Assembly: GCA_036874045.1 (NCBI GenBank)
Contig: CM072339.1
Location: 12,655,501 to 12,719,500, forward strand
Origin: Cymodocea nodosa
Lineage: Eukaryota > Streptophyta > Magnoliopsida > Alismatales > Cymodoceaceae
Direction of reading: 5' to 3'
DNA length: 64,000 bases
Every line of letters starts with the position of its first letter. The stretch's first letter is position 1. The position numbers and the translations under genes are program-made. The notes beneath the pieces were generated by a model. The model was given only the letters and a program-made list of their open reading frames with translations, ran no database searches and had not been told where the DNA came from. This document shows, in pieces, positions 1 to 64,000 of the stretch.

Positions 1-1748
1 AACCCATGGTCGTCCATCTCACACTTCCAATTCTTGAAGATATCAATCAATCAACCATCAAGACTTGCTTAATTTAGGAGGTCACAAATTGGAAGGAGTT
101 TGAATTCTTTCCATAAATGAATGACAAGGGAAAAGAAAAGTGTATGGCCGACCAAAGAAAGATCCTCCTCTTTCTTCTCCACACAAGGGAAAGAACTCCA
201 ACTCCAATTTTCATCCCTCCTCTTCCACCCAAGATTTTGGAAGAGTTTTCTTCCAATATTGGTGAGCTTAGGTGCCTTCCCCCTCATCCTAGAAGACCTC
301 CTCTTCTCCACTCCAAACCGACATATGGAAGGATCTCCACAGGTGAATTTGGTAGTATTGGAGGCACATGTGCAGCATTGGAAGAGCTTGGGACGTGATC
401 TTCAAGGTGAGGTAATTAGGAAGCATCAAAGTTGAAGAGGAAAGCCAACAATCCATGCATCTTGGGAGTGGTTTGAGAACGTGCAACCCATCTTCTTCAA
501 AGCAAACATAGGTGGTTCCCCTTTGGATGTGATTTGCAAGTGGTGACAGCCTTGTAGAGGAGCAGACAAAGTGGTTCATCATGAAATAGAGATCAAAAGC
601 TTGAAGAAGCATGGATGAATTAATGGTATAAAGAGAAAGGAGAGATCCTCATACTTGTATTCTTCTTTTCATATCATATGTGTATGAGTATTTAGGTTTT
701 TAATTTATTTGTTATATGCACATGTCATATGTTAATTGAATGATGATTTTGTTTAAGATTAATAACTTTTTTATAATATATTTCGTAGAAAATGGTTACT
801 TCATGTGAATGTTGTGTATAAACTAACTCTTAACCCTTGTGAAAGCATGTATATCCTATTTGTTGTAAATTCCAATGCATGTTCCATTTTGTTATATGTT
901 TTACGATTCGATTCCGTTGAATTTTATGTCATGTTATAGCTTTTTTTGTAAGTATTTCAAGTGTACAATATATATGTAGAGTTGTTGGATTTTTTAGAAT
1001 GTATTTCTTTGGTTTTTTTATTATTCTTTCGAAGGTAGCATCTGCTCTATTTTACTGGTCGAGTGACAAAAATTGAGCTCGATGCCTTCATGTTGCCTTG
1101 CTTTTGTGCGTTCCAAAATTTTTTCCTGTAAATTTTCCTAATTAGAACAATGAATTATCTTTCAAGGTGCATTGATTTCATGGTGTTTCGTGAAGATTTG
1201 ATTGAGTTACGATTTTTACACTGACAGTGCGTTTTTGGAAAGTTTTTAGAATTGTTTTGTGCATTGTTTGTATATCCAACTTTGGCAACAACCTAGAGTG
1301 AATTAATCCTAGAAATCACTGCCATTTCAAAGATAACTCGATGACCTTTCCAACCAATATTTTCTTTGGATTTTTTAATGTCCAAGTTGGAAGGAAGAAG
1401 AGTTAGAATTAAGACTATTTTCTGTGATTCTAGAAATTTGAACTTAAGACTTTCTTGAGTTTCCTAGCTATTAGCTCTAGGAATTAACAAGTTTTATGCT
1501 ATCTTTAAAATATTTATTGTATTTTTGTAAATTGTAACTTGATTACATGTGATTAGAGTTTTAATTATAAATTTAACGATGTGGATGTTTTATCAAACAA
1601 TCATTTTAATAAAATTATTTAAAACAAACTCCTTATGGATTCGACCTGTACTTGCACATGCTTATTACAATGGATACCATGCACTTGCGATTATAAATGT
1701 AAAATTTATACTTTTGCCATTAATTTAACAACACATAAAAGCGTAACA
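1..1748 (+). repeat. GA-family gypsy LTR, 5' end outside window
   Basis: This is the same sequence as the minus-strand LTR at 35707-37528, read in the opposite orientation. The shared landmarks are the block at about 480-610 (matching 36860-36990), the stretch near 1630 with the words GGATTCGACCTGTACTTGCA, and the terminal words ACATAAAAGCGTAACA. About 60 bases of the LTR start lie before the window. Unlike the other copy, no TGGCGCC-type primer site follows; gag-like sequence begins almost at once, so the leader has been deleted. Open frames inside it (for example near 121-435) are not conserved in a useful way and are not called. Confidence 0.85.
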
Positions 1749-2771
1749 ATTATTTCCTTAGAGAATTTAACGAAGTTTGTCAAATGATGAAAATGTCGAA
1801 TATGAGTATTGATGCTATTAAACTTAGATATATCCATTTTACTTTAAAAGACAGATAAGAGATGGTTATATACTCTATCGCTTGATTCAATTTATGCATG
1901 GACTGAATTTTGCTCTATTTTTGTAGAAAAATATTATTCAACACATCAAACGATTAAAAAGAAAAAGGAAATATTAATGTGCATCCAAAAATAGGGAGAA
2001 TCATTTTGGAAATATTTTGAAATATTTAAAGATTTACTAACTCAATGTCCACATCATGCAATGAGTAAAGTACAATTAATAGGTATAATTTATGAAGGCA
2101 TAGATGTTTCAACTAAATCTTTATTAGAATCTACATGTCAGAATGGATTTTTAAAATTGTGTAGTGAATAAGCATGGACATACTTAGAAAACCTTGCAAA
2201 AAGAACTACACAGTGGAAAAACTTGGCTGAAGCTATTACAAGTAAAAGAATATTGCCAAGGGGAATGCATGAAATAGATTCAAGAACTATGCTTGAAGTT
2301 AAATTAACTGAGTTAACAAAGAAAATAGAAGAGTTATCATTAAATCAAAAACTAGCAGAAAAGAATGCAAATATTAATGACTTAGATATTATTTATGCTA
2401 GAAACTAGAAAGATAACTTTGGAAATTCTTATAACCCTAATTGGAGAAATCACCCAAACCTATCTTAGAGAAATAACAATTTCTAGGGAGGAGAAAATAT
2501 AAATGACAAAAATATAAGTTATGAAATATTAATTAAACAAGGATCTAGAATAGAGAAGTTAGAATAGATAATTCAACAATTAAACAATCGTCTAGATCTT
2601 GTATTTGGAAATGCTGTAATTCAGAATCATAATATGAATAGAAATATACCCACTAGATAGAAGGAATCAATAGAAGTTAGACCTACTAAAGGATTGCCAA
2701 TGCAAGTAGTGTCTAACCTTGTCAATAGAGCTGTTAATGAAATTAATACCTCCTTTGGGAGGGAAGCTAAA
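1749..2771 (+). pseudogene. Ty3/gypsy gag remnant
   Basis: Translation in mixed frames gives recognisable pieces of a plant gypsy capsid protein: an LRYIHFTLKDR-like block near 1820, a block like FWKYFEIFKDLLTQCPHH near 2000-2060, IIYEGIDVSTKSLLES near 2085-2130, and NPNWRNHPN near 2430. The order matches retrotransposon gag domains and the better gag at 28514-29908. Many stops interrupt it; the longest open piece is 2223-2408. It is cut at 2771 by the C3 LTR. It follows a GA LTR in the same orientation, so it is probably a GA gag. It is not functional. Confidence 0.75.
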
Positions 2772-3080
2772 TGTAGGATCGTTGTATCACAAGAGGGGGG
2801 GTGAATTGTGTCTTTAGTAATTAAAATTACCAGTGGATAAAACAAGAGCACAAAACACTCGTAAATAAAATTCTATTCTTTATAAACTTTAAAGAAAGAA
2901 TTTACAATATCTTTTTAGCTCAATTCCCTTCTTAACGGTTTTGATACAATAATGTCTGATATACAATTCAAATAGAAAATGAAGTCCTTATTCAAAACTA
3001 ATTTTGAAATGTATAAAACCTAATCTTTATGCATGATTATACTAATTTCACATACTAATTTCAAATTCAAATCATCCATG

Positions 3081-3175
3081 ATTTCCACTATCTTTTTGAA
3101 TTTCCACTATGTCCACTATCATTTTGAAATTTCCACTTTCTCCACTATCATTTTGAAATTTCCACGATTTCCACT
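3081..3175. repeat. Tandem repeat, TCCACTATCATTTTGAAATT unit
   Basis: Three to four imperfect units of roughly 27-32 bases built on the words TTTCCACTATC and TTTTGAAATTTCCAC lie inside the C3 LTR. This part is shorter in the related LTR at 12643-13865 (near 13225-13280), so copy number varies. Confidence 0.8.
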
Positions 3176-3537
3176 CATAGATTCACCGAAACTTTATCTT
3201 CCTAGAGACTTGTAGAATATCTTCTAAGTCTTCATTTTAGTCGAACACTTATCCTTTAAGTCCTGTAAAAACTCGAACACTTATCTGTAACTCTTCGAGT
3301 TTTTGCACTTGCAAAACACGTGACTGAGTATAGAAAACTTATCTATTCATTAGTCATTTTATAAAACTCGAATAGTTATCTATCCATGCATATAAAAACT
3401 CGAACAGTTATCTAACTCTTCGATTTTCATTACCGAACACACATGGAAAACACGTGACAACTTAAAACATTAAAAACACATGTGTAGATAACTTAACTAT
3501 ATAAGTTTTTAACATACTCTTCAACTAAATCGAAACG

Positions 3538-3640
3538 TTAACTATCTGAAAGTTTAACTATCTAAAAATCTAACTATCCGAAAACTTTATCTATCCAAAA
3601 GTTAACTATCTGAAAACTTTAACTATCCAAAAACTTTTCA
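3538..3640. repeat. TTAACTATCCGAAAAC tandem array in C3 LTR
   Basis: About six head-to-tail imperfect copies of a 16-19 base unit whose core is AACTATCCGAAA. The same array is present at 12760-12880 (opposite orientation), 40131-40258 and 46537-46635. The core word also occurs singly or in inverted pairs in GF, C1 and C4 LTRs. Confidence 0.85.
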
Positions 3641-3736
3641 ACATTTAATTACGTGACTATTATACTTAGAAAATATTATTTAGACTTATTTATAAACTTT
3701 AATAAAGCATTTATCATCAAAACAAAATTCCTAACA

Positions 3737-3750
3737 ATCTCCCCCTTTTT
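3737..3750 (-). other. C3 polypurine tract
   Basis: On the minus strand the sequence AAAAAGGGGGAGAT directly abuts the TG of the 3' LTR. This is the expected start site of plus-strand DNA synthesis. A second copy lies at 3786-3800. Confidence 0.9.
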
Positions 3751-3785
3751 GATGATGTCAAAACCTAATAAGTCAAATAATTTCT

Positions 3786-3800
3786 CTTCTCCCCCTTTTT
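3786..3800 (-). other. Second polypurine tract copy
   Basis: A minus-strand AAAAAGGGGGAGAAGA lies about 50 bases upstream of the LTR-adjacent tract. Duplicated polypurine tracts are a described trait of Sirevirus elements; here both copies share the A5G5AGA core. Confidence 0.8.
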
Positions 3801-4199
3801 GGCATTATAAAAAAGTAAATAAAATGTAAGGAAGAAAAACTTGCTAAGTATATATCGTTCAAAAAGACATTTTTAAACATACATAACTTTCGTGGATAAG
3901 AATAAACTGTTTAAATAAAACTGTTTGAAACAAAAATTGTTAAAAACAAGTATATGATCATTAAATGCAGTAAACAGTTTACATAATGTAATTGCTTTAC
4001 ATAAGTAATTTTCGGTTACAAATTACAATAAATAAATCATGTAATACATAATTTGTATAATCACAAGCCTCATTGTCTTCGAAAAATATTGATCAGAGTA
4101 TCTGAAATTTGCCTTGCAAGTTCTGTTATTTATTTGATCAATTATTGCTTGATCTAAATCAGTTTGTGAAACTTGTGACGATTGCTGTAAAAATTTAGT

Positions 4200-6640
4200 A
4201 TTTATGTCAGTATGTAAATCTGTATGTATATCTATATGTATACCTATATTTGTATTTGTATGTATACCTATATTTGTATTTGTATGTTGCTGTTGTTCTA
4301 AAAATTGTGTCGACTATTACTGTTACTGTTGTGACTAAGTTTGCCAATCTTGTTGTTGTTGCTGTCGAATTATAGGTGTATCTGCTTCCTGGTATTTTTG
4401 TAGTTCCTTTGTAGAGAAAGATCTTGACTTTAATCTTTTCTATGGCCAAGGTGTAATATCTATTTGACTTGCCACAATTCTCAAAAATTTATCACCATAA
4501 CATAATTTACTCTGCAAGTTTAAGATATGAGAAACAAAAATATCATACCAATTCACCTGTATATGGTTAATTAATGCATATGTAGCATAAAGACAACATC
4601 TGCCAACCTCTACACCATGACCAAACCTTTGAAAGAGTGAAGCATGCAGTATTTTTGCAATAAAACAAGTTTGGCCATTTAAATCATTTAGTAATCTCAT
4701 TGGATTATTGGTAGTCAGATCTTTGGCTAAACTTTTAATGTCCCATCCCAACTAATAAACCTATTTTCTTTCTAATAATTTAACTCCTTCATTTTTCAGA
4801 CCAAGTACTTGATAAAGTAATTCTGGAGTTAAATTTATATCCTAGTCTTATATATTGGAAATAGGAATACCTTCTTCAACTATTAAGTTTGAGTAAAAAC
4901 AACTTATAAGTTCTGGTATAACAAGATGGCCTGGCTGTTATGGAAGTAGTGTCAACAAGCCTTGAAATTCAAACATTTCTCATATATGTGCCATCCCTTC
5001 AAACTTAACTAGCCTTGAATATAAAACTGTGAAAGTTTTATATGTCTAAAATTTTTTATAACAGGAACTATTTCTAAACCATAACAATGTATTTTCGTCT
5101 AAATTTTGTTTAGGATTAGGTATTTTCCTATCCTGATGTTCTAATTTGGGACTTGTTTCAATATTATCAGCAACATCTATATTTTCAGATCTTTCAAAAC
5201 TAGTGGAATTTCTATCAAAGCTAGTATAAATGTCTGAAATATCTGTTATTGTCGTATCAATAATCTGCTAAATTTCCTCAATGTGATCTTCTTGAAACAT
5301 ATCAGTATCAATAGTCTCTATACTATTCTATTTATCAACAACATTTATTTCTATAATTGGTCTATACAACAACTGTTTCTGTATGAAAGAATGTTCTATA
5401 TCTGTCTGTGTAATAGAGTCATTCTGTAATTCTAAAATTTCTATAATTGAGACATTAGCAGTGACATATTTTATTTGTAATTGTGTAGTTTGTTGATTAT
5501 ATACATTTATCGACAAATATACTCGATACTGTAACAGACATAACCACATGTATAAAATGTAGTATAAGCAACTATACCAATAATCAAAAGTCTCTATCCA
5601 AGATATAGTAAGAGGAAGAATATCTGTACATTCCTCTTCAGATGGAATAACTTTAAAATTCATAGGCTTAGTGTTTATGTCATCAAAATTGATATCATCT
5701 GTATATATATCATCAAAATTTCCTACATGTTCTCTTTCCATAGGAAAAGAATGTTAGCTTGTAGCATGATGTGAAAAACTGTCCATTATATTAAAAGAAA
5801 CATTATGCAATAATGTGACACAATACCTTAGAGTGTATGCTTGTAATCTGATATTTGTCACATCTGTTGGGATTCTTGAAACAAAATCCTATCTAGCTTG
5901 TGCAATGGAACATAGTTTTCCATTTTTCAGCAATTCTTCTCTTTGCTGCAATATGCCTTGTACACTTGTAGTCAGTCCAAAATATTCTAATGTCTTTTTT
6001 TTTTTCTGACTATATGTTTGTTTCTAGTTGTTCAAGAGGTTCTAAATTTTTCTTAATTTCTCCAGTTAAAGGCACCTGTGGTCTTGATGGTCCTTCACCA
6101 TAATACCTAGGTTGCAATAATGGAATATAGAGTTTTAAGCTCTCAACCTTTGCCATTTTTAGTTGATAAACTTTTTGTCCTTCACTACGAAGGCCCATTT
6201 TCCAAATAGCAGTTTTCTGTTCATCAATAAATTGTTGAATGTCATCTAAAACAGCTAGGGGAAAATAATGTTGGGAATACAAAGATTCTAATTCCATGTT
6301 GGCATTTTCTATCATTGGTCCCCATTTCTTTCCAAAATAAGTAATAGATAGTACCGATTGTTCAGGTACTTGTCTAGAACTTGTAACAACCTCAGGGTTA
6401 GGTTGTAAAGTTCATTTCCACATTTGTAACGCGGAAAGTTTGGTATGCTTTAGTCTAAACTATGTTTCAGCATATTTTCGAATAAATTTCCAACAGAAAT
6501 TTTTCTCGTCTTGAATAGCTTTTCTAATTTCATGTAGTACTTCATTAGAAAAACTATACCTTGAGTAAATGTCATTGATCTCATTTTCTATCTTTTGAAG
6601 TTCCATCTCTCTTCAGATCATTGGGTTTTACCAAGGTAGA
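4200..6640 (-). pseudogene. Post-pol open reading frame region of C3 element, decayed
   Basis: Between RNase H and the 3' LTR the minus strand holds several protein-like pieces in order: 6010-6315, 5328-5741, 4440-4751 and 4207-4449, with further pieces up to about 6640. The 4440-4751 piece contains FGHGVEVGRCCLYATYALI and a following YGDKFLRIV block. This resembles, by memory only, the putative plant transposon protein found after pol in some Sireviruses. The 6010-6315 piece and the sequence upstream of it look like two diverged copies of one helical segment (VLDDIQQFIDEQK against VLHEIRKAIQDEK). In-frame stops are frequent. The position would fit the extra env-like frame of Sireviruses, but I see no clear signal peptide or membrane segment, and the function is unknown. 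Confidence 0.55.
4235..4282. repeat. 24-base tandem repeat, two perfect units
   Basis: The 24-base unit beginning TATGTATACCTATATTTG occurs twice in succession and is flanked by related TATGTA words. On the minus strand it encodes a Tyr/Lys/Arg/Thr-rich low-complexity tail of the post-pol frame. Confidence 0.85.
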
Positions 6641-8371
6641 AACACGAAAGGTTGTCAGTAAAACATTTATAACTCTTCGAATTTATAAACAGATTCAATC
6701 ATTGAAATCATAACTATAAGATCCATTACTAATAAATAACTCGAATGCTTACAATAACTGTATGAGTTTTACAATCGATAAAAGCAGAAGACTTAGCATA
6801 ACTGTTGGTGTAAAGAAAATAACTACTAGCTAAGTAAAAATTGAGAAAACTCGAAGACTTATGATAATTATTCGAGCTTTATAAGCAGTAAAGCACATAA
6901 CTATACGACAAACTAAAATAGTTATTGTCATATTATAAGTCTTTCATAAAAATATAATAATATTAAGTTAACTATTCAAGTTTCTCGAATAGATATGCAT
7001 AAAAGTTGAAGACTTAAGCATAACTGTTTGAGTTTCTTAAAAGGATAAAATATAAGAATTTAAAACAGAAACTCAAAGAGAAATCTACCTATTCGAGTTT
7101 ATAAGAGTAAAAACATAACAATACGAAAAACTCAGAGGGTTAGATAAAATAGTTGAAATCAAGTGAAATACATAACTGTACGTTAAACTAACTAAATGAG
7201 TCTAACTTTTTATCAGTATAAGTTCTAAAATATTTGCATTTGATTAAATGTACCATTGGTTGTCATTGTTTGCCCCCCCTACAAAAATGTAGTCTAGAGA
7301 ATCTATGGCATACTTAATATTAGGTTGCCAAGTCCTAATAGATTTGTCATTAAAGTCCAAGATTAGCTAACTTAAGTTGGTTGCTAAACCTTAAATAGAA
7401 TTGTCATTTAAGTTCAAAATCTAGCATACTTAAACTGGGTTGTCAAGCCCTAATAGATTTGAGTTTCTCTATAATTTTTTTTTTTTAATTTAAATATAGA
7501 AATAAGTAGTAGATTTAACAATTTAGACCTTCTAACTTTTATTTTATTCAGTTTATAAAAGAAAATTCATAGAGATATACCTTTAAGTAACTTAAAAGAA
7601 TTCAATAATGAGTACACGAACTTAAGAAAATAAATGCATTACATTATGTGTAAAGAATATATAATAACAAAGATTATATGCACAGATTATGGTAGAATTG
7701 TTATAATACCTATAAAATAAATTAAGCTTGAGTACATTTGCCCCCCTCTTTTTTTTTTATGTATTACCTCCTACAATATCATTTTTTTATGTAATCACAA
7801 TCCCTTGCTTAGGGGAAAGATAACTAGTTACTTAATGATAAGTGAGAACAGCTAACTTTTTTTTTTATATTAAATAGAATCTGAATTACTTGTAAAATGA
7901 GTTTTCAGTCAACATCCCAAACTAGTTGGTTCAAGTGACTAGGGCTTAAAATCCCCAACGGACTTAATTACTCAAGAAATTGTAGACAAACAAGAAAACA
8001 AGACAGTAAATTGAATAAGAGGCAACTGCAAGACTTAATTTTTCTAACAATATGTTAATAACTTTCCCTTAATAAACGGTACATATTTTCTATGTATTTT
8101 TTAGTTAAAATCTCTATAATAGTGTAAACATAAGTAACAAAAATACAATTGGTACTCATATTGAATCAAATTAACTTTCCTTAAGTAACCTTTTCTAAAT
8201 TTTTCTTAAATAAATTGATTTCAATAAAAATCAGAATTTTATAAATTCTTAACTACTAGTAAACAGTAATTCTAAAATAGATATTTTGAGTTTTTTTTTT
8301 TAAAATAAAGAAATTTAAATTCTAAAGCTACTTTGTAACAAACCAAAATATTAGGTAATGAACAGGACAAA
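6641..8371 (-). other. C3 post-pol spacer
   Basis: Non-coding sequence between the post-pol frames and the RNase H stop. It contains repeated words with TTCGAG and GAACTC (about 6660-7130), G-runs on the minus strand near 7270 and 7740 that resemble extra polypurine tracts, and a block at about 7770-7960. That block resembles the post-pol spacer of the gypsy composite (27500-27600) and of the regions at 15300-15460 and 42780-42950. No gene seen. Confidence 0.6.
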
Positions 8372-9797
8372 TTAAACATCAAATAACCTACAAATACCAA
8401 GTTCTAATCGTAATTTTGAAAATGTATTCTCATCTAAGGGTTTTGTAAATAGATCTGCTAATTGTTCTATGGTAAGAACAAAATTTAATACTATTTTTCC
8501 TTTTATAACATTATCCCTTAGAAAATGATGTCGAACTTCTATATGTTTAGCTTGTGAATGTAAAACAGGATTTTTAGACAAACTTATTACAAAACTACTA
8601 TCACAGAAAATCTTAGTTGGTTCATAGGCTAAATTAAAATCTTTTAAAGTTTGTCTGATCCACAGGATTTGAGCACAGCAGAGTGCAACAGCTATATATT
8701 CAACTTAAATTGTAGATAATGCTACACAATTTTGCTTTTTGCTAAACCAAGACACTAAAGAATTTCCTAATAATTGACAAATGCCACTAGTGCTTTTTCT
8801 TTCAAACTTACATCTTGCGAAATCAGCATCACTATAACCTATTAAATTTAGAGAACTGCATTTAAAGTAAAACAATCCAAAATTGATGGTTCCTAATAGG
8901 TATTTAAAAATTCGTTTAACAACAAGTAGGTGTAATACAGTAAGTGGGTGTGATTCTTTAGGATTAGATTGATATCTAGCACAAGTACACATACTAAATA
9001 TAATATCTAGTCAACTAGTTGTTAAATAAAGTAACGAACCAATCATACTTCTATATTGTTTTATATCTACAGTTTTTCCAGAGTCATCTTTATCCAACTT
9101 AGTGATAGTACTCATTGGTGTATTCTTTGTTTTGGTGTTGTCTAACCCAAACCTCTTTAACAAATCTTAAGTATATTTTTCTTGTGAAATAAAAGTACCC
9201 TGATTTAACTACTTAATTTGTAAGCCTAGGAAAAATGATAGTTCACCCATTATACTCATTTCAAATTGATTAGTCATGTCTTTCGAAAAAGACTCAACTA
9301 ATTTATCATTTGTTGCTCCAAATATGATGTCTACATAGATTTGAACTACCAATATATCTTTTTCGACCTTCTTGATAAAAAGAGTGTGATCTACCTTTCC
9401 CATAGAGTACCCTTTTTTCATAAGAAATTTAGATAATCTCTCATACCAAGACCTAGGGGCTTGTTGAAAGCCATATAGTGCCTTTTTAAGCTTGTAAACA
9501 TACTCGGGATGTTTTGAATCTTCAAAACCTAGAGGTTGTTTTACATAAACTTCTTCTTTTATATATCCATTTAAAAAGCAATCTTAACGTCCATTTGAAT
9601 AATTTGAAATCCATGTAACAAGCATATGCTAACAAAATTCGTATTGATTCTAGTCTAGCAACAAGAGCAAATGTTTCATCATAGTCAATTCCTTCATCTT
9701 GCTTGTAACCTTGAGCAACTAACCTAGCTTTATTTTTAACTATATATTCATCTTGATCTACTTTGTTTCTAAATACCCACCCTGTTCCTATTATAGA
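8372..9797 (-). pseudogene. C3 copia reverse transcriptase and RNase H, decayed
   Basis: The minus-strand translation shows the copia order. ETFA and MDFKLF lie near 9590-9690, then a frameshift near 9585 where the MDV-AFLNG block should be. KKALYG and [12 protein letters not shown] come next, then [17 protein letters not shown], a connection domain, the RNase H motif YSDADFA and a C-terminal LFTKPLDENTF. The catalytic YVDD box is broken: one codon is missing, leaving YVD followed directly by IIFGAT. A stop replaces the residue after CVALSTI. The reading frame ends with a stop at 8372. RT copies RNA to DNA and RNase H removes the RNA strand; this copy cannot do so. Confidence 0.85.
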
Positions 9798-10816
9798 CTA
9801 ATTTTCAGGTGGTGGAACTAGATCCCATACCTCATTTCTTATAAATTGATTTAGCTCATCTTGCATAGCTAAATACCAAAATTCATTTTCTAAGGCATCT
9901 TCAATTTTCTTAGGTTCTAGTAAGGAAACAAATGAATAAGCACCACAAATGTTGACTACTAATGACCTAGTCCTAACTCCGTGATTAAGATCGCCTATTA
10001 TCTGATCAATAAGATGCAATGAAGCATAACGCCAATTTCTATGTTGTTCCACATTTTCTATAAGTATGATATTATTTTCTTCTAAATCTTCATCGTTTAA
10101 GTTTATATTTCTTATTCTATCAGATAATCTCTCAATTTCTCTATCAACATCATTTGGTACCATTTCTAAGAGAATTTCTGAATCAAAGTTTTCAGCATGT
10201 CTAAAATACAAATGAGAATTTTCATGAAATTTCACATATAGGGTTTCCTCAATGGTTTTTGTTGATTTGTTATATATTCTATATGCCTTACTTCTAATGG
10301 AATAACCAACAAAAATACCCTCATCTGATTTGGCTCTAAATTTGTCTCTACGTTCCTTAGTGTTTAGAGTAAAACACTTGCAGCCAAAGGGTTTTAAATA
10401 ACTTATTTTGGGAACCCTGTTATACCATATCTCATAAGGAGTTTTATCCAAAATTGGTCTTATATGTACTTTATTTATAACATAACATGCTGTATGAACT
10501 ACTTCTACCTAGAGAGATAGGGGTAACTTATTTTCATTTAACATGATTCTAGACATTTCCTGAAGTAATCTATTTTTACGTTCTACTATACCATTTTGTG
10601 AAGGAGCTCTTGGAAATGAGTACCTATGATCTATGCCTAATTCTTCACAAAAGGTGTCCATTTGATCATTATCAAATTCTGTACCATGATCACTCCTAAG
10701 TTTTTGAATTTTAACATTTTGCTCATTCTAAACTTTATTACAGAAAATCTTAAATATTTCAAAAACTTTAGTTTTATTAGCTAGAAAATAAACCCAAGTA
10801 AACCTAGAATAGTCAT
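9798..10816 (-). pseudogene. C3 copia integrase, 5' truncated
   Basis: The long open piece at 9798-10451 starts DKTPYEIWYN and carries the copia integrase C-terminal block GCKCFTLNTKERRDKF and EGIFVGYS. Upstream on the minus strand lie RSDHGTEFDN (second catalytic Asp) and PSQNGIVERKN (catalytic Glu). The domain stops in the YSRFTWVYF block, where the GF LTR begins at 10817, so the first catalytic Asp, the zinc motif, protease and gag are missing. Stops occur at the motif before VEVVHTACYV and elsewhere. It is a dead fragment of the element whose RT lies just downstream. Confidence 0.85.
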
Positions 10817-12642
10817 TGTTTGGATAGTTTTGTTTACTTCTGTTTTTACTTGTTTAATTTGTCTTTATGTTTATATCAATAATTACTTTTAGAAGTAAAC
10901 TAACAACTTTTCACACAAATTAGATATTAATTCCAATTTGTATTTTAACTACAAGTGCACAGTGTATATTGTATTTGTATGCAAGTATAGGTTGATCCCA
11001 CTAAGAGTTGAGTAAGAATTGTATACTGTCCCGATTTTTATATTGGAGTTTATGCATGTTTAGTTAAGCACTCTATTGAATTACAGTTAACACAATGGAT
11101 CTAGTTCGTTGTGTTATGGATAACTCAACGGACTAACCTCGTAGACTTAAGTTAACTCCACAAGTCTATCTTTCCAATTAAATACTGCATTTACAGAGGA
11201 ATTCCATAGATTGTAAATAACATCAACTAAGCTCTTTAATGCTAGTTAAGATTAGATTTATCATTAAGCAACACTAACATTTGGATATTTCAAACAGTAA
11301 CCATTAAAATCTTTAAGTATTTGGAACAAATCAATTTTAGTAAACTGTAAAAATATTATCTATTTTCTGAATCAAACAAACATAAAACATTCACAATATT
11401 GACAATGATAACATTAATCACGATACAAAACAAACAATACAACACTTTAATACTAAATGTAAACACAAATAAGTTGTTGTTTTTGGTATTTTTGTTTTGA
11501 TATGTTCTTGAAGATGAATGAAATGTGAAATGTAAAAATCTCTATCGATAGTAAAAACTTCTGTCATTACATGCAACGCGATTACACCACTGAAAACTTA
11601 ATCACTTATAATCCTATCTCCTCTCCCTATGGAATTGCAAGTCCAAAATTGTAAGATGATCTCCTCTTCCGCATATTGGCATCAACTCGAAACTACGGCT
11701 AGAAGCTTTACAATCTTTTGAGATATGAGTCGGTGCTTGGTGAAAATGGCTTCCCTTCCTGTGACACAATCACTCCTCGCAATGGTTGTCAGGCACCGTG
11801 TTTAGCTTAGAATCAACCCAACATCAGAAAAGTATCCTCATAGACCTCCGATGGTTGGTGATTATGGTGGTGGTGTGGAGCTTCAAGGAACTTCCAATGC
11901 TGCCTACAGTTAGCGTAGTTCTCGACCCTTTGTACACACACTTTTTCTGTCTTTTATATTTCTTACAGTAGTAACTGCTCCTACTTAAATGATCAGTTGG
12001 ATTTCCTTCATTCATATCAATGATGGTGATTTCTTCTTCCTTCCACGAGTGAATTCCTGCGTGATACGTGCAATTGTGGTTTTCCTTTGAATGTCCTATT
12101 TCTGTAACCGCTATAGTGGCATATTAGAAAATATATGGTTTGTGGAGTCACAGATAACTTAACAGACTTCCTTCGTTGATTTAACTATAAAACACGTGCA
12201 ATAAAGAAATAAGTTACTAACATAACGCGTTACCTTAGTGTGTATTCATGTAACTCAACATATATAGTAATGCTAACTTAACGAGTTATACATGTGCAGC
12301 TCATGTGACATAATAAAGCATTTAAATTCAACACATGCATAAATCTAACTTAACGAGTTTAGATATACAACTTACAGTTCTTACTCACTAACTCAACGAG
12401 TTGTTACTGTGTACCTGCATATTCTTTTAGCATTTAAAACATAACTATTCGGTACATAAAATATAACCCTCCAAAATAACGACAATTCAGATACTTAAGA
12501 CTTAAAAACCTATAATTTACCAACAGTTCATAAAATATACTAAATTAATGCTAATTCCTGAAAATTATGCAAATTCTTTCATTAAAGCATATAATAGTGC
12601 AATTATAACATAATGGCTTAATTCTCATATGATAAGCTAAAT
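10817..12642 (-). repeat. GF-family LTR, 5' end missing
   Basis: On the minus strand the LTR ends ...TATCCAAACA at 10817. Its 3' half has the word GATCAACCTATACTTGCA near 10985-11005, matching the gypsy GA LTR end, which is why I place GF with gypsy. It was inserted into the C3 integrase with flank GTCAT. The start of the LTR is lost at 12642, where a C3 LTR begins. A small frame starting MNEGNPTDH begins at 12015 on the minus strand. Confidence 0.8.
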
Positions 12643-13865
12643 TGTTAGGTATTTAATTTTGATGATATATGCTTTATTAACGTTTTTAAATAAGTCTACA
12701 TAATATTCTCTAAGTATATTTCTCTAAGTATAATAGTTAACAGATTATCAGAAAGTTTCAGTTTTATGTCGGATAAATTAAAGATTTCCGAAGAGTTAGA
12801 TTTGCAATAGTTAAACTTTCGGATAGTTAACGTTTCGGATAGTTAAACTTTCAGATAGTTAACGTCTCATTTTTGTCGAATACTTTATGTTAAAAACTCA
12901 TATAGTTAAGTTATCTACACGTGTGTTTTTAATGTTTTAAGTTGTCACATGTTTTTCATGTGCGTTCGGTAATGAAAAATCGAATAGTTAGATAACTGTT
13001 CAAGTTTTTATATGCATGAATAGATAACTGTTCGAGTTTTATAAAAGGACTAACAAATAGATAAGTTTCTTTGTTTAGTCATGTGTTTTGCAAGTGCAAA
13101 AACTCGAAGAGTTAAAGGATAAGTGTTCGAGTTTTACAAGACTTAAAGGATAAGTGTTCGACTAAATCGAAGACTTAGAAGATATTCTACAAGACTCTAG
13201 GAAGATAAAGTTTTAGTGAATCTATGAAGTGGAGATCGTGGAAATTCAAAATGTTAGTGGAGAAAGTGGAAATTCAAATAGAAAGTAATTTGGATTAAAG
13301 AGAAAATTAGTACGTGGATTATGGATTAAGTGGATGAACATGCTAAACATGAAAGACAACAGAGTTCGACTACAAATAGAGAGTACGAGCTACATTATAG
13401 TAGGGGATCCCAATCTCGAAAACCAAGTCTGAATATTCAATCCAGATCCCTAACTGAAAAGTTAAGTTTGAATATTCATATTCTGAAAAGTTCTCCAACA
13501 TTAGAAGAAGTTTAGAATTCCAAGCAATTTCAGAAAAGGAGCTGCAAACGTAAGAAGTCTGGAAATTCAACAACTGGAGAAGAAGAGATACAGAAGCTGA
13601 GCAAAGACAAAGAAAGATCAAGTTTTATACAATTCTAAATTAGTTTTCAATAAGAGCTTTATTGTTATATTTGAATTGTATATCAAACATTTCTGTATCA
13701 AAACCGTCAAGAAGGGAATTGAGCTGAAAAGATATTATAAATTCTTTCCTTACATAAAGAATAGAATTTCATTTACGAGTGTTTTGTGCTCTTGTTTTAT
13801 CTGCTAGTATTTTAATTACTAAAGATACAATTCACCCCTCCTCTTGTGATATAGACGATCTTACA
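12643..13865 (+). repeat. C3-family LTR, plus orientation
   Basis: Starts TGTTAGG and ends GACGATCTTACA, with CACCCC at about 13834. It matches the LTR at 2772-3736 over its length. It has no internal region attached and no matching five-base flanks (TAAAT before, AACTG after), so it is a solo LTR whose flanks were later rearranged. It contains the CGGATAGTTAA array at about 12760-12880. Confidence 0.85.
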
Positions 13866-13979
13866 AACTGGTCTAGCTAATTATACCACATTATACCACA
13901 TTCCTAATTGAATTTTATCATATTCTGTAGATGGTGGTTTAGCTATATCACTCGGTATAGGCAATATTTCTATAAAGTC
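13866..13979 (-). pseudogene. Fragment of F-box gene region
   Basis: From about 13890 the minus strand matches 41277-41370, covering the words EILPIPSD and PPSTE and the ATTAGGAATGTGGTATAA sequence of the F-box pseudogene at 40579-41671. It is only about 90 bases long, between a C3 LTR and a C1 LTR. It shows that the F-box segment exists in more than one transposon context. Confidence 0.7.
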
Positions 13980-15280
13980 TATAGGATCGTATGGCTACAC
14001 AAGAGGGGGGTGAATTGTGTTTTTCAATATTTTCGAATATAATTGAAACTTTAACACTCAAAAACAAGTCGAGACATTGTTTTCATAAAATCATTTTTAT
14101 TCAAGGTTTCAATTACAATATACAATTCAATTCTCCTTAGAAATTGTAGATGCAATTATATATCGATACCATGTTTTATCTATACAATTTCATAACTACA
14201 AACAGAGAAAACTAATTTACGAAATTTAAAACAATTCTCCTTGTTTGAAATCTTTCTTCTTCTTCTTTTTCTTCTTCAGCAATTCTTCAGTGATGAATAT
14301 CTAGTATTTCTCTGCTTCACTGAATTTGCTTTCTCCTGATACTTCAAATCTTCAGTGACATAAATCTGACCTTTTCTGCTTCACTAAATTTTCTTCCACC
14401 TGATACTTCAAATCTTCAGTGACATAAATCTAACCCTTTCTACTTTATTGAATTTTCTTCCATCTGAGAGCTTTTCCCCGAAAGGTCTTTTTGATCCCTA
14501 AAAAGATTTGTCATTTGATGTGTAGGGATAACTGATCAATGAGAATTCTATGCCTTTTATACTGTATCTTCATTTCATGCATATCCTCTACATTTAATCA
14601 CTATCAGTCTTCCACTTCTTCACGTCTTTTCTTTTTCCTTCATCGAAATACACATGTTCTGACCCACGTTTACATTTCGAATTTTCTTTAATCATCAATC
14701 CTGGATTTCTAAAAAATTTCCTGCAAAATAAACTTTCTCGTCCAAAATTTTTCATCAAGCGTAATAAGAAGTCGTTACTTTAATGTTAACAAAACGAGTA
14801 AAGAAAGCATATATATAACTTAACGTTTCTAACTTAATGAGTTCCTCATGTGCCAATTCACGTGACAAGTACTGTAGCTAACTCAACGAACTAAGTCTGT
14901 GGTGTTATGCTAACTCAACAAACCATCTCTGTGGTGTTACGATAAGTCAACGAAACCATCTTCGTTGTATTAGGATAACTCAACGAACTAGTAATAAACA
15001 AATGTTTTTATAATAACAATTTTACCACGTGCAAAAAATAACAACTTAAGTTTATAACACTAACCTAACGCATTACCTTAGTGTTCAATATAGCAACTCA
15101 ATGCGTTTAGTTATGTTAATTTAACGAGTTAAACATGTGCACCTCACGTGATACAATATAACATTCGTAACTTATAATTTCACCACGTGTATAATACTAA
15201 CTTAACGAGTTCATCACTTCTTTTACTCACTAACTTAACGAGTTCTCACGTGACCTATTTTAACCCTTAAGCCTTTAACT
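13980..15280 (-). repeat. C1 copia 3' LTR, truncated
   Basis: Matches the C1 5' LTR starting at 21551 from the terminal CGATC word through the GAA-rich U5 and the CACGTG-bearing U3. The terminal TG has become TA at 13980. It stops abruptly at about 15280 within the U3 and is joined to the post-pol spacer, so the U3 start and polypurine tract are lost. It contains two 64-base U5 units at 14336-14463. Confidence 0.85.
14336..14463. repeat. 64-base U5 tandem unit, two copies
   Basis: Each unit starts CTGATACTTCAAAT and runs through TTCACT.AATTTTCTTCCA. The 5' LTR of the same element has three units (21910-22101) plus a diverged one; the solo LTR at 22215-23978 has one. Confidence 0.85.
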
Positions 15281-15984
15281 TTAAAAATTGGTTTGAAAAA
15301 CTTGAATCATATAAGAGCTTTCTAATGTACCTGTGTAATGAGCTTTCAGTCAAAATCTCAAATCTAATTAGGACCTTAGGTTGCCAGATTTAAAGAATCC
15401 TTTTTGAGGACAACAATCCTTACATACCTATCTACTCAAGTACAAAAGGCTCATGATCAAACTGATCAATAAACTCTCAAAGATTTTCACTTTATAAGCA
15501 CTTTTCATTTTAAGCACAAAATATATATATTTCATTAATATAGTTGCAATAAAACACAAATCTCATACAATTTTTACGTCTATGATTTTACTGAAAATAT
15601 GAATTAGTTTCATTAAGCTCATACTTTTGATTAATAGTTTAAGATGATTTACATATAACTTATTCTACAAGTTTAATCAATCAAGTCAAATTTATGTATG
15701 ATCATATGCACTTTTCTCGATTCAAAGAAAACACTTAATCAAAATTTCAGAATTTTAAAAGTATTTATTGATTTTCATTTACACTTTCACTTAAAATCAT
15801 GAAAACCATTAAAATTGTTAACCTACTTAAAATCAATAAGATACTACTATGATTTTACAATAAATACATAGTATCTTAAGCAGCAGTTTAGATATTACTT
15901 AGATATTTATGATAAGTATATAATATCTATGAGGTAACTAACATCATCAACAATATTTATCTTTTTATGTGGAGTTTAAGCATT
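15281..15984 (-). other. C1 post-pol spacer, shared with F-box element
   Basis: Non-coding. On the minus strand it reads collinearly with plus-strand 42370-43010. Clear shared words are AAGTATGAGCTTA, TATGAGATTTGTGTTTTA, TTGATCATGAGCCTTTT and GAGTAGATAGGTATGTAAGG. It therefore links the C1 element to the tail of the F-box-bearing element. Confidence 0.7.
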
Positions 15985-17449
15985 TTACACATCACATAGC
16001 CTATAAATACCCAAATTTAACCTGATGTTGTAGAATGTATTTTCATCTAGAGGTTTTGTAAATATATCAGCTAATTGATTCTTACAAGACACAAATTCTA
16101 ATTTAATTTTTCTTTTAATTACGTTATCTCTTAGAAAATGATGTCTAACTTCTATATGCTTTGCTCTAGAATGTAATATAGGATTTTTGGAAAGATTTAT
16201 TGCAAAACTACTGTCACAATAAATCTCAGTTGTATCATAAGATAATCAAAAATCTTCTAAAGTTTACCTTATCCATAGAATCTGAGTGCAACACAGTGCA
16301 GCAGCTACATATTCGGCTTCTGTAGTAGAAAGTGCTACACAGTTTTGCTTTTTACTAAACTATGACACCAAATTATTTTCCAATAATTGACATGTGTCAT
16401 TGGTACTCTTTCTATCAGATTTAGATCCTGCATAATCAACATCAGTATATCCTGTAAGATCTATTGAACTATCCTTAGAATAATACAGTCTGAAATTTTT
16501 AGTTCCTTGTATATATCTAAATATTCTTTTAACTGCAATTGAGTGTGATTCTTTAGGATTAGATTGAAATCTAGCACAAGCACACACAACAAACATAATA
16601 ACAGGTCTACTAGCAGTCAAATAAAGTAAAGAACCAATCATACTTCTGTATTTTCTTTGATCTATTGATTTTCCTATGTCATCAATATCTAACTTTAAAG
16701 AAGTACTCATAGGAGTTCCTCGAATCCTTGTATCATTAAAATTAAATTTCTTAAGCATTACATCTACATATTTTTCTTGACTTAAAAATATACCTTTATC
16801 CATTTGCTTAATTTGAAGTACTAGAAAATATGAAAGTTCTCCTATCATACTCATTTCAAACTGATTAGTCATCTTTTCAGAAAATATTTTTATCAATTTA
16901 TTAGAGGTTGCTCCAAAGATTATATTATCCACATATATTTGAACAACAATCTGATCTTTACCATCTTTCTTGATAAATAGAGTATGATCTACTTTTCCCA
17001 TGATATAACCGTGTTCTAGTAAAAAGTAGATAATCTTTCATACCATGATCTAGGTGCTTGCTTCAATCCATATAAGGCTTTCTTCAATTTATACACAAAG
17101 TCAGGATTTTCAATATCTTCAAATCCAGGTGGTTGTTTTACATAGACTTCTTCATAAATTAAACCATTTAGAAATGCACTCTTTACATCCATTTGATATA
17201 GTTTAAAATCCATATAATAAGCATATGCCAATAATATTCTAATACTTTCTAACCTAGCCATAGGAGCAAATGTTTCATCATAATCTAGTCATTCTTCCTA
17301 TGCATACCCTTGTGCAACTAATCTAGCTTTGTCCCTTATCACTTGACCAGTTTCATTTATTTTGTTTCTAAAGATCCACTTTTTACCTATTATGGACTGA
17401 TTTTCTAGTGGAGAGACTAATTCCCAAACATCATTTCTAATGAATTGAT
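15985..17449 (-). pseudogene. C1 copia reverse transcriptase and RNase H
   Basis: The minus strand encodes, in order, the RT start (WELVSPLEN, KWIFRNKINE, ARLVAQGYA), the first catalytic block MDVKSAFLNG at about 17170-17200, [34 protein letters not shown], the connection domain, and RNase H (YTDVDYAG, TTEAEYVAA, CDSSFAI, IFTKPLDENTF), ending with a stop at 15985. The second Asp of the catalytic YVDD is Asn (YVDN at about 16925), which should abolish polymerase activity. Stops or frameshifts separate 17298-18029, 17016-17261 and 16360-17001. Integrase lies upstream and the LTR downstream, as in copia elements. Confidence 0.9.
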
Positions 17450-18939
17450 TTAGTTCTTCTTGCATTGCCACTATCCAATTTTCATTAGATAATGCTTCTT
17501 CGATATTCCTTGGTTCCACCATAGAAACAAACATACACATATTATTTAAATTTACTGAAGCTCTAGTTTTAGCTCCCTCATTAATATTACCAATGACTTG
17601 AGTAATGGGATGTGATGAAGAATAACGCCAATTTCTCTGATTTTCCTCAATATTCTCATCAACATCTGAAGGTCCATCACTTTCGTCATTAGTTTGATCA
17701 TTTAAGTTCATATTTTTGATTTTCTCAGATAAATCTTCAATCTCTCTATTGATCTCTAACTCTTTTGCGAAATTTATCATATCATCATTATCAACTTTAG
17801 ATTGATATTCTCTAAAAGAATTTTCATTGAAGCTTACATGGAGGGTTTCTTCAATCGTTCTAGAAGTCTTGTTATATACTCTATAGGCTTTACTTCTAGT
17901 AGAGTAACCTACAAAAATTCCTTCATCCGCTTTGGCTTGAAATTTATCCCTTTTATCCTTAGTATTAAGAATAAAACACTTGTAGCCAAATGGTTTTATA
18001 TAGGAAATTTTTGAAACCCTATCAAACATAATTTCAAAATGAGTTTTATTAACATGAGGTCTTAAATGACTTCTATTAATAACATAACAAGCTGTATTTA
18101 CTGCTTCAGCCCAAAGATTTTGAGGTAACTTATGTTAGTTCTAGCCATTTCCTGAAGTGATCTATTCTTTCTCTCAAAAACACCATTTTGAGACGGTGCT
18201 CTTGGAAAAGAAAATCTGTGATCAATGCCATGATCTTTACAATAATTATTCATTTGATCATTATCAAATTCCGTACCATGATCACTCCTATGTTTTTGAA
18301 CAGAGACACTTTGTTCATTTTGAACAAAATTGCAAAACATTTTAAACTTTTCAAAAACTTCTGTCTTAGATGCTAGAAAGTATACCCAAGTGTATCTAGA
18401 GAAGCATCTACTAAAACGAATACATACCGTTTACCACCACGACTCATGATTCTTGTTGGTCCAAATAGATCCATATGTATAAGTTCTAAGACTCTCTTGC
18501 TTGAAATATCAGTTTTGGATTTAAAAGAGTTTTTGTGAAGTTTACCTAACTCACATGCATCACACATAAAGTCCTTTGAGTATTTAATCTTTGGTAAACC
18601 TCTCACTAAATGTTTTCTAGATAGTTTATGTAACAGTTTCATATTTATATGCCCAATCCTTCTATGTCATAGATATGCATGACTAGTTTCAGCTAGCAAA
18701 TATGAATTTAAATCAACTACACCAGAAGGTAAAGATAAAATACATACAGAACCTTTTCTTTTAGCAATAAACTTAATTTCATCTGTATTTTTATCAATAA
18801 TTTTGCATACATTATCTTCAAACACTACATAATATCCATTTTCAGTTAGTTTTATAACACTTAGCAAATTAAATCCTAGGTTTTCTACATATAGTACATT
18901 CAAAATAACACAAGTCGGAATTATTTGAACATTACCCAT
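17450..18939 (-). pseudogene. C1 copia GAG-pre-integrase and integrase
   Basis: The N-terminal zinc motif is visible as HRRIGHINMKLL with CDACELGK downstream. The core has DLFGP (first Asp), RSDHGTEFDN (second Asp) and SQNGVFERKN (Glu) with 35 residues between the last two, so the DDE triad itself is intact. The C-terminal copia block PFGYKCFILNTKDKRDKF with EGIFVGYST follows at 17900-18000. A frameshift in the VLVD/YSRYTWVYF segment near 18405 and stops near 18130 and 18660 break the frame. Integrase would insert the cDNA into host DNA. The reading order continues from protease and into RT. Confidence 0.9.
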
Positions 18940-19092
18940 ACCTATGATTTTATCTTTGCTTTTGTTTCCAAATGTTACACTTCCTTTAGTGGTATTTGTA
19001 AAATTTTGTAGTAGACTTTTCTATCCGGTCATGTGACTTGACGCTCCACTATCCAAGATCCATTTTGATATTGTTTCGTCCTGCAAAATAAA
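18940..19092 (-). pseudogene. C1 copia aspartic protease remnant
   Basis: The minus-strand words ISKWILDSGASSHMTG lie at about 19024-19070, followed by a stop, then VTFGNKSKDKIIGMGNVQI. DSGASSHM is the copia protease active-site signature with its catalytic Asp intact. A stop right after the motif and another before it (at 19093) separate it from gag and integrase. Confidence 0.85.
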
Positions 19093-19857
19093 TTAAGAAA
19101 AGCTTTTTCTTGGTAAGCAATGTTGTTGAGGACCAAGTTCATTAAACACATATTTCTTCTTTTTGTTTAAAAATAGTTTAACATTATCATTTACATTCTT
19201 ATTAGTTGTAAGTACTATTGACTTATTATTAGTATCATACTTACTTATAGCATTATTACTCTTATAATCATTCTTTTTGTTTTTAGATGTAGTATAACTA
19301 AGACCAAATCGATTTTTATCAGATGTTAATTTATTTTGGTCATGCTCATACATTTTGGTAAGTTCATACTAAGATTTTGTACTTGTATTTGAATTTTCAA
19401 TACATACAAAATCTTTTTCTGCACAAGAATTTTCAGATTTATCACATGCAAAATGAGTAATTGGTCTAATACTAATGTTTTGAATTACATGCTCGGGTTT
19501 CTGAATTTTTAGTTTACTACAATTTTCTAAAATTTTAAAAACATTAGAAACTGAATTTCCAAAACAAGAAACAAAATTTTTAGAAACATTAATAGTCATG
19601 TTAGAAGTACATTTAGACAAATCACATTGATTTATATTATTACTACATGATTCATCCCTTGAATTACCTACTTCTACGTATTTATTACCTTGTTTCATGA
19701 TAAAAGGAATTTTAGTCTTAGATTTACTTGAACTACAACTAATAAATCCTTTATTGGCTTGAGATTCAGGATATTCAGGATAATCAAATCCTAAGCCAAA
19801 TTTATATGACACCGTAAGGGTACTAGTTAGTTTGTCTAACTTAGTTTGACTTAAATT
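19093..19857 (-). pseudogene. C1 gag C-terminal region
   Basis: Two open pieces (19369-19812 and 19093-19353) continue the gag polyprotein after the first stop. They are rich in Asn, Lys and Ser, with scattered Cys and no recognised domain. This low-complexity stretch sits where Sirevirus-type elements have a long gag tail before protease. One to two stops separate the pieces. Confidence 0.65.
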
Positions 19858-21351
19858 TCATTTCTCAATGGTAGAATTTAAATCTAACTTTCTCATTTTT
19901 AATTTATCAATCTCTGACTCAAGATCATTTGTATTGTTTCTCAACATTTCATTTTTAGATTCTATCTTTAATTTTTCAGCATTTATATTCTGTATTTGTT
20001 CATGCAAGACACATTCACTAAATCTATATTTATGCAAATCTCTAGCATGATTTTCATTATCACATTTAAACTTTTCTAAAGTAGTAGACAGGAAACAATT
20101 TTCTTCTTCCACAAGGGACAAAGAGTTTCTGATATTCTTATTTTCCAGTTTACAAACTTTAAGTTTTCTTAATAATGTATGATAAGCACATAATAATTCA
20201 TTAAATTTAAAATCTAAATGACTTTCAAGATCAGATATTACCTCAGACTCATCTGCCATGAAGCACACATGAGTAATGTCTTCTAACTCTTGTTCTTCTT
20301 CTAAATGTGAAGATTTTGATGATAATTCCTCAGATTCAAACTCTTCAGACGTGTTATCCCAAGTGACCTTCAAAGCCTTTTTCTTGTAAAACTTTTTCTG
20401 AATTTTTTGAGCCATCTTCTTCTGATTTGTCCTACTTTGCTTTTCATTTTTCCTTATAGGACAATCTAGAGAAAGATGTCTAGGTTTCTCGTAGTTGTAA
20501 CATACATACTTTCTTGATGAAGAATTATTGTCATTCAGTGATTTTGACATTGAGGGTTTATCATTTCTGTTCCTTTGCTGTTTCCTAGCTTTCCATGCTT
20601 TCTTGAACTTCCTAGTCAGCAAAATTAAATCTTCCTCAGAATCAGTAGATATATTAGAATCTGAATTAATTTTGAAGGCTATCTCTTTCTTCATTTTTAG
20701 TTTGTTGTGACTCAGTGATTCATTTAATTGAACTTCATAAGCAGTTAAGTTTCCTAAAAGTTCATTCATGGTATAAACATTTAAATCTCGTGATTCCTCA
20801 ATTGATGTTACTTTTTGAAACCATTTAGAACTTAGGAATCTAAGAATTTTCCTCACCAAATCCTTCTGTTTAAAATTCTTTCCTAAGCATTTTAAAGAGT
20901 TTATGATATTAAGGAATCTAGAAAACATCTCAGAAATACTTTCGTCGTCATGCATCTTAAAGAGTTCATACTTATGAATCAACATATTTATCTTAGTCTC
21001 TTTAACTTGAGAAGTACCTTCATGTAAAACTTCTAATGCATGCCACACCTCATAAGCAGATTTATATGCTGACACTTTACTAAATTGTTCATAACTCAAT
21101 GCACAAAATAAAATATTTAAGCCCTTAGCATTTAGAGTTTTATTTTCTTTTTTAGTAATTGTCCAAGTATTATAAAGGGTAGATAATAGAGTATATGGTT
21201 TAGAAATCATGAACCACAACTTATGATCTATACTTTGAAGAAAGTTTGTCATCTTGTATTTCCAATATTCAAAATGTATTCCGTCAAATAAAGGAGGACA
21301 ATTAAGATTTTGACCTTCATATAAAGAAAAATTACCATTTCCAGTAGCCAT
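19858..21351 (-). CDS. C1 copia gag protein, 497 residues
   Basis: The longest copia frame in the window. The start MATGNGNFSLYEGQ at 21351 lies about 185 bases after the primer site. Residues 17-34 hold the LFDG...YWKYKM block typical of plant copia gag (DUF4219/UBN2 families), with the UBN2-like region following to about residue 170. A zinc knuckle sits near residue 284, but its second Cys is Tyr and its Gly is Arg (CYNYEKPRHLSLDC), so nucleic-acid binding is probably damaged. Residues about 380-497 are a Leu/Glu/Lys-rich likely coiled coil. Its close relative is at 50723 onward. Gag would form the particle that packages the RNA. Confidence 0.9.
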   Translation of the reverse strand: MATGNGNFSLYEGQNLNCPPLFDGIHFEYWKYKMTNFLQSIDHKLWFMISKPYTLLSTLYNTWTITKKENKTLNAKGLNILFCALSYEQFSKVSAYKSAYEVWHALEVLHEGTSQVKETKINMLIHKYELFKMHDDESISEMFSRFLNIINSLKCLGKNFKQKDLVRKILRFLSSKWFQKVTSIEESRDLNVYTMNELLGNLTAYEVQLNESLSHNKLKMKKEIAFKINSDSNISTDSEEDLILLTRKFKKAWKARKQQRNRNDKPSMSKSLNDNNSSSRKYVCYNYEKPRHLSLDCPIRKNEKQSRTNQKKMAQKIQKKFYKKKALKVTWDNTSEEFESEELSSKSSHLEEEQELEDITHVCFMADESEVISDLESHLDFKFNELLCAYHTLLRKLKVCKLENKNIRNSLSLVEEENCFLSTTLEKFKCDNENHARDLHKYRFSECVLHEQIQNINAEKLKIESKNEMLRNNTNDLESEIDKLKMRKLDLNSTIEK

Positions 21352-21536
21352 CTTACCTTAGATTTTTCAACCTATTTGATTTTAAATAGTTTAAAACTTT
21401 AAAACAACTTGAGCCTTAAATCAAGAGGGTTAAACGTATGCTCAGATATTAATTTTTGTTTAAAAACAAAGAAGGTAGAATAAGCAATGATATTAAATAA
21501 GTTGGTATCGATTTTATATCAAATATTATTTTCAAA

Positions 21537-21550
21537 GCTTTGATACCACT
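21537..21550 (-). other. C1 primer binding site
   Basis: The minus strand reads AGTGGTATCAAAGC immediately after the 5' LTR end. It differs by one base from the TGGTATCAGAGC complement of plant initiator methionine tRNA used by many copia elements. Confidence 0.9.
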
Positions 21551-22214
21551 TGTAAGATCGTATGGCTACACAAGAGGGGGGTGAATTGTGTTTTTCAACA
21601 TTTTTGTTTATAATTGAAACTTCAATAATTAAAAACAAGTCGAGACACTGTTTTCATAAAATCATTTTTATTCAAAGTTTCAATTACAATATACAATTCA
21701 ATTCTCCTAAGAAATTATAGATGCAATTATATATCGATACCATGTTTCATCTATACAATTTCATAACTACAAATAGAGAAAACTAATTTACAGAATTTAA
21801 AACATTTCTCCCTGTTTGAGATCTTTCTTCTTCTTCTTCTTTTTCTTCTTCAGCAATTCTTCAGTGACGAATATCTAGTCATTCTCTACTTCACTGAATT
21901 TGCTTTCTCCTGATACTTCAAATATTTAGTGACATAAATCTGACCTTTTCTACTTCACTGAATTTTCTTTCACCTGATACTTCAAATCTTTAGTGACATA
22001 AATCTGACCTTTTCTACTTCACTGAATTTTCTTCCACCTGATACTTCAAATCTTCAGTGATATAAATTTGACCTTTTCTACTTCAATGAATTTTCTTCCA
22101 TCTGAGAGCTTTTCCCCGAAAGGTGTTTTTGATCCCTAACAAGATTTTTCATTTGATGTGTAGGGATAACTGATCAACGAGAATTCTATGCCTTTTATAT
22201 TGTATCTTCATTTC
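21551..22214 (-). repeat. C1 5' LTR, outer part (U5 side)
   Basis: Begins TGTAAGATCG on the plus strand, which is the LTR end for a minus-strand element. It carries GGGGGGTGAATTG, the U5 tandem units and a TATA-type word (CCTTTTATA on the plus strand at about 22191). It ends in ATTTC, the target site of the nested solo LTR, and continues at 23979. Confidence 0.9.
21910..22101. repeat. 64-base U5 tandem repeat, three units
   Basis: Units begin at 21910, 21974 and 22038, each CTGATACTTCAAAT... A fourth diverged unit precedes them (about 21850-21909). The 3' LTR of the same element has only two units. Confidence 0.9.
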
Positions 22215-23978
22215 CGTAGGATAGTATGACTACACAAGAGGGGGGTGAATTATGTTTTTTAATATTTTCGAATATAATTGAAACTTTAAAACTCAAAAAC
22301 AAGTCAAGACATTATTTTCATAAAATCATTTTTATTCAAGGTTTCAATTACAATATACAATTCAATTCTCCTTAGAAATTGTAGATGCAATTATATATCG
22401 ATACCATGTTTCATCTATACAATTTCATAACTACAAACAGAGAAAACTAATTTGCGGAATTTAAAACATTTCTCCCTATTTGACATCTTTCTTCTTCTTC
22501 TTCTTCTTCTTCTTTCTTCTTCAGAAATTCTTCAGTGATGAATATCTTGTCTTTTTATGCTTCACCGAATTTGCTTTCTTCTGATACTTCAAATCTTCAG
22601 TGACGTAAATCTTACCTTTTAAGCTTCACTAAATTTTCTTCCACCTGAGAGATTTTCCCCGAAGAGGTGTTTTTGATCCTTGAAAAGATATTTCTTTTGG
22701 TGTGCAGGGATAGTTTGATCCTTGAAAAGATTTTTCATTTTGTGTGCAAGGATGGTTTGATCAACGAGAACTCTATGCCTTTTATACTGTATCTTCATTT
22801 CATGCATATCCTCCACGTTTAATCACTACCAATTTTCCACTTCTCCACGTCTTTTCTTTTTCCTTCATCGAAACACACACGTTCTGACCCATGTTTATAT
22901 TTCGAATTTTCTTTAATCATCAATCTTGGATCTCTGAAAAATTTCTTGCAAAATAAACTTTCTTGTCCAAAAATTTTTCATCAGTGTAATAAGTAGTCGT
23001 TACTTTAATGTTAACTAAACGAGTAAAACAAGTAGATATTAACTTAACGTTTCTAACTTAATGAGTTCCTCATGTGCCATTTCACGTGACAAGTACTGTA
23101 GCTAACGGAACGAACTATCTTCGTGGTGTTATGGATAACTCAATGAACCAGCTTAACCTTTCTTTCGGAAGGTTAAATGCTAACTCACCGAAAATAATTT
23201 AAGTTTCAGATAGTTACAGTTGTAAGTCTCCGAAAAACCCTTTTTACCATAAAACTAGTGAGACATGTGTCATGACCTGAAACCATGACTTAAGTTACCT
23301 TTCGGATAGTTACAGTTGTAAGTCTCTAAAAAGCTCTAACTCACCAATTCAGTAATAAACAAATGTTTATATAATAAGAATTTTACCACGTGCAAAAATA
23401 ACAACTTAAGTTTATAACACTAACCCAACTCGTTGCCTTAGTGTTCAATATAGCAATTCAACATGTTTAGTTATGCTAACTTAACGAGTTAAACATATCC
23501 ACCTCACGTGATACAATATAACATTCGTAACTTATAATTTCACCACGTGTATAACACTAACTTAACGAGTTCGTCTCTTCTTTTACTCACTAACTTAACA
23601 AGTTCTCACGTGACCTATTTTAACCTTTAAGCCTCTAACTCAACGAGTTCTCACGTGACCTCTATACAAATAACACTCTAACTTAACGAGTTGTCTTAGC
23701 GTGCACTGTTCATGATACAGAAGATATAACTTTAAAACTTATCATGCTTTTCAATAAAAACACACGTTAACTTAACGTTTAGTTAAATGAGAAATTAATG
23801 CAATGAAACGACTAGTTATTAACTTAATATAATTTCAGATCCAATACAAACAAGTATTTATGTCAGTAAGCTTTTTCTGTATTAATTGATTATTTTCATT
23901 TCTTTTCACAAGCAATAGTAATTGAGTAAATATGATTATTTTCATTCAGCACACATCATCAAAACAAAATACTCAACA
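22215..23978 (-). mobile_element. Solo C1 LTR nested in C1 5' LTR
   Basis: A complete LTR of 1,764 bases. The minus strand starts TGTTGAGTATTTTG and ends ATCCTACG (terminal CA mutated to CG). It is flanked by perfect five-base target duplications ATTTC (22210-22214 and 23979-23983), and the host LTR sequence resumes without loss on the other side. No internal region remains, so it arose by recombination between two LTRs after insertion. It contains one U5 64-base unit. Confidence 0.95.
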
Positions 23979-24230
23979 ATTTCATGCATATCCTCCACGT
24001 TTAATCACTATCAATCTTCCACTTCTTCACGTCTTTTCTTTTTCCTTCATCAAAATACACATGTTCTAACCCACGTTTACATTTCGAATTTTCTTCAATC
24101 ATCAATCCTAGATTTCTGAAAAATTTCCTGCAAAATAAACTTTCTCATCCAAAATTTTTCATCGTGTAATAAGAAGTCGTTACTTTAATGTTAACAAAAC
24201 GAGTAAAACAAGCATATATATAACTTAACA
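23979..24230 (-). repeat. C1 5' LTR, continuation
   Basis: Continues the LTR interrupted at 22214: ATTTCATGCATATCC...TAACTTAACA, collinear with about 14570-14820. It is cut at 24230 by the C4 LTR, so the outer part of the U3 is absent. Confidence 0.9.
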
Positions 24231-26151
24231 TGTTAGGAATTTTGTTTTGATGATATATGCTACTTTTTCGACCGGCCTAAGCGGTGGAACGGATGGTCTT
24301 GGCTACTATTCCTCAGGAACTGGTCTTTCAGCAGCCAGCTCTACAACTACAGGTTCTTCAGCTACTTTACTCTATTGCTCCCAGATTGCCCATCGGGCAT
24401 GTCCACCAATATGTCATACAAATCATAATCTAGATTTGCATCGGATCAGTTCTAGGGAAACTTCATTGTTTGTTCATTATTTTATCAGTTAATTTTGATG
24501 ATGAAAAACGTGTAGTTTAATTATTTCTGTAATACATTAGTAGTCTTTTTACTCAAATGAATTTTGGCTAACTGCTATGTACTTAAAGTCTTTTAAATTA
24601 GATTTAGGCAGGTTATTTTGTCTATAGTGTATTGATTAGAGAGTTAATTTATAAGTCACCGAACAAAATAGGACAAATCAGATGGTTAAGCTTCTCTCCT
24701 AGTTTTTCGGACAGTTATATTAGTAACTATCCAAAAAGTATTTATCTTCGATGAGTTAAGTCTTTTTATGTCAGGATATAACTTTTATGGTAAGTATCCA
24801 CAATCCCTTTAGTTTCAGATAGTTAAGGATTTCTTTCCAGATAGTTAGCTGTTTCTCTAATTTAATGTATTTTCAGTTACTTTCTTCTGAAGGACACATG
24901 TTAGTCTCTCATTGCTTGATTTAAGTGACTTTTCGGAAGGTTACGATGTAACTATCCGAAAACTCTTAAGAATCAGAGAGTTACCTTCAGTAAGTATTCG
25001 AAATTGGTTTTTATGCTTCAGATAGTTAATTTTTTTATTATTTCTGACTTAAGTGACTTTTCGAAAGGTTACCTGTGTAACTATCTGAAATGACTTAAGG
25101 ATCGGAGAGTTATCTTTTATAAGTATCCGAAACGTGCCTTCTCTATTGGATAGTTTATTTTTAATATTTTATAATGCTGTTTTAGAAGGACACGTGTTTC
25201 AATTTTAATACATGACTTAAGTGGTCTTTCGGTATGTTAGGTCTATCTATCTAAAATGATTTTGAGTTTCGGCAAGTTATCCTTTTAAGTCTCCGATTTT
25301 CTAAAAGCCTCTGAAGATTTTATTTTTACAGAAACTACAACTATTATTAATTGACTAACCTTTATGGCAAGATATCTTTTGATTGCAGATCTCGACTTTA
25401 TTATGATTGAAGGTTGCTGGAAATGAATTACTGCATAAGGCATCTAACCATTTCAGAATTCTTTCTACCTATGCAAATCACGAAGGAAAAATAAAAAGGT
25501 TAAGGAAAAATTGTCTGCTCAGCAATTCTACAAACATTTTGAAGATTCGTCTGCAGCAAATTCTAGAAGATCAAAAGCTACAGATCAATCAAGAATTCTC
25601 CTCAGAGCTTCTTTGTCAACTCTTCATTGGAGTTGATCTGGTCTTGTGTGTCGTTTTCATTTTGAGTCTGTGACTCTTGGTTTTAAACTGATTTCTCGTT
25701 TGCTTTAAAACCTTAACTCACAAGGGTGTTGCAAGTATACCTTCACAAGGTTAGGGCCTTGGTGAAGAGAGTGAAGTGTGATACTTCACTTGCTCAAGAT
25801 TGGGGTCTTGAGTACACAAAGTTGGTGTTTTGTGTGAGGTTTTTGTTTAGCCTTTAAAAACATCTGTAAGGTTGTTGCTTAGTCTACAAAAGTAACTTGT
25901 TTAAGGTTTGTGCTTAGCCTTAAAAGCCCTTAGTGGAATTCTCGAGGTTGTGGCCTTGAGGAGTGGACTACCCAATTTAGGGAACTACTATAAATCTTTT
26001 TGTGTTCTTTACTTTCTACACTGCAAGTTTTAATTTCAAAATAAATTAATTAGGGTTCATTAGTGTTAACAGCTTCCGAAGTTTTAAAAGCAAAATAAAT
26101 TTTATTAGGATACTATTCACCCCCCCTCTAGTGTGCCATTCGATCCTTTCA
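24231..26151 (+). repeat. C4 copia 5' LTR
   Basis: Starts TGTTAGGAATTTTG and ends GATCCTTTCA, followed at once by a primer site. A CACCCCCCC run lies at about 26119-26126. It contains several CGGATAGTTA and TAACTATCCGAA words in inverted pairs (about 24690-25270) and an ACACGTGT G-box at about 25190. It holds an unusual GC-richer insert at 24253-24482. Length is about 1.9 kb. Confidence 0.9.
24253..24482. repeat. GC-richer insert within C4 LTR
   Basis: A segment visibly richer in G and C than the surrounding LTR, bounded on both sides by the words TTTTGATGAT (24244 and about 24495). It looks like a short foreign piece inserted just after the LTR start with local duplication of the LTR sequence. 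A Ser/Thr/Gly-rich frame (24247-24492, plus) crosses it. I do not recognise a family and do not call it a gene. Confidence 0.5.
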
Positions 26152-26165
26152 AGTGATATCAGAGC
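26152..26165 (+). other. C4 primer binding site
   Basis: AGTGATATCAGAGC directly follows the LTR. It is one mismatch from the initiator methionine tRNA complement. Confidence 0.9.
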
Positions 26166-26203
26166 TAGTTATCTCTGTAATAGATTTAATCAATCTGAGA
26201 TCA

Positions 26204-26550
26204 ATGGCAAAGGGTCAGCATGTACACCGACCTCCACTCTTTGATGGAAATAATTATGGCTTTTGGAAAAATAAAATGACTAATTTTTTAAAATCTATGG
26301 ATGTGAAGGTATGGAGAGTAGTGGTTCGTGGAATACAACTTCCAGATGTTCCTGAAGACATGTGGAATGATGAAGATGAGAAGAAAATTCAAATGGATGC
26401 AAGAGGAATGAATGCACTAACTTGTGCAATCACTACTGATATATACAACAAGATTTCTGCTTGTTCTACTACACATGAAGCTTGGCGTGCTTCAGAAATT
26501 ACATATGAAGGAACAAATGAGGTGAAGGATACAAAAATAAGTATCTTAAA
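26204..26550 (+). pseudogene. C4 copia gag, 3' truncated
   Basis: Starts ATGGCAAAGGG at 26204, about 50 bases after the primer site. An upstream in-frame ATG at 26153 overlaps the primer site and is less likely. The protein has PPLFDGNNYGFWKNKM (DUF4219-like) and QMDARGMNAL, typical of UBN2-type copia gag, and ends around VKDTKISIL, where the 355-bp terminal repeat of the gypsy composite begins. About 116 residues remain of a normal 400 or more. The rest of this element is not seen elsewhere in the window. Confidence 0.85.
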
Positions 26551-26905
26551 TGCATATGCACATTACACATAAATTGCTACACAATTATAAAGCAAAAATG
26601 AAATGTGCATAATATATTGCTTGCTCAATTGAGGATTATTTGATTTCATATCTTAATGATAATTCTTTTAATATATGCATGAAATCAATATATAAATTAC
26701 TTATATCTACACATGGGCTAATTGACTAGGTGTTAATTTAATAAAGGATAAATTTGTGCATTATTGACTATTTAACCAATAAAACATGCATAGTTCTAAA
26801 ATATGATTTTCATGTAATCTTTCATAAGAACATATATAATGATGACTTATAATCCTTAATATGCATGAATTAACATATATAAAATGCACAAATTGATACT
26901 TTACA
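26551..26905 (-). repeat. GS 3' LTR, 355 bases
   Basis: Appears base-for-base identical by eye to 37534-37888 in the same orientation. The minus strand starts TGTAAAGTATC and ends ATGCA. Directly upstream on the minus strand is a polypurine tract, which identifies this as the 3' LTR. The five bases TTAAA precede it at 26546-26550 and also precede the other copy (37529-37533), so the shared repeat can be counted as 360 bases. Confidence 0.85.
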
Positions 26906-26914
26906 CACCCCCAT
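26906..26914 (-). other. GS polypurine tract
   Basis: The minus strand reads ATGGGGGTG against the LTR start TGTAAAG. Upstream lies CTTTGCTAAGGGATTAGCAAAG, cut here as two words CTTTGCTAAG and GATTAGCAAAG. It matches the pre-tract motif before the GF LTR at 43480-43521. Confidence 0.85.
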
Positions 26915-28513
26915 ACCTAGTCTTTGCTAATCCCTTAGCAAAGGACTAAAACTAAACAATGATAACATAAAGCCCATATGAAAATGCACTTATTAAAAAA
27001 TAGAAAACAAAAACAACTAATAAACAAATAACAAAAATAGAGTTAACCTAAGCCACTTTCGTAGAGATCACGACTACACTTAGCATGTGCAGCAAGCCTT
27101 TAAACCCCTAGGTCACCTTAGTGGTGGAGTTGTGTCTCCAAAGGGTTTTCAACAGATATACCCACAAAATCCAAAACAAAACATAAAACAACACAAATGA
27201 AAGACAAAAAACAACAAAACTATGCTCTTGGTTTCCTAATCATGGATAAAGTTGCTTTTAAGTAGTCTTGACCTATTAGCTTCACCTTTATTCAATCACC
27301 TCTCACCTTTCTAGTTTGGATTCAAATAATCATTCAATTTCCATCCTATGAAAGTAAAGTACTATATAAATAAGTGTATGCGAAAATAGCCAAGACTAAG
27401 AAATAACCTACTCAACTCTCTCCAAGTTACCTAGGTAATCCCAAAAATCTATCCTTGAGTCCATTGTCCCTTTATTTTAACTCTCTTCTTCTTCTTTTTC
27501 AATTTTTTTTTTAGATTACCTCCTACTCAAGCACCTTTTTACACGACCACAATCCCTTACTTAGGGGAAAGTTGACTGGTTACTTGGTAGCCTTTGTAAG
27601 AACAAGTAATCAATCTCTCTTCTTCTTCTTTTTTTTCTTTCTTTTTTTTCATCATTTTTCTTGTTTTTCTTTTTCTTTTCTTTTTCTCTCTAGCCCTCTA
27701 CCCTTAAGATTGCCTCCCACATCATTGTGTGGGAATGAGCAATTTTACCTTAGCCCTTTTATTCTACCCTTCTCATAGGACAACCCCAAGGTATATTCCT
27801 AAGTTTTTACCTAAGTTTCCCTTCAAGAAGAGTGGTTCCTTCCTAGTCAAGGCCTCATGTAAGTGAAATACTACATATAAGCTCAAAAATATGGATGATT
27901 ATGAATTTTATTCTTCTCCTCCCCTTAAGGTTCAAGGTTTCTTTCCTAAAGGATTCACTTTTAGGTCTCAATTATACCTAAAAGAACTCTATCCATTAGG
28001 GCCTATGAGCATTTATAAAACAAAATAAACAAGAAAAAGTACAAAATTGAAAAAAAAAAAAAAAAAACTGTCGTCAAACGCCTCTCCCCCATACCTAAAT
28101 TTTGCATTGTCCCCAATATAAAAGAAAGTATTTAGGCAATAAGATAAAAAGCATAAAGACGACAAAAATAAAAGAAACAAACTATGACAAGCAAGGACAG
28201 ATTACACCCCATACCTAGCATGTAATCCATATGCACATTTGTAAAGTTAAATTGTATTATTCCTAAAACATACAATGGAGATTGAGTAGTATGCTGAAGA
28301 AATAATGTTCAATACATGTATCATTCAAATGCATCATACAGAAATAAGGTGAAGAGTGCGTACCTTGCTTGATGAAGGAAAATAATAACTACAAAACTAA
28401 CAAACATATCAAAATAGAAAAGAAATTTATATAAACAGAACTATAGCATGCGATTAAGAATAAAAATACTAACAAAAAGAAATTTTTGTTTTTGTTTTTT
28501 TTTATATATCTAC
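26915..28513 (-). other. Gypsy post-coding spacer
   Basis: No gene seen. It holds a CT-rich stretch (27590-27700), an A-run (about 28047-28066) and a second minus-strand motif GGGGACAATGCAAAATTTAG followed by GTATGGGGGAG at about 28085-28122. A similar motif occurs at 42155-42190. A block at about 27505-27610 resembles C3 7760-7860. Confidence 0.65.
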
Positions 28514-29908
28514 TCATACAAATAGTGAAGGGTTAGTTCCTGAAGTCTCTCCTTGTGCCAAATGCACACCTGCCAAGTGGGGATTTGGTACAGTGTTACT
28601 TGGTAATTCTCCCCGTGCTCTACCTCCATTTGAAGTAGACAACCTATCAAACTTTGCTTCTAATCCCTTAATGATTTGGTCATGGCTAGCTAAAATGGGA
28701 TTTACTTGTCCGCTAACTTGAATTAGTGATTGAATCCCTTTCTCCATTTCAGTAAATCTTTTCTCCAAAGCAGACATTCTATCACTTAAATTTGGCTGAG
28801 TGGGTCCATGATTCTCGGTACGGTTTCCAGGTGCTTCCGGTTGTCGCCACGAAAAATTGGGATGGTTTCTCCATCCCAGGGTATAGTGTGATGACTATTG
28901 GAATGACCTTTGTCCCATACCAATGGCATTGACTTCCTCAAACTGTTGTCCTTGCATTGCAGGGCATTCTTCCATGATGTGCCCAGGAATTCCACATGCT
29001 ATACACTTGACTTCAATCACTTTATCTTTTCCCTTTTGTTGACTTATAATCAGATCTTCTATTTTTTTAACCATGGACGACATCCTAGCTTCCATGCCTA
29101 CCATGGGGTCTACTGTGTGCATTCCCCTTGCCAAAGTTCTGTCAAATGTTCTATCTGATGAACTTTCCATTTCCATTGTTCTCTCAACAAGGTCCACAAG
29201 TCTATCCCATGCACTGACTTCATCTAATCTCATGAATCATCCAGGACATACAGATTCTAACATCAACTTGGTCTAATAATCAAATCCTTCATAGATTACT
29301 TGACACTATCTTGATTTAGGTAGACCATAATTAGGACATCTTGCCACTAGTCTATTGAAACATTCAAAATATTTCCAAAAGGGTTCATTGGTTTGCTAGC
29401 AGATGTTTAGAATAGCATTCTTAGCTTGAATGGTCTTATGCAAATGATGAAATTTCTTAATAAAGACAGCACAAAAATCAGTCCAAGTACAAATTGAATT
29501 AACAGGAAGGGTGTTCAACCATAATTTTGCATCATCTCGAAGGGCAAAAGCAATAAATCTCAACTTTATTGCATCAACAGGCACTTCAGGTAGATTAATC
29601 ATGTTGCAAACATCATTAAAGTTATTCAGAAATGCATATGCATCTTCCTTATCTAGTCCATGAATTCTAAGCAATTGATTGACATAATTCATATGCAATT
29701 GAAATTTATGTCCATCTACTTGTGGCAGCACAAGACAAGAAGGATGGTCATGTATTTGAGGATAGTAGATGTCCTCAAGAGAAGGTAAATGCTGGTTACC
29801 CTGCTGCTCTGCCATTCCTAATGGTTCTCCTAATGTTCTACCCTCTTCTATGGATATACTTCTCACAAGCCTAGAAGTGTGATCTCTCACCCAACCAGAA
29901 GGTTGCAT
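28514..29908 (-). pseudogene. Ty3/gypsy gag with in-frame stops
   Basis: Three open pieces (29396-29908, 28895-29233, 28514-28777) are all in one frame, interrupted only by stops. The first has the retrotransposon gag core (LRFIAFALRDDAKLWLNTLP, WTDFCAVFIKKFH); the second has a zinc knuckle CIACGIPGHIMEEC; the third has LEKRFTEMEKGIQSL and GELPSNTVPNPH, the usual end of plant gypsy gag just before LRSG and protease. Here, however, protease lies upstream (34418-32796) rather than downstream. Several stops fit C-to-T changes of Gln or Arg codons. The N-terminal start at 29908 is not certain. Confidence 0.85.
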
Positions 29909-30092
29909 GCAATAGAAAGATACTTAAATAGCAAGTGTAGAGGAAAATAACACTTACAATGAAGCAACAGTCTCCAAGTCCAACCTACATGTTAGATGAG
30001 TGAGTAGCATGAATCAAATTGCATAATAGAAAAGAAATAAAAGGAATAGAATAACTATACAAGAAAAGAAAAAATAAAGAAAAACTACTATC

Positions 30093-31712
30093 CTATTCAG
30101 CATAGATAGCATCTACTAAATTAATATTCTCTCCTTTACCAAATACTTCTTGCTGCAAAAATGGTTTTAACCGGTGCCCATTTACCTTAAGAATTACCCC
30201 ATTTTTAATGTTCTCTATCTCAACTGCTCCATGAGGAAATGTACTTTTTACCATAAAAGGTCTTATCCACCATCATCTAAGCTTACCAGGAAATAAATGT
30301 AATCTAGAATTATACAGCAATACTTGTTGTCCTACTTCAAAATTCTTACAGAAGAGCTTGCTATCATGAAATACTTTACTCTTTTCCTTAGCTATCCGTG
30401 AATTCTCATATGCCTCTCTCCGTATTTCTTCTAATTCAGTCAATTGAAAATTTCTTTTCTTACCAACAGCCTTTAAATCTAAGTTGAGTCTTTAAATAGC
30501 CCATCTTGCCTTATGCTCAAGCTCTACTGGTAGATGACATGTCTTTCCAAACACTACTCTATATGAAGACATATTTAAAATAGACTTAAAAGCAGTCTGA
30601 TAAGCCCATAATGCCTCATCTAACTTTTCTGCCCAATCTTTTCTTGTCTTTCCAACTATCTTTTCCAAAATTTGCTTAATTTGCTTATTAGCATTTTCTA
30701 CTTGTCCATTGGTTTGTGGGTGATAGGGGGTTGTCATTTTATGGTTTACTCCAAATTTTTTCATTAATACTTCAAAACTTCTATTATTAAAGTGTGTTCC
30801 CTTATCACTAATGATTGCTCTAGGAATGCCAAATCTAGCAAAAATGTTGCTCTTAATAAAATTTATTACTACCTTAAAATCACAAGTCCGTGTGGGAATA
30901 GCTTCAACCCATTTGGACATATAATCAATAGCTAACAGAATATACAAATAACCTCTAGAATTAGGGAAGGGTCCCATGAAATCAATACCCCACACGTCAA
31001 ATACTTCAACTTCAATAATTGGTGTAAGCAGCATCATATTTCTTCTAGTCAATCTTCCCACTTTTTGACAATCTCTACAATTCTTAACATAGAAGTATGC
31101 ATCTTTATGCAATGTGGGCCAGAAAAAACCACATTGAAGAACTTTAGTTGCAGTCTTAATAAGGTTAAGATGACCACCAGCAGGTTGGTCATGACAAAAA
31201 GATAGCACACTATGAATTTCCATATTTGGGATGCATCTCCTTAAAATCAAATCAGGGCCTAACTTATAAAGATAGGGGTCATCCCAATAAAATTCTTTGA
31301 CCCTAGCTAAAAATCTCTTAATATCTTGCCTTGACCAATTGCCAAGTAGTCGTTTTGTCACAAGATAATTCACAATATCTACAAACCAAGGGATTGGAGT
31401 TATAGTCATCAATTGCTCATCAGGAAATGATTCATCAATGGGTAACTCCCCTTGAGGCGTGACAATACGAGACAAGTGGTCGGCAACTACGTTCTCACAT
31501 CCTTTCTTATCTTTTATCTCAATATCAAATTCTTGCAAGAGAAGAATCCATCTAACTAATCTAGCCTTAGCATCTTTTTTAACTAATAAATATTTAATGG
31601 CAGAATGATCAGTGAAAATGATAACCTTAGAGCCTAACAAATAAGATCTAAACTTCTCAAGAGCAAAAACTATAGCTAAAAATTCTTTCTCTGTAATTGT
31701 ATAGTTCAATTA
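30093..31712 (-). pseudogene. Gypsy RNase H and integrase
   Basis: In frame with the RT piece, separated by a TAA at 31710-31712 where related elements usually have Gln. RNase H gives [20 protein letters not shown] and [10 protein letters not shown]. Integrase has the HHCC zinc finger (GGHLNL...CRDCQK), the catalytic blocks [20 protein letters not shown] and [10 protein letters not shown] (D, D, E present), and a C-terminal GQQVLLYNSRLHLFPGKLR. Two more stops lie at about 30489 and 30275. The frame ends DAIYAE-stop at 30093. No chromodomain is recognised. About 185 bases later gag begins, which is abnormal. Confidence 0.9.
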
Positions 31713-32795
31713 GGCTGCATTAAGAGTTTTAGTAGCATAATAGATTACCCTAGGTAATTTATCAATTCTTTGCCCCAACACAACACCAATTGCATAATCT
31801 GATGCATCGCACATCAACTCGAATGGTTGAGACCAATCGGGAGGATACACAATAGGGGTTGAGGTGAGGACTCCCTTAAGCTTATCAAAGGCATCTTGAC
31901 ATTCTCCAGAGAATTCAAACTTATGATCCTTTGATAATAAACTAGTTAAAGGATGGGCAATCTTACTAAAATCCTTAATAAATCGTCTATAAAACCCAGC
32001 ATGACCCAAAAATACTCTTATATCCTTAATAGATTTAGGGGGTGGTAGGTTAGCTATCAAGTCTACCTTGGCCTTATCTACTTCCAACCCATTCTTAGAA
32101 ACAACATGGCCCAACACAATTCCATGTTGCACCATGAAGTGGCATTTCTCCCAATTTAAAACCAAATTTTTCTCTATACATCTTTTTAAAACCAATTCTA
32201 AATTCTTAAGGCACACATCAAAGGAAGAACCTAACACAAAGAAATCATCCATAAAAATCTCTAAGAAGTTATCAATCATGTTCGAAAAGATTCCAGTCAT
32301 ACACCTTTGAAAAGTTGCAAGAGCATTACACAAACCAAAGGGCATGCGTCGGAATGCAAAAGTACCAAAAGGACATGTGAATGTGGTTTTTTCTTGGTCA
32401 CAAGGTGCTACAAGAATTTGGTTATATCCAGAATAACCATCTAGGAAACAATAATATTCTTGCCTAGCTAACTTCTCTAACATTTGATCCATAAAAGGCA
32501 AGGGAAAATGGTCTTTCCTAGTGGCAATATTTAGTTTTCTATAATCAATACACACTCGCCATCCTGTTTGCACTCTAGTAGGGACTAGTTCATGATTGCT
32601 ATTTTCTACAATTGTAATACCAGATTTCTTTGGGACAACCTGAACAGGGCTAACCCAAGGACTATCAAAAATAGGATAAATGATGTCATGATCTAGCCAC
32701 TTAATAATTTCTTTTCTAACCACATCTTTTATGTTTGGGTTTAATCTTCTCTGTGGGTCCCTAGATGGTGTAATGTCATTATTTAAATGAATTCT
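31713..32795 (-). pseudogene. Gypsy reverse transcriptase
   Basis: Open from 32723 and in frame with the pieces on both sides. Motifs appear in order: WVSPVQVVPKKSG, WRVCIDYRKLN, HFPLPFMDQML, FLDGYSGYNQI, FRRMPFGLCNA and the catalytic FMDDF box at about 32241-32258 (both Asp intact), then FLGHAGFYRRFIKDF and the start of RNase H (MCDASDYAIG). A TAA near 32797 separates it from protease. Length and order are normal for plant Ty3/gypsy of the Athila/Tat type. Confidence 0.92.
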
Positions 32796-34418
32796 ATGTT
32801 AACATAAACTAGGGTCAATTCCTTTGATGTCAGCCATGATCCAACCAATGGCCTCCTTATGTTCTTTTAAAATTACCAACAACTTCTCTTCTTGCTCTCT
32901 AGAAAGATGGGAAGACAAAATAGCTGGCAAGGTGTTCTCTTTTCCCAAATAGGCATACTTAAGGTCTTGAGGCAAGGGTTTTAGTTCAAGAGAAGGTGGT
33001 TCTACAATAGATTGTTTCTTAATCTCTCCTAAATCTCTTTCTAAAGGCTCTATGTAATTTAATTCAAAAATATTATCACTCTCACCAATGTCATCATCTA
33101 AGTTATGGATATGTGCTAGATCAACCTCATATTCGATAGGTGGACAATCTTCATCTTCAAATAAACTATAATTTTCTACCCCCTCACCTTCATCCATAAT
33201 GCTTAATAAGCTCACATTAAAATTTTCATTATCTAAAATTTTAACATCTAGGTGAGATTTAAATATATTTAAATCAACCTTAGCATCACCATATGTTATT
33301 TGCATAGACCCATCTCTACATCCTATATATGCATCTGCTGTGGCTAGGAAGGGTCTTCCTAAAATAAGAGGTACATTCTGCTTTCTACCAGGTGAAGGAT
33401 GATTTTCTAAGACAATAAAATATATGGGATAGACAAAATCTTTAATCTTAATCAATATATTCTCAACAACTCCTAAGGAATTTCTAAAAGAATGGTCAGC
33501 TAGTTGAATGAGAACCTTAATGGGTTGAATACCATTAAGTCCTAGGTTCACATAAACACCAGATGACATAACATTTACTCCTGCTCCCAAATCTATCAAT
33601 GCTCTATCAAAATAGGTATCTCCAATTGTACAAGAGATGGTTGGAGTACTTGGATCACTAAACTTCTTAGGTAAGTCTTGACAGAAATAAGCGCTAACGG
33701 ATTTAGCTAAGCACACTTTCATAGGTGTCTTCCTAGCTCGTTTCTTTGTACATAATTCCTTTAAAAACTTGGCACAGGCAGGTATTTGCTCTATTACATC
33801 TAGTAATGGAATGTTAATACTAACTTGTTTAAAGATTTCTCTCATCTTAATATTCTGATCAATATCCTTATGTGGAGTTCTTAATCTATGGGGAAAAGGG
33901 GCAGGTTGACTTTCTAAAGAGATACTTACCTCGGATAACTTACCTTTACCCTTTTTATAACCCAATAAAATTTCATTTTCAGATTCTTTATTTAGTTGAT
34001 TGGATGAACCTAAATCATCTGTAGGAACACTCATCGGTACAAGAGAAGGAGTTTCCTTTTCAAGAATTCTCACCTCTCTCCCGGACCTTAAAGCAACATA
34101 AGTTTCAATTGATTCATCCTCAACCAAGGATGTTGATCTTAAATCTATGTTTTCATAACCATCTATGTCAATGGGGGTACTAGAGGCTTTTGCTAAGTTT
34201 AATAAATCCATAGAGGTGTTAAGTTCAGCAATTACCTTAGCTAAGTTGACTGAAGATTCAACATAGGGAATATTTCCTATAGACTTTTCCATTTTAATTT
34301 CACAACTATAGCTACTAGTGTCATAAGCATCAACATTATAATTTAAATTTGGCATAGATATGCTAACATTAGAACTAGAACATGCACCTACATTGCTATT
34401 TAGCATATAAAATGGCAA
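32796..34418 (-). pseudogene. Gypsy protease and pre-protease region
   Basis: Open for 539 residues. Residues about 100-115 have YVALRSGREV, the motif that in plant gypsy elements follows gag. The protease active site ALIDLGAGVNVMSS is at about residue 276, with the DLGA form usual for Athila/Tat-type elements, and ILGRPFLATADAYI follows. The C-terminal part (PLERDLGEIK, PPSLELKPLP, HKEAIGWIMADIKGI) is the standard linker into RT. There is no gag upstream: 34419-35700 is non-coding leader. The piece ends at a TAA in the linker. Confidence 0.9.
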
Positions 34419-35682
34419 TCAGCATCAACGTGATTATTCAATTTACATTTGGAACATAATAGAGAAATTAATAAACAATTTTTTTTTTTTACTTGAAACT
34501 TAATTTTTCGTAGATTCATTCAGTGACTATTCTATTATCATGCCACTAAATTCTAGATACAAATAGCAAAGCATATATCTCGCAAACATTGTATATAATC
34601 TGAGTTTCATCTAAAACAAGTAGTCATAGAATTTCTAAAACTAAACTGTACTACCTTGGCTTAAAAGTTTTCTACATAAATTCATATAGAATATAAATTC
34701 ACAAATAAATACTCTTCTTAAAGTTAGTTACTTCTAGTTTCTAAGAAAAATCAGAGACAAAAATTGCCAAAACTGAAGTATTAGCAAAATCATGTGAAAC
34801 TCAGATAACTCAGAATTCATAATCTGCAGAACATGTCATTTTAGAAACATTCTCTAGAAATGTATACAAATCCAAATACAACGTATAATACCTTGTTGAA
34901 AAGGTAAACTCATGTAGTTTCATGGAAAAATTTTAAAAATAATTTTTATTCAAATATGTTACTGCAGTTTCAAATATAAGAATTCAGATAAAACTGTTCT
35001 ACACAATAAAATAACCATCCGAAAAATATCAACGAAAATAACTATCCGATTTTCATAATGTTGGTTAAATCTAATATGCCAACATAAAACAAATCACACA
35101 GAAATTTATATAAATCTAAATGAAGCCTATAAATACTCGTTTGAAAGGTAATTTCATCTACTATCTGGAAAAAATCAATGAATTAAATTTTACATACATT
35201 CATAATATCATATTTTCAAAATTCATTAGCAAAAACGTATCCAGAATTCTGCAAAACATCCCTGTATTCTAAGATTTTTATCTTTTAATGTACTAATCAG
35301 AATTTTATGCATAAGTATTCAAAAGAAATCTCAGAAACCGAGTATTTCAGGAAAAATATCATAAAAATGAATTCTAATCTCGTGCACATCAAACAATTTA
35401 AATTTCCAGACAGATAGATTCTATCTTAATAATTTGTACACAAAGATTATCATTACTCCATTAAGCTACTTGTTACCAAATCATAAACTTGAATTAAACA
35501 TGTAACAAGTAATTCAGATAATAAAGAATTGAACACATAGAACGGCCAATACATGTATCCATTTCTTTGCAAACAAACAAAGAAAAATAACAATCTCAAC
35601 AAGAAAACAAATAAAACTAAAACAATTTAAAGGATATTAAATCTTGCAAATCATCTAATAAATCATTTTAAAGCACCAAAAC
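34419..35682 (-). other. GA leader, no gag
   Basis: About 1.26 kb of AT-rich non-coding DNA between the primer site and the protease frame. In a normal element the leader would be followed by gag. I see no gag motif on either strand here. Confidence 0.7.
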
Positions 35683-35703
35683 TCCCTGTCAACGGCGCCA
35701 AAA
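35683..35703 (-). other. GA primer binding site region
   Basis: The minus strand reads TTTGGCGCCGTTGACAGGGA, the well-known TGGCGCCGTTG start downstream of many plant gypsy LTRs. It lies four bases from the LTR end GTTACA. Confidence 0.9.
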
Positions 35704-35706
35704 ACT

Positions 35707-37528
35707 TGTAACGCTTTTATGTGTTGTTAAATTAATGGCAAAATCGCAAATTTTACATTTATAACTGCAAGCGCACGGTGCCCATTATAATAAGCATGTG
35801 CAAGTACGGGTCGAATCCACAAGGAGTTTGTCTTAAATAATTTTATTAAAATGATTGTTTGATAAAACATCCACTCTATTAATTCTACAATTAAAACTCT
35901 AATTACATGCAATTAAGTTACAATTTACAAAAATACAATAAAGATTTCAAAGGTAGTATAAAACTTGTTAATTCCTAGAGCTAATAGTTAGAAAACTCAA
36001 GAAAATCTTAAGTTCACGTTTCTGAAATCACAGAAATTAGTCTGAATTCTAACTCTTCTTCCTTCCAACCTGGACATTGAAAAATCCAGAGAAAATATTG
36101 GTTGGAAAGGTCATCTAGTTATCTTTAAAATGGAAGTAATTTCCAGGACTAATTCACTCTAGGTTGCTGCCAAAGTCGGATATACAAACAGTGCGCAAAA
36201 CGATTCTGAAAACTTTCCAAAAACGCGTCGTTGGTGTAAAAATCATAACTCAATCAAATCTTCATGAAACACCACGAAATCACCGCGCCTTGAAAGATAA
36301 CTCGTTTTTCTAATCAGGAAAATTTACAGTAGAACATTTCGGAAGGCACAAAAGAAAGGCAACACAAAGGCGTCGAGCACAATTTCTGTCGCTCGACCAG
36401 TAAAACAGAGCAGATGCTACCTTCGAAAGAAAAATCGAAACACTGAAGAAATGCATTCTAAAAAATTCCAACAACACTACATACGTATTGTACACTTAAA
36501 TTACTTACAAAAAAAGGTATAACACTACATATAACTCAGAGAAATCAAGTCGTACAACATATAACAAAACAGAACATGTATTGGAATTTACAGCAAATAG
36601 AATATACGTGCATTCACAAGGGTTAAGAGTTAGTTTTATGCACAACATTCACATATTCACATGAAGTAACTATATTCCATGAGATCTAATCTAAAACAAC
36701 TATTTAAATTAAAGAAATAAAGATTTAACAAACATCCTAAACGTGCATACATTTATAAATTAAAAATACCTAAATACTCATACACATTTGATATGAAATT
36801 ATGTTTAAAAGTATGAGGATCTCTCCCTTCTCTTTTACCTTTAATTCATCCACTTCTCTTCAAGCATTTGATCCCTATTTGATGATGAACCACTTTGTCC
36901 GCTCCTCTACAAGGCTGTCACCACTTGCAAATCGCGTCCAAATGGGAACTGCCTATGTTTGCTTTGGAGAAAATGGGTTGCACGTCCTCAATCCACTTCC
37001 AAGATATACGGATTTGTTGGCTTTCCTCTCAATTTTGATGCTTCCTATTACCTCATCTTGAAGATCACGTCCTAAGCTCTTCCAATGCTACACACGTGCC
37101 TCCAATATCACTGATTTCACCCGTGGAGGTCCTTCCGTATGTCGGCTTGGAGTGGAGAGAAGGAGGTCTTCTAGTATGAGGGGGAAGGCGCCTAAGCTCA
37201 CCAATCTTGGAGGAAAACTCTTCCAAAATCTTGGGCAGAAGAGGATGGACGAAAATTGGAGTTGGAGTTCTTGCCCTTACGTGGAGGAGAAAGAGGAGAT
37301 GATCTTTCCTTTGGCCAACCATCCTCTTTTGCTTTCCATTGTCATCCATCTATGGAAATATTTCAAACTCCTTCCAATTTGTAGCCTCTAATTTAGGCAA
37401 GCTTTAATCATTGATTGATTGATTGGTGGATTGATTTGGAGTTTGAATTGGATGACCATGAGTTGTTGATTTCTCATGATTTAATCCAAGGATCCACGTC
37501 CTCACCTACAACAACTCAAAAGATAACA
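35707..37528 (-). repeat. GA gypsy LTR, 1.82 kb
   Basis: The minus strand starts TGTTATCTTTTGAG at 37528 and ends AAAAGCGTTACA at 35707, followed by the primer site. It matches 1-1748 in reverse. It sits five bases (TTAAA) from the GS 5' LTR. No second GA LTR is found at the other end of the composite. Confidence 0.88.
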
Positions 37529-37533
37529 TTAAA

Positions 37534-37888
37534 TGCATATGCACATTACACATAAATTGCTACACAATTATAAAGCAAAAATGAAATGTGCATAATATAT
37601 TGCTTGCTCAATTGAGGATTATTTGATTTCATATCTTAATGATAATTCTTTTAATATATGCATGAAATCAATATATAAATTACTTATATCTACACATGGG
37701 CTAATTGACTAGGTGTTAATTTAATAAAGGATAAATTTGTGCATTATTGACTATTTAACCAATAAAACATGCATAGTTCTAAAATATGATTTTCATGTAA
37801 TCTTTCATAAGAACATATATAATGATGACTTATAATCCTTAATATGCATGAATTAACATATATAAAATGCACAAATTGATACTTTACA
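37534..37888 (-). repeat. GS 5' LTR, 355 bases
   Basis: Apparently identical to 26551-26905. For a minus-strand element this is the 5' copy. No tRNA-like primer site follows it; instead TTTAA and the GA LTR begin. The outer flank is AATAC, which does not match the flank at the other end, so no target duplication is visible. Confidence 0.85.
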
Positions 37889-38462
37889 AATACATCCCTT
37901 GAAAGAAAAATATGATCGTTATACCTTTTGGTATAAATATGAGAAGTTAAGAGAAGATCGTATAGAGATAATGATCATACATTATACTATGAGCTACACA
38001 AACTTCAAGATCCACTCTCAAGTCTGCAACAGTCAAGAATACTCTTAAAGATTCACTACAAAAAACTCCCTATGCCAAAACTCTGATAGAAAAGTTTAAA
38101 GTTGTTGGTTCGTGAGTTTCAACCTGAAAACTCATTGTTGGTTGAGAGCTTCAACCTGAAAGCTCTAAGAAAGGTTGGTTATTGAGTTTATACCTGAAAG
38201 CTCTAAGGGTTGGTTCCTGCTTCAACCTGAAAGCAAGTATTGTAAGTACTTGTCTACTTAGTGAAGCCCAAGTGTATCTTGGGGGCGGACTAGCCGAGTT
38301 GGTGAATCACCTAAAATTTGTTGTGTGTTATTTTCTTCTTACTGTTTTGCATTCATTTAATTCATCTCATCTCACTGTTTAATAGAATCAATCGATTCTA
38401 AGTTAAAAGAACTAAAATCCACACACCTTCACCATTCACCCCCCCTCTAGTGAGCCTATCAA
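37889..38462 (+). repeat. C5-type LTR 3' part
   Basis: Ends CACCCCCCCTCTAGTGAGCC...ATCCTAACA at 38462. It shares with the C5 LTR (56160-56540, opposite strand) the repeated words AACCTGAAAGCTC and GGTTGGTTCCTGCTTCAAC. A TATAAATATGAG word lies at about 37930. The 5' part of the LTR is missing because of the GS element, and a GF LTR fragment follows directly. Confidence 0.75.
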
Positions 38463-40101
38463 TCCTAACAAACATTAATCACAATACAAAACAAACAATA
38501 CAACACTTTAATACTAAATGTAAACATAGATAATTTGTTGTTTTTGGTTTTTTTTTTTTGATATGTTCTTGAAGATGAATGAAAGGTGAAATGTAAAAAT
38601 CTCTATCGATAGTAAAAAAAAACTTCCATCACTACATGGGATGAAAACTTAATCACTTACAATCTTGCCTCCTCTCCTTATAGAATCATGAATTAAGAAT
38701 TGTAAGATGATCTCCTCTTCAGCTTACTAGCATCAACCCGAAACCAAGGCTAGAAGCTTTAGGATCTCCTAAGATATGAATCGGTGCTTGGAGAAAATGT
38801 CTTCCCTTCTCGCGACGCAATCACTCCTCATAGTGGTTGTCAAACACTATGTTTTGCTCAAAATCGACCCAACATCAGGAAAGTATCCTCACAAACCTCT
38901 GATGGTTGGTGATTTTGGTGGTGGTGTGGAGCTTTAGGGAACTTCTGACGCTTCCTACAGTTAGTGCAGTTCTCCACCTCTATACACACCTTCTTCATCT
39001 TTTTTCTATTCTTTTATATTTCTTTCAGTAATAACTACTTCTGCTTAAATGATCAATTGAATTTCCTTCATTCATATCAACGATGGTGATTTCTTCTTTA
39101 TTCCACAAGTGAATTCCTACGTGATACGTGCAATCGTGGTTTTCCTTCAAATTTCCTATTTCTACAACTACTATAGTGGCATATTAGAAAATAAATGGTC
39201 TGTAGAGTTACAGATAACTCAACGAGCTTACTTCGTTGATTTAATTCTAAAACACGAGCAATAAAGAAATAACTCATAAGCTTACTAACATAACGTGTTA
39301 CCTTAATGTATATTCAAGTAACTCAATGCATATAGTTATGCTAACTTAACGAGTTGTACATGTGCAGCTCACGTGACACAATAAAGCATTTAAATTCAAC
39401 ACGTGCATAATGCTAACTTAACGAATTCAGATATATAACTTACGATTTTTACTCAATAACTCAATGAGTTCTCACGTGATCTTTTTATACCTTTAAACCT
39501 ATAACTCAATGAGGTTGCACATGACCTTTCAACAAAAAGAACACTAACTCAACAAGTTGTTACTATGCACCTACACATGATATAAATATATGCAAATAAA
39601 ATGGATCATGCTTAACATTATAAAACCACACTTAAATCAGGTTTTCAGATCACGACACATGTTCTTAATAAGTTTTATAAATACAAAGGATATTTCGGAT
39701 ACTTACAAATCTAACTATCCGATGCCTAGATGCATTTCGGATAGTTACCAAATAACTTACTGAAAATTCACTTAAGTCATGCATTGATGTTTCAACACGT
39801 GTACTTCAAGAAATAATAAAATATTCTTTAAGCATTTAAACATAACAGTCTAGTACATGCAATATAACTCTCCAAAATAACAAAAGATTCAAATATTTAA
39901 GAATTTCAAAGCCTATAACTTATCGATAGTTCAGAAATGTACTTAATTCACGCTAATTCCTTGAAATTATGCAGATTCCTTCATTAAAGCATATAATAGT
40001 GCAATTATAACATAATGGCTTAATTTTCATATGATAAGCTAAATATTGTGCAATCAACTATCATTTAACCGTTAATATTATGCACTTTTTCATTCTAAAC
40101 A
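38463..40101 (-). repeat. GF LTR, 3' end missing
   Basis: The minus strand starts TGTTTAGAATGAAAAAGTGC at 40101 and runs to about 38463, lacking the 3' few hundred bases present in other copies. It includes the CACGTG-rich block (39340-39500), the 16-codon frame at 39028-39075, and the ATTCTAAACA terminus. Confidence 0.85.
39025..39075 (-). CDS. Conserved 16-codon leader frame in GF LTR
   Basis: ATG at 39075 and TGA at 39025-39027 encode MNEGNSIDHLSRSSYY. The same length and nearly the same peptide occur in the GF LTRs at 44259, 48506 and 59501. It may be an upstream frame in the LTR transcript. Function is unknown; it could simply reflect sequence similarity among copies. Confidence 0.35.
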   Translation of the reverse strand: MNEGNSIDHLSRSSYY

Positions 40102-40356
40102 CATACTCTTCAACTAAATCGAAACATTAACTATCCAAAAGTTTAACTATCCAAAAATCTAACTATCCGAAAACTTTAACTATCCGAAAGTTAACTATCC
40201 AAAAACTTTAACTATCCGAAAATTTTAACTATCCAAAAGTTAACTATCCGAAAACTTTTTAACATTTAATTACATGACTATTATACTTAGAAAATATTAT
40301 TTAGACTTATTTATAAACTTTAATAAAGCATTTATCATCAAAACAAAATTCCTAAC
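40102..40356 (-). repeat. C3 LTR fragment with TATCCGAAA array
   Basis: Matches the U3 start of the C3 LTR. The minus strand begins TGTTAGGAATTTTG at 40356. About eight tandem units with core AACTATCCGAAA lie at 40131-40258. The rest of the LTR is absent. Confidence 0.85.
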
Positions 40357-40578
40357 ACTAAATGAAGTAGTATAACTGAAGCAAATATATATAATATTGT
40401 AAGTAGAAAAATATAAAAAGAAAAAAAATGTAAGTTAATTGTAGTTAGTAGTATCGTAGAGTTATTACATAACTCAACGAACTTAGTCCGTTGAGTTATG
40501 ACCTAACTCTACGAGGGTAAGTAAGTAGCTATGTTAATTTTATCTTTGTTAAATTTTGTTTATACAGAATCACAACAG
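40357..40578 (+). other. Leader before F-box pseudogene
   Basis: Contains inverted words AACTCAACGAACTTAG and CCGTTGAGTTATG (about 40471-40500), and TTTATACAG at 40559-40567, which looks like a splice acceptor just before the coding start. Confidence 0.5.
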
Positions 40579-41671
40579 ATGGAATTGATGAAATTACCAC
40601 TAGATGCACTGAGGGAAGTACTGAGTAACTTATCAACTAAAGATCTGTGCAGATTGTGTTGTGTGTCAAAGGAAATTAAAGAATGTGTTAGAGGAAAATA
40701 TTTTCATAGACTACAGGCTACAAAAATGACTAATATTAGAGGTGGATTTTTATGGAAGTCATTTAAACGTAGTTCAATCAGCTATAAATATCTGAATATG
40801 GAAGAAACTACTGGAATTCCACCCAATACATTAGAAGGAATAGATCATATTATGGGGATAGATGAAGGATTAATTATTTACAAAACCAAACCAAGGTATG
40901 CAATTCTGTTTCCTGATATTTTGGTTAGAAATCCTATCACTAGAGAAGAATGGAATATAGGAAGGCCTAATAGATTTGAAGTACCAACTGAAAATTGTGG
41001 GTCAACATTAACATTTTCTGATAAAAATTTGACAATTCCTGAAAAATTGTATTATTGGAGATCAACTGGAAATTGGGATGAAGATTTATGTTTAAGTGTG
41101 TATAATTTTCTAAATAAATCTTAGACTGAAAATACTATGATATATCTAGGACAAAAAATGTTAATTAACAACATACATGTCATACTTGATGGATATATAT
41201 ATCTAGTCACAGATATATCAGTTGCATTTAGATCTGATTTATACATAGTAAGCATAAACAGTTATAATGATGAATTTATAGAAATATTACCTATACCTAG
41301 TGATATAGTTGAACCACCATCTACAGAACATGATAAAATTTAATTAGGAATGTGGTATAATGAATATGATTATCCTACTTTATGTTTGATCAAATGGTGG
41401 GATGAACTAATGAAATTTCAAATATGGATTATGAAATACCTAAATGAATGTAAATGGGAAAAGGAATATATTTAAATATCTGTAGAAATAGAAACAACTA
41501 CATTATCTTAGAACAAAAAAGGATCCCTTTCTACATTTCAATTTATTAATGGTAATACACTTATATTTAGTATTGATAACATACTACAAGTTTACAAGTT
41601 AAAAAAGAGAGTAGACTGCATTAAAACAAAATTAATAGCAAGAAGAATTATGCCTAAAAAGTTTTCTTAGA
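40579..41671 (+). pseudogene. F-box protein pseudogene carried in a retrotransposon tail
   Basis: From ATG at 40579 the frame reads MELMKLPLDALREVLSNLST, then KDLCRLCCVSKEIKECV. This is a clear N-terminal F-box, the domain that links substrates to SCF ubiquitin ligases. The frame then continues through blocks such as LVRNPITREEW (an F-box-associated-type NPITRE motif) to about 41671, some 363 codons, a usual size for plant F-box proteins. It is broken by in-frame stops at 41122, 41341, about 41474 and about 41508, with no frameshift seen. It lies upstream of a gypsy-like tail, polypurine tract and GF 3' LTR on the same strand, and part of it recurs at 13866-13979. It is therefore likely a host gene captured by a retrotransposon, now decayed. 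A chance insertion next to a host pseudogene is the alternative. Confidence 0.75.
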
Positions 41672-43511
41672 ATGACACGTTTATTTCATTTGTCACAACT
41701 TTTCAATCATGTTCTTAAACTGTGATTTTATACTGTTAATGTTGTGTGTATTCTACATTTATGTTTAGAAGAAAAAAAAACACAAAATATCAATCCAGTT
41801 TGTTGGTATCTATTATGGGAAACCAACTAGCTTACTTGTGAGCCACCAAAGGCATAGAAGCCTAGGTTTCACACAAGACACTAATTTAACAATTTATGTT
41901 TTGTTATTTTGTTATATATTTTGCTTTTATTTGTGAATAAAAAGTTTTTCAGAATCAAAAATTCAGAAGATATTGAAAGAGATACAAAAGAACAATGTAT
42001 GTAATTAATTACTTAGCCTGAATTTACAATTAAACTTAGTTCGTGGAGTTATTCATTAACTCAATAAATTAAGTTTGTTGAGTTAGGTGCTAAATCAATG
42101 AAACAATATTCATGTCTGCTAATATTTACTGTATTTACCGTAAAATCTTTTACATTGAGGACAATGCAAAATGTAAGTATGGGGGGAAGGTAATTAAATT
42201 AAATCCAAGTAATTTTGTTAATTAGAGGAACTAGGATGGTGCTGCAAAATTCTGTGGAAATTGAAAATTTTACTGTGAGATGAATTTGTTGTAACTAACT
42301 GAAATTTCCTATAGCTATCTGATAATTGAAACTATAAAAAAAAAACAACATTATAACTGCTTGAATGTTATATTTAGAATCTTATATAAGATGCTACAAA
42401 TTTTACTATTATACAAATCTGGATATAGTATCTTATGTTTTTGCTGAATTCTATGAGTTTAATAGTTTCACAATTTTAAAAGCAATCAGAATGCTTAACT
42501 GAAACTCAGGAAATGATCTGAAATTCTGAAAGAGCTAAAATGTTGATTTTTGGATTAAATGAAATACATATGATCAAGGATACATTTAATTTGATTGATT
42601 AAATCTGTAAAATGATTTATGTGTAAATCTTATTAAACTACAGAAAAAGTATGAGCTTATTGATATGGATTCATGTTTTCAGTAAATTATAGAAGTAGGA
42701 TTATATGAGATTTGTGTTTTACTACATCTGTATTAGTGAAATATGTATATATACTGTGTTGAAAAGTAAAAGAAAAAAAGTAAAGAAAAACTTTGAGAGT
42801 TTATTGACTTGTTTGATCATGAGCCTTTTATACTTGAGTAGATAGGTATGTAAGGATTGTTGACCTGAATAAGGACTTTAAATCTGGCAACTTAAGATCC
42901 TGATCAGATCTGGGATTGTTGACTAAAAGCTCGATACATAGGTACACTAGAAAGCTCTTGTATGATTCAAGCTTTTCAAATTAACTTTTAAAGTACAAAT
43001 ATGCATATACTGTTCTAAAAAGATAAAAGTGTTTTGTGAAATACAAATATCTTTTGAATCGAGTATATTTTTTTCTATTATCTAAGATTACTGAAGTATG
43101 AATCTAAATTAGACTTTTGAAGTTGTTTATTTGAGATACAATTCATTATTCTTCTTATTTTAATCATATTGAGTTGGATTATGTTTTGATTCATATGTAG
43201 TTGAAATTTATTCTGGAAATCATATTGGAAAATTCAAGATGATAGATGTTTAAGAAAAAAAATGATAATATAATTACCACCTATGTGATGCTAATATATT
43301 TTGTATGTAATTTACATATGTTTTAAATATATTTGCAGGTTGAAGAGGAGAAAATAATGTTAAATTAGATTACTGAATTAATACATAATATAATTATAGT
43401 AATCTAATCTATGTATTCTGAAGTTACAAAATGAAGAATTAGTTCTATCACTATAGAAAGACCAACTAGTTAGATCTTAGTAGTTTGCTAAGGGACTAGC
43501 AAAATTTAAGT
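41672..43511 (+). other. Retrotransposon tail after F-box pseudogene
   Basis: No gene seen. At 42155-42190 lies GAGGACAATGCAAAATGTAAG followed by TATGGGGGGAAGG (given here in two parts), a gypsy pre-tract motif also seen at 28085-28122. From 42370 to 43010 the sequence matches the C1 post-pol spacer at 15281-15985 on the other strand. From 43480 the words TTTGCTAAGGGACTAGCAAAA lead into the final polypurine tract. Confidence 0.7.
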
Positions 43512-43521
43512 ACGGGGGAAG
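43512..43521 (+). other. GF polypurine tract
   Basis: ACGGGGGAAG directly abuts the LTR start TGTTTAGAATG at 43522, which identifies the following LTR as a 3' LTR of a plus-strand element. Confidence 0.88.
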
Positions 43522-45478
43522 TGTTTAGAATGAAAAAGTGCATAATATTTACGGTTAAATGATGTTTAATTGGATAATATTTAGCTTATCTTATGAGCAT
43601 TACGTCTTATATTATAATTGCATTATTATATGTTTTAATGAAAGAATTTGCATAATTTTAGGAAATTAACGTTAATTAAGTACATTTCTGAACTATCGAT
43701 GAATTACAACTTTTTAACTCCTAAGTATCTGAATTTTCTATTATTTCGGAGAGTTATATTGCATGTACCGGATAGCTATGTTTTAAACGCTTAAAGAATA
43801 TTTTATTATATCCTGGAGTACACGTATTGTAACCTTAATGCATGACTTAAGTGAATGTTCAGTAAGTTATTTGTTAACTATCTGAAATGCATCTGAGCAT
43901 CGGATAGTTAGGTTTGTAAGTATCCGAAATATCTGAATTCGTTAAGTTAGGTTTATGCATGTGTTGAATTTAAATGCTTTATTATATCACATGAGCTACA
44001 CATGTTTAACTCATTAAGTTAGCATAACTATACACATTGTGTTAGTGTTATAAGCTTATAAGTTATTTCTTTATTGCACGTGTTTTATAGTCAAATTAAC
44101 GAAGTAAGTCCGTTGACTTACACTAACTCCATAGACCATTTATTTTCTAATATGCCATTATAGCAGTTACAGAAACAAGGAATTCAAAGAAAAACCACGA
44201 TTGCACGTATCACGCAAGAATTCACTCATGGAAAGAAGAAGAAATCACCATCGTTGATATGAATGAAGGAGATCCAACCGATCATTTAAGTAGAAGCAGT
44301 TATTACTGAAAGAAACATAAAAGAATAAGAGAAAGATGAAGATGTGTGTGTGTATAAGTGGAGAACCGCGCTAATGCAGAAAGTGTTAGAAGTTCCCTGA
44401 AGCTCCACACACCACCAAAATCACCAACCATCGGAGGTTTGTGAGGATACTTTCCAGATGTCGAGTTAATTCCGAGCCAAACACGATGACTAACAACCAC
44501 TGTGAGGAGTGATCGCGTCGTAGGAAGGGAAGTCATTTTCACCAAGCACCGACTCATATCTCAAGAGATTGTAAAGCTTCTAGCCTTGGTTTCGGATTGA
44601 TGCTAGTATGCTAAAGAGGAGATCATGTTACAATTCTTGATTCGCGATTCTATAGGGAGAGGAGGCAAGATTGTAAATGATTAAGTTTTCAGTGGTGTAA
44701 TCGCGTCACATGTAGTGACGAAAGTTTTTACTATCGATGGAGATTTTTACATTTCACCTTTCGCTCATCTTCAGAAACATATCAAAACAAAAATACCAAA
44801 AACAACAAATTATATGTGTTTACATTTAGTATTAAAGTGTTGTATTGTTTGCTTTGTATCGTGATTAATATTATCATTGTCGGTATTGTGAATGCTTTAT
44901 ATTTGTTTGATTCAGAAAATAGTTTTATAGTTTACTGAAATTGAATCATCCTAGATACTTAAAGATTTTAATGGATACTGTTTGAAATATCTGAATGTTA
45001 GTGTTACTTAATGACAAATCTAATATTAACTAACATTAAAGAGATTAATTGATATTATTTACATTCTATGGAACCGCCCAATGGTTGGTCGAATTCCTTT
45101 GTAAATAATAGTATTTAACTGGAAAGATAAGCTCGTGGAGTTAACTTAAGTCCACGAGGTTAGTCCGTTGAGTTAACTATAACTCCACAAACTAAGTCCA
45201 TTGTGTTAACTGTAACTCAATGGAGTGATTAACTAAACACACATAAACTCCAATATAAAAATTGACATAGTACACAATTCTTACTCAATCTCTATGGGAT
45301 CGACCTGTACTTGCACACAAATACAATATACATTGTGCACTTGCAGTTAAAATACAAATTGGACTTAATATCTAATTTGTGTGAAAGGTTGTTTGTTTAC
45401 TTCTAAGAGAATTTATTAATACAAGCATAAAAAAAATCAAACAAGTTTATAATGTAACTTAACAACCCCAAACAAACA
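43522..45478 (+). repeat. GF 3' LTR
   Basis: Starts TGTTTAGAATGAAAAAGTGC and ends about ...CAAACAAACA. It carries the CGGATAGTTA words (43905-43925), TTAACTCATTAAGTTAGC, the 16-codon frame at 44259-44309, an antisense frame at 44303-44557, and near the end GATCGACCTGTACTTGCACAC shared in form with the GA LTR end. The matching plus-strand 5' LTR is not present; a minus-oriented GF LTR lies upstream instead. Confidence 0.88.
44259..44309 (+). CDS. Conserved 16-codon leader frame in GF LTR
   Basis: ATG 44259, stop TGA 44307-44309, peptide MNEGDPTDHLSRSSYY. The same frame is in the copies at 39075, 48506 and 59501; in the copy at 12015 the stop has become a Cys codon and the frame runs on. Role is unproven. 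Confidence 0.35.
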   Translation: MNEGDPTDHLSRSSYY

Positions 45479-46244
45479 CATGTCGAGACTTGGAGACGTG
45501 ACTTAAGTTATCTTTCAGAAGGTTAGATCCTAACTATCTGAAATGAGTTTAAGTTTTAGATAGTTACGGTTGTAATTCTCTAAAAACTCCTGATAACTCA
45601 CCGATCTAGTAAATAAATGTTTTAAATAATAAGGTATTTACCACGTGTAATAACAATAACTTTAAGTTTATAACGCTAACCTAACACGTTGTCTTAGTAT
45701 TCAATATAGCAACTCAACGTATTTAGTTATGTTAACTTAACGAGTTAAACATGTGCAACTCACGTGATACAATATAACATTCATAAACTTTAATTTCACC
45801 ACATGCATAATACTAACTTAACGAGTTCGTCTCTTCATTTTAACATTTGTTCACTAACTTAACGAGTTCTCACGTGACCTATTTTAACCTTTAAGCCTAT
45901 AACTCAATGAGGTCTAACGTGACCTTTATACAAATATTGCACTAACTCAACGAGTTATCTTAACGTGCACTGTACATGATACAGAAAATATAACTTTAAA
46001 ACATATCATGCTTTACAATAAAAACACACGTTAACTTAACGTTTAGTTAAATGAAAAGTTAGTATAACTTAACGACTAGTTATTTAACTTAGCATAATTT
46101 CAAATCCATTACAGACAAGTATTTATATCAGTAAACTTTTTCTGTATTAATTGATATTCTAAATTTACTTTCACAAACAATAGTAATTGAGTAAATATGA
46201 TTACATTCATTTAGCACATATCATCAAAACAAAATACTTGACAC
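45479..46244 (-). repeat. C1-family LTR fragment
   Basis: Matches the U3 part of the solo LTR at 22215-23978, from the ACATGTGTC...GACTTAAGTTA region to the terminal CAAAATACTTGACA. The R-U5 half was removed where the GF LTR now ends. Confidence 0.8.
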
Positions 46245-46754
46245 TTATCCTTTAAGTCCTGTAAAAACTCAAACACTTATCTATAACTCTTTGAGTTTTT
46301 TATACCTGCAAAGCACATGATTGAACAAGAAAACTTATCTATTCGTTAGTCTTTTTATAAAACTCGAACAGTTATCCATCCATGCATATAAAAACTCGAA
46401 TAATTATCTAACTCTTCGATTTTCATTATTGAACGCACATGGAAAACACGTGTAAATTTAAAACATTAAAAACACACTTGTAGATAACTTAACTATACAA
46501 GTTTTTTAACATAACTCTTCGACTAAATAAAAACGTTAACTATCTGAAAGTTTAACTATTCAAAACTTAATTGTCTAAAAACTTTAACTATCTGAAAATC
46601 TTAACTATCCAAAAGTTAACTATCCAAAATTTAAATGAAACTTTCTGATAAGTTGTTAACATTTAATTATGTGACTATTATACTTAGAAAAAATTATTTA
46701 GACTTATTTATAAACTTTAATAAAATATTCATCATTAAAACAAAATTCCTAACA
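46245..46754 (-). repeat. C3 LTR fragment
   Basis: Matches 3246-3736 of the C3 LTR, including the TATCTGAAAG array (46537-46635), and ends AAAATTCCTAACA at 46754. The U5 side is missing. On the minus strand it lies directly next to the C5 gag piece. Confidence 0.85.
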
Positions 46755-47325
46755 CTATTCTTTTAGATCCTATAATCTTATTTAGACTACTTTCTCCTTT
46801 AGTAAATTTACAAATAGTATTTTTTAAATTAGTAATTTTAGCTAATAGGTTTTTATTTTTTTCTTTCAAATCAAAATTATTGCAACTATAATTATCTAGT
46901 TTTGTTTTTAAATTTCTATTATCAACTAAAGCCTTTTCTAATTTAGTAAATGCATCTTCTAAACAAGAATTGAAACCTTTAACTTCTTTCTTATAATTTC
47001 TACATTTTACATATAAACTATCTACTATGCAAAGAAGACTATTTATATCCAAATCATTATTTCCATTATCCGAACAAAGAGGGGATGTGAAGCATACCTC
47101 CTATGTAGTAAAGCATACATTTACAAACACCTCCTCTTCAAAATCTAAAGAGTTGCTGGATGAACTATCATCATCCCATGTGCCTTTTAGTGCCATTTTC
47201 TTTTTGTTCTTCTTTCTCAACTTTTGCTTATCCTCTTCCTGCTAAAAAGGACAATAAAGTTGAATATGGTCCCTATTTGGTTGTGAAAAGTTAAATCAGA
47301 ACTTATCTATTCAGAGAATTTATTT
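46755..47325 (-). pseudogene. C5 copia gag, C-terminal piece
   Basis: The minus strand gives a damaged zinc-knuckle area (NFSQPNRDHIQLYCPF, first Cys region lost), then ALKGTWDDDSSSNS, then DINSLLCIVDSLYVKCRN and a long Leu/Lys/Asn-rich coiled-coil stretch to GESSLNKIIGS. This layout matches the C-terminal half of Sirevirus-type gag. Its N-terminal half is at 55289-56108; the two were separated by the GF LTR that holds the C1 element. A frameshift or stops occur between the zinc region and the coiled coil. Confidence 0.75.
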
Positions 47326-48884
47326 GATTTGTTGTTATGCATATATTAATAAATTTCTTTAAGGTAACAAATAACTTTTCACACAAATTAGATATTAAGT
47401 CCAATTTATATTTTTAACTACAAGTGCATAGTGTATATTGTATTTGTGTGCAAGTATAGGTCGATCCCACAAAGATTGAGTAAGAATTGTATACTATTTT
47501 AATTTTTATGTCAGAGTGTATATGTGTTCAATTAAGCACTTCGTTGAGTTACTGTTAACTTAATGAACTTAGTTTGTGGAGTTACGGTTAACTCAACAAA
47601 CTATTCTTGTGGACTTAAGTTAACTCCACGAGCCTGCCTAGTAACTTCTAGTTAAATGTTGCGATTCATAAAGGAATTCGACCATCCATTGGGCGGTTCC
47701 ATAGAATGTAAATAACATCAATTAAGCTTTTTAATGTTAGTTAATCTGAGATTTGTCATTAATCAACACTAATATTCAGATATTTCAAATAGTAACCATT
47801 AAGATTTTTTAGTATTCTGTACGAATCAATTTCAGTAAACAATAAAACTATTTTCTATTTTTTAAATCAACTAAATATAAAACATTTACAATACTGACAA
47901 TGATAATATTAATCACGATACAAAACAAACAATACAACACATTAATACTAAATGTAAACATAGATAATTAGTTTTTTGGTATGTTCCTGAAGATGAATGA
48001 AAGGTGAAATATAAAAATCTCTATTGATAGTAAGAACTTTCATCAGTACATGCGACACGATTACACCATTGAAAACTTAATCACTTACAATCTCGCCTCC
48101 TCTCCCTATAGAATCGCTAACCAAGACTTGTAAGTTGATCTCCTCTTTAGTATATTGACATCAACCCGAAACTAAAGCTAAAAGTTTTACGATCTTCTAA
48201 GATATATGTCGGTGCTTAGTAAAAATGGCTTCCCTTCCTGCGATGCGATCACTCCTCACAGTGGTTGTCAATCACCATGTTTGGCTAAGAATTGACCCAA
48301 CATATGGAAAGTATCCTCACAGACCTTCAATGGTTGGTTGGTGATTTTTGGTGGTGTTGCGGAGCTTCAGGGAACTTTCGACGCTTCTTGTAGTTAGCAC
48401 GATCCTCCACCTTCACACACACTACTTCGTCTTTCTCCTCTTCTTTTATATTCTTTTAGTAATAACTGTTTCTGCCTATATGATCGGTTGGATTTCCTTC
48501 ATTCATATCAACAATGGTCATTTCATCTTCATTCCACAAGTTAATTCCTATGTGATACATGTAATCGTGGTTTTCCTTCGTATTTCCTGTTTCTACAACT
48601 GCTACAATGGCATGTTAGAAAATAACTGGTCCATGGAGTTAGTGTAACTCAACAAACTTACTTCGTTGACTTATCTATAAAACACGTGTAATAAAGGAAT
48701 AACTTATAAGCTTATAAGACTAACACAATGCATTACCTTAATGTATATTCAAGTAACTCAATGCGTATAGTTAAGCTAACTTAACGAGTTAAACATATGC
48801 AGCTCACATTACATAATAAAACATTTAAATTCGACACGTGCATAATTCTAACTTAATGAATTCAGATATTTCAAATAGTTACAA
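47326..48884 (-). repeat. GF LTR, first part, split by C1 element
   Basis: Runs from the LTR 3' end (approximate boundary 47326) through the GGTCGATCCCACAAAG word and the 16-codon frame at 48459-48506, to TACAA at 48880-48884, the target site of the C1 element. It resumes at 54912. Confidence 0.85.
48456..48506 (-). CDS. Conserved 16-codon leader frame in GF LTR
   Basis: ATG at 48506 and TAA at 48456-48458 encode MNEGNPTDHIGRNSYY, the same length as in three other GF copies. Confidence 0.35.
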   Translation of the reverse strand: MNEGNPTDHIGRNSYY

Positions 48885-50522
48885 TGTTGAGTATTTTGTT
48901 TTGATGATGTGTGCTGAACAAAAATAATCATATTTGCTCAATTACTATTGCTTGTGAAAAGAAATTAAAATCATCAATTAATACGGAAAAAGCTTACTGA
49001 TATAAATACTTATCTGTATTAGATCTGAAATTATACTAAGTTAATAACTAGTCGTTTCGTTGCATTAATTTCTCATTTAACTAAGCGTTAAGTTAACGTG
49101 TGTTTTTATTGAAAAGCATGATATGTTTTAAAGTTATATTTTCTGTATCATGAACAGTGCATGTTTAGACAACTCGTTAAGTTAGAGTTTTGTTTATATA
49201 GAGACCACGTGAGAACTCGTTAAGTTAGTGAGTAAAAGAAGAGACGAACTCATTAAGTTAGTATTATACACATGGTGAAATTATAAGTTACGAATGTTAT
49301 ATTGTATCACGTGAGTTGCACATGTTTAACTCGCTAAGTTAACATAACTAAACGCATTGAGTTGCTATATTGAACACTAAGGTAATGCGTTAGGTTAGTG
49401 TTATAAACTTAAGTTGTTATTTTTGCACATGGTAAAATTCTTATTATAAAAATATTTGTTTATTACTGGTTCGTTGAGTTATCGTAACACAACGGAGATG
49501 GTTCGTTAAGTTATTGTAACACAATGAAGATAGTTCGTTGAGTTAGCGTAACACCACGAAGATAGTTCATTGAGTTAGCTATAGTACTTGTCATGTGAGT
49601 TGGTACATGAGGAACTCATTAAGTTAGAAATGTTAAGTTATATATATGCTTGTTTAACTCGTTTAGTTAACATTAAAGTAACGACTTCTTATTACGCTTG
49701 ATGAAAGATTTTGGACAAGAAAGTTTATTTTGCAGGAAATTTTCAGAGATCCAGGACAGATGATTAAAGAAAAATTCGAAATGTAAACGTAGGTCAAAAC
49801 GTGTATATTTCGATGAAGGAAAAAGAAAAGACATGAAGAAGTGGAAGACCGATAGTGATTAAATGTAGAGGATATGCATGAAATGAAGATATAGTATAAA
49901 AGGCATAGAATTCTCGTTAATCAGTTATCCTTGCACATCAAATGAAAAATGTTTTTAGGGATCAAACTATCCCTGCACACAAAACGAAAAATCTTTTCAA
50001 GGATCAAAAACACCTTTCGGGGAAAAGCTTTTAGGTGGAAGAAAATTCAGTGAAGTAGAAAAGGTTAGATTTATGTCAATGATGATTTGAAGTATCAGAT
50101 GGAAGATAATTCAGTGAAGCAGATAAAGGTAAGATTTATGTCGCTGAAGATTTAAAGTATTAGAAGAAAGCAAATTCGGTGAAGTAGAGAAAGACAAGAT
50201 ATTCATCACTCAAGAATTGCTGAAGAAGAAAGAGAAGAAGAAGAAGAAAGATCTCAAATAGGGAGAAATGTTTTAAATTCCACAAATTAGTTTTCTCTGT
50301 TTGCAGTTATGAAATTGTATAGATGAAACATGGTATCGATATATAATTACATCTACAATTTCTGAGGATAATTGAATTGTATATTGTAATTGAAACCTTG
50401 AATAAAAATGATTTTATGAAAATAGTGTCTCGACTTGTTTTTGAATTTTAAAGTTTCAATTATATTCGAAAATGTTGAAAACCACAATTCACCCCCCTCC
50501 TGTGTAGCCATACGATTCAACA
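48885..50522 (+). repeat. C1 5' LTR
   Basis: TGTTGAGTATTTTG to CGATTCAACA, 1,638 bases. U3 has CACGTGAG and TTAAGTTAG words; a TATAAAAGG box is at 49895-49903; U5 carries the repeated GATTTATGTC...GAAGTAT units and a GAAGAAGAAG stretch near 50220-50250; CACCCCCC is at about 50489. Confidence 0.93.
49895..49903 (+). promoter_or_regulatory. LTR TATA box
   Basis: TATAAAAGG precedes GCATAGAATTCTCG. The same word is found in every C1 LTR copy (for example 54326-54334 here, and in reverse at about 14553 and 22191). It probably sets the start of the element transcript. Confidence 0.7.
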
Positions 50523-50536
50523 AGTGGTATTAGAGC
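50523..50536 (+). other. C1 primer binding site
   Basis: AGTGGTATTAGAGC directly after the LTR; one mismatch to the initiator methionine tRNA complement. Confidence 0.9.
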
Positions 50537-50722
50537 TTTGTTAATAATTTTTGATATAAAATCGATACCAACTTATTTAATTTTATTGCTTATTCTGCCT
50601 TCTTTGTTTTTAAATAGAAATTTTATATCTAAGCATTCGTTTAACTTTCTTGATTTAAGGCTCAAGTTCTTTTAAAGTTTTAAACTGTTTAAAATCAAAT
50701 AGGTTGAAAAATCTAAGGTAAG

Positions 50723-53160
50723 ATGGCTACTGGAAATGGTAATTTTCCTTTGTATGAATGTCAAAATCTTAATCGTCCTCTTTTATTTGATGGAATACAT
50801 TTTGAATATTGGAAATATAGGATGACAGTTTTTCTTCAAAGTATAGATCATAAGTTGTGGTTCATGATTTCTAAACCATATACTCTGTTATCTACCCCTT
50901 ATAATGCTTGGACAATTACTGAAAAAGAAAATGAAACTTTGAATGCTAAGGGCTTAAATATTTTATTTTGTGCATTGAGTTATGAACAGTTTAGTAAAGT
51001 GTCAACTTATAAATCTGCTTATGAGGTGTGGCATGCATTAGAAGTTTCACATGAAGGTACTTCTCAAGTTAAAGAGACTAAGATAAACATGTTAATTCAG
51101 AAGTATGAACTCTTTAAGATGCATGAAGACGAAAGAATTTCTAAGATGTTTTCCTGATTTCTTGATATTATAAACTCTTTAAAATGCTTAGGAAAGAATT
51201 TTGAACAAAAGGATTTGGTGAGGAAAATTCTCAGATCCCTAAGTTCTAAATGGTCTTAGAAAGTAACATCAATTATGGAATCACGAGATTTAAATGTTTA
51301 TACCATGAATGAACTTATAGGAAACTTAACTGCTTATGAAGTTCAATTAAATAAATCACTGAGTCACAATAAACTAAAAATGAAGAAAGAAATAGTCTTT
51401 GAAATTAATTCAGATTCTGATATATCCAATGATTCTGATGAGGATTTGATTTTGCTAATTAGGAAATTCAAGAAAGCATGGAAAGCTAGGAAACAGCAAA
51501 GGAACAAAAATGATAAACCCTCAACATCAAGATCACTGAATGACAAGAATTCTTCATCTAGAAAGTATGTAGGTTATAACTGCAAGAATCCTGAACATCT
51601 TTCTCTAGTTGTCCTATAAGGAAAATTGAAAAGCATAGTAGGACAAATCAGAAGAAGACGACTTAGAAAACTTAGAAAAAGTTTTACAAGAAAAAAGCTT
51701 TGAAGGTCACTTGGGATGATACATTTGAAGAGTTTGAATCTAAGGAATCATCATCAATATCTTCACATTCAGAAGGAGAACCAAAGTTAGAAGACATTGC
51801 TCATGTGTGCTTCATGGAAAATAAGTCTAAGGTAATATTTGATCCTAAAAATTATTCAGATTTTAACTTTGATGAATTATTATGTGCTTATCATGCATTA
51901 TTACAAAATGTTGAGTATTTTTGTTTTGATGATGTGTGCTGAATGAAAATAATCATATTTGCTCAATTACTATTGCTTGTGAAAAGAAATTAAAATCATC
52001 AATTAATACAGAAAAAGCTTATTGATATAAATACTTGTCTGTATTGGATCTGAAGTTAATAACTAGTCGTTTCGTTGCATTAATTTCTCATTTAGCTAAA
52101 CGTTAAGTTAACATGTGTTTTTATTGAAAAGCATGATATGTTTTAATGTTATATCTTCTATATCATGAACAGTGCATGTTTAGACAACTCGTTAAGTTAG
52201 AGTTTTGTTTGTATAGAGATCACGTGAGAACTCGCTAAGTTAGAAGCTTATAGGTTAAAATAGGTCACGTGATAACTTGTTAAGTTAGTGAGTAAAAGAA
52301 GAGACGAACTCGTTAAGTTAGTATTATACACGTGGTGAAATTATAAGTTACGAATGTTGTATTGTATCACGTGAGGTGCACATGTTTAACTCGTTAAGTT
52401 AACATAACTAAACGCGTTGAGTTGCTATATTGAACACTAAGGCAGCGCGTTAGGTTAGCGTTATAAACTTAAGTTGTTATTTTTGCACGTGGTAAAATTC
52501 TTATTATAAAAACATTTGTTTATTACTGGTTCCTTGAGTTATCATAACACAATGAAGATGGTTCGTTGAGATAGCATAACACCACAGACTTAGTTCGTTG
52601 AGTTAGCTACAGTACTTGTCACGTGAAATAGCACATGGTGAACTCATTAAGTTAGAAACGTTAAGTTATATATATATACTTGTGTTACTCGTTTAGTTAA
52701 CATTAAAGTAACGACTTCTTATTACATTGATGAAAAAACTTTTGGACGAGAAAGTTTATTTTGCAGGAAATTTTTCAGAGATCCAAGACTGATGATTAAA
52801 GAAAATTCGAAATATAAACGTGGGTTAGAACGTGTGTATTTTGATGAAAGAAAAAGAAAAGACATGGAGAAGTGGAAAATTGGTAGTAGTTAAACATGAA
52901 GGATATGCATGAAATGAAGATACAGTATAAAAGGCTATACGATCCTACACAAAACTTAAAGGTTGTAAACTAGAAAATAAGAATAACAGAAAAAGGGGGA
53001 GAAATCTTATAAAAGAAGATGATTATGATTTTCATTGCAAAGGGAGATGACATTTAAGTGGTTATTGTAATCTAACTAAATTATATAATGAAAGAAAGAG
53101 AAATGATACTTATGTAATTATTGACATCTGAAAGTTTTATTTCTGAGAGGTGAATTTTAC
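50723..53160 (+). pseudogene. C1 gag of the gag-only element, interrupted
   Basis: Starts MATGNGNFPLYECQNLNRPL at 50723, almost identical to the gag at 21351. The same UBN2-type region follows. In-frame stops arise at 51155 (TGA where the relative has Arg) and about 51258 (TAG where it has Gln). The zinc knuckle has lost its first Cys (GYNCKNPEHLSL) and frame changes follow near 51617. The coding sequence is split at 51908 by a solo LTR and resumes after 52954 with LKGCKLENKN, matching the relative's KVCKLENKN. It ends without pol. Confidence 0.88.
51909..52949 (+). mobile_element. Internally deleted C1 solo LTR in gag
   Basis: TGTTGAGTATTTTTG to CGATCCTACA, flanked by CAAAA on both sides (51904-51908 and 52950-52954). 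The gag frame resumes across it. It lacks everything from just after the TATAAAAGG box (about 52933) to the last 15 or so bases, so the R and most of U5 are gone. Confidence 0.93.
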
Positions 53161-53293
53161 ACAAACAATAGAAATAAGCTTAAGTGAACTTAAGTCAACA
53201 AACAAGTTTGTTGAATGAAAAGTTAACCCAACGAAGGTGCTTTGTTGAGTTAAATATATTTCATAATTGATTTAATATGGTTTTGTCACCATT

Positions 53294-53307
53294 AAAAAGG
53301 GGGAGAT
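53294..53307 (+). other. C1 polypurine tract
   Basis: AAAAAGGGGGAGAT directly before the 3' LTR start TGTTGAG. Confidence 0.9.
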
Positions 53308-54911
53308 TGTTGAGTATTTTGTTTTGATAATGTATGCTAAACGAAAATAATCATATTTGCTCAATTACTATTGCTTGTGAAAAGAAATTAAAATCATCAA
53401 TTAATATAGAAAAAGCTTACTAATATAAATACTTGTCTGTACCGGATCTGAAAGTATACTAAGTTAATAACTAGTCATTTCATTGCATTAATTTCTCATT
53501 TAACTAAACGTTAAGTTAACGAGTGTTTTTATTGAAAAGCATTATATGTTTTAAAGTTATATTTTTTGTATCATGAACAGTACACATTTAGACAACTCGT
53601 TAAGTTAGAGTTTTGTTTGTATAGAGATCACATGAGAACTCGTTAAGTTAAAGGCTTAAAGGTTAAAATAGGTCACGTGAGAACTCGTTAAGTTAATGAG
53701 TAAAAGAAGAGACGAACTCGATAAGTTAGTATTATACATGTGGTGAAATTATAAGTTATGAATGTTATATTGTATCACGTGAGTTGCACATGTTTCGTTA
53801 AGTTAACATAACTAAACGCGTTGAGTTGCTATATTGAACGCTAAGGCAATGCATTAAGTTAGTGTTATAAACTTAAGTTGTTATTTTTGCACATGGTAAA
53901 ATTCTTATTATAAAAACATTTGTTTATTACTAGTTCGTTGAGTTATCGTAACACAACGGAGATGGTTCATCGAGTTAGCGTAACACCACGGAGATAGTTC
54001 ATTGAGTTAACTACAGTACTTGTCATGTGAGTTGGCACATGAGGAACTCATTAAGTTAGAAACGTTAAGTTATATATATGCTAGTTTTACTCGTTTAGTT
54101 AACATTAAAGTAACGACTTCTTATTACGCTTGATGAAAGATTTTGGATGAGAAAGTTTATTTTGTAAGAAATTTTCAAAGATCCAGGACTGATGATTAAA
54201 GAAAAATTTGAAATGTAAACGTAGGTCAAAACGTGTGTTTTTCAATGAAGGAAAAGAAAAGACGTGAAGAAGTGGAAGACTGATAGTGATTAAATGTGGA
54301 GGATATGCATGAAATGAAGATACAGTATAAAAGGCATAGAATTCTCGTTGATCAGTTATCCCTACACATCAAACGAAAAATCTTTTCAAAGATCAAAAAC
54401 ACCTTTCAGGGAAAAGCTCTCAGGTGGAAGAAAATTCAGTGAAATAGAAAAGGTCAGATTTATGTCACTGAAGATTTGAAGTATCAAATGGAAGATAATT
54501 CAATGAAGCAGATAAGGGTAAGATTTATGTCACTAAAGATTTAAAGTATCAGAAGAAAGCAAATTCAGTGAAGCAGAGAAAGACAAGATATTTGTCACTA
54601 AAGAATTGCTGAAGAAGAAAGAGAAGAAGAAGAAGAAAGATCTCAAACAGGGAGAAATGTTTTAAATTTTGCAAATTAGTTTTCTCTGTTTGCAGTTATG
54701 AAATTGTATAGATGAAACATAGTATCGATATATAATTGCATCTACAATTTCTAAGGAGAATTGAATTGTATATTGTAATTGAAACCTTGAATAAAAATGA
54801 TTTTATGAAAATAGTGTCTCAGCTTGTTTTTGAATTTTAAAGTTTCAATTATATTCGAAAATGTTGAAAAACACAATTCACCCCCCTCTTGTGTAGCCAT
54901 ACGATCCTACA
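53308..54911 (+). repeat. C1 3' LTR
   Basis: TGTTGAGTATTTTG to CGATCCTACA, 1,604 bases, similar throughout to the 5' LTR with scattered differences and a 34-base length difference. The TATA box is at 54326-54334. Confidence 0.93.
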
Positions 54912-55288
54912 TACAACTATAAGTATCTGAAAACTTATATGCATTTCAGATGGTTAGCACCTAACCTTCCGAAAGATAACTTAAGTCAAGTTTACAGATC
55001 ATTACGTATGTCCTACATGAAATAATAAAGTATTTTTTTAAGCATTCAAAACATAACTGTCTGATATATAAAATGTAACTCTCTAAAATAATAGACATTT
55101 CAGATACTTAAGAATTACAAAGCCTATACTTAATTAACACTAATTCCTTGAAATTATGCAGATTCTTTCATTAAAGCATATAATAGTGCAATTATAACAT
55201 AATGGCTTAATTCTCATATAGTAAGCTAAATATAATGCAATTAACCATTATTTAATCATTAATATGATGCACTTTTTCATTCTAAACA
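54912..55288 (-). repeat. GF LTR, second part
   Basis: Continues the LTR cut at 48884 and ends ATTCTAAACA at 55288, which is the LTR start on the minus strand. Flanked by C5 gag. Confidence 0.85.
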
Positions 55289-56108
55289 ATCCCAATTTCT
55301 TACATTTGGAGGATGTAGGGACTTTTGATCTTGATGTACTAGCTTTGCTTCCTTGTTTCATCATTGTCTTGAAATTTCTAGCCAGTAGTAATACTTCATC
55401 TTCTTTTGAAATTAATTACTCTTCTATTGAAGGAAATGTCAGTTCTTTCTTCTTTTCCACTTTTTTTTTAGTGGCTCCCTCTTCTTCCTTCCATTCCTTC
55501 ATCTATACTTTGTGAGCAAGAAGATTTCCTAACAAATCTTCAATTGAGTAGTTGTTTAAATCCTTTGAGCCTTGTATGAATGTTGACTTTTGTTTCCATT
55601 CAACTATCAAACTCCTTAGGATCTTTTGTACCTATTCACAATTAGAAAATTCTTTTCCAAGGGCTCTCAATTCATTTACAATTCCTATAAACCTTGAAAA
55701 CATATCAATAATATTCTCATTATCAATCATTTTGAATAATTCATATTTTCTATGTAAAATACTGATTTTAGTATCTTTTACTAGGCTGGTTCCTTCATAA
55801 GTAATCTGAAGGGTTTTTCAAGTCCCATAGGAAGACATGTAGAAATTTTGTTATACTATTCAATGGTAAGTACATAGTAAATTGTATTCAAACCACGAGC
55901 ATCCATCTGAATGATTCTCTCATCCTCCTTAGTCCAATCATTTTTATGATTGGTTGGAAGTGGTGCACTATATACAACAATTCTCTAAAACTTCACATCT
56001 AAGCTCCTAAGAAACCACTCCATCCAATTTTTCTAGTAACTATAATTGCTACCATCAAATAAGGGAGGTTGATGGATGTTCTAACCCTCTACTAAATGAA
56101 AAGTCATG
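55289..56108 (-). pseudogene. C5 copia gag, N-terminal piece
   Basis: The minus strand starts ATGACTTTTC at 56108, about 40 bases after the primer site. It shows NIHQPPLFDGSNYSYWKNWM, WFLRSLDVKFWRIVV, QMDARGLNTIYY and further gag blocks to SSKCKKLG at 55289, where the GF LTR was inserted. Stops and frame shifts are present (for example after LVEG). The C-terminal half is at 46755-47325. Confidence 0.8.
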
Positions 56109-56147
56109 ATCTCAAATGGTTAAATCCATAAAATGAGATCAACCTAC

Positions 56148-56159
56148 TCTCATACTAAT
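56148..56159 (-). other. C5 primer binding site, mutated
   Basis: The minus strand reads TTAGTATGAGAG next to the LTR end CTAACA. This is a degraded TTGGTATCAGAG. Confidence 0.7.
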
Positions 56160-57041
56160 TGTTAGGACAAGATGTCTTACTAGAGGAGGGATGAATGGTA
56201 ATTTTTTGTGATTTTAATAATTTTATACTATCTTATTGCTAAATTATTTTAATTATTTGAAGCTTAATTGAATACTTAATAAATCAATAAGCTTAAGCAC
56301 GATAATGTAGAAGAAATTTAGGAATAAAATACATAAAAAGTTTTAGATGGTTCACCCCTAATAGCTAGTCCACCCCTAAGATACACCTTGAACTTTACTA
56401 TCAAATTTCACTTACACACTTGCTTTCAAGTTGAAGCAAGAACCAACCATAATTGAGCTTTCAGGTCGTAGCTCTAACCAACCCTTCTCAGAAGTTTTTT
56501 GGTTGAAACTTCAACAATCTTTTCTTCAATCAAAAATTTGGGCGCAAAGAGCTTTTTCACTTATATTAGCTTGAGAGATTCTTGTACTTTAACTGGTTGT
56601 ATTTGTAAGGATTCTAGTTTATCTTAATAGCTCTCACTATATGTATCTGTATATCTTTTTATTCAACTCTTAGTTCCTTTTTATACCCAAGGAGTATAAC
56701 TATCAAAAGTAATTCCAACGTTATTTAGCTTGTTGTACTTACCAAACTATCAGACCTAAATATGGAAGGTTACCGTTGAGTGAATAGTATATATGAAACC
56801 TTCCAAAATTTACTTGTTCTTTAGAATGTTTCATCCAAAACCTTCCAAAAACTTTCCTGAAACTATCTGAAGATTTGAAACATCTTTTTATCCTTGTCAC
56901 GTGAGTGTTTAAGTTCGTCACATGAGGTCACTTTAAATTCAGATTGCTTTGTTTGAAACCTTTCGAAGTTATTTATCTTTCAAATAATTTCACTTGAAAC
57001 CTTTTGAAAGTTCTTCTAAAACTATCCGACCTCTTGAATAG
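56160..57041 (-). repeat. C5 LTR, first part
   Basis: Minus-strand LTR end with the CATCCCTCCTCTAG word. It contains repeated GAAACCTTCCAAAA words and TCACGTGAG. It is interrupted at AATAG (57037-57041) by GF LTRs and resumes at 60795. Confidence 0.8.
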
Positions 57042-57505
57042 TGTTTAGAATGAAAAAGTGCATATTATTAACGGTTAAATGATGATTAATTGCATAATAT
57101 TTAGCTTATCATATGAGAATTAAGCCATTATGTTATAATTGCACTGTTATAAGCTTTAATTAAATAATCTGCTTAATTCCAGGGAATTAATGTTAATTTA
57201 TTACATTTCTGAATTGTCAACAAGTTGCAGGCTGTGAAATTCTTAAGTATCCGAATTTTCTAATATTTCGGACAGTTATGTTTAACATACCAAACATATT
57301 TCGGATAGTTATGTTTAACATACCGAACATGTATCGGATAGTTTTGTTTAAACTACCAAACAGTTATATTTTGAAAGAATAGTTTATTATTTCCTAAAGT
57401 ACACGTGTCGAAACCATAATGCATGACTTAAGTGAACTTTCAGTGAGTTATCTATAACTATCCGAAATTGCAACTAGGCATCAGACAGTTATATGTGTAA
57501 CTCTC

Positions 57506-58960
57506 TATTTAGAATGAAAAAGTGCATATTATTAACGGTTAAATGATGGTTAATTACATAATATTTAGCTTATCATATGAGAATTAAGCCATTATGTTAT
57601 AATTGCACTGTTATATGCTTTAATTGAAGAATCTGCTTAATTTTGGGGAATTAATGTTAATTTAGTACATTTTTGACTTGTTGGTAAGTTGCAGGCTGTG
57701 AAATTCTTAAGTATCTGAATTTTCTGATATTTCGGACAGTTATGTTTAACAGACCAAACATGTCGGATAGTTATGTTTAAATTGCCGAATAGTTATGTTT
57801 TGAAAGAATATTTTATTATTTCCTGAAGTACACATGTCGAAACCATAATGCATGACTTAAGTGAACTTTCGGTGAGTTATCTATAACTATCCGAAATTGC
57901 AGCTGGGCATCGGACAGTTATATGTGTAACTCTCCGAAATCTCTTTTTATTTATAAAATAACTGAGGACACGTGTCATATTCTGGGAAAGTAACTTAAGT
58001 GAATTTTCGGTGAGTTATCTCTATCTATCTGAAATGCATCTGAGCATCAGATAGTTAGCTCTGTAACCCTCCAAAATATTATTTTATTATTAAATTGCTG
58101 TTGACACGTGTCGAGATCTGGTAGATTTACTTAAGTTATATATCGGTGAGTTATCTGTAACTATCTGAAATGCATCTGAGCATCGAATAGTTAAGTTTGT
58201 ATTTACTGTCAAGTGAGATTACTTTACATTTCACCTTTCGCCCATTTTCATGTTCATATTAAAACAAAAATACCAAAAACAATTTATCTATGTTTGTATG
58301 TTGTATTTGAGTGTTGTATTGTTTGTGTTGTATCGTGATTAATGTTATCTTCGTTAGTGTTGTGATTGTTTTATGTTGTTTTAGTTTTACAGTTTACTGA
58401 AATTGGTTCATTCAAAAGACTTAAAGATTTTAATGGTTACTATTTGAATTATCTGAATGTTAGTATTGCTTAATGATAAATCCAATGTTAACTAGCATTA
58501 AAGAGTTTAATTGATGTTATTTACAATCTGTGGAATCGCCCAATGGTTGGCCTAATTCCTCTGTAAATAGCAGTATTAAAAAGAAAAGACAGGCTCGTGG
58601 AGTTAACTTAAGTTCACGAGGTTAGTCCGTTGAGTTAACTATAATTCAACGGAGAGCTTATTGAATATATAAATTTGATTATTAACAAACGAACAGTTCT
58701 CAAGTTCTTCAGCAATTCTCTGTGAGATCGACCTGTACTTGCACACTAATACAATAGACACTATGCACTTGCAGTTAAAGTACAAATTGGAATTAATATC
58801 TAAATTTTATTAAAGGTTGTTTGTCTACTTCTAAAAGAAAAGCATAGGCATAAAGATAAATTAACTAAGTAAAAAACAGAAGTAACAAATCCAAGTTTTT
58901 CTGGTACGTTATTGGAGATCTAATCAGATATTCTGGTGTCGTGCTGAGAAAACACAAACA
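57506..58960 (+). mobile_element. Solo GF LTR (inner)
   Basis: Starts TATTTAGAATG (TG mutated to TA) and ends AACACAAACA, flanked by CTCTC at 57501-57505 and 58961-58965. It has an internal deletion of about 0.77 kb at about 58198 relative to the outer copy. Confidence 0.9.
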
Positions 58961-59500
58961 CTCTCCGAAATCTCCATTTATTTATAAAATAGCTGTGGAC
59001 ATGTGTCATGTTCTGGGAAAGTGACTTAAGTGGATTTTTGGTGAGTTATCTCTAACTATCCGAAATGCATCTAAGCATCGGATAGTTATACCTATAACTC
59101 TTCAAAATGCTTATTTTATTATTAAACTACTTCTGACACGTGTCGAGATCTGGTAGATTTACTTAAGTTATATATCGATGAGTTATCTGTAACTATCCGA
59201 AATGCATCTAAGCATCGGATAGTTAAGTTTGTAAGTATCTGAAATGCATCTAGGCATCGAATAGTTAAGTTGTAAGTATCCGAAATGCACCTGAGCATTG
59301 GATAATTAAATTTATGCACGTGTTTTATAGTTAAATCAACGAAGAAAATCTGTTGAGTTATCTATAACTCCACGGACTATTTATTTTCTAATATGCCACT
59401 ATAGCGGTTGTAGAAACAGGACAATTGAAAGAAAAACCACGATTGCACGTTTCACGCAGGAATTCACTCGTCGAAGGGAGAAGAAATCATCGTCGTTGAT

Positions 59501-59551
59501 ATGAATGAAGGAAATCCAACTGACCATTCAAGCAAAAGCAGTTACCACTAA
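59501..59551 (+). CDS. Conserved 16-codon leader frame in GF LTR
   Basis: ATG 59501, stop TAA 59549-59551, peptide MNEGNPTDHSSKSSYH. Fourth copy of the same-length frame. Confidence 0.35.
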   Translation: MNEGNPTDHSSKSSYH

Positions 59552-60794
59552 AGAAATATAAAAGAAAAGAAGAAAAAGAAGTAAATGGTGTGTGATCGAT
59601 GGGTATGGCCAGTGTGTATAGAGGAGGAGCACCGAGCTTTCTATAGACAATATCAGCAATTCCCCAAAGTACCACACCAACCATCATTACCACCACCATA
59701 ATCACCAACCATCGGAGGTCTGTGAGGATACTTTCCTGAAGTCAAGTCGATTCCAAGCCAAACACAGTGTCTGACAACCACTGTGAGGAGTGATCGCGTC
59801 ACGGGAAGAGAAGCCATTTTCACCAAGCGTCGACTCATATCTTAGGAGATCGTAAAGCTTCTAGCCTTGGCTTTGGGTTGATGCCTGTATGCTGAAGAGG
59901 AGATCATCTTGCAATTCTGGACTCTCAATTCTATAGGGAGAGGAGACAGAATTGTAAGTGGTTTAATTTTCAGTGGTGTAATCGCATTGCATGTAGTGAC
60001 GGAAGTATTTACTGTCGATTGAGATTACTTTACATTTCACCTTTCGCCCATTTCCATGTTCATATTAAAACAAAAATACCAAAAACAACTTATCTGTGAT
60101 TGTAATTTGTATTTGAGTGTTGTATTGTTTGTGTTGTATCGTGATTAATGTTATCTTTGTCAATGTTGTGATTGTTTTATGTTAGTTTTAGTTTTACAAT
60201 TTACTGAAATTGGTTCGTTCAAAAGACTTAAGGATTTTAATGGTTACTGTGTGAATTATCTGAATGTTAGTATGCTTAATGATAAATCCAATGTTACTAA
60301 CATTAAAGAGCTTAATTGATGTAATTTACAATCTGTGGAATCGTCCAATGGTTGGCCAAATTCCTCTGTAAATAGCAATATTAAAAAGAAAAGACAAGCT
60401 CGTGGAGTTAACTTAAGTCCATGAGGTTAGTCCGTTGAGTTAGCCATAACTCAACGAACTTTTTCCGTTGAGTTAACTGTAATTCAATAGAGGGCTTATT
60501 GAAGATATAAAATTGATTGTTAACAAACAGACAATTCTCAATTCTTAAGCAATTCCCTATGGGATTGACCTATACTTGCACATAGATACAATAGACACTA
60601 TGCACTTGCAGTTAAAATACAAATTTGAAATAATATCTAATTTGTATTAAAGGTTGTTTGTTTACTTCTAAAAAAAAGAATAGGCATAAAGATAAATTAA
60701 CTAAGTAAAAACAGAAGTTAACAAATCCAAGTTTTTCTAGTGCGTTGTTGGAGATCCAATCAGATTTTCTAGTGTCGTGTTGGGTAATCAAACA

Positions 60795-61300
60795 AATAGT
60801 TATTCATTTTTGCTTGTCACGTGAGTATTTAAGTTAAACATGTGAGATCACACAATTTTAGAATGTTTACTCTGAAACCTTCCGATTTATCTGAAACTCT
60901 TTGATAACCTTGAATAGTTATTCTGGTCATGTGTTTCTTTAAGTTTTGCATGTGAGGTTTCCTTAGTTTTGATTTATTGTTTTGAAACCTTTCGAAATTT
61001 CTTTCCTTTCAAACTATTTCACTTGAAACCTTCCAATTTGACTTTTCAACTTGCAATTGTTCTGTTAAATTCAAATTTTGGATAGTTTGACTTGAAACCT
61101 TCTAAAATAACTATGAAACCTTCCGACCAAGTATAGAACCTTTCGATAATGACTATGACTCAATAACTACCTTTATTATTCTTCTAAATGAGTATTCAAC
61201 TGCTTGTTAGATTTCTGGCACTTCATCTGAACCTATGAAATACATTTTAAGTCCTTACATAGATTTTTACATTATCAAAATCTAAAAGTTATTTCAGTCA
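60795..61300 (-). repeat. C5 LTR, continuation
   Basis: Resumes from 57041 with TTATTCATTTTTGC, TCACGTGAG and many GAAACCTTCCGA words. It ends near CATTATCAAAATCTAA (about 61270-61288), the approximate LTR start on the minus strand. Confidence 0.65.
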
Positions 61301-61337
61301 TGTGATCAAAGTGTTAAAGATATTATCAATCTCAGGT

Positions 61338-61663
61338 CTAATGCTTTTGCCATACGAGATTTGGGAAATCTTGATTATTCTCTCAAGATGCAAGTTAGAA
61401 GAATTGGAAACACTCTTCACTTAAGCCAAACAAAGTATATTATTGATGTGTTAAGAAAATTTAAACTCAATGTTGCAAAACCATACAAAACTCCTATGGC
61501 AAGTAGAACCAAGCTCACCAGAAATATAGGTAGCCCTCTTAAAAATCCTACTAAATATAGAAGTCTTGTTGGGGCCTTGCAATACTTATGCATCACAAAA
61601 CTTGACATTACTTTTTTTGTAAATAAAGTTTGTCAATTCTTATCAATTCCAATGAATGAGTGT
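61338..61663 (+). pseudogene. Copia RT fragment
   Basis: Encodes FAIRDLGNLDYSLKMQV, HLSQTKYIIDVL, MASRTKLTRN and YRSLVGALQYL, the palm-to-connection part of a copia RT. The lineage differs from C1 and C3. Both ends are missing; it sits between the C5 LTR and unassigned sequence. Confidence 0.85.
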
Positions 61664-62041
61664 TTAGACCTCTAATTAAGCTTAAATGTTGAGAAACGAA
61701 ATGCAATTAGGGTTTATTTCATTTACTTAAGCATAGTTTTGCATTATTTCAAAATATAATGAAAAATGATTTAAACTAGGGTTCATGTTTATATTCCTTT
61801 TCTTTAATCTATTATTTCATGAATAATTGAATTGCAAGTTAGGCTTTTAAATTTAATTTCCCCATATGCAACTTACTTAGAAGTCATGTGCATTTCTTAT
61901 TATGTAAAAAAAAGTTATATAGTTTTTCCTAGGTTGCATGATGATGTGGCATTAGTGCCACATCACTAGCTAATATGCCTACCACATAGGAGTGAGAATG
62001 CCAAGTCATCTTATCATTATTTTAATGTAACTTACTTCATT
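61664..62041. other. Unassigned spacer
   Basis: No coding signal. Contains an inverted repeat at 61942-61965. Not clearly related to the other repeats in the window. Confidence 0.5.
61942..61965. repeat. Short perfect inverted repeat
   Basis: Arms TGATGTGGCA and TGCCACATCA with a four-base TTAG loop. Confidence 0.8.
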
Positions 62042-63521
62042 TCTGGAGTATTCTATATGAATCAATTTCAGTAAATAATAAAACTATTTTCTATTTTCTG
62101 AATCTAACAAACATAAAACATTCACACTATTGACAATGATAACATTAATCACAATACAAAACAAACAATACAACACTTTAATACTAAATGTAAACATAGA
62201 TAATTAGTTATTTTTGGTATTTTTGTTTTGATATGTTCCTAAAGATGAGTGAAAGGTGAAATGTAAAATCTCTATCGACAGTAAAAACTTTCATCACTAC
62301 ATGCAATGCAATTACACCACTAAAAACTTAATCACTTACAATCTTGCCTCCTCTCCCTATAGAATCACGAATCAAGACTTCTAAGTTGATCTCCTCTTTA
62401 ATATGCTGGCATCAATTCAAAACCAAGGCTAGAAGCTTTACGATCTCCTGAGATATGAGTCGGTACTTGGTGAAAATGACTTCCCTTCCTACGACGCGAT
62501 CACTCCTCATAGTAGTTATCAATTACCGTGTTTGACTTCGAATTGACCCGACATCCGAAAAGTATCCTCATAGACCTCTAATGGTTGGTGATTTTGGTGG
62601 TGTTGTGGAGCTTCAAGGAACTTTCGACACTTCCTACAATTAGCGTGGTTCTCCACTTCACACCCCACACACAGTTTTTCTCCTCTTCTTTTATATATTT
62701 TTCAATAGTAACTACTACTTAAATGATCGGTTGGATTTCCTTTATTCGTATCAACGACAGTGATTTCTTCTTCATTCCACAAGTTAATTCTTACATGATA
62801 CGTGCAATCATGGTCTTCCTTCAAATTTTCTGTTTTTGCAACTACTACAGTGGCATATTAGAAAATAACTGGTCTGTGGAGTTAGTGTAACTCAACGGAC
62901 TTACTTCGTTGACTTAACTATAAAAACACATGCAATAAAGAAATAACTTATAAGCTTATAACACTAACACAACGTATTACCTTAGTGTATATTCAAGTAA
63001 CTCAACGTGTATAATTATGCTAACTTAACGAGTTAAACATGTACAGCTCACGTGACATAATAAAGCATTTAAATTCAATACGTGCATAATTCTAACTTAA
63101 CAAGTAAAAATGTATTTCGAATACTTGCAAACCTAACTATTCGATGCTTAGACACATTTCTGATAATTATCATCTAACTTACCAAAAATTCACTTAATTC
63201 ATATATTAAGGTTACAACATGTGTCCATGAAATAATAAAGTATTCTTTAAGCGTTCAAAACGTAATTGTCTGATACTTGAAATGTAACTCTTCAAAATAA
63301 TAAATATTTTGGATACTAAGGAATTAAAAAGCTTGTAACTCACCGATAATGCAAAAATGTACTTAATTAACATTAATTTCCTGAAATTATGTAGATTCTT
63401 TCATTAAAGCATATAATAGTGCAAATATAACATAATAGCTTAATTCTCATATAATAAGCTAAATATTATGTAATTAACCATTATTTAACCGTTAATATTA
63501 TGCACTTTTTCATTCTAAATA
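62042..63521 (-). repeat. GF LTR, 3' end missing
   Basis: Matches the GF LTR from the TTTCAGTAAATAATAAAAC word to the ATTCTAAATA end (terminal CA mutated). It is inserted in the RNase H of a C3-type element. Confidence 0.85.
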
Positions 63522-64000
63522 ATGACACTAAAGAATTTCCTAATAATTGATAAGTGCCACTAGTGTTTTTTCTTTCAGACTTACATCCTACAAAATCAAC
63601 ATCACTATAACCTATTAAATTTAAAGAACTGTGTTTAAAGTAAAACAATCTAAAATTGATGGTTCCTAAAAGATATTTAAAAATTCCTTTAACAGCAAGT
63701 AGGTGTGATTCTTTAGGATTAGATTGATATCTAGCACAAGTACACACACTAAACATAATATCTAGTCAGCTAAATGTTAAATAAAGTAATGAACCAATCA
63801 TACTTTTATATTGTTTTATATCTACAAATTTTTCAAAGTCATCTTTATCCAATTTAATGATAGTACTCATTGGTGTATTTTTCGTTTTAGTGTTGTCTAG
63901 TCCAAACTTCTTTAATAAATCTCAAGTATATTTTTCTTGTAAAATAAAAGTACCCTGTTTTAACTACTTAATTTGTAAGCCTAGAAAAAATGATAGTTCA
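63522..64000 (-). pseudogene. C3-type copia RNase H and RT, runs off window
   Basis: The minus strand gives CTCARYQSNPKESH, GTINFRLFYFKHSSL, YSDVDFVGCKSERKNTSG and QLLGNSLVS, matching 8745-9240 of the C3 element nearly base for base. It is cut at 63521 by the GF LTR and continues past the window end. Several frame breaks are seen. Confidence 0.85.

What the first reader, a model, noticed from the sequence alone, without database searches (positions are those of the whole stretch)
12217..15255. Long U3 block shared between a gypsy-type LTR and a copia LTR
Seen directly: 12217-12420 in a GF LTR and 15055-15255 in the C1 copia LTR read side by side with the same ordered words: TAACGCRTTACCTTAGTGT, TAACTCAA, TTAACGAGTTA..CATGTGCA, CTCAYGTGA, TAACTTAACGAGTT and ACTCACTAACT. 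In other copies the match extends further (39300-39610 in GF against 23420-23755 in the C1 solo LTR), through TTCTCACGTGA, CCTTTAARCC and a final ATCATGCTT. GF and C1 otherwise have different ends, polypurine tracts and internal regions. A block of several hundred bases in common suggests exchange of regulatory DNA between LTR families of different superfamilies, not chance.
Basis: partly seen in the sequence, partly recalled or inferred. Interest (0 to 1): 0.78.

Follow-up and report, generated by a model that had tools for sequence, protein, structure and literature searches.

The report
Unrelated jumping genes share control sequences
In this plant genome two unrelated kinds of jumping gene carry the same stretch of control DNA, and the stretch contains a short two-part sequence that recurs about a quarter of a million times, as if several kinds of jumping gene answer to one common protein.

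Summary
Confirmed: a colinear block of about 0.4 kb in the upstream part of the C1 copia LTR aligns with the GF LTR (77% over 424 columns; 30 pairs score 83-272, shuffle maximum 40). In the window it is in 5 of 6 GF and 6 of 6 C1 copies. Apart from this block and a second small module the two LTRs do not align, so it was exchanged, not inherited; direction is open. GF is gypsy-like by its polypurine-tract region only. Block-free GF copies are common in the genome.

Beneath it lies something larger: a bipartite site, TAACT-N3-CGA. Window: 106, 1.2 expected. A 60-kb spaced genome sample: 69, 1.0 expected. Whole genome (374.6 Mb): 255,090, reversed control 11,883. Of gaps 0-8 only 3 is enriched; the gap sequence is free. 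It occurs in GF, C1, C2, C3 and one undecided region, mostly in one orientation, with flanks between families near random similarity. I read it as the target of one trans-acting protein, spread by module exchange and by independent gain. No function was tested.

The parts
12193..12404 (-). Shared block in GF LTR copy A (LTR 10829-12642, sense -); internally shortened
39241..39640 (-). Longest form of the block in GF LTR copy B (LTR 38471-40101, sense -)
43880..44085 (+). Block in GF LTR copy C (LTR 43522-45450, sense +), left part and an inner stretch missing
48683..48869 (-). Block in GF LTR copy D (LTR 47317-48884 continued at 54912-55288, sense -)
62920..63112 (-). Block in GF LTR copy F (about 61970-63519, sense -)
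57508..60725 (+). GF copy E: no block, array of 136-bp units in its place
   Evidence: 39 further genomic places with the same junction listed
15019..15281 (-). Block in C1 copia LTR c13 (13982-15281), LTR cut at 15281
23380..23780 (-). Block in C1 LTR c22 (23983 down to 21551, rearranged)
45637..46044 (-). Block in C1 LTR fragment c45 (45559-46246)
49083..49438 (+). Block in C1 LTR c48 (48885-50522)
52098..52498 (+). Block in C1 LTR piece c51 (51909-52935)
53506..53902 (+). Block in C1 LTR c53 (53308-54911)
48885..54911 (+). C1 copia element, with an extra LTR piece inside, nested in GF LTR D next to the block; target duplication TACAA at 48880-48884 and 54912-54916
   Evidence: gag 50717-51157 Retrotran_gag_2
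39693..39802 (-). Second shared module (unit of about 136 bp, TAACTATCCGAAATGCATC type) in GF B
23140..23339 (+). Second module in C1 c22, antisense to the LTR
   Evidence: 72% over 159 bp to GF B
45476..45591 (+). Second module at the edge of C1 c45
24702..25296 (+). Array of the second module in LTR C3 (24230 to about 26150), followed by AGTGATATCAGAGC and a copia-like gag piece 26132-26572
   Evidence: Pfam gag matches there are below the curated cut-off
43470..43521 (+). Hairpin and polypurine tract before the GF C LTR (TTTGCTAAGGGACTAGCAAA...ACGGGGGAAG|TG), like that of the gypsy element 26546-37888
   Evidence: 40 genomic places with the junction listed, window included
40454..40514 (.). 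61-bp dyad with three TAACT-N3-CGA sites just upstream of the F-box ORF
40525..41124 (+). F-box ORF (stop to stop), repeated genome-wide, in several places about 2.8 kb before a GF LTR junction

Best explanation
The shared stretch is a homologous module of about 0.4 kb in the upstream (U3) part of the LTR that passed, probably once, between the ancestors of a copia family (C1) and part of a gypsy-like family (GF), and has since been copied as part of both LTRs. Its working content is a cluster of TAACT-N3-CGA sites (in the sense strand of the LTR mostly TCG-N3-AGTTA) with CACGTG boxes, in C1 and GF B 200-900 bp upstream of a TATA-like box. The same site, in unrelated sequence contexts, is enriched in other LTR families and genome-wide. 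I think one DNA-binding protein recognises it, a host transcription factor or an element-encoded activator or anti-silencer, and that several LTR families gained it both by capturing modules and by independent accumulation. Shown: homology, positions, fixed gap, genome-wide excess, spread over families. Inferred: the protein, its role, selection, and the route of exchange; nested insertion of C1 into a GF LTR is seen in the window, template switching is the alternative.
For: Block: scores 83-272 against shuffle max 40; 77% over 424 columns; reciprocal clades, bootstrap 100, with 17 GF and 15 C1 core sequences, between-family identity 72.6-82.2%; block-free GF junction at 39 listed places besides the window, while 11 of 12 GF loci chosen by the polypurine-tract junction (window included) have a block hit. 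Motif: first of all 5-N3-3 words in the window (106 vs 1.2) and in a 20 x 3 kb spaced sample (69 vs 1.0); 255,090 in the genome vs 11,883 for the reversed pattern; of gaps 0-8 only 3 is enriched (106 and 69; the others at most 5 and at most 3); 17 gap sequences; in a survey of gapped words the strongest of three found at least twice in all 5 representatives. Flank identity between families 0.24-0.38, random places 0.29. Same orientation in 36 of 37 C1, 32 of 40 GF, 13 of 17 C2, 4 of 5 C3 sites. In the block, core columns of sites intact in C1 are 38 of 40 identical in GF, other columns 0.69, 0 of 404 shifts as high; sites intact in GF 24 of 24, 1 of 404.
Against: No binding, expression or methylation data exist here. 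The core conservation is partly built in: sites were picked by being intact in one family, and the aligner can pair repeated words. Many sites are copies within repeats: 106 window sites fall into 24-51 flank clusters depending on the threshold. Flanks among C2, C3 and the 6300-8371 region are somewhat more alike (0.35-0.38) than random, so some of those sites may share an origin. By likelihood a dyad word, AACT-N5-AGTT, scored higher in 4 of 5 representatives, there counted twice as a palindrome. Variants TAAGT and CGT are also in excess. Another GF LTR, in L072, has no block hit. Some GF copies have sites downstream of the U3 part, and the TATA choice is uncertain in GF. Direction is unresolved: C1 copies without the block were not looked for. 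One genome only.
Confidence: 0.72

Rival explanations
1. Plain capture: one insertion or recombination event put a C1 piece into a GF LTR (or the reverse); the motif is merely ordinary sequence of these repeats, amplified with them, with no shared factor.
For: Nested C1 in GF D; one clade per family on the block; many sites are repeat copies; thousands of first-look candidates per family query (4670, 4371, 3034).
Against: Sites in C2, C3, the 6300-8371 region and unassigned sample stretches keep the core and the gap length while flanks are at or little above random similarity.
Confidence: 0.2
2. The block is a separate small mobile element or satellite that landed in both LTRs.
For: Repeated words inside it; same block in two families.
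Against: In the window the 11 long hits are inside GF (5) or C1 (6) LTRs. In the 20 sample stretches the four longer hits have GF (L050 262 bp, L054 144 bp) or C1 (L040, L052) flanks; two short pieces (L042 55 bp, L049 71 bp) are undecided or C1. No inverted ends were noticed on reading the borders; no dedicated test was run.
Confidence: 0.04
3. Convergence alone: both LTRs built similar motif arrays independently; there is no homologous block.
For: The motif recurs in other families in other contexts.
Against: Long colinear alignment including non-motif words; masked alignment above the null in 28 of 30 pairs.
Confidence: 0.03
4. GF is really a copia family and the block is inherited.
For: GF begins with TGTT, commoner in copia (84%) than gypsy (24%) edges in a table of PMC11656987 (passages); no GF polymerase found.
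Against: Polypurine-tract region with hairpin like that of the gypsy element 26546-37888; the rest of the LTR does not align with C1; GF copies without the block exist.
Confidence: 0.05

Closest known systems
VANDAL/VANC target arrays of Arabidopsis (PMC5735166, passages seen; PMC10398659, abstract and outline seen)
   Same: Short motif (YAGTATTAY; AGTTGTCC/AGTTGTAC) repeated in non-coding parts of mobile elements; an unrelated element, AT9TSD1, shares the VANC6 motif; target arrays diverge fast.
   Different: There DNA transposons with a known protein; here LTRs of copia and gypsy-like families, a bipartite site with a fixed 3-base gap, no known protein.
Factor sites spread by mobile elements: E2F in Brassica (a passage of PMC11656987), PHERES1 sites (PMC6914339, title and start of abstract in a listing)
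   Same: One host factor's site carried by mobile elements, for E2F by several families.
   Different: No factor is known here; the sites sit in LTR families of two superfamilies and one homologous module is shared between them.
Template-switch chimeras of plant LTR elements: BARE2, VejuL, Angela complexes (PMC1950507, abstract and results section read)
   Same: Recombination between element RNAs is proposed to give chimeric elements and LTRs.
   Different: The model there is for RNAs of similar elements; here an inner LTR piece is shared across superfamilies.
Ty1/copia elements of angiosperms (TNT1-94-like pol hits)
   Same: C1 gag and pol domains, tRNA-like primer site, 5-bp target duplication.
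   Different: The pol fragment 17298-18134 is 47% identical to the best-scoring hit; in the 120 listed the highest figure is 54%, over 37% of the query.

Membership tests
Ty1/copia (for C1) | Copia-type gag and RVT_2 polymerase in the element | tested here: met
   Retrotran_gag_2 2.8e-26 (19858-21357) and 4.7e-13 (50717-51157), RVT_2 7.4e-18 (16360-17037)
Ty1/copia (for C1) | TG...CA LTR, tRNA-type primer site, 5-bp target duplication | tested here: met
   48885-54911 with TACAA repeats and AGTGGTATTAGAGC after the LTR
Ty3/gypsy (for GF) | RT-RNaseH-integrase order in the internal region | tested here: inconclusive
   No RT among ORFs of 110 aa or more in the 10 kb before two GF LTRs (three of six ORFs scanned); L071 is GF-like only in its last 260 bp and L072 is rearranged. 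Membership is not claimed
Ty3/gypsy (for GF) | Polypurine tract and 3' internal region like a gypsy element | tested here: met
   79.6% over 49 bp to the gypsy element 26546-37888, E 5e-6, plus 86.7% over 45 bp about 1.3 kb upstream
Ty3/gypsy (for GF) | Primer binding site | tested here: inconclusive
   The 3' end of the GF LTR could not be fixed
VANC-type target array | Short motif repeated in non-coding element DNA | tested here: met
VANC-type target array | Motif bound by a protein encoded in the element, causing loss of methylation | not testable with these tools
   no binding or methylation data
VANC-type target array | Same motif sequence as VANC21 or VANC6 | tested here: not met
   TAACT-N3-CGA is not YAGTATTAY or AGTTGTCC/AGTTGTAC; AGTT is common to its reverse complement and VANC6

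The most novel reading that the evidence does not exclude
LTR families of copia and gypsy-like origin in one plant form a single regulon: they carry one recognition site, TAACT-N3-CGA, at a quarter of a million places, trade LTR modules that hold it, and answer to one protein that activates or un-silences them all. The GF element also carries an F-box ORF behind the same sites, which could be a silencing suppressor of the community.
Probability: 0.3. Interest if true: 0.92.

Novelty: new variant of a known kind. Interest (0 to 1): 0.78.

Why it matters
Transfer of promoter modules between LTR families of different superfamilies would mean that the control region evolves separately from the coding region. 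A site with a fixed gap, shared by unrelated families and about 21 times more frequent genome-wide than its reversed control, makes a testable case that one factor drives or un-silences many elements at once, and that host genes near such LTRs could be drawn into the same control.

Tried and rejected
Chance, word-level convergence and a free-standing repeat were considered for the block. CACGTG boxes are enriched (46 vs 2.6), but their conservation between families was not clearly above the rest (61 of 404 shifts as high for boxes intact in C1, 5 of 404 for boxes intact in GF). A viral-contig scan for one 23-base spelling gave 0 matches. The F-box ORF found no homologue at E 0.001. Text search for six motif spellings found one unrelated paper. 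Ten text searches listed no title or abstract that reports this exchange or motif; only top rows of the held open-access library were seen, so this is no proof of absence. The status of 6300-8371 as an LTR was not settled: no clear LTR ends were found there, but it is repeated in L042. The plant was not identified; named protein hits are nearly all angiosperm.
Full report
The listed words are at the listed places, one with a first-letter difference in C1, and self-comparison finds 12216-12402 against 15026-15244 and 39284-39635 against 23419-23770 as colinear alignments. GF B and C1 c45 agree at 328 of 424 aligned columns. The 30 pairs of five GF copies with six C1 copies score 83-272; 300 shuffles reach 40 at most; the sixth GF copy, E, scores 33-51. 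With recurring words masked, 28 of 30 pairs exceed the masked null maximum; E exceeds it slightly in 3 of 6, which fits shared motifs outside the block.

What the families are. C1 is copia: gag and RVT_2 domains, a primer site AGTGGTATTAGAGC after the LTR, and an element 48885-54911 with TACAA target duplications inside a GF LTR. GF begins TGTTTAGAATG after a polypurine tract whose upstream hairpin resembles that of the gypsy element at 26546-37888 (RVT_1, integrase and RNase H domains). Forty genomic places with this junction are listed, window included. In the 10 kb before two of them no polymerase ORF of 110 aa or more was seen, but one stretch is GF-like only in its last 260 bp and the other is rearranged. 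GF may be non-autonomous; it is called gypsy-like, not gypsy.

How the block is distributed. In the window it lies at one place in GF copies A, B, C, D and F, in its longest form in B; the others look shortened by deletions between repeats. Copy E has 136-bp units there instead, with a 126-bp partial hit at the border. That is not a private loss: the E junction has 40 listed genomic places, 39 besides the window at 93-95%. Of 12 GF loci chosen by the polypurine-tract junction, 11 have a block hit; one (L065), cut short, has none. A further GF LTR, in L072, has none either. Of 30 loci chosen by the E junction, 27 show no block hit and three have C1-flanked pieces nearby. A tree of 17 GF and 15 C1 core sequences (21 of 22 loci given, L065 without a hit, plus 11 window copies) separates the families with bootstrap 100; between-family identity is 77.8% on average, within GF 87.6%, within C1 94.6%. 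Outside the two shared modules the LTRs do not align well, so the block did not come down from a common LTR. E is only a little further from the other GF copies in the downstream flank (78-84%) than they are from each other (81-87%), so gain in GF after the split from E and loss in E are both possible.

A second module. A unit of about 136 bp with TAACTATCCGAAA is found in GF copies B to F (none in A), in C1 c22 and at the edge of c45 in antisense, and as an array in LTR C3. C3 is called copia from a gag match to C1; its Pfam gag scores are below the cut-off. C1 and GF thus share two modules in different order and orientation.

The motif. A count of all 5-N3-3 words puts TAACT-N3-CGA first in the window: 106 against 1.2 expected. 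Of these 40 are in GF, 37 in C1, 17 in C2, 5 in C3, 2 in 6300-8371, 3 upstream of the F-box ORF, 2 elsewhere. Only a 3-base gap is enriched: 106, against at most 5 for gaps 0-2 and 4-8; in the genome sample 69 against at most 3. Seventeen gap sequences occur. Mean identity of flanks plus gap between families is 0.24-0.38, against 0.29 for random places; the pairs among C2, C3 and 6300-8371 are highest (0.35-0.38). Representatives of GF, C1, C2, C3 and the 6300-8371 region hold more sites than any of 300 shuffles; the LTR of the gypsy element, 1-1755 and 3740-6300 have none, its internal region has one. In a survey of gapped words over five representatives it is the strongest of three words found at least twice in all five, the other two being a variant and an overlap; 15 shuffle sets gave 0-2 such words, none with three or more G or C. 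In an earlier form of the survey the dyad AACT-N5-AGTT scored higher, in 4 of 5 representatives, counted on both strands. Variants with TG or CA in place of CG are in excess (47 and 38 against about 6), as decay of methylated CG would give; TAAGT (22 against 1.0) and CGT (18 against 1.1) variants are in excess too.

Genome-wide. Twenty stretches of 3 kb at round positions on 16 contigs hold 69 sites against 1.0 expected, and the motif is again the first word; 12 of 20 stretches have at least three. Ten of the 69 sites lie outside matches to the window. The whole genome holds 255,090, the reversed pattern 11,883.

How it may work. C1 c53 sites lie at LTR positions 290-784, before a TATAAAAG at 1019 that recurs in c48 and c22; GF B sites at 176-877, before one at 1084. 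Other TATA-like words exist in both, and GF C has a site at 1612. Sites face one way in 36 of 37 (C1), 32 of 40 (GF), 13 of 17 (C2), 4 of 5 (C3). In the block, core columns of C1 sites are 38 of 40 identical in GF, other columns 69%; part of this is built in, because sites were chosen as intact in one family. I infer an enhancer-like or anti-silencing array for one protein. Exchange may have gone through nested insertion followed by deletion, or template switching; the window shows C1 sitting in a GF LTR beside the block, which proves opportunity only.

Comparison. The nearest concept is the VANC system, where short motifs repeat in non-coding element DNA and an unrelated element shares a motif (PMC5735166, passages). 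The motif differs, and neither binding nor demethylation can be tested here. Factor sites carried by mobile elements, such as E2F, are also near (passage in PMC11656987). Chimeric elements by template switching are described for similar elements (PMC1950507). The U3 label is by position; general retroelement anatomy is recalled, from no call.

Limits. One genome, one window, one 60-kb sample; the genome search scores only 40 candidates for a DNA query; sites inside repeats are not independent.

Noticed in passing
window 40525-41124 and L073-L094: The F-box ORF is repeated: 40 places listed at 94-100% of 2999 first-look candidates; 5 of the 40 (window included) lie about 2.8 kb before a listed GF LTR junction, so GF elements appear to carry it. 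Among window plus 20 fetched copies mean dN is 0.061 and dS 0.137 (ratio 0.45, 210 non-independent pairs); 19 of 20 copies have an in-frame stop before the window's own stop.
   Followed up: partly
window 40454-40514: A dyad with three TAACT-N3-CGA sites directly upstream of the F-box ORF; 19 of 20 fetched copies have at least one site in their first 200 bases.
   Followed up: partly
window 26546-26905 and 37529-37888: Identical 360-bp direct repeats around a gypsy element that starts where a copia gag match ends (26548): it looks young. A Retrotrans_gag ORF lies downstream of its integrase.
   Followed up: no
window 15278-15781 and 42496-42994: Sequence like the GF 3' internal region abuts the truncated C1 LTR c13 at 15281, a chimeric junction.
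   Followed up: no
window 3115-3738, 12643-13286, 40102-40360, 46247-46757: Repeat family C2 (LTR-like ends) with simple arrays of TAACTATCCGAAA and AACTC-N3-GAGTT.
   Followed up: partly
G000 C1:2936661-2937625: Twelve TAACT-N3-CGA sites in 1 kb, all in one direction, with many different gap sequences, in an unexamined stretch.
   Followed up: no
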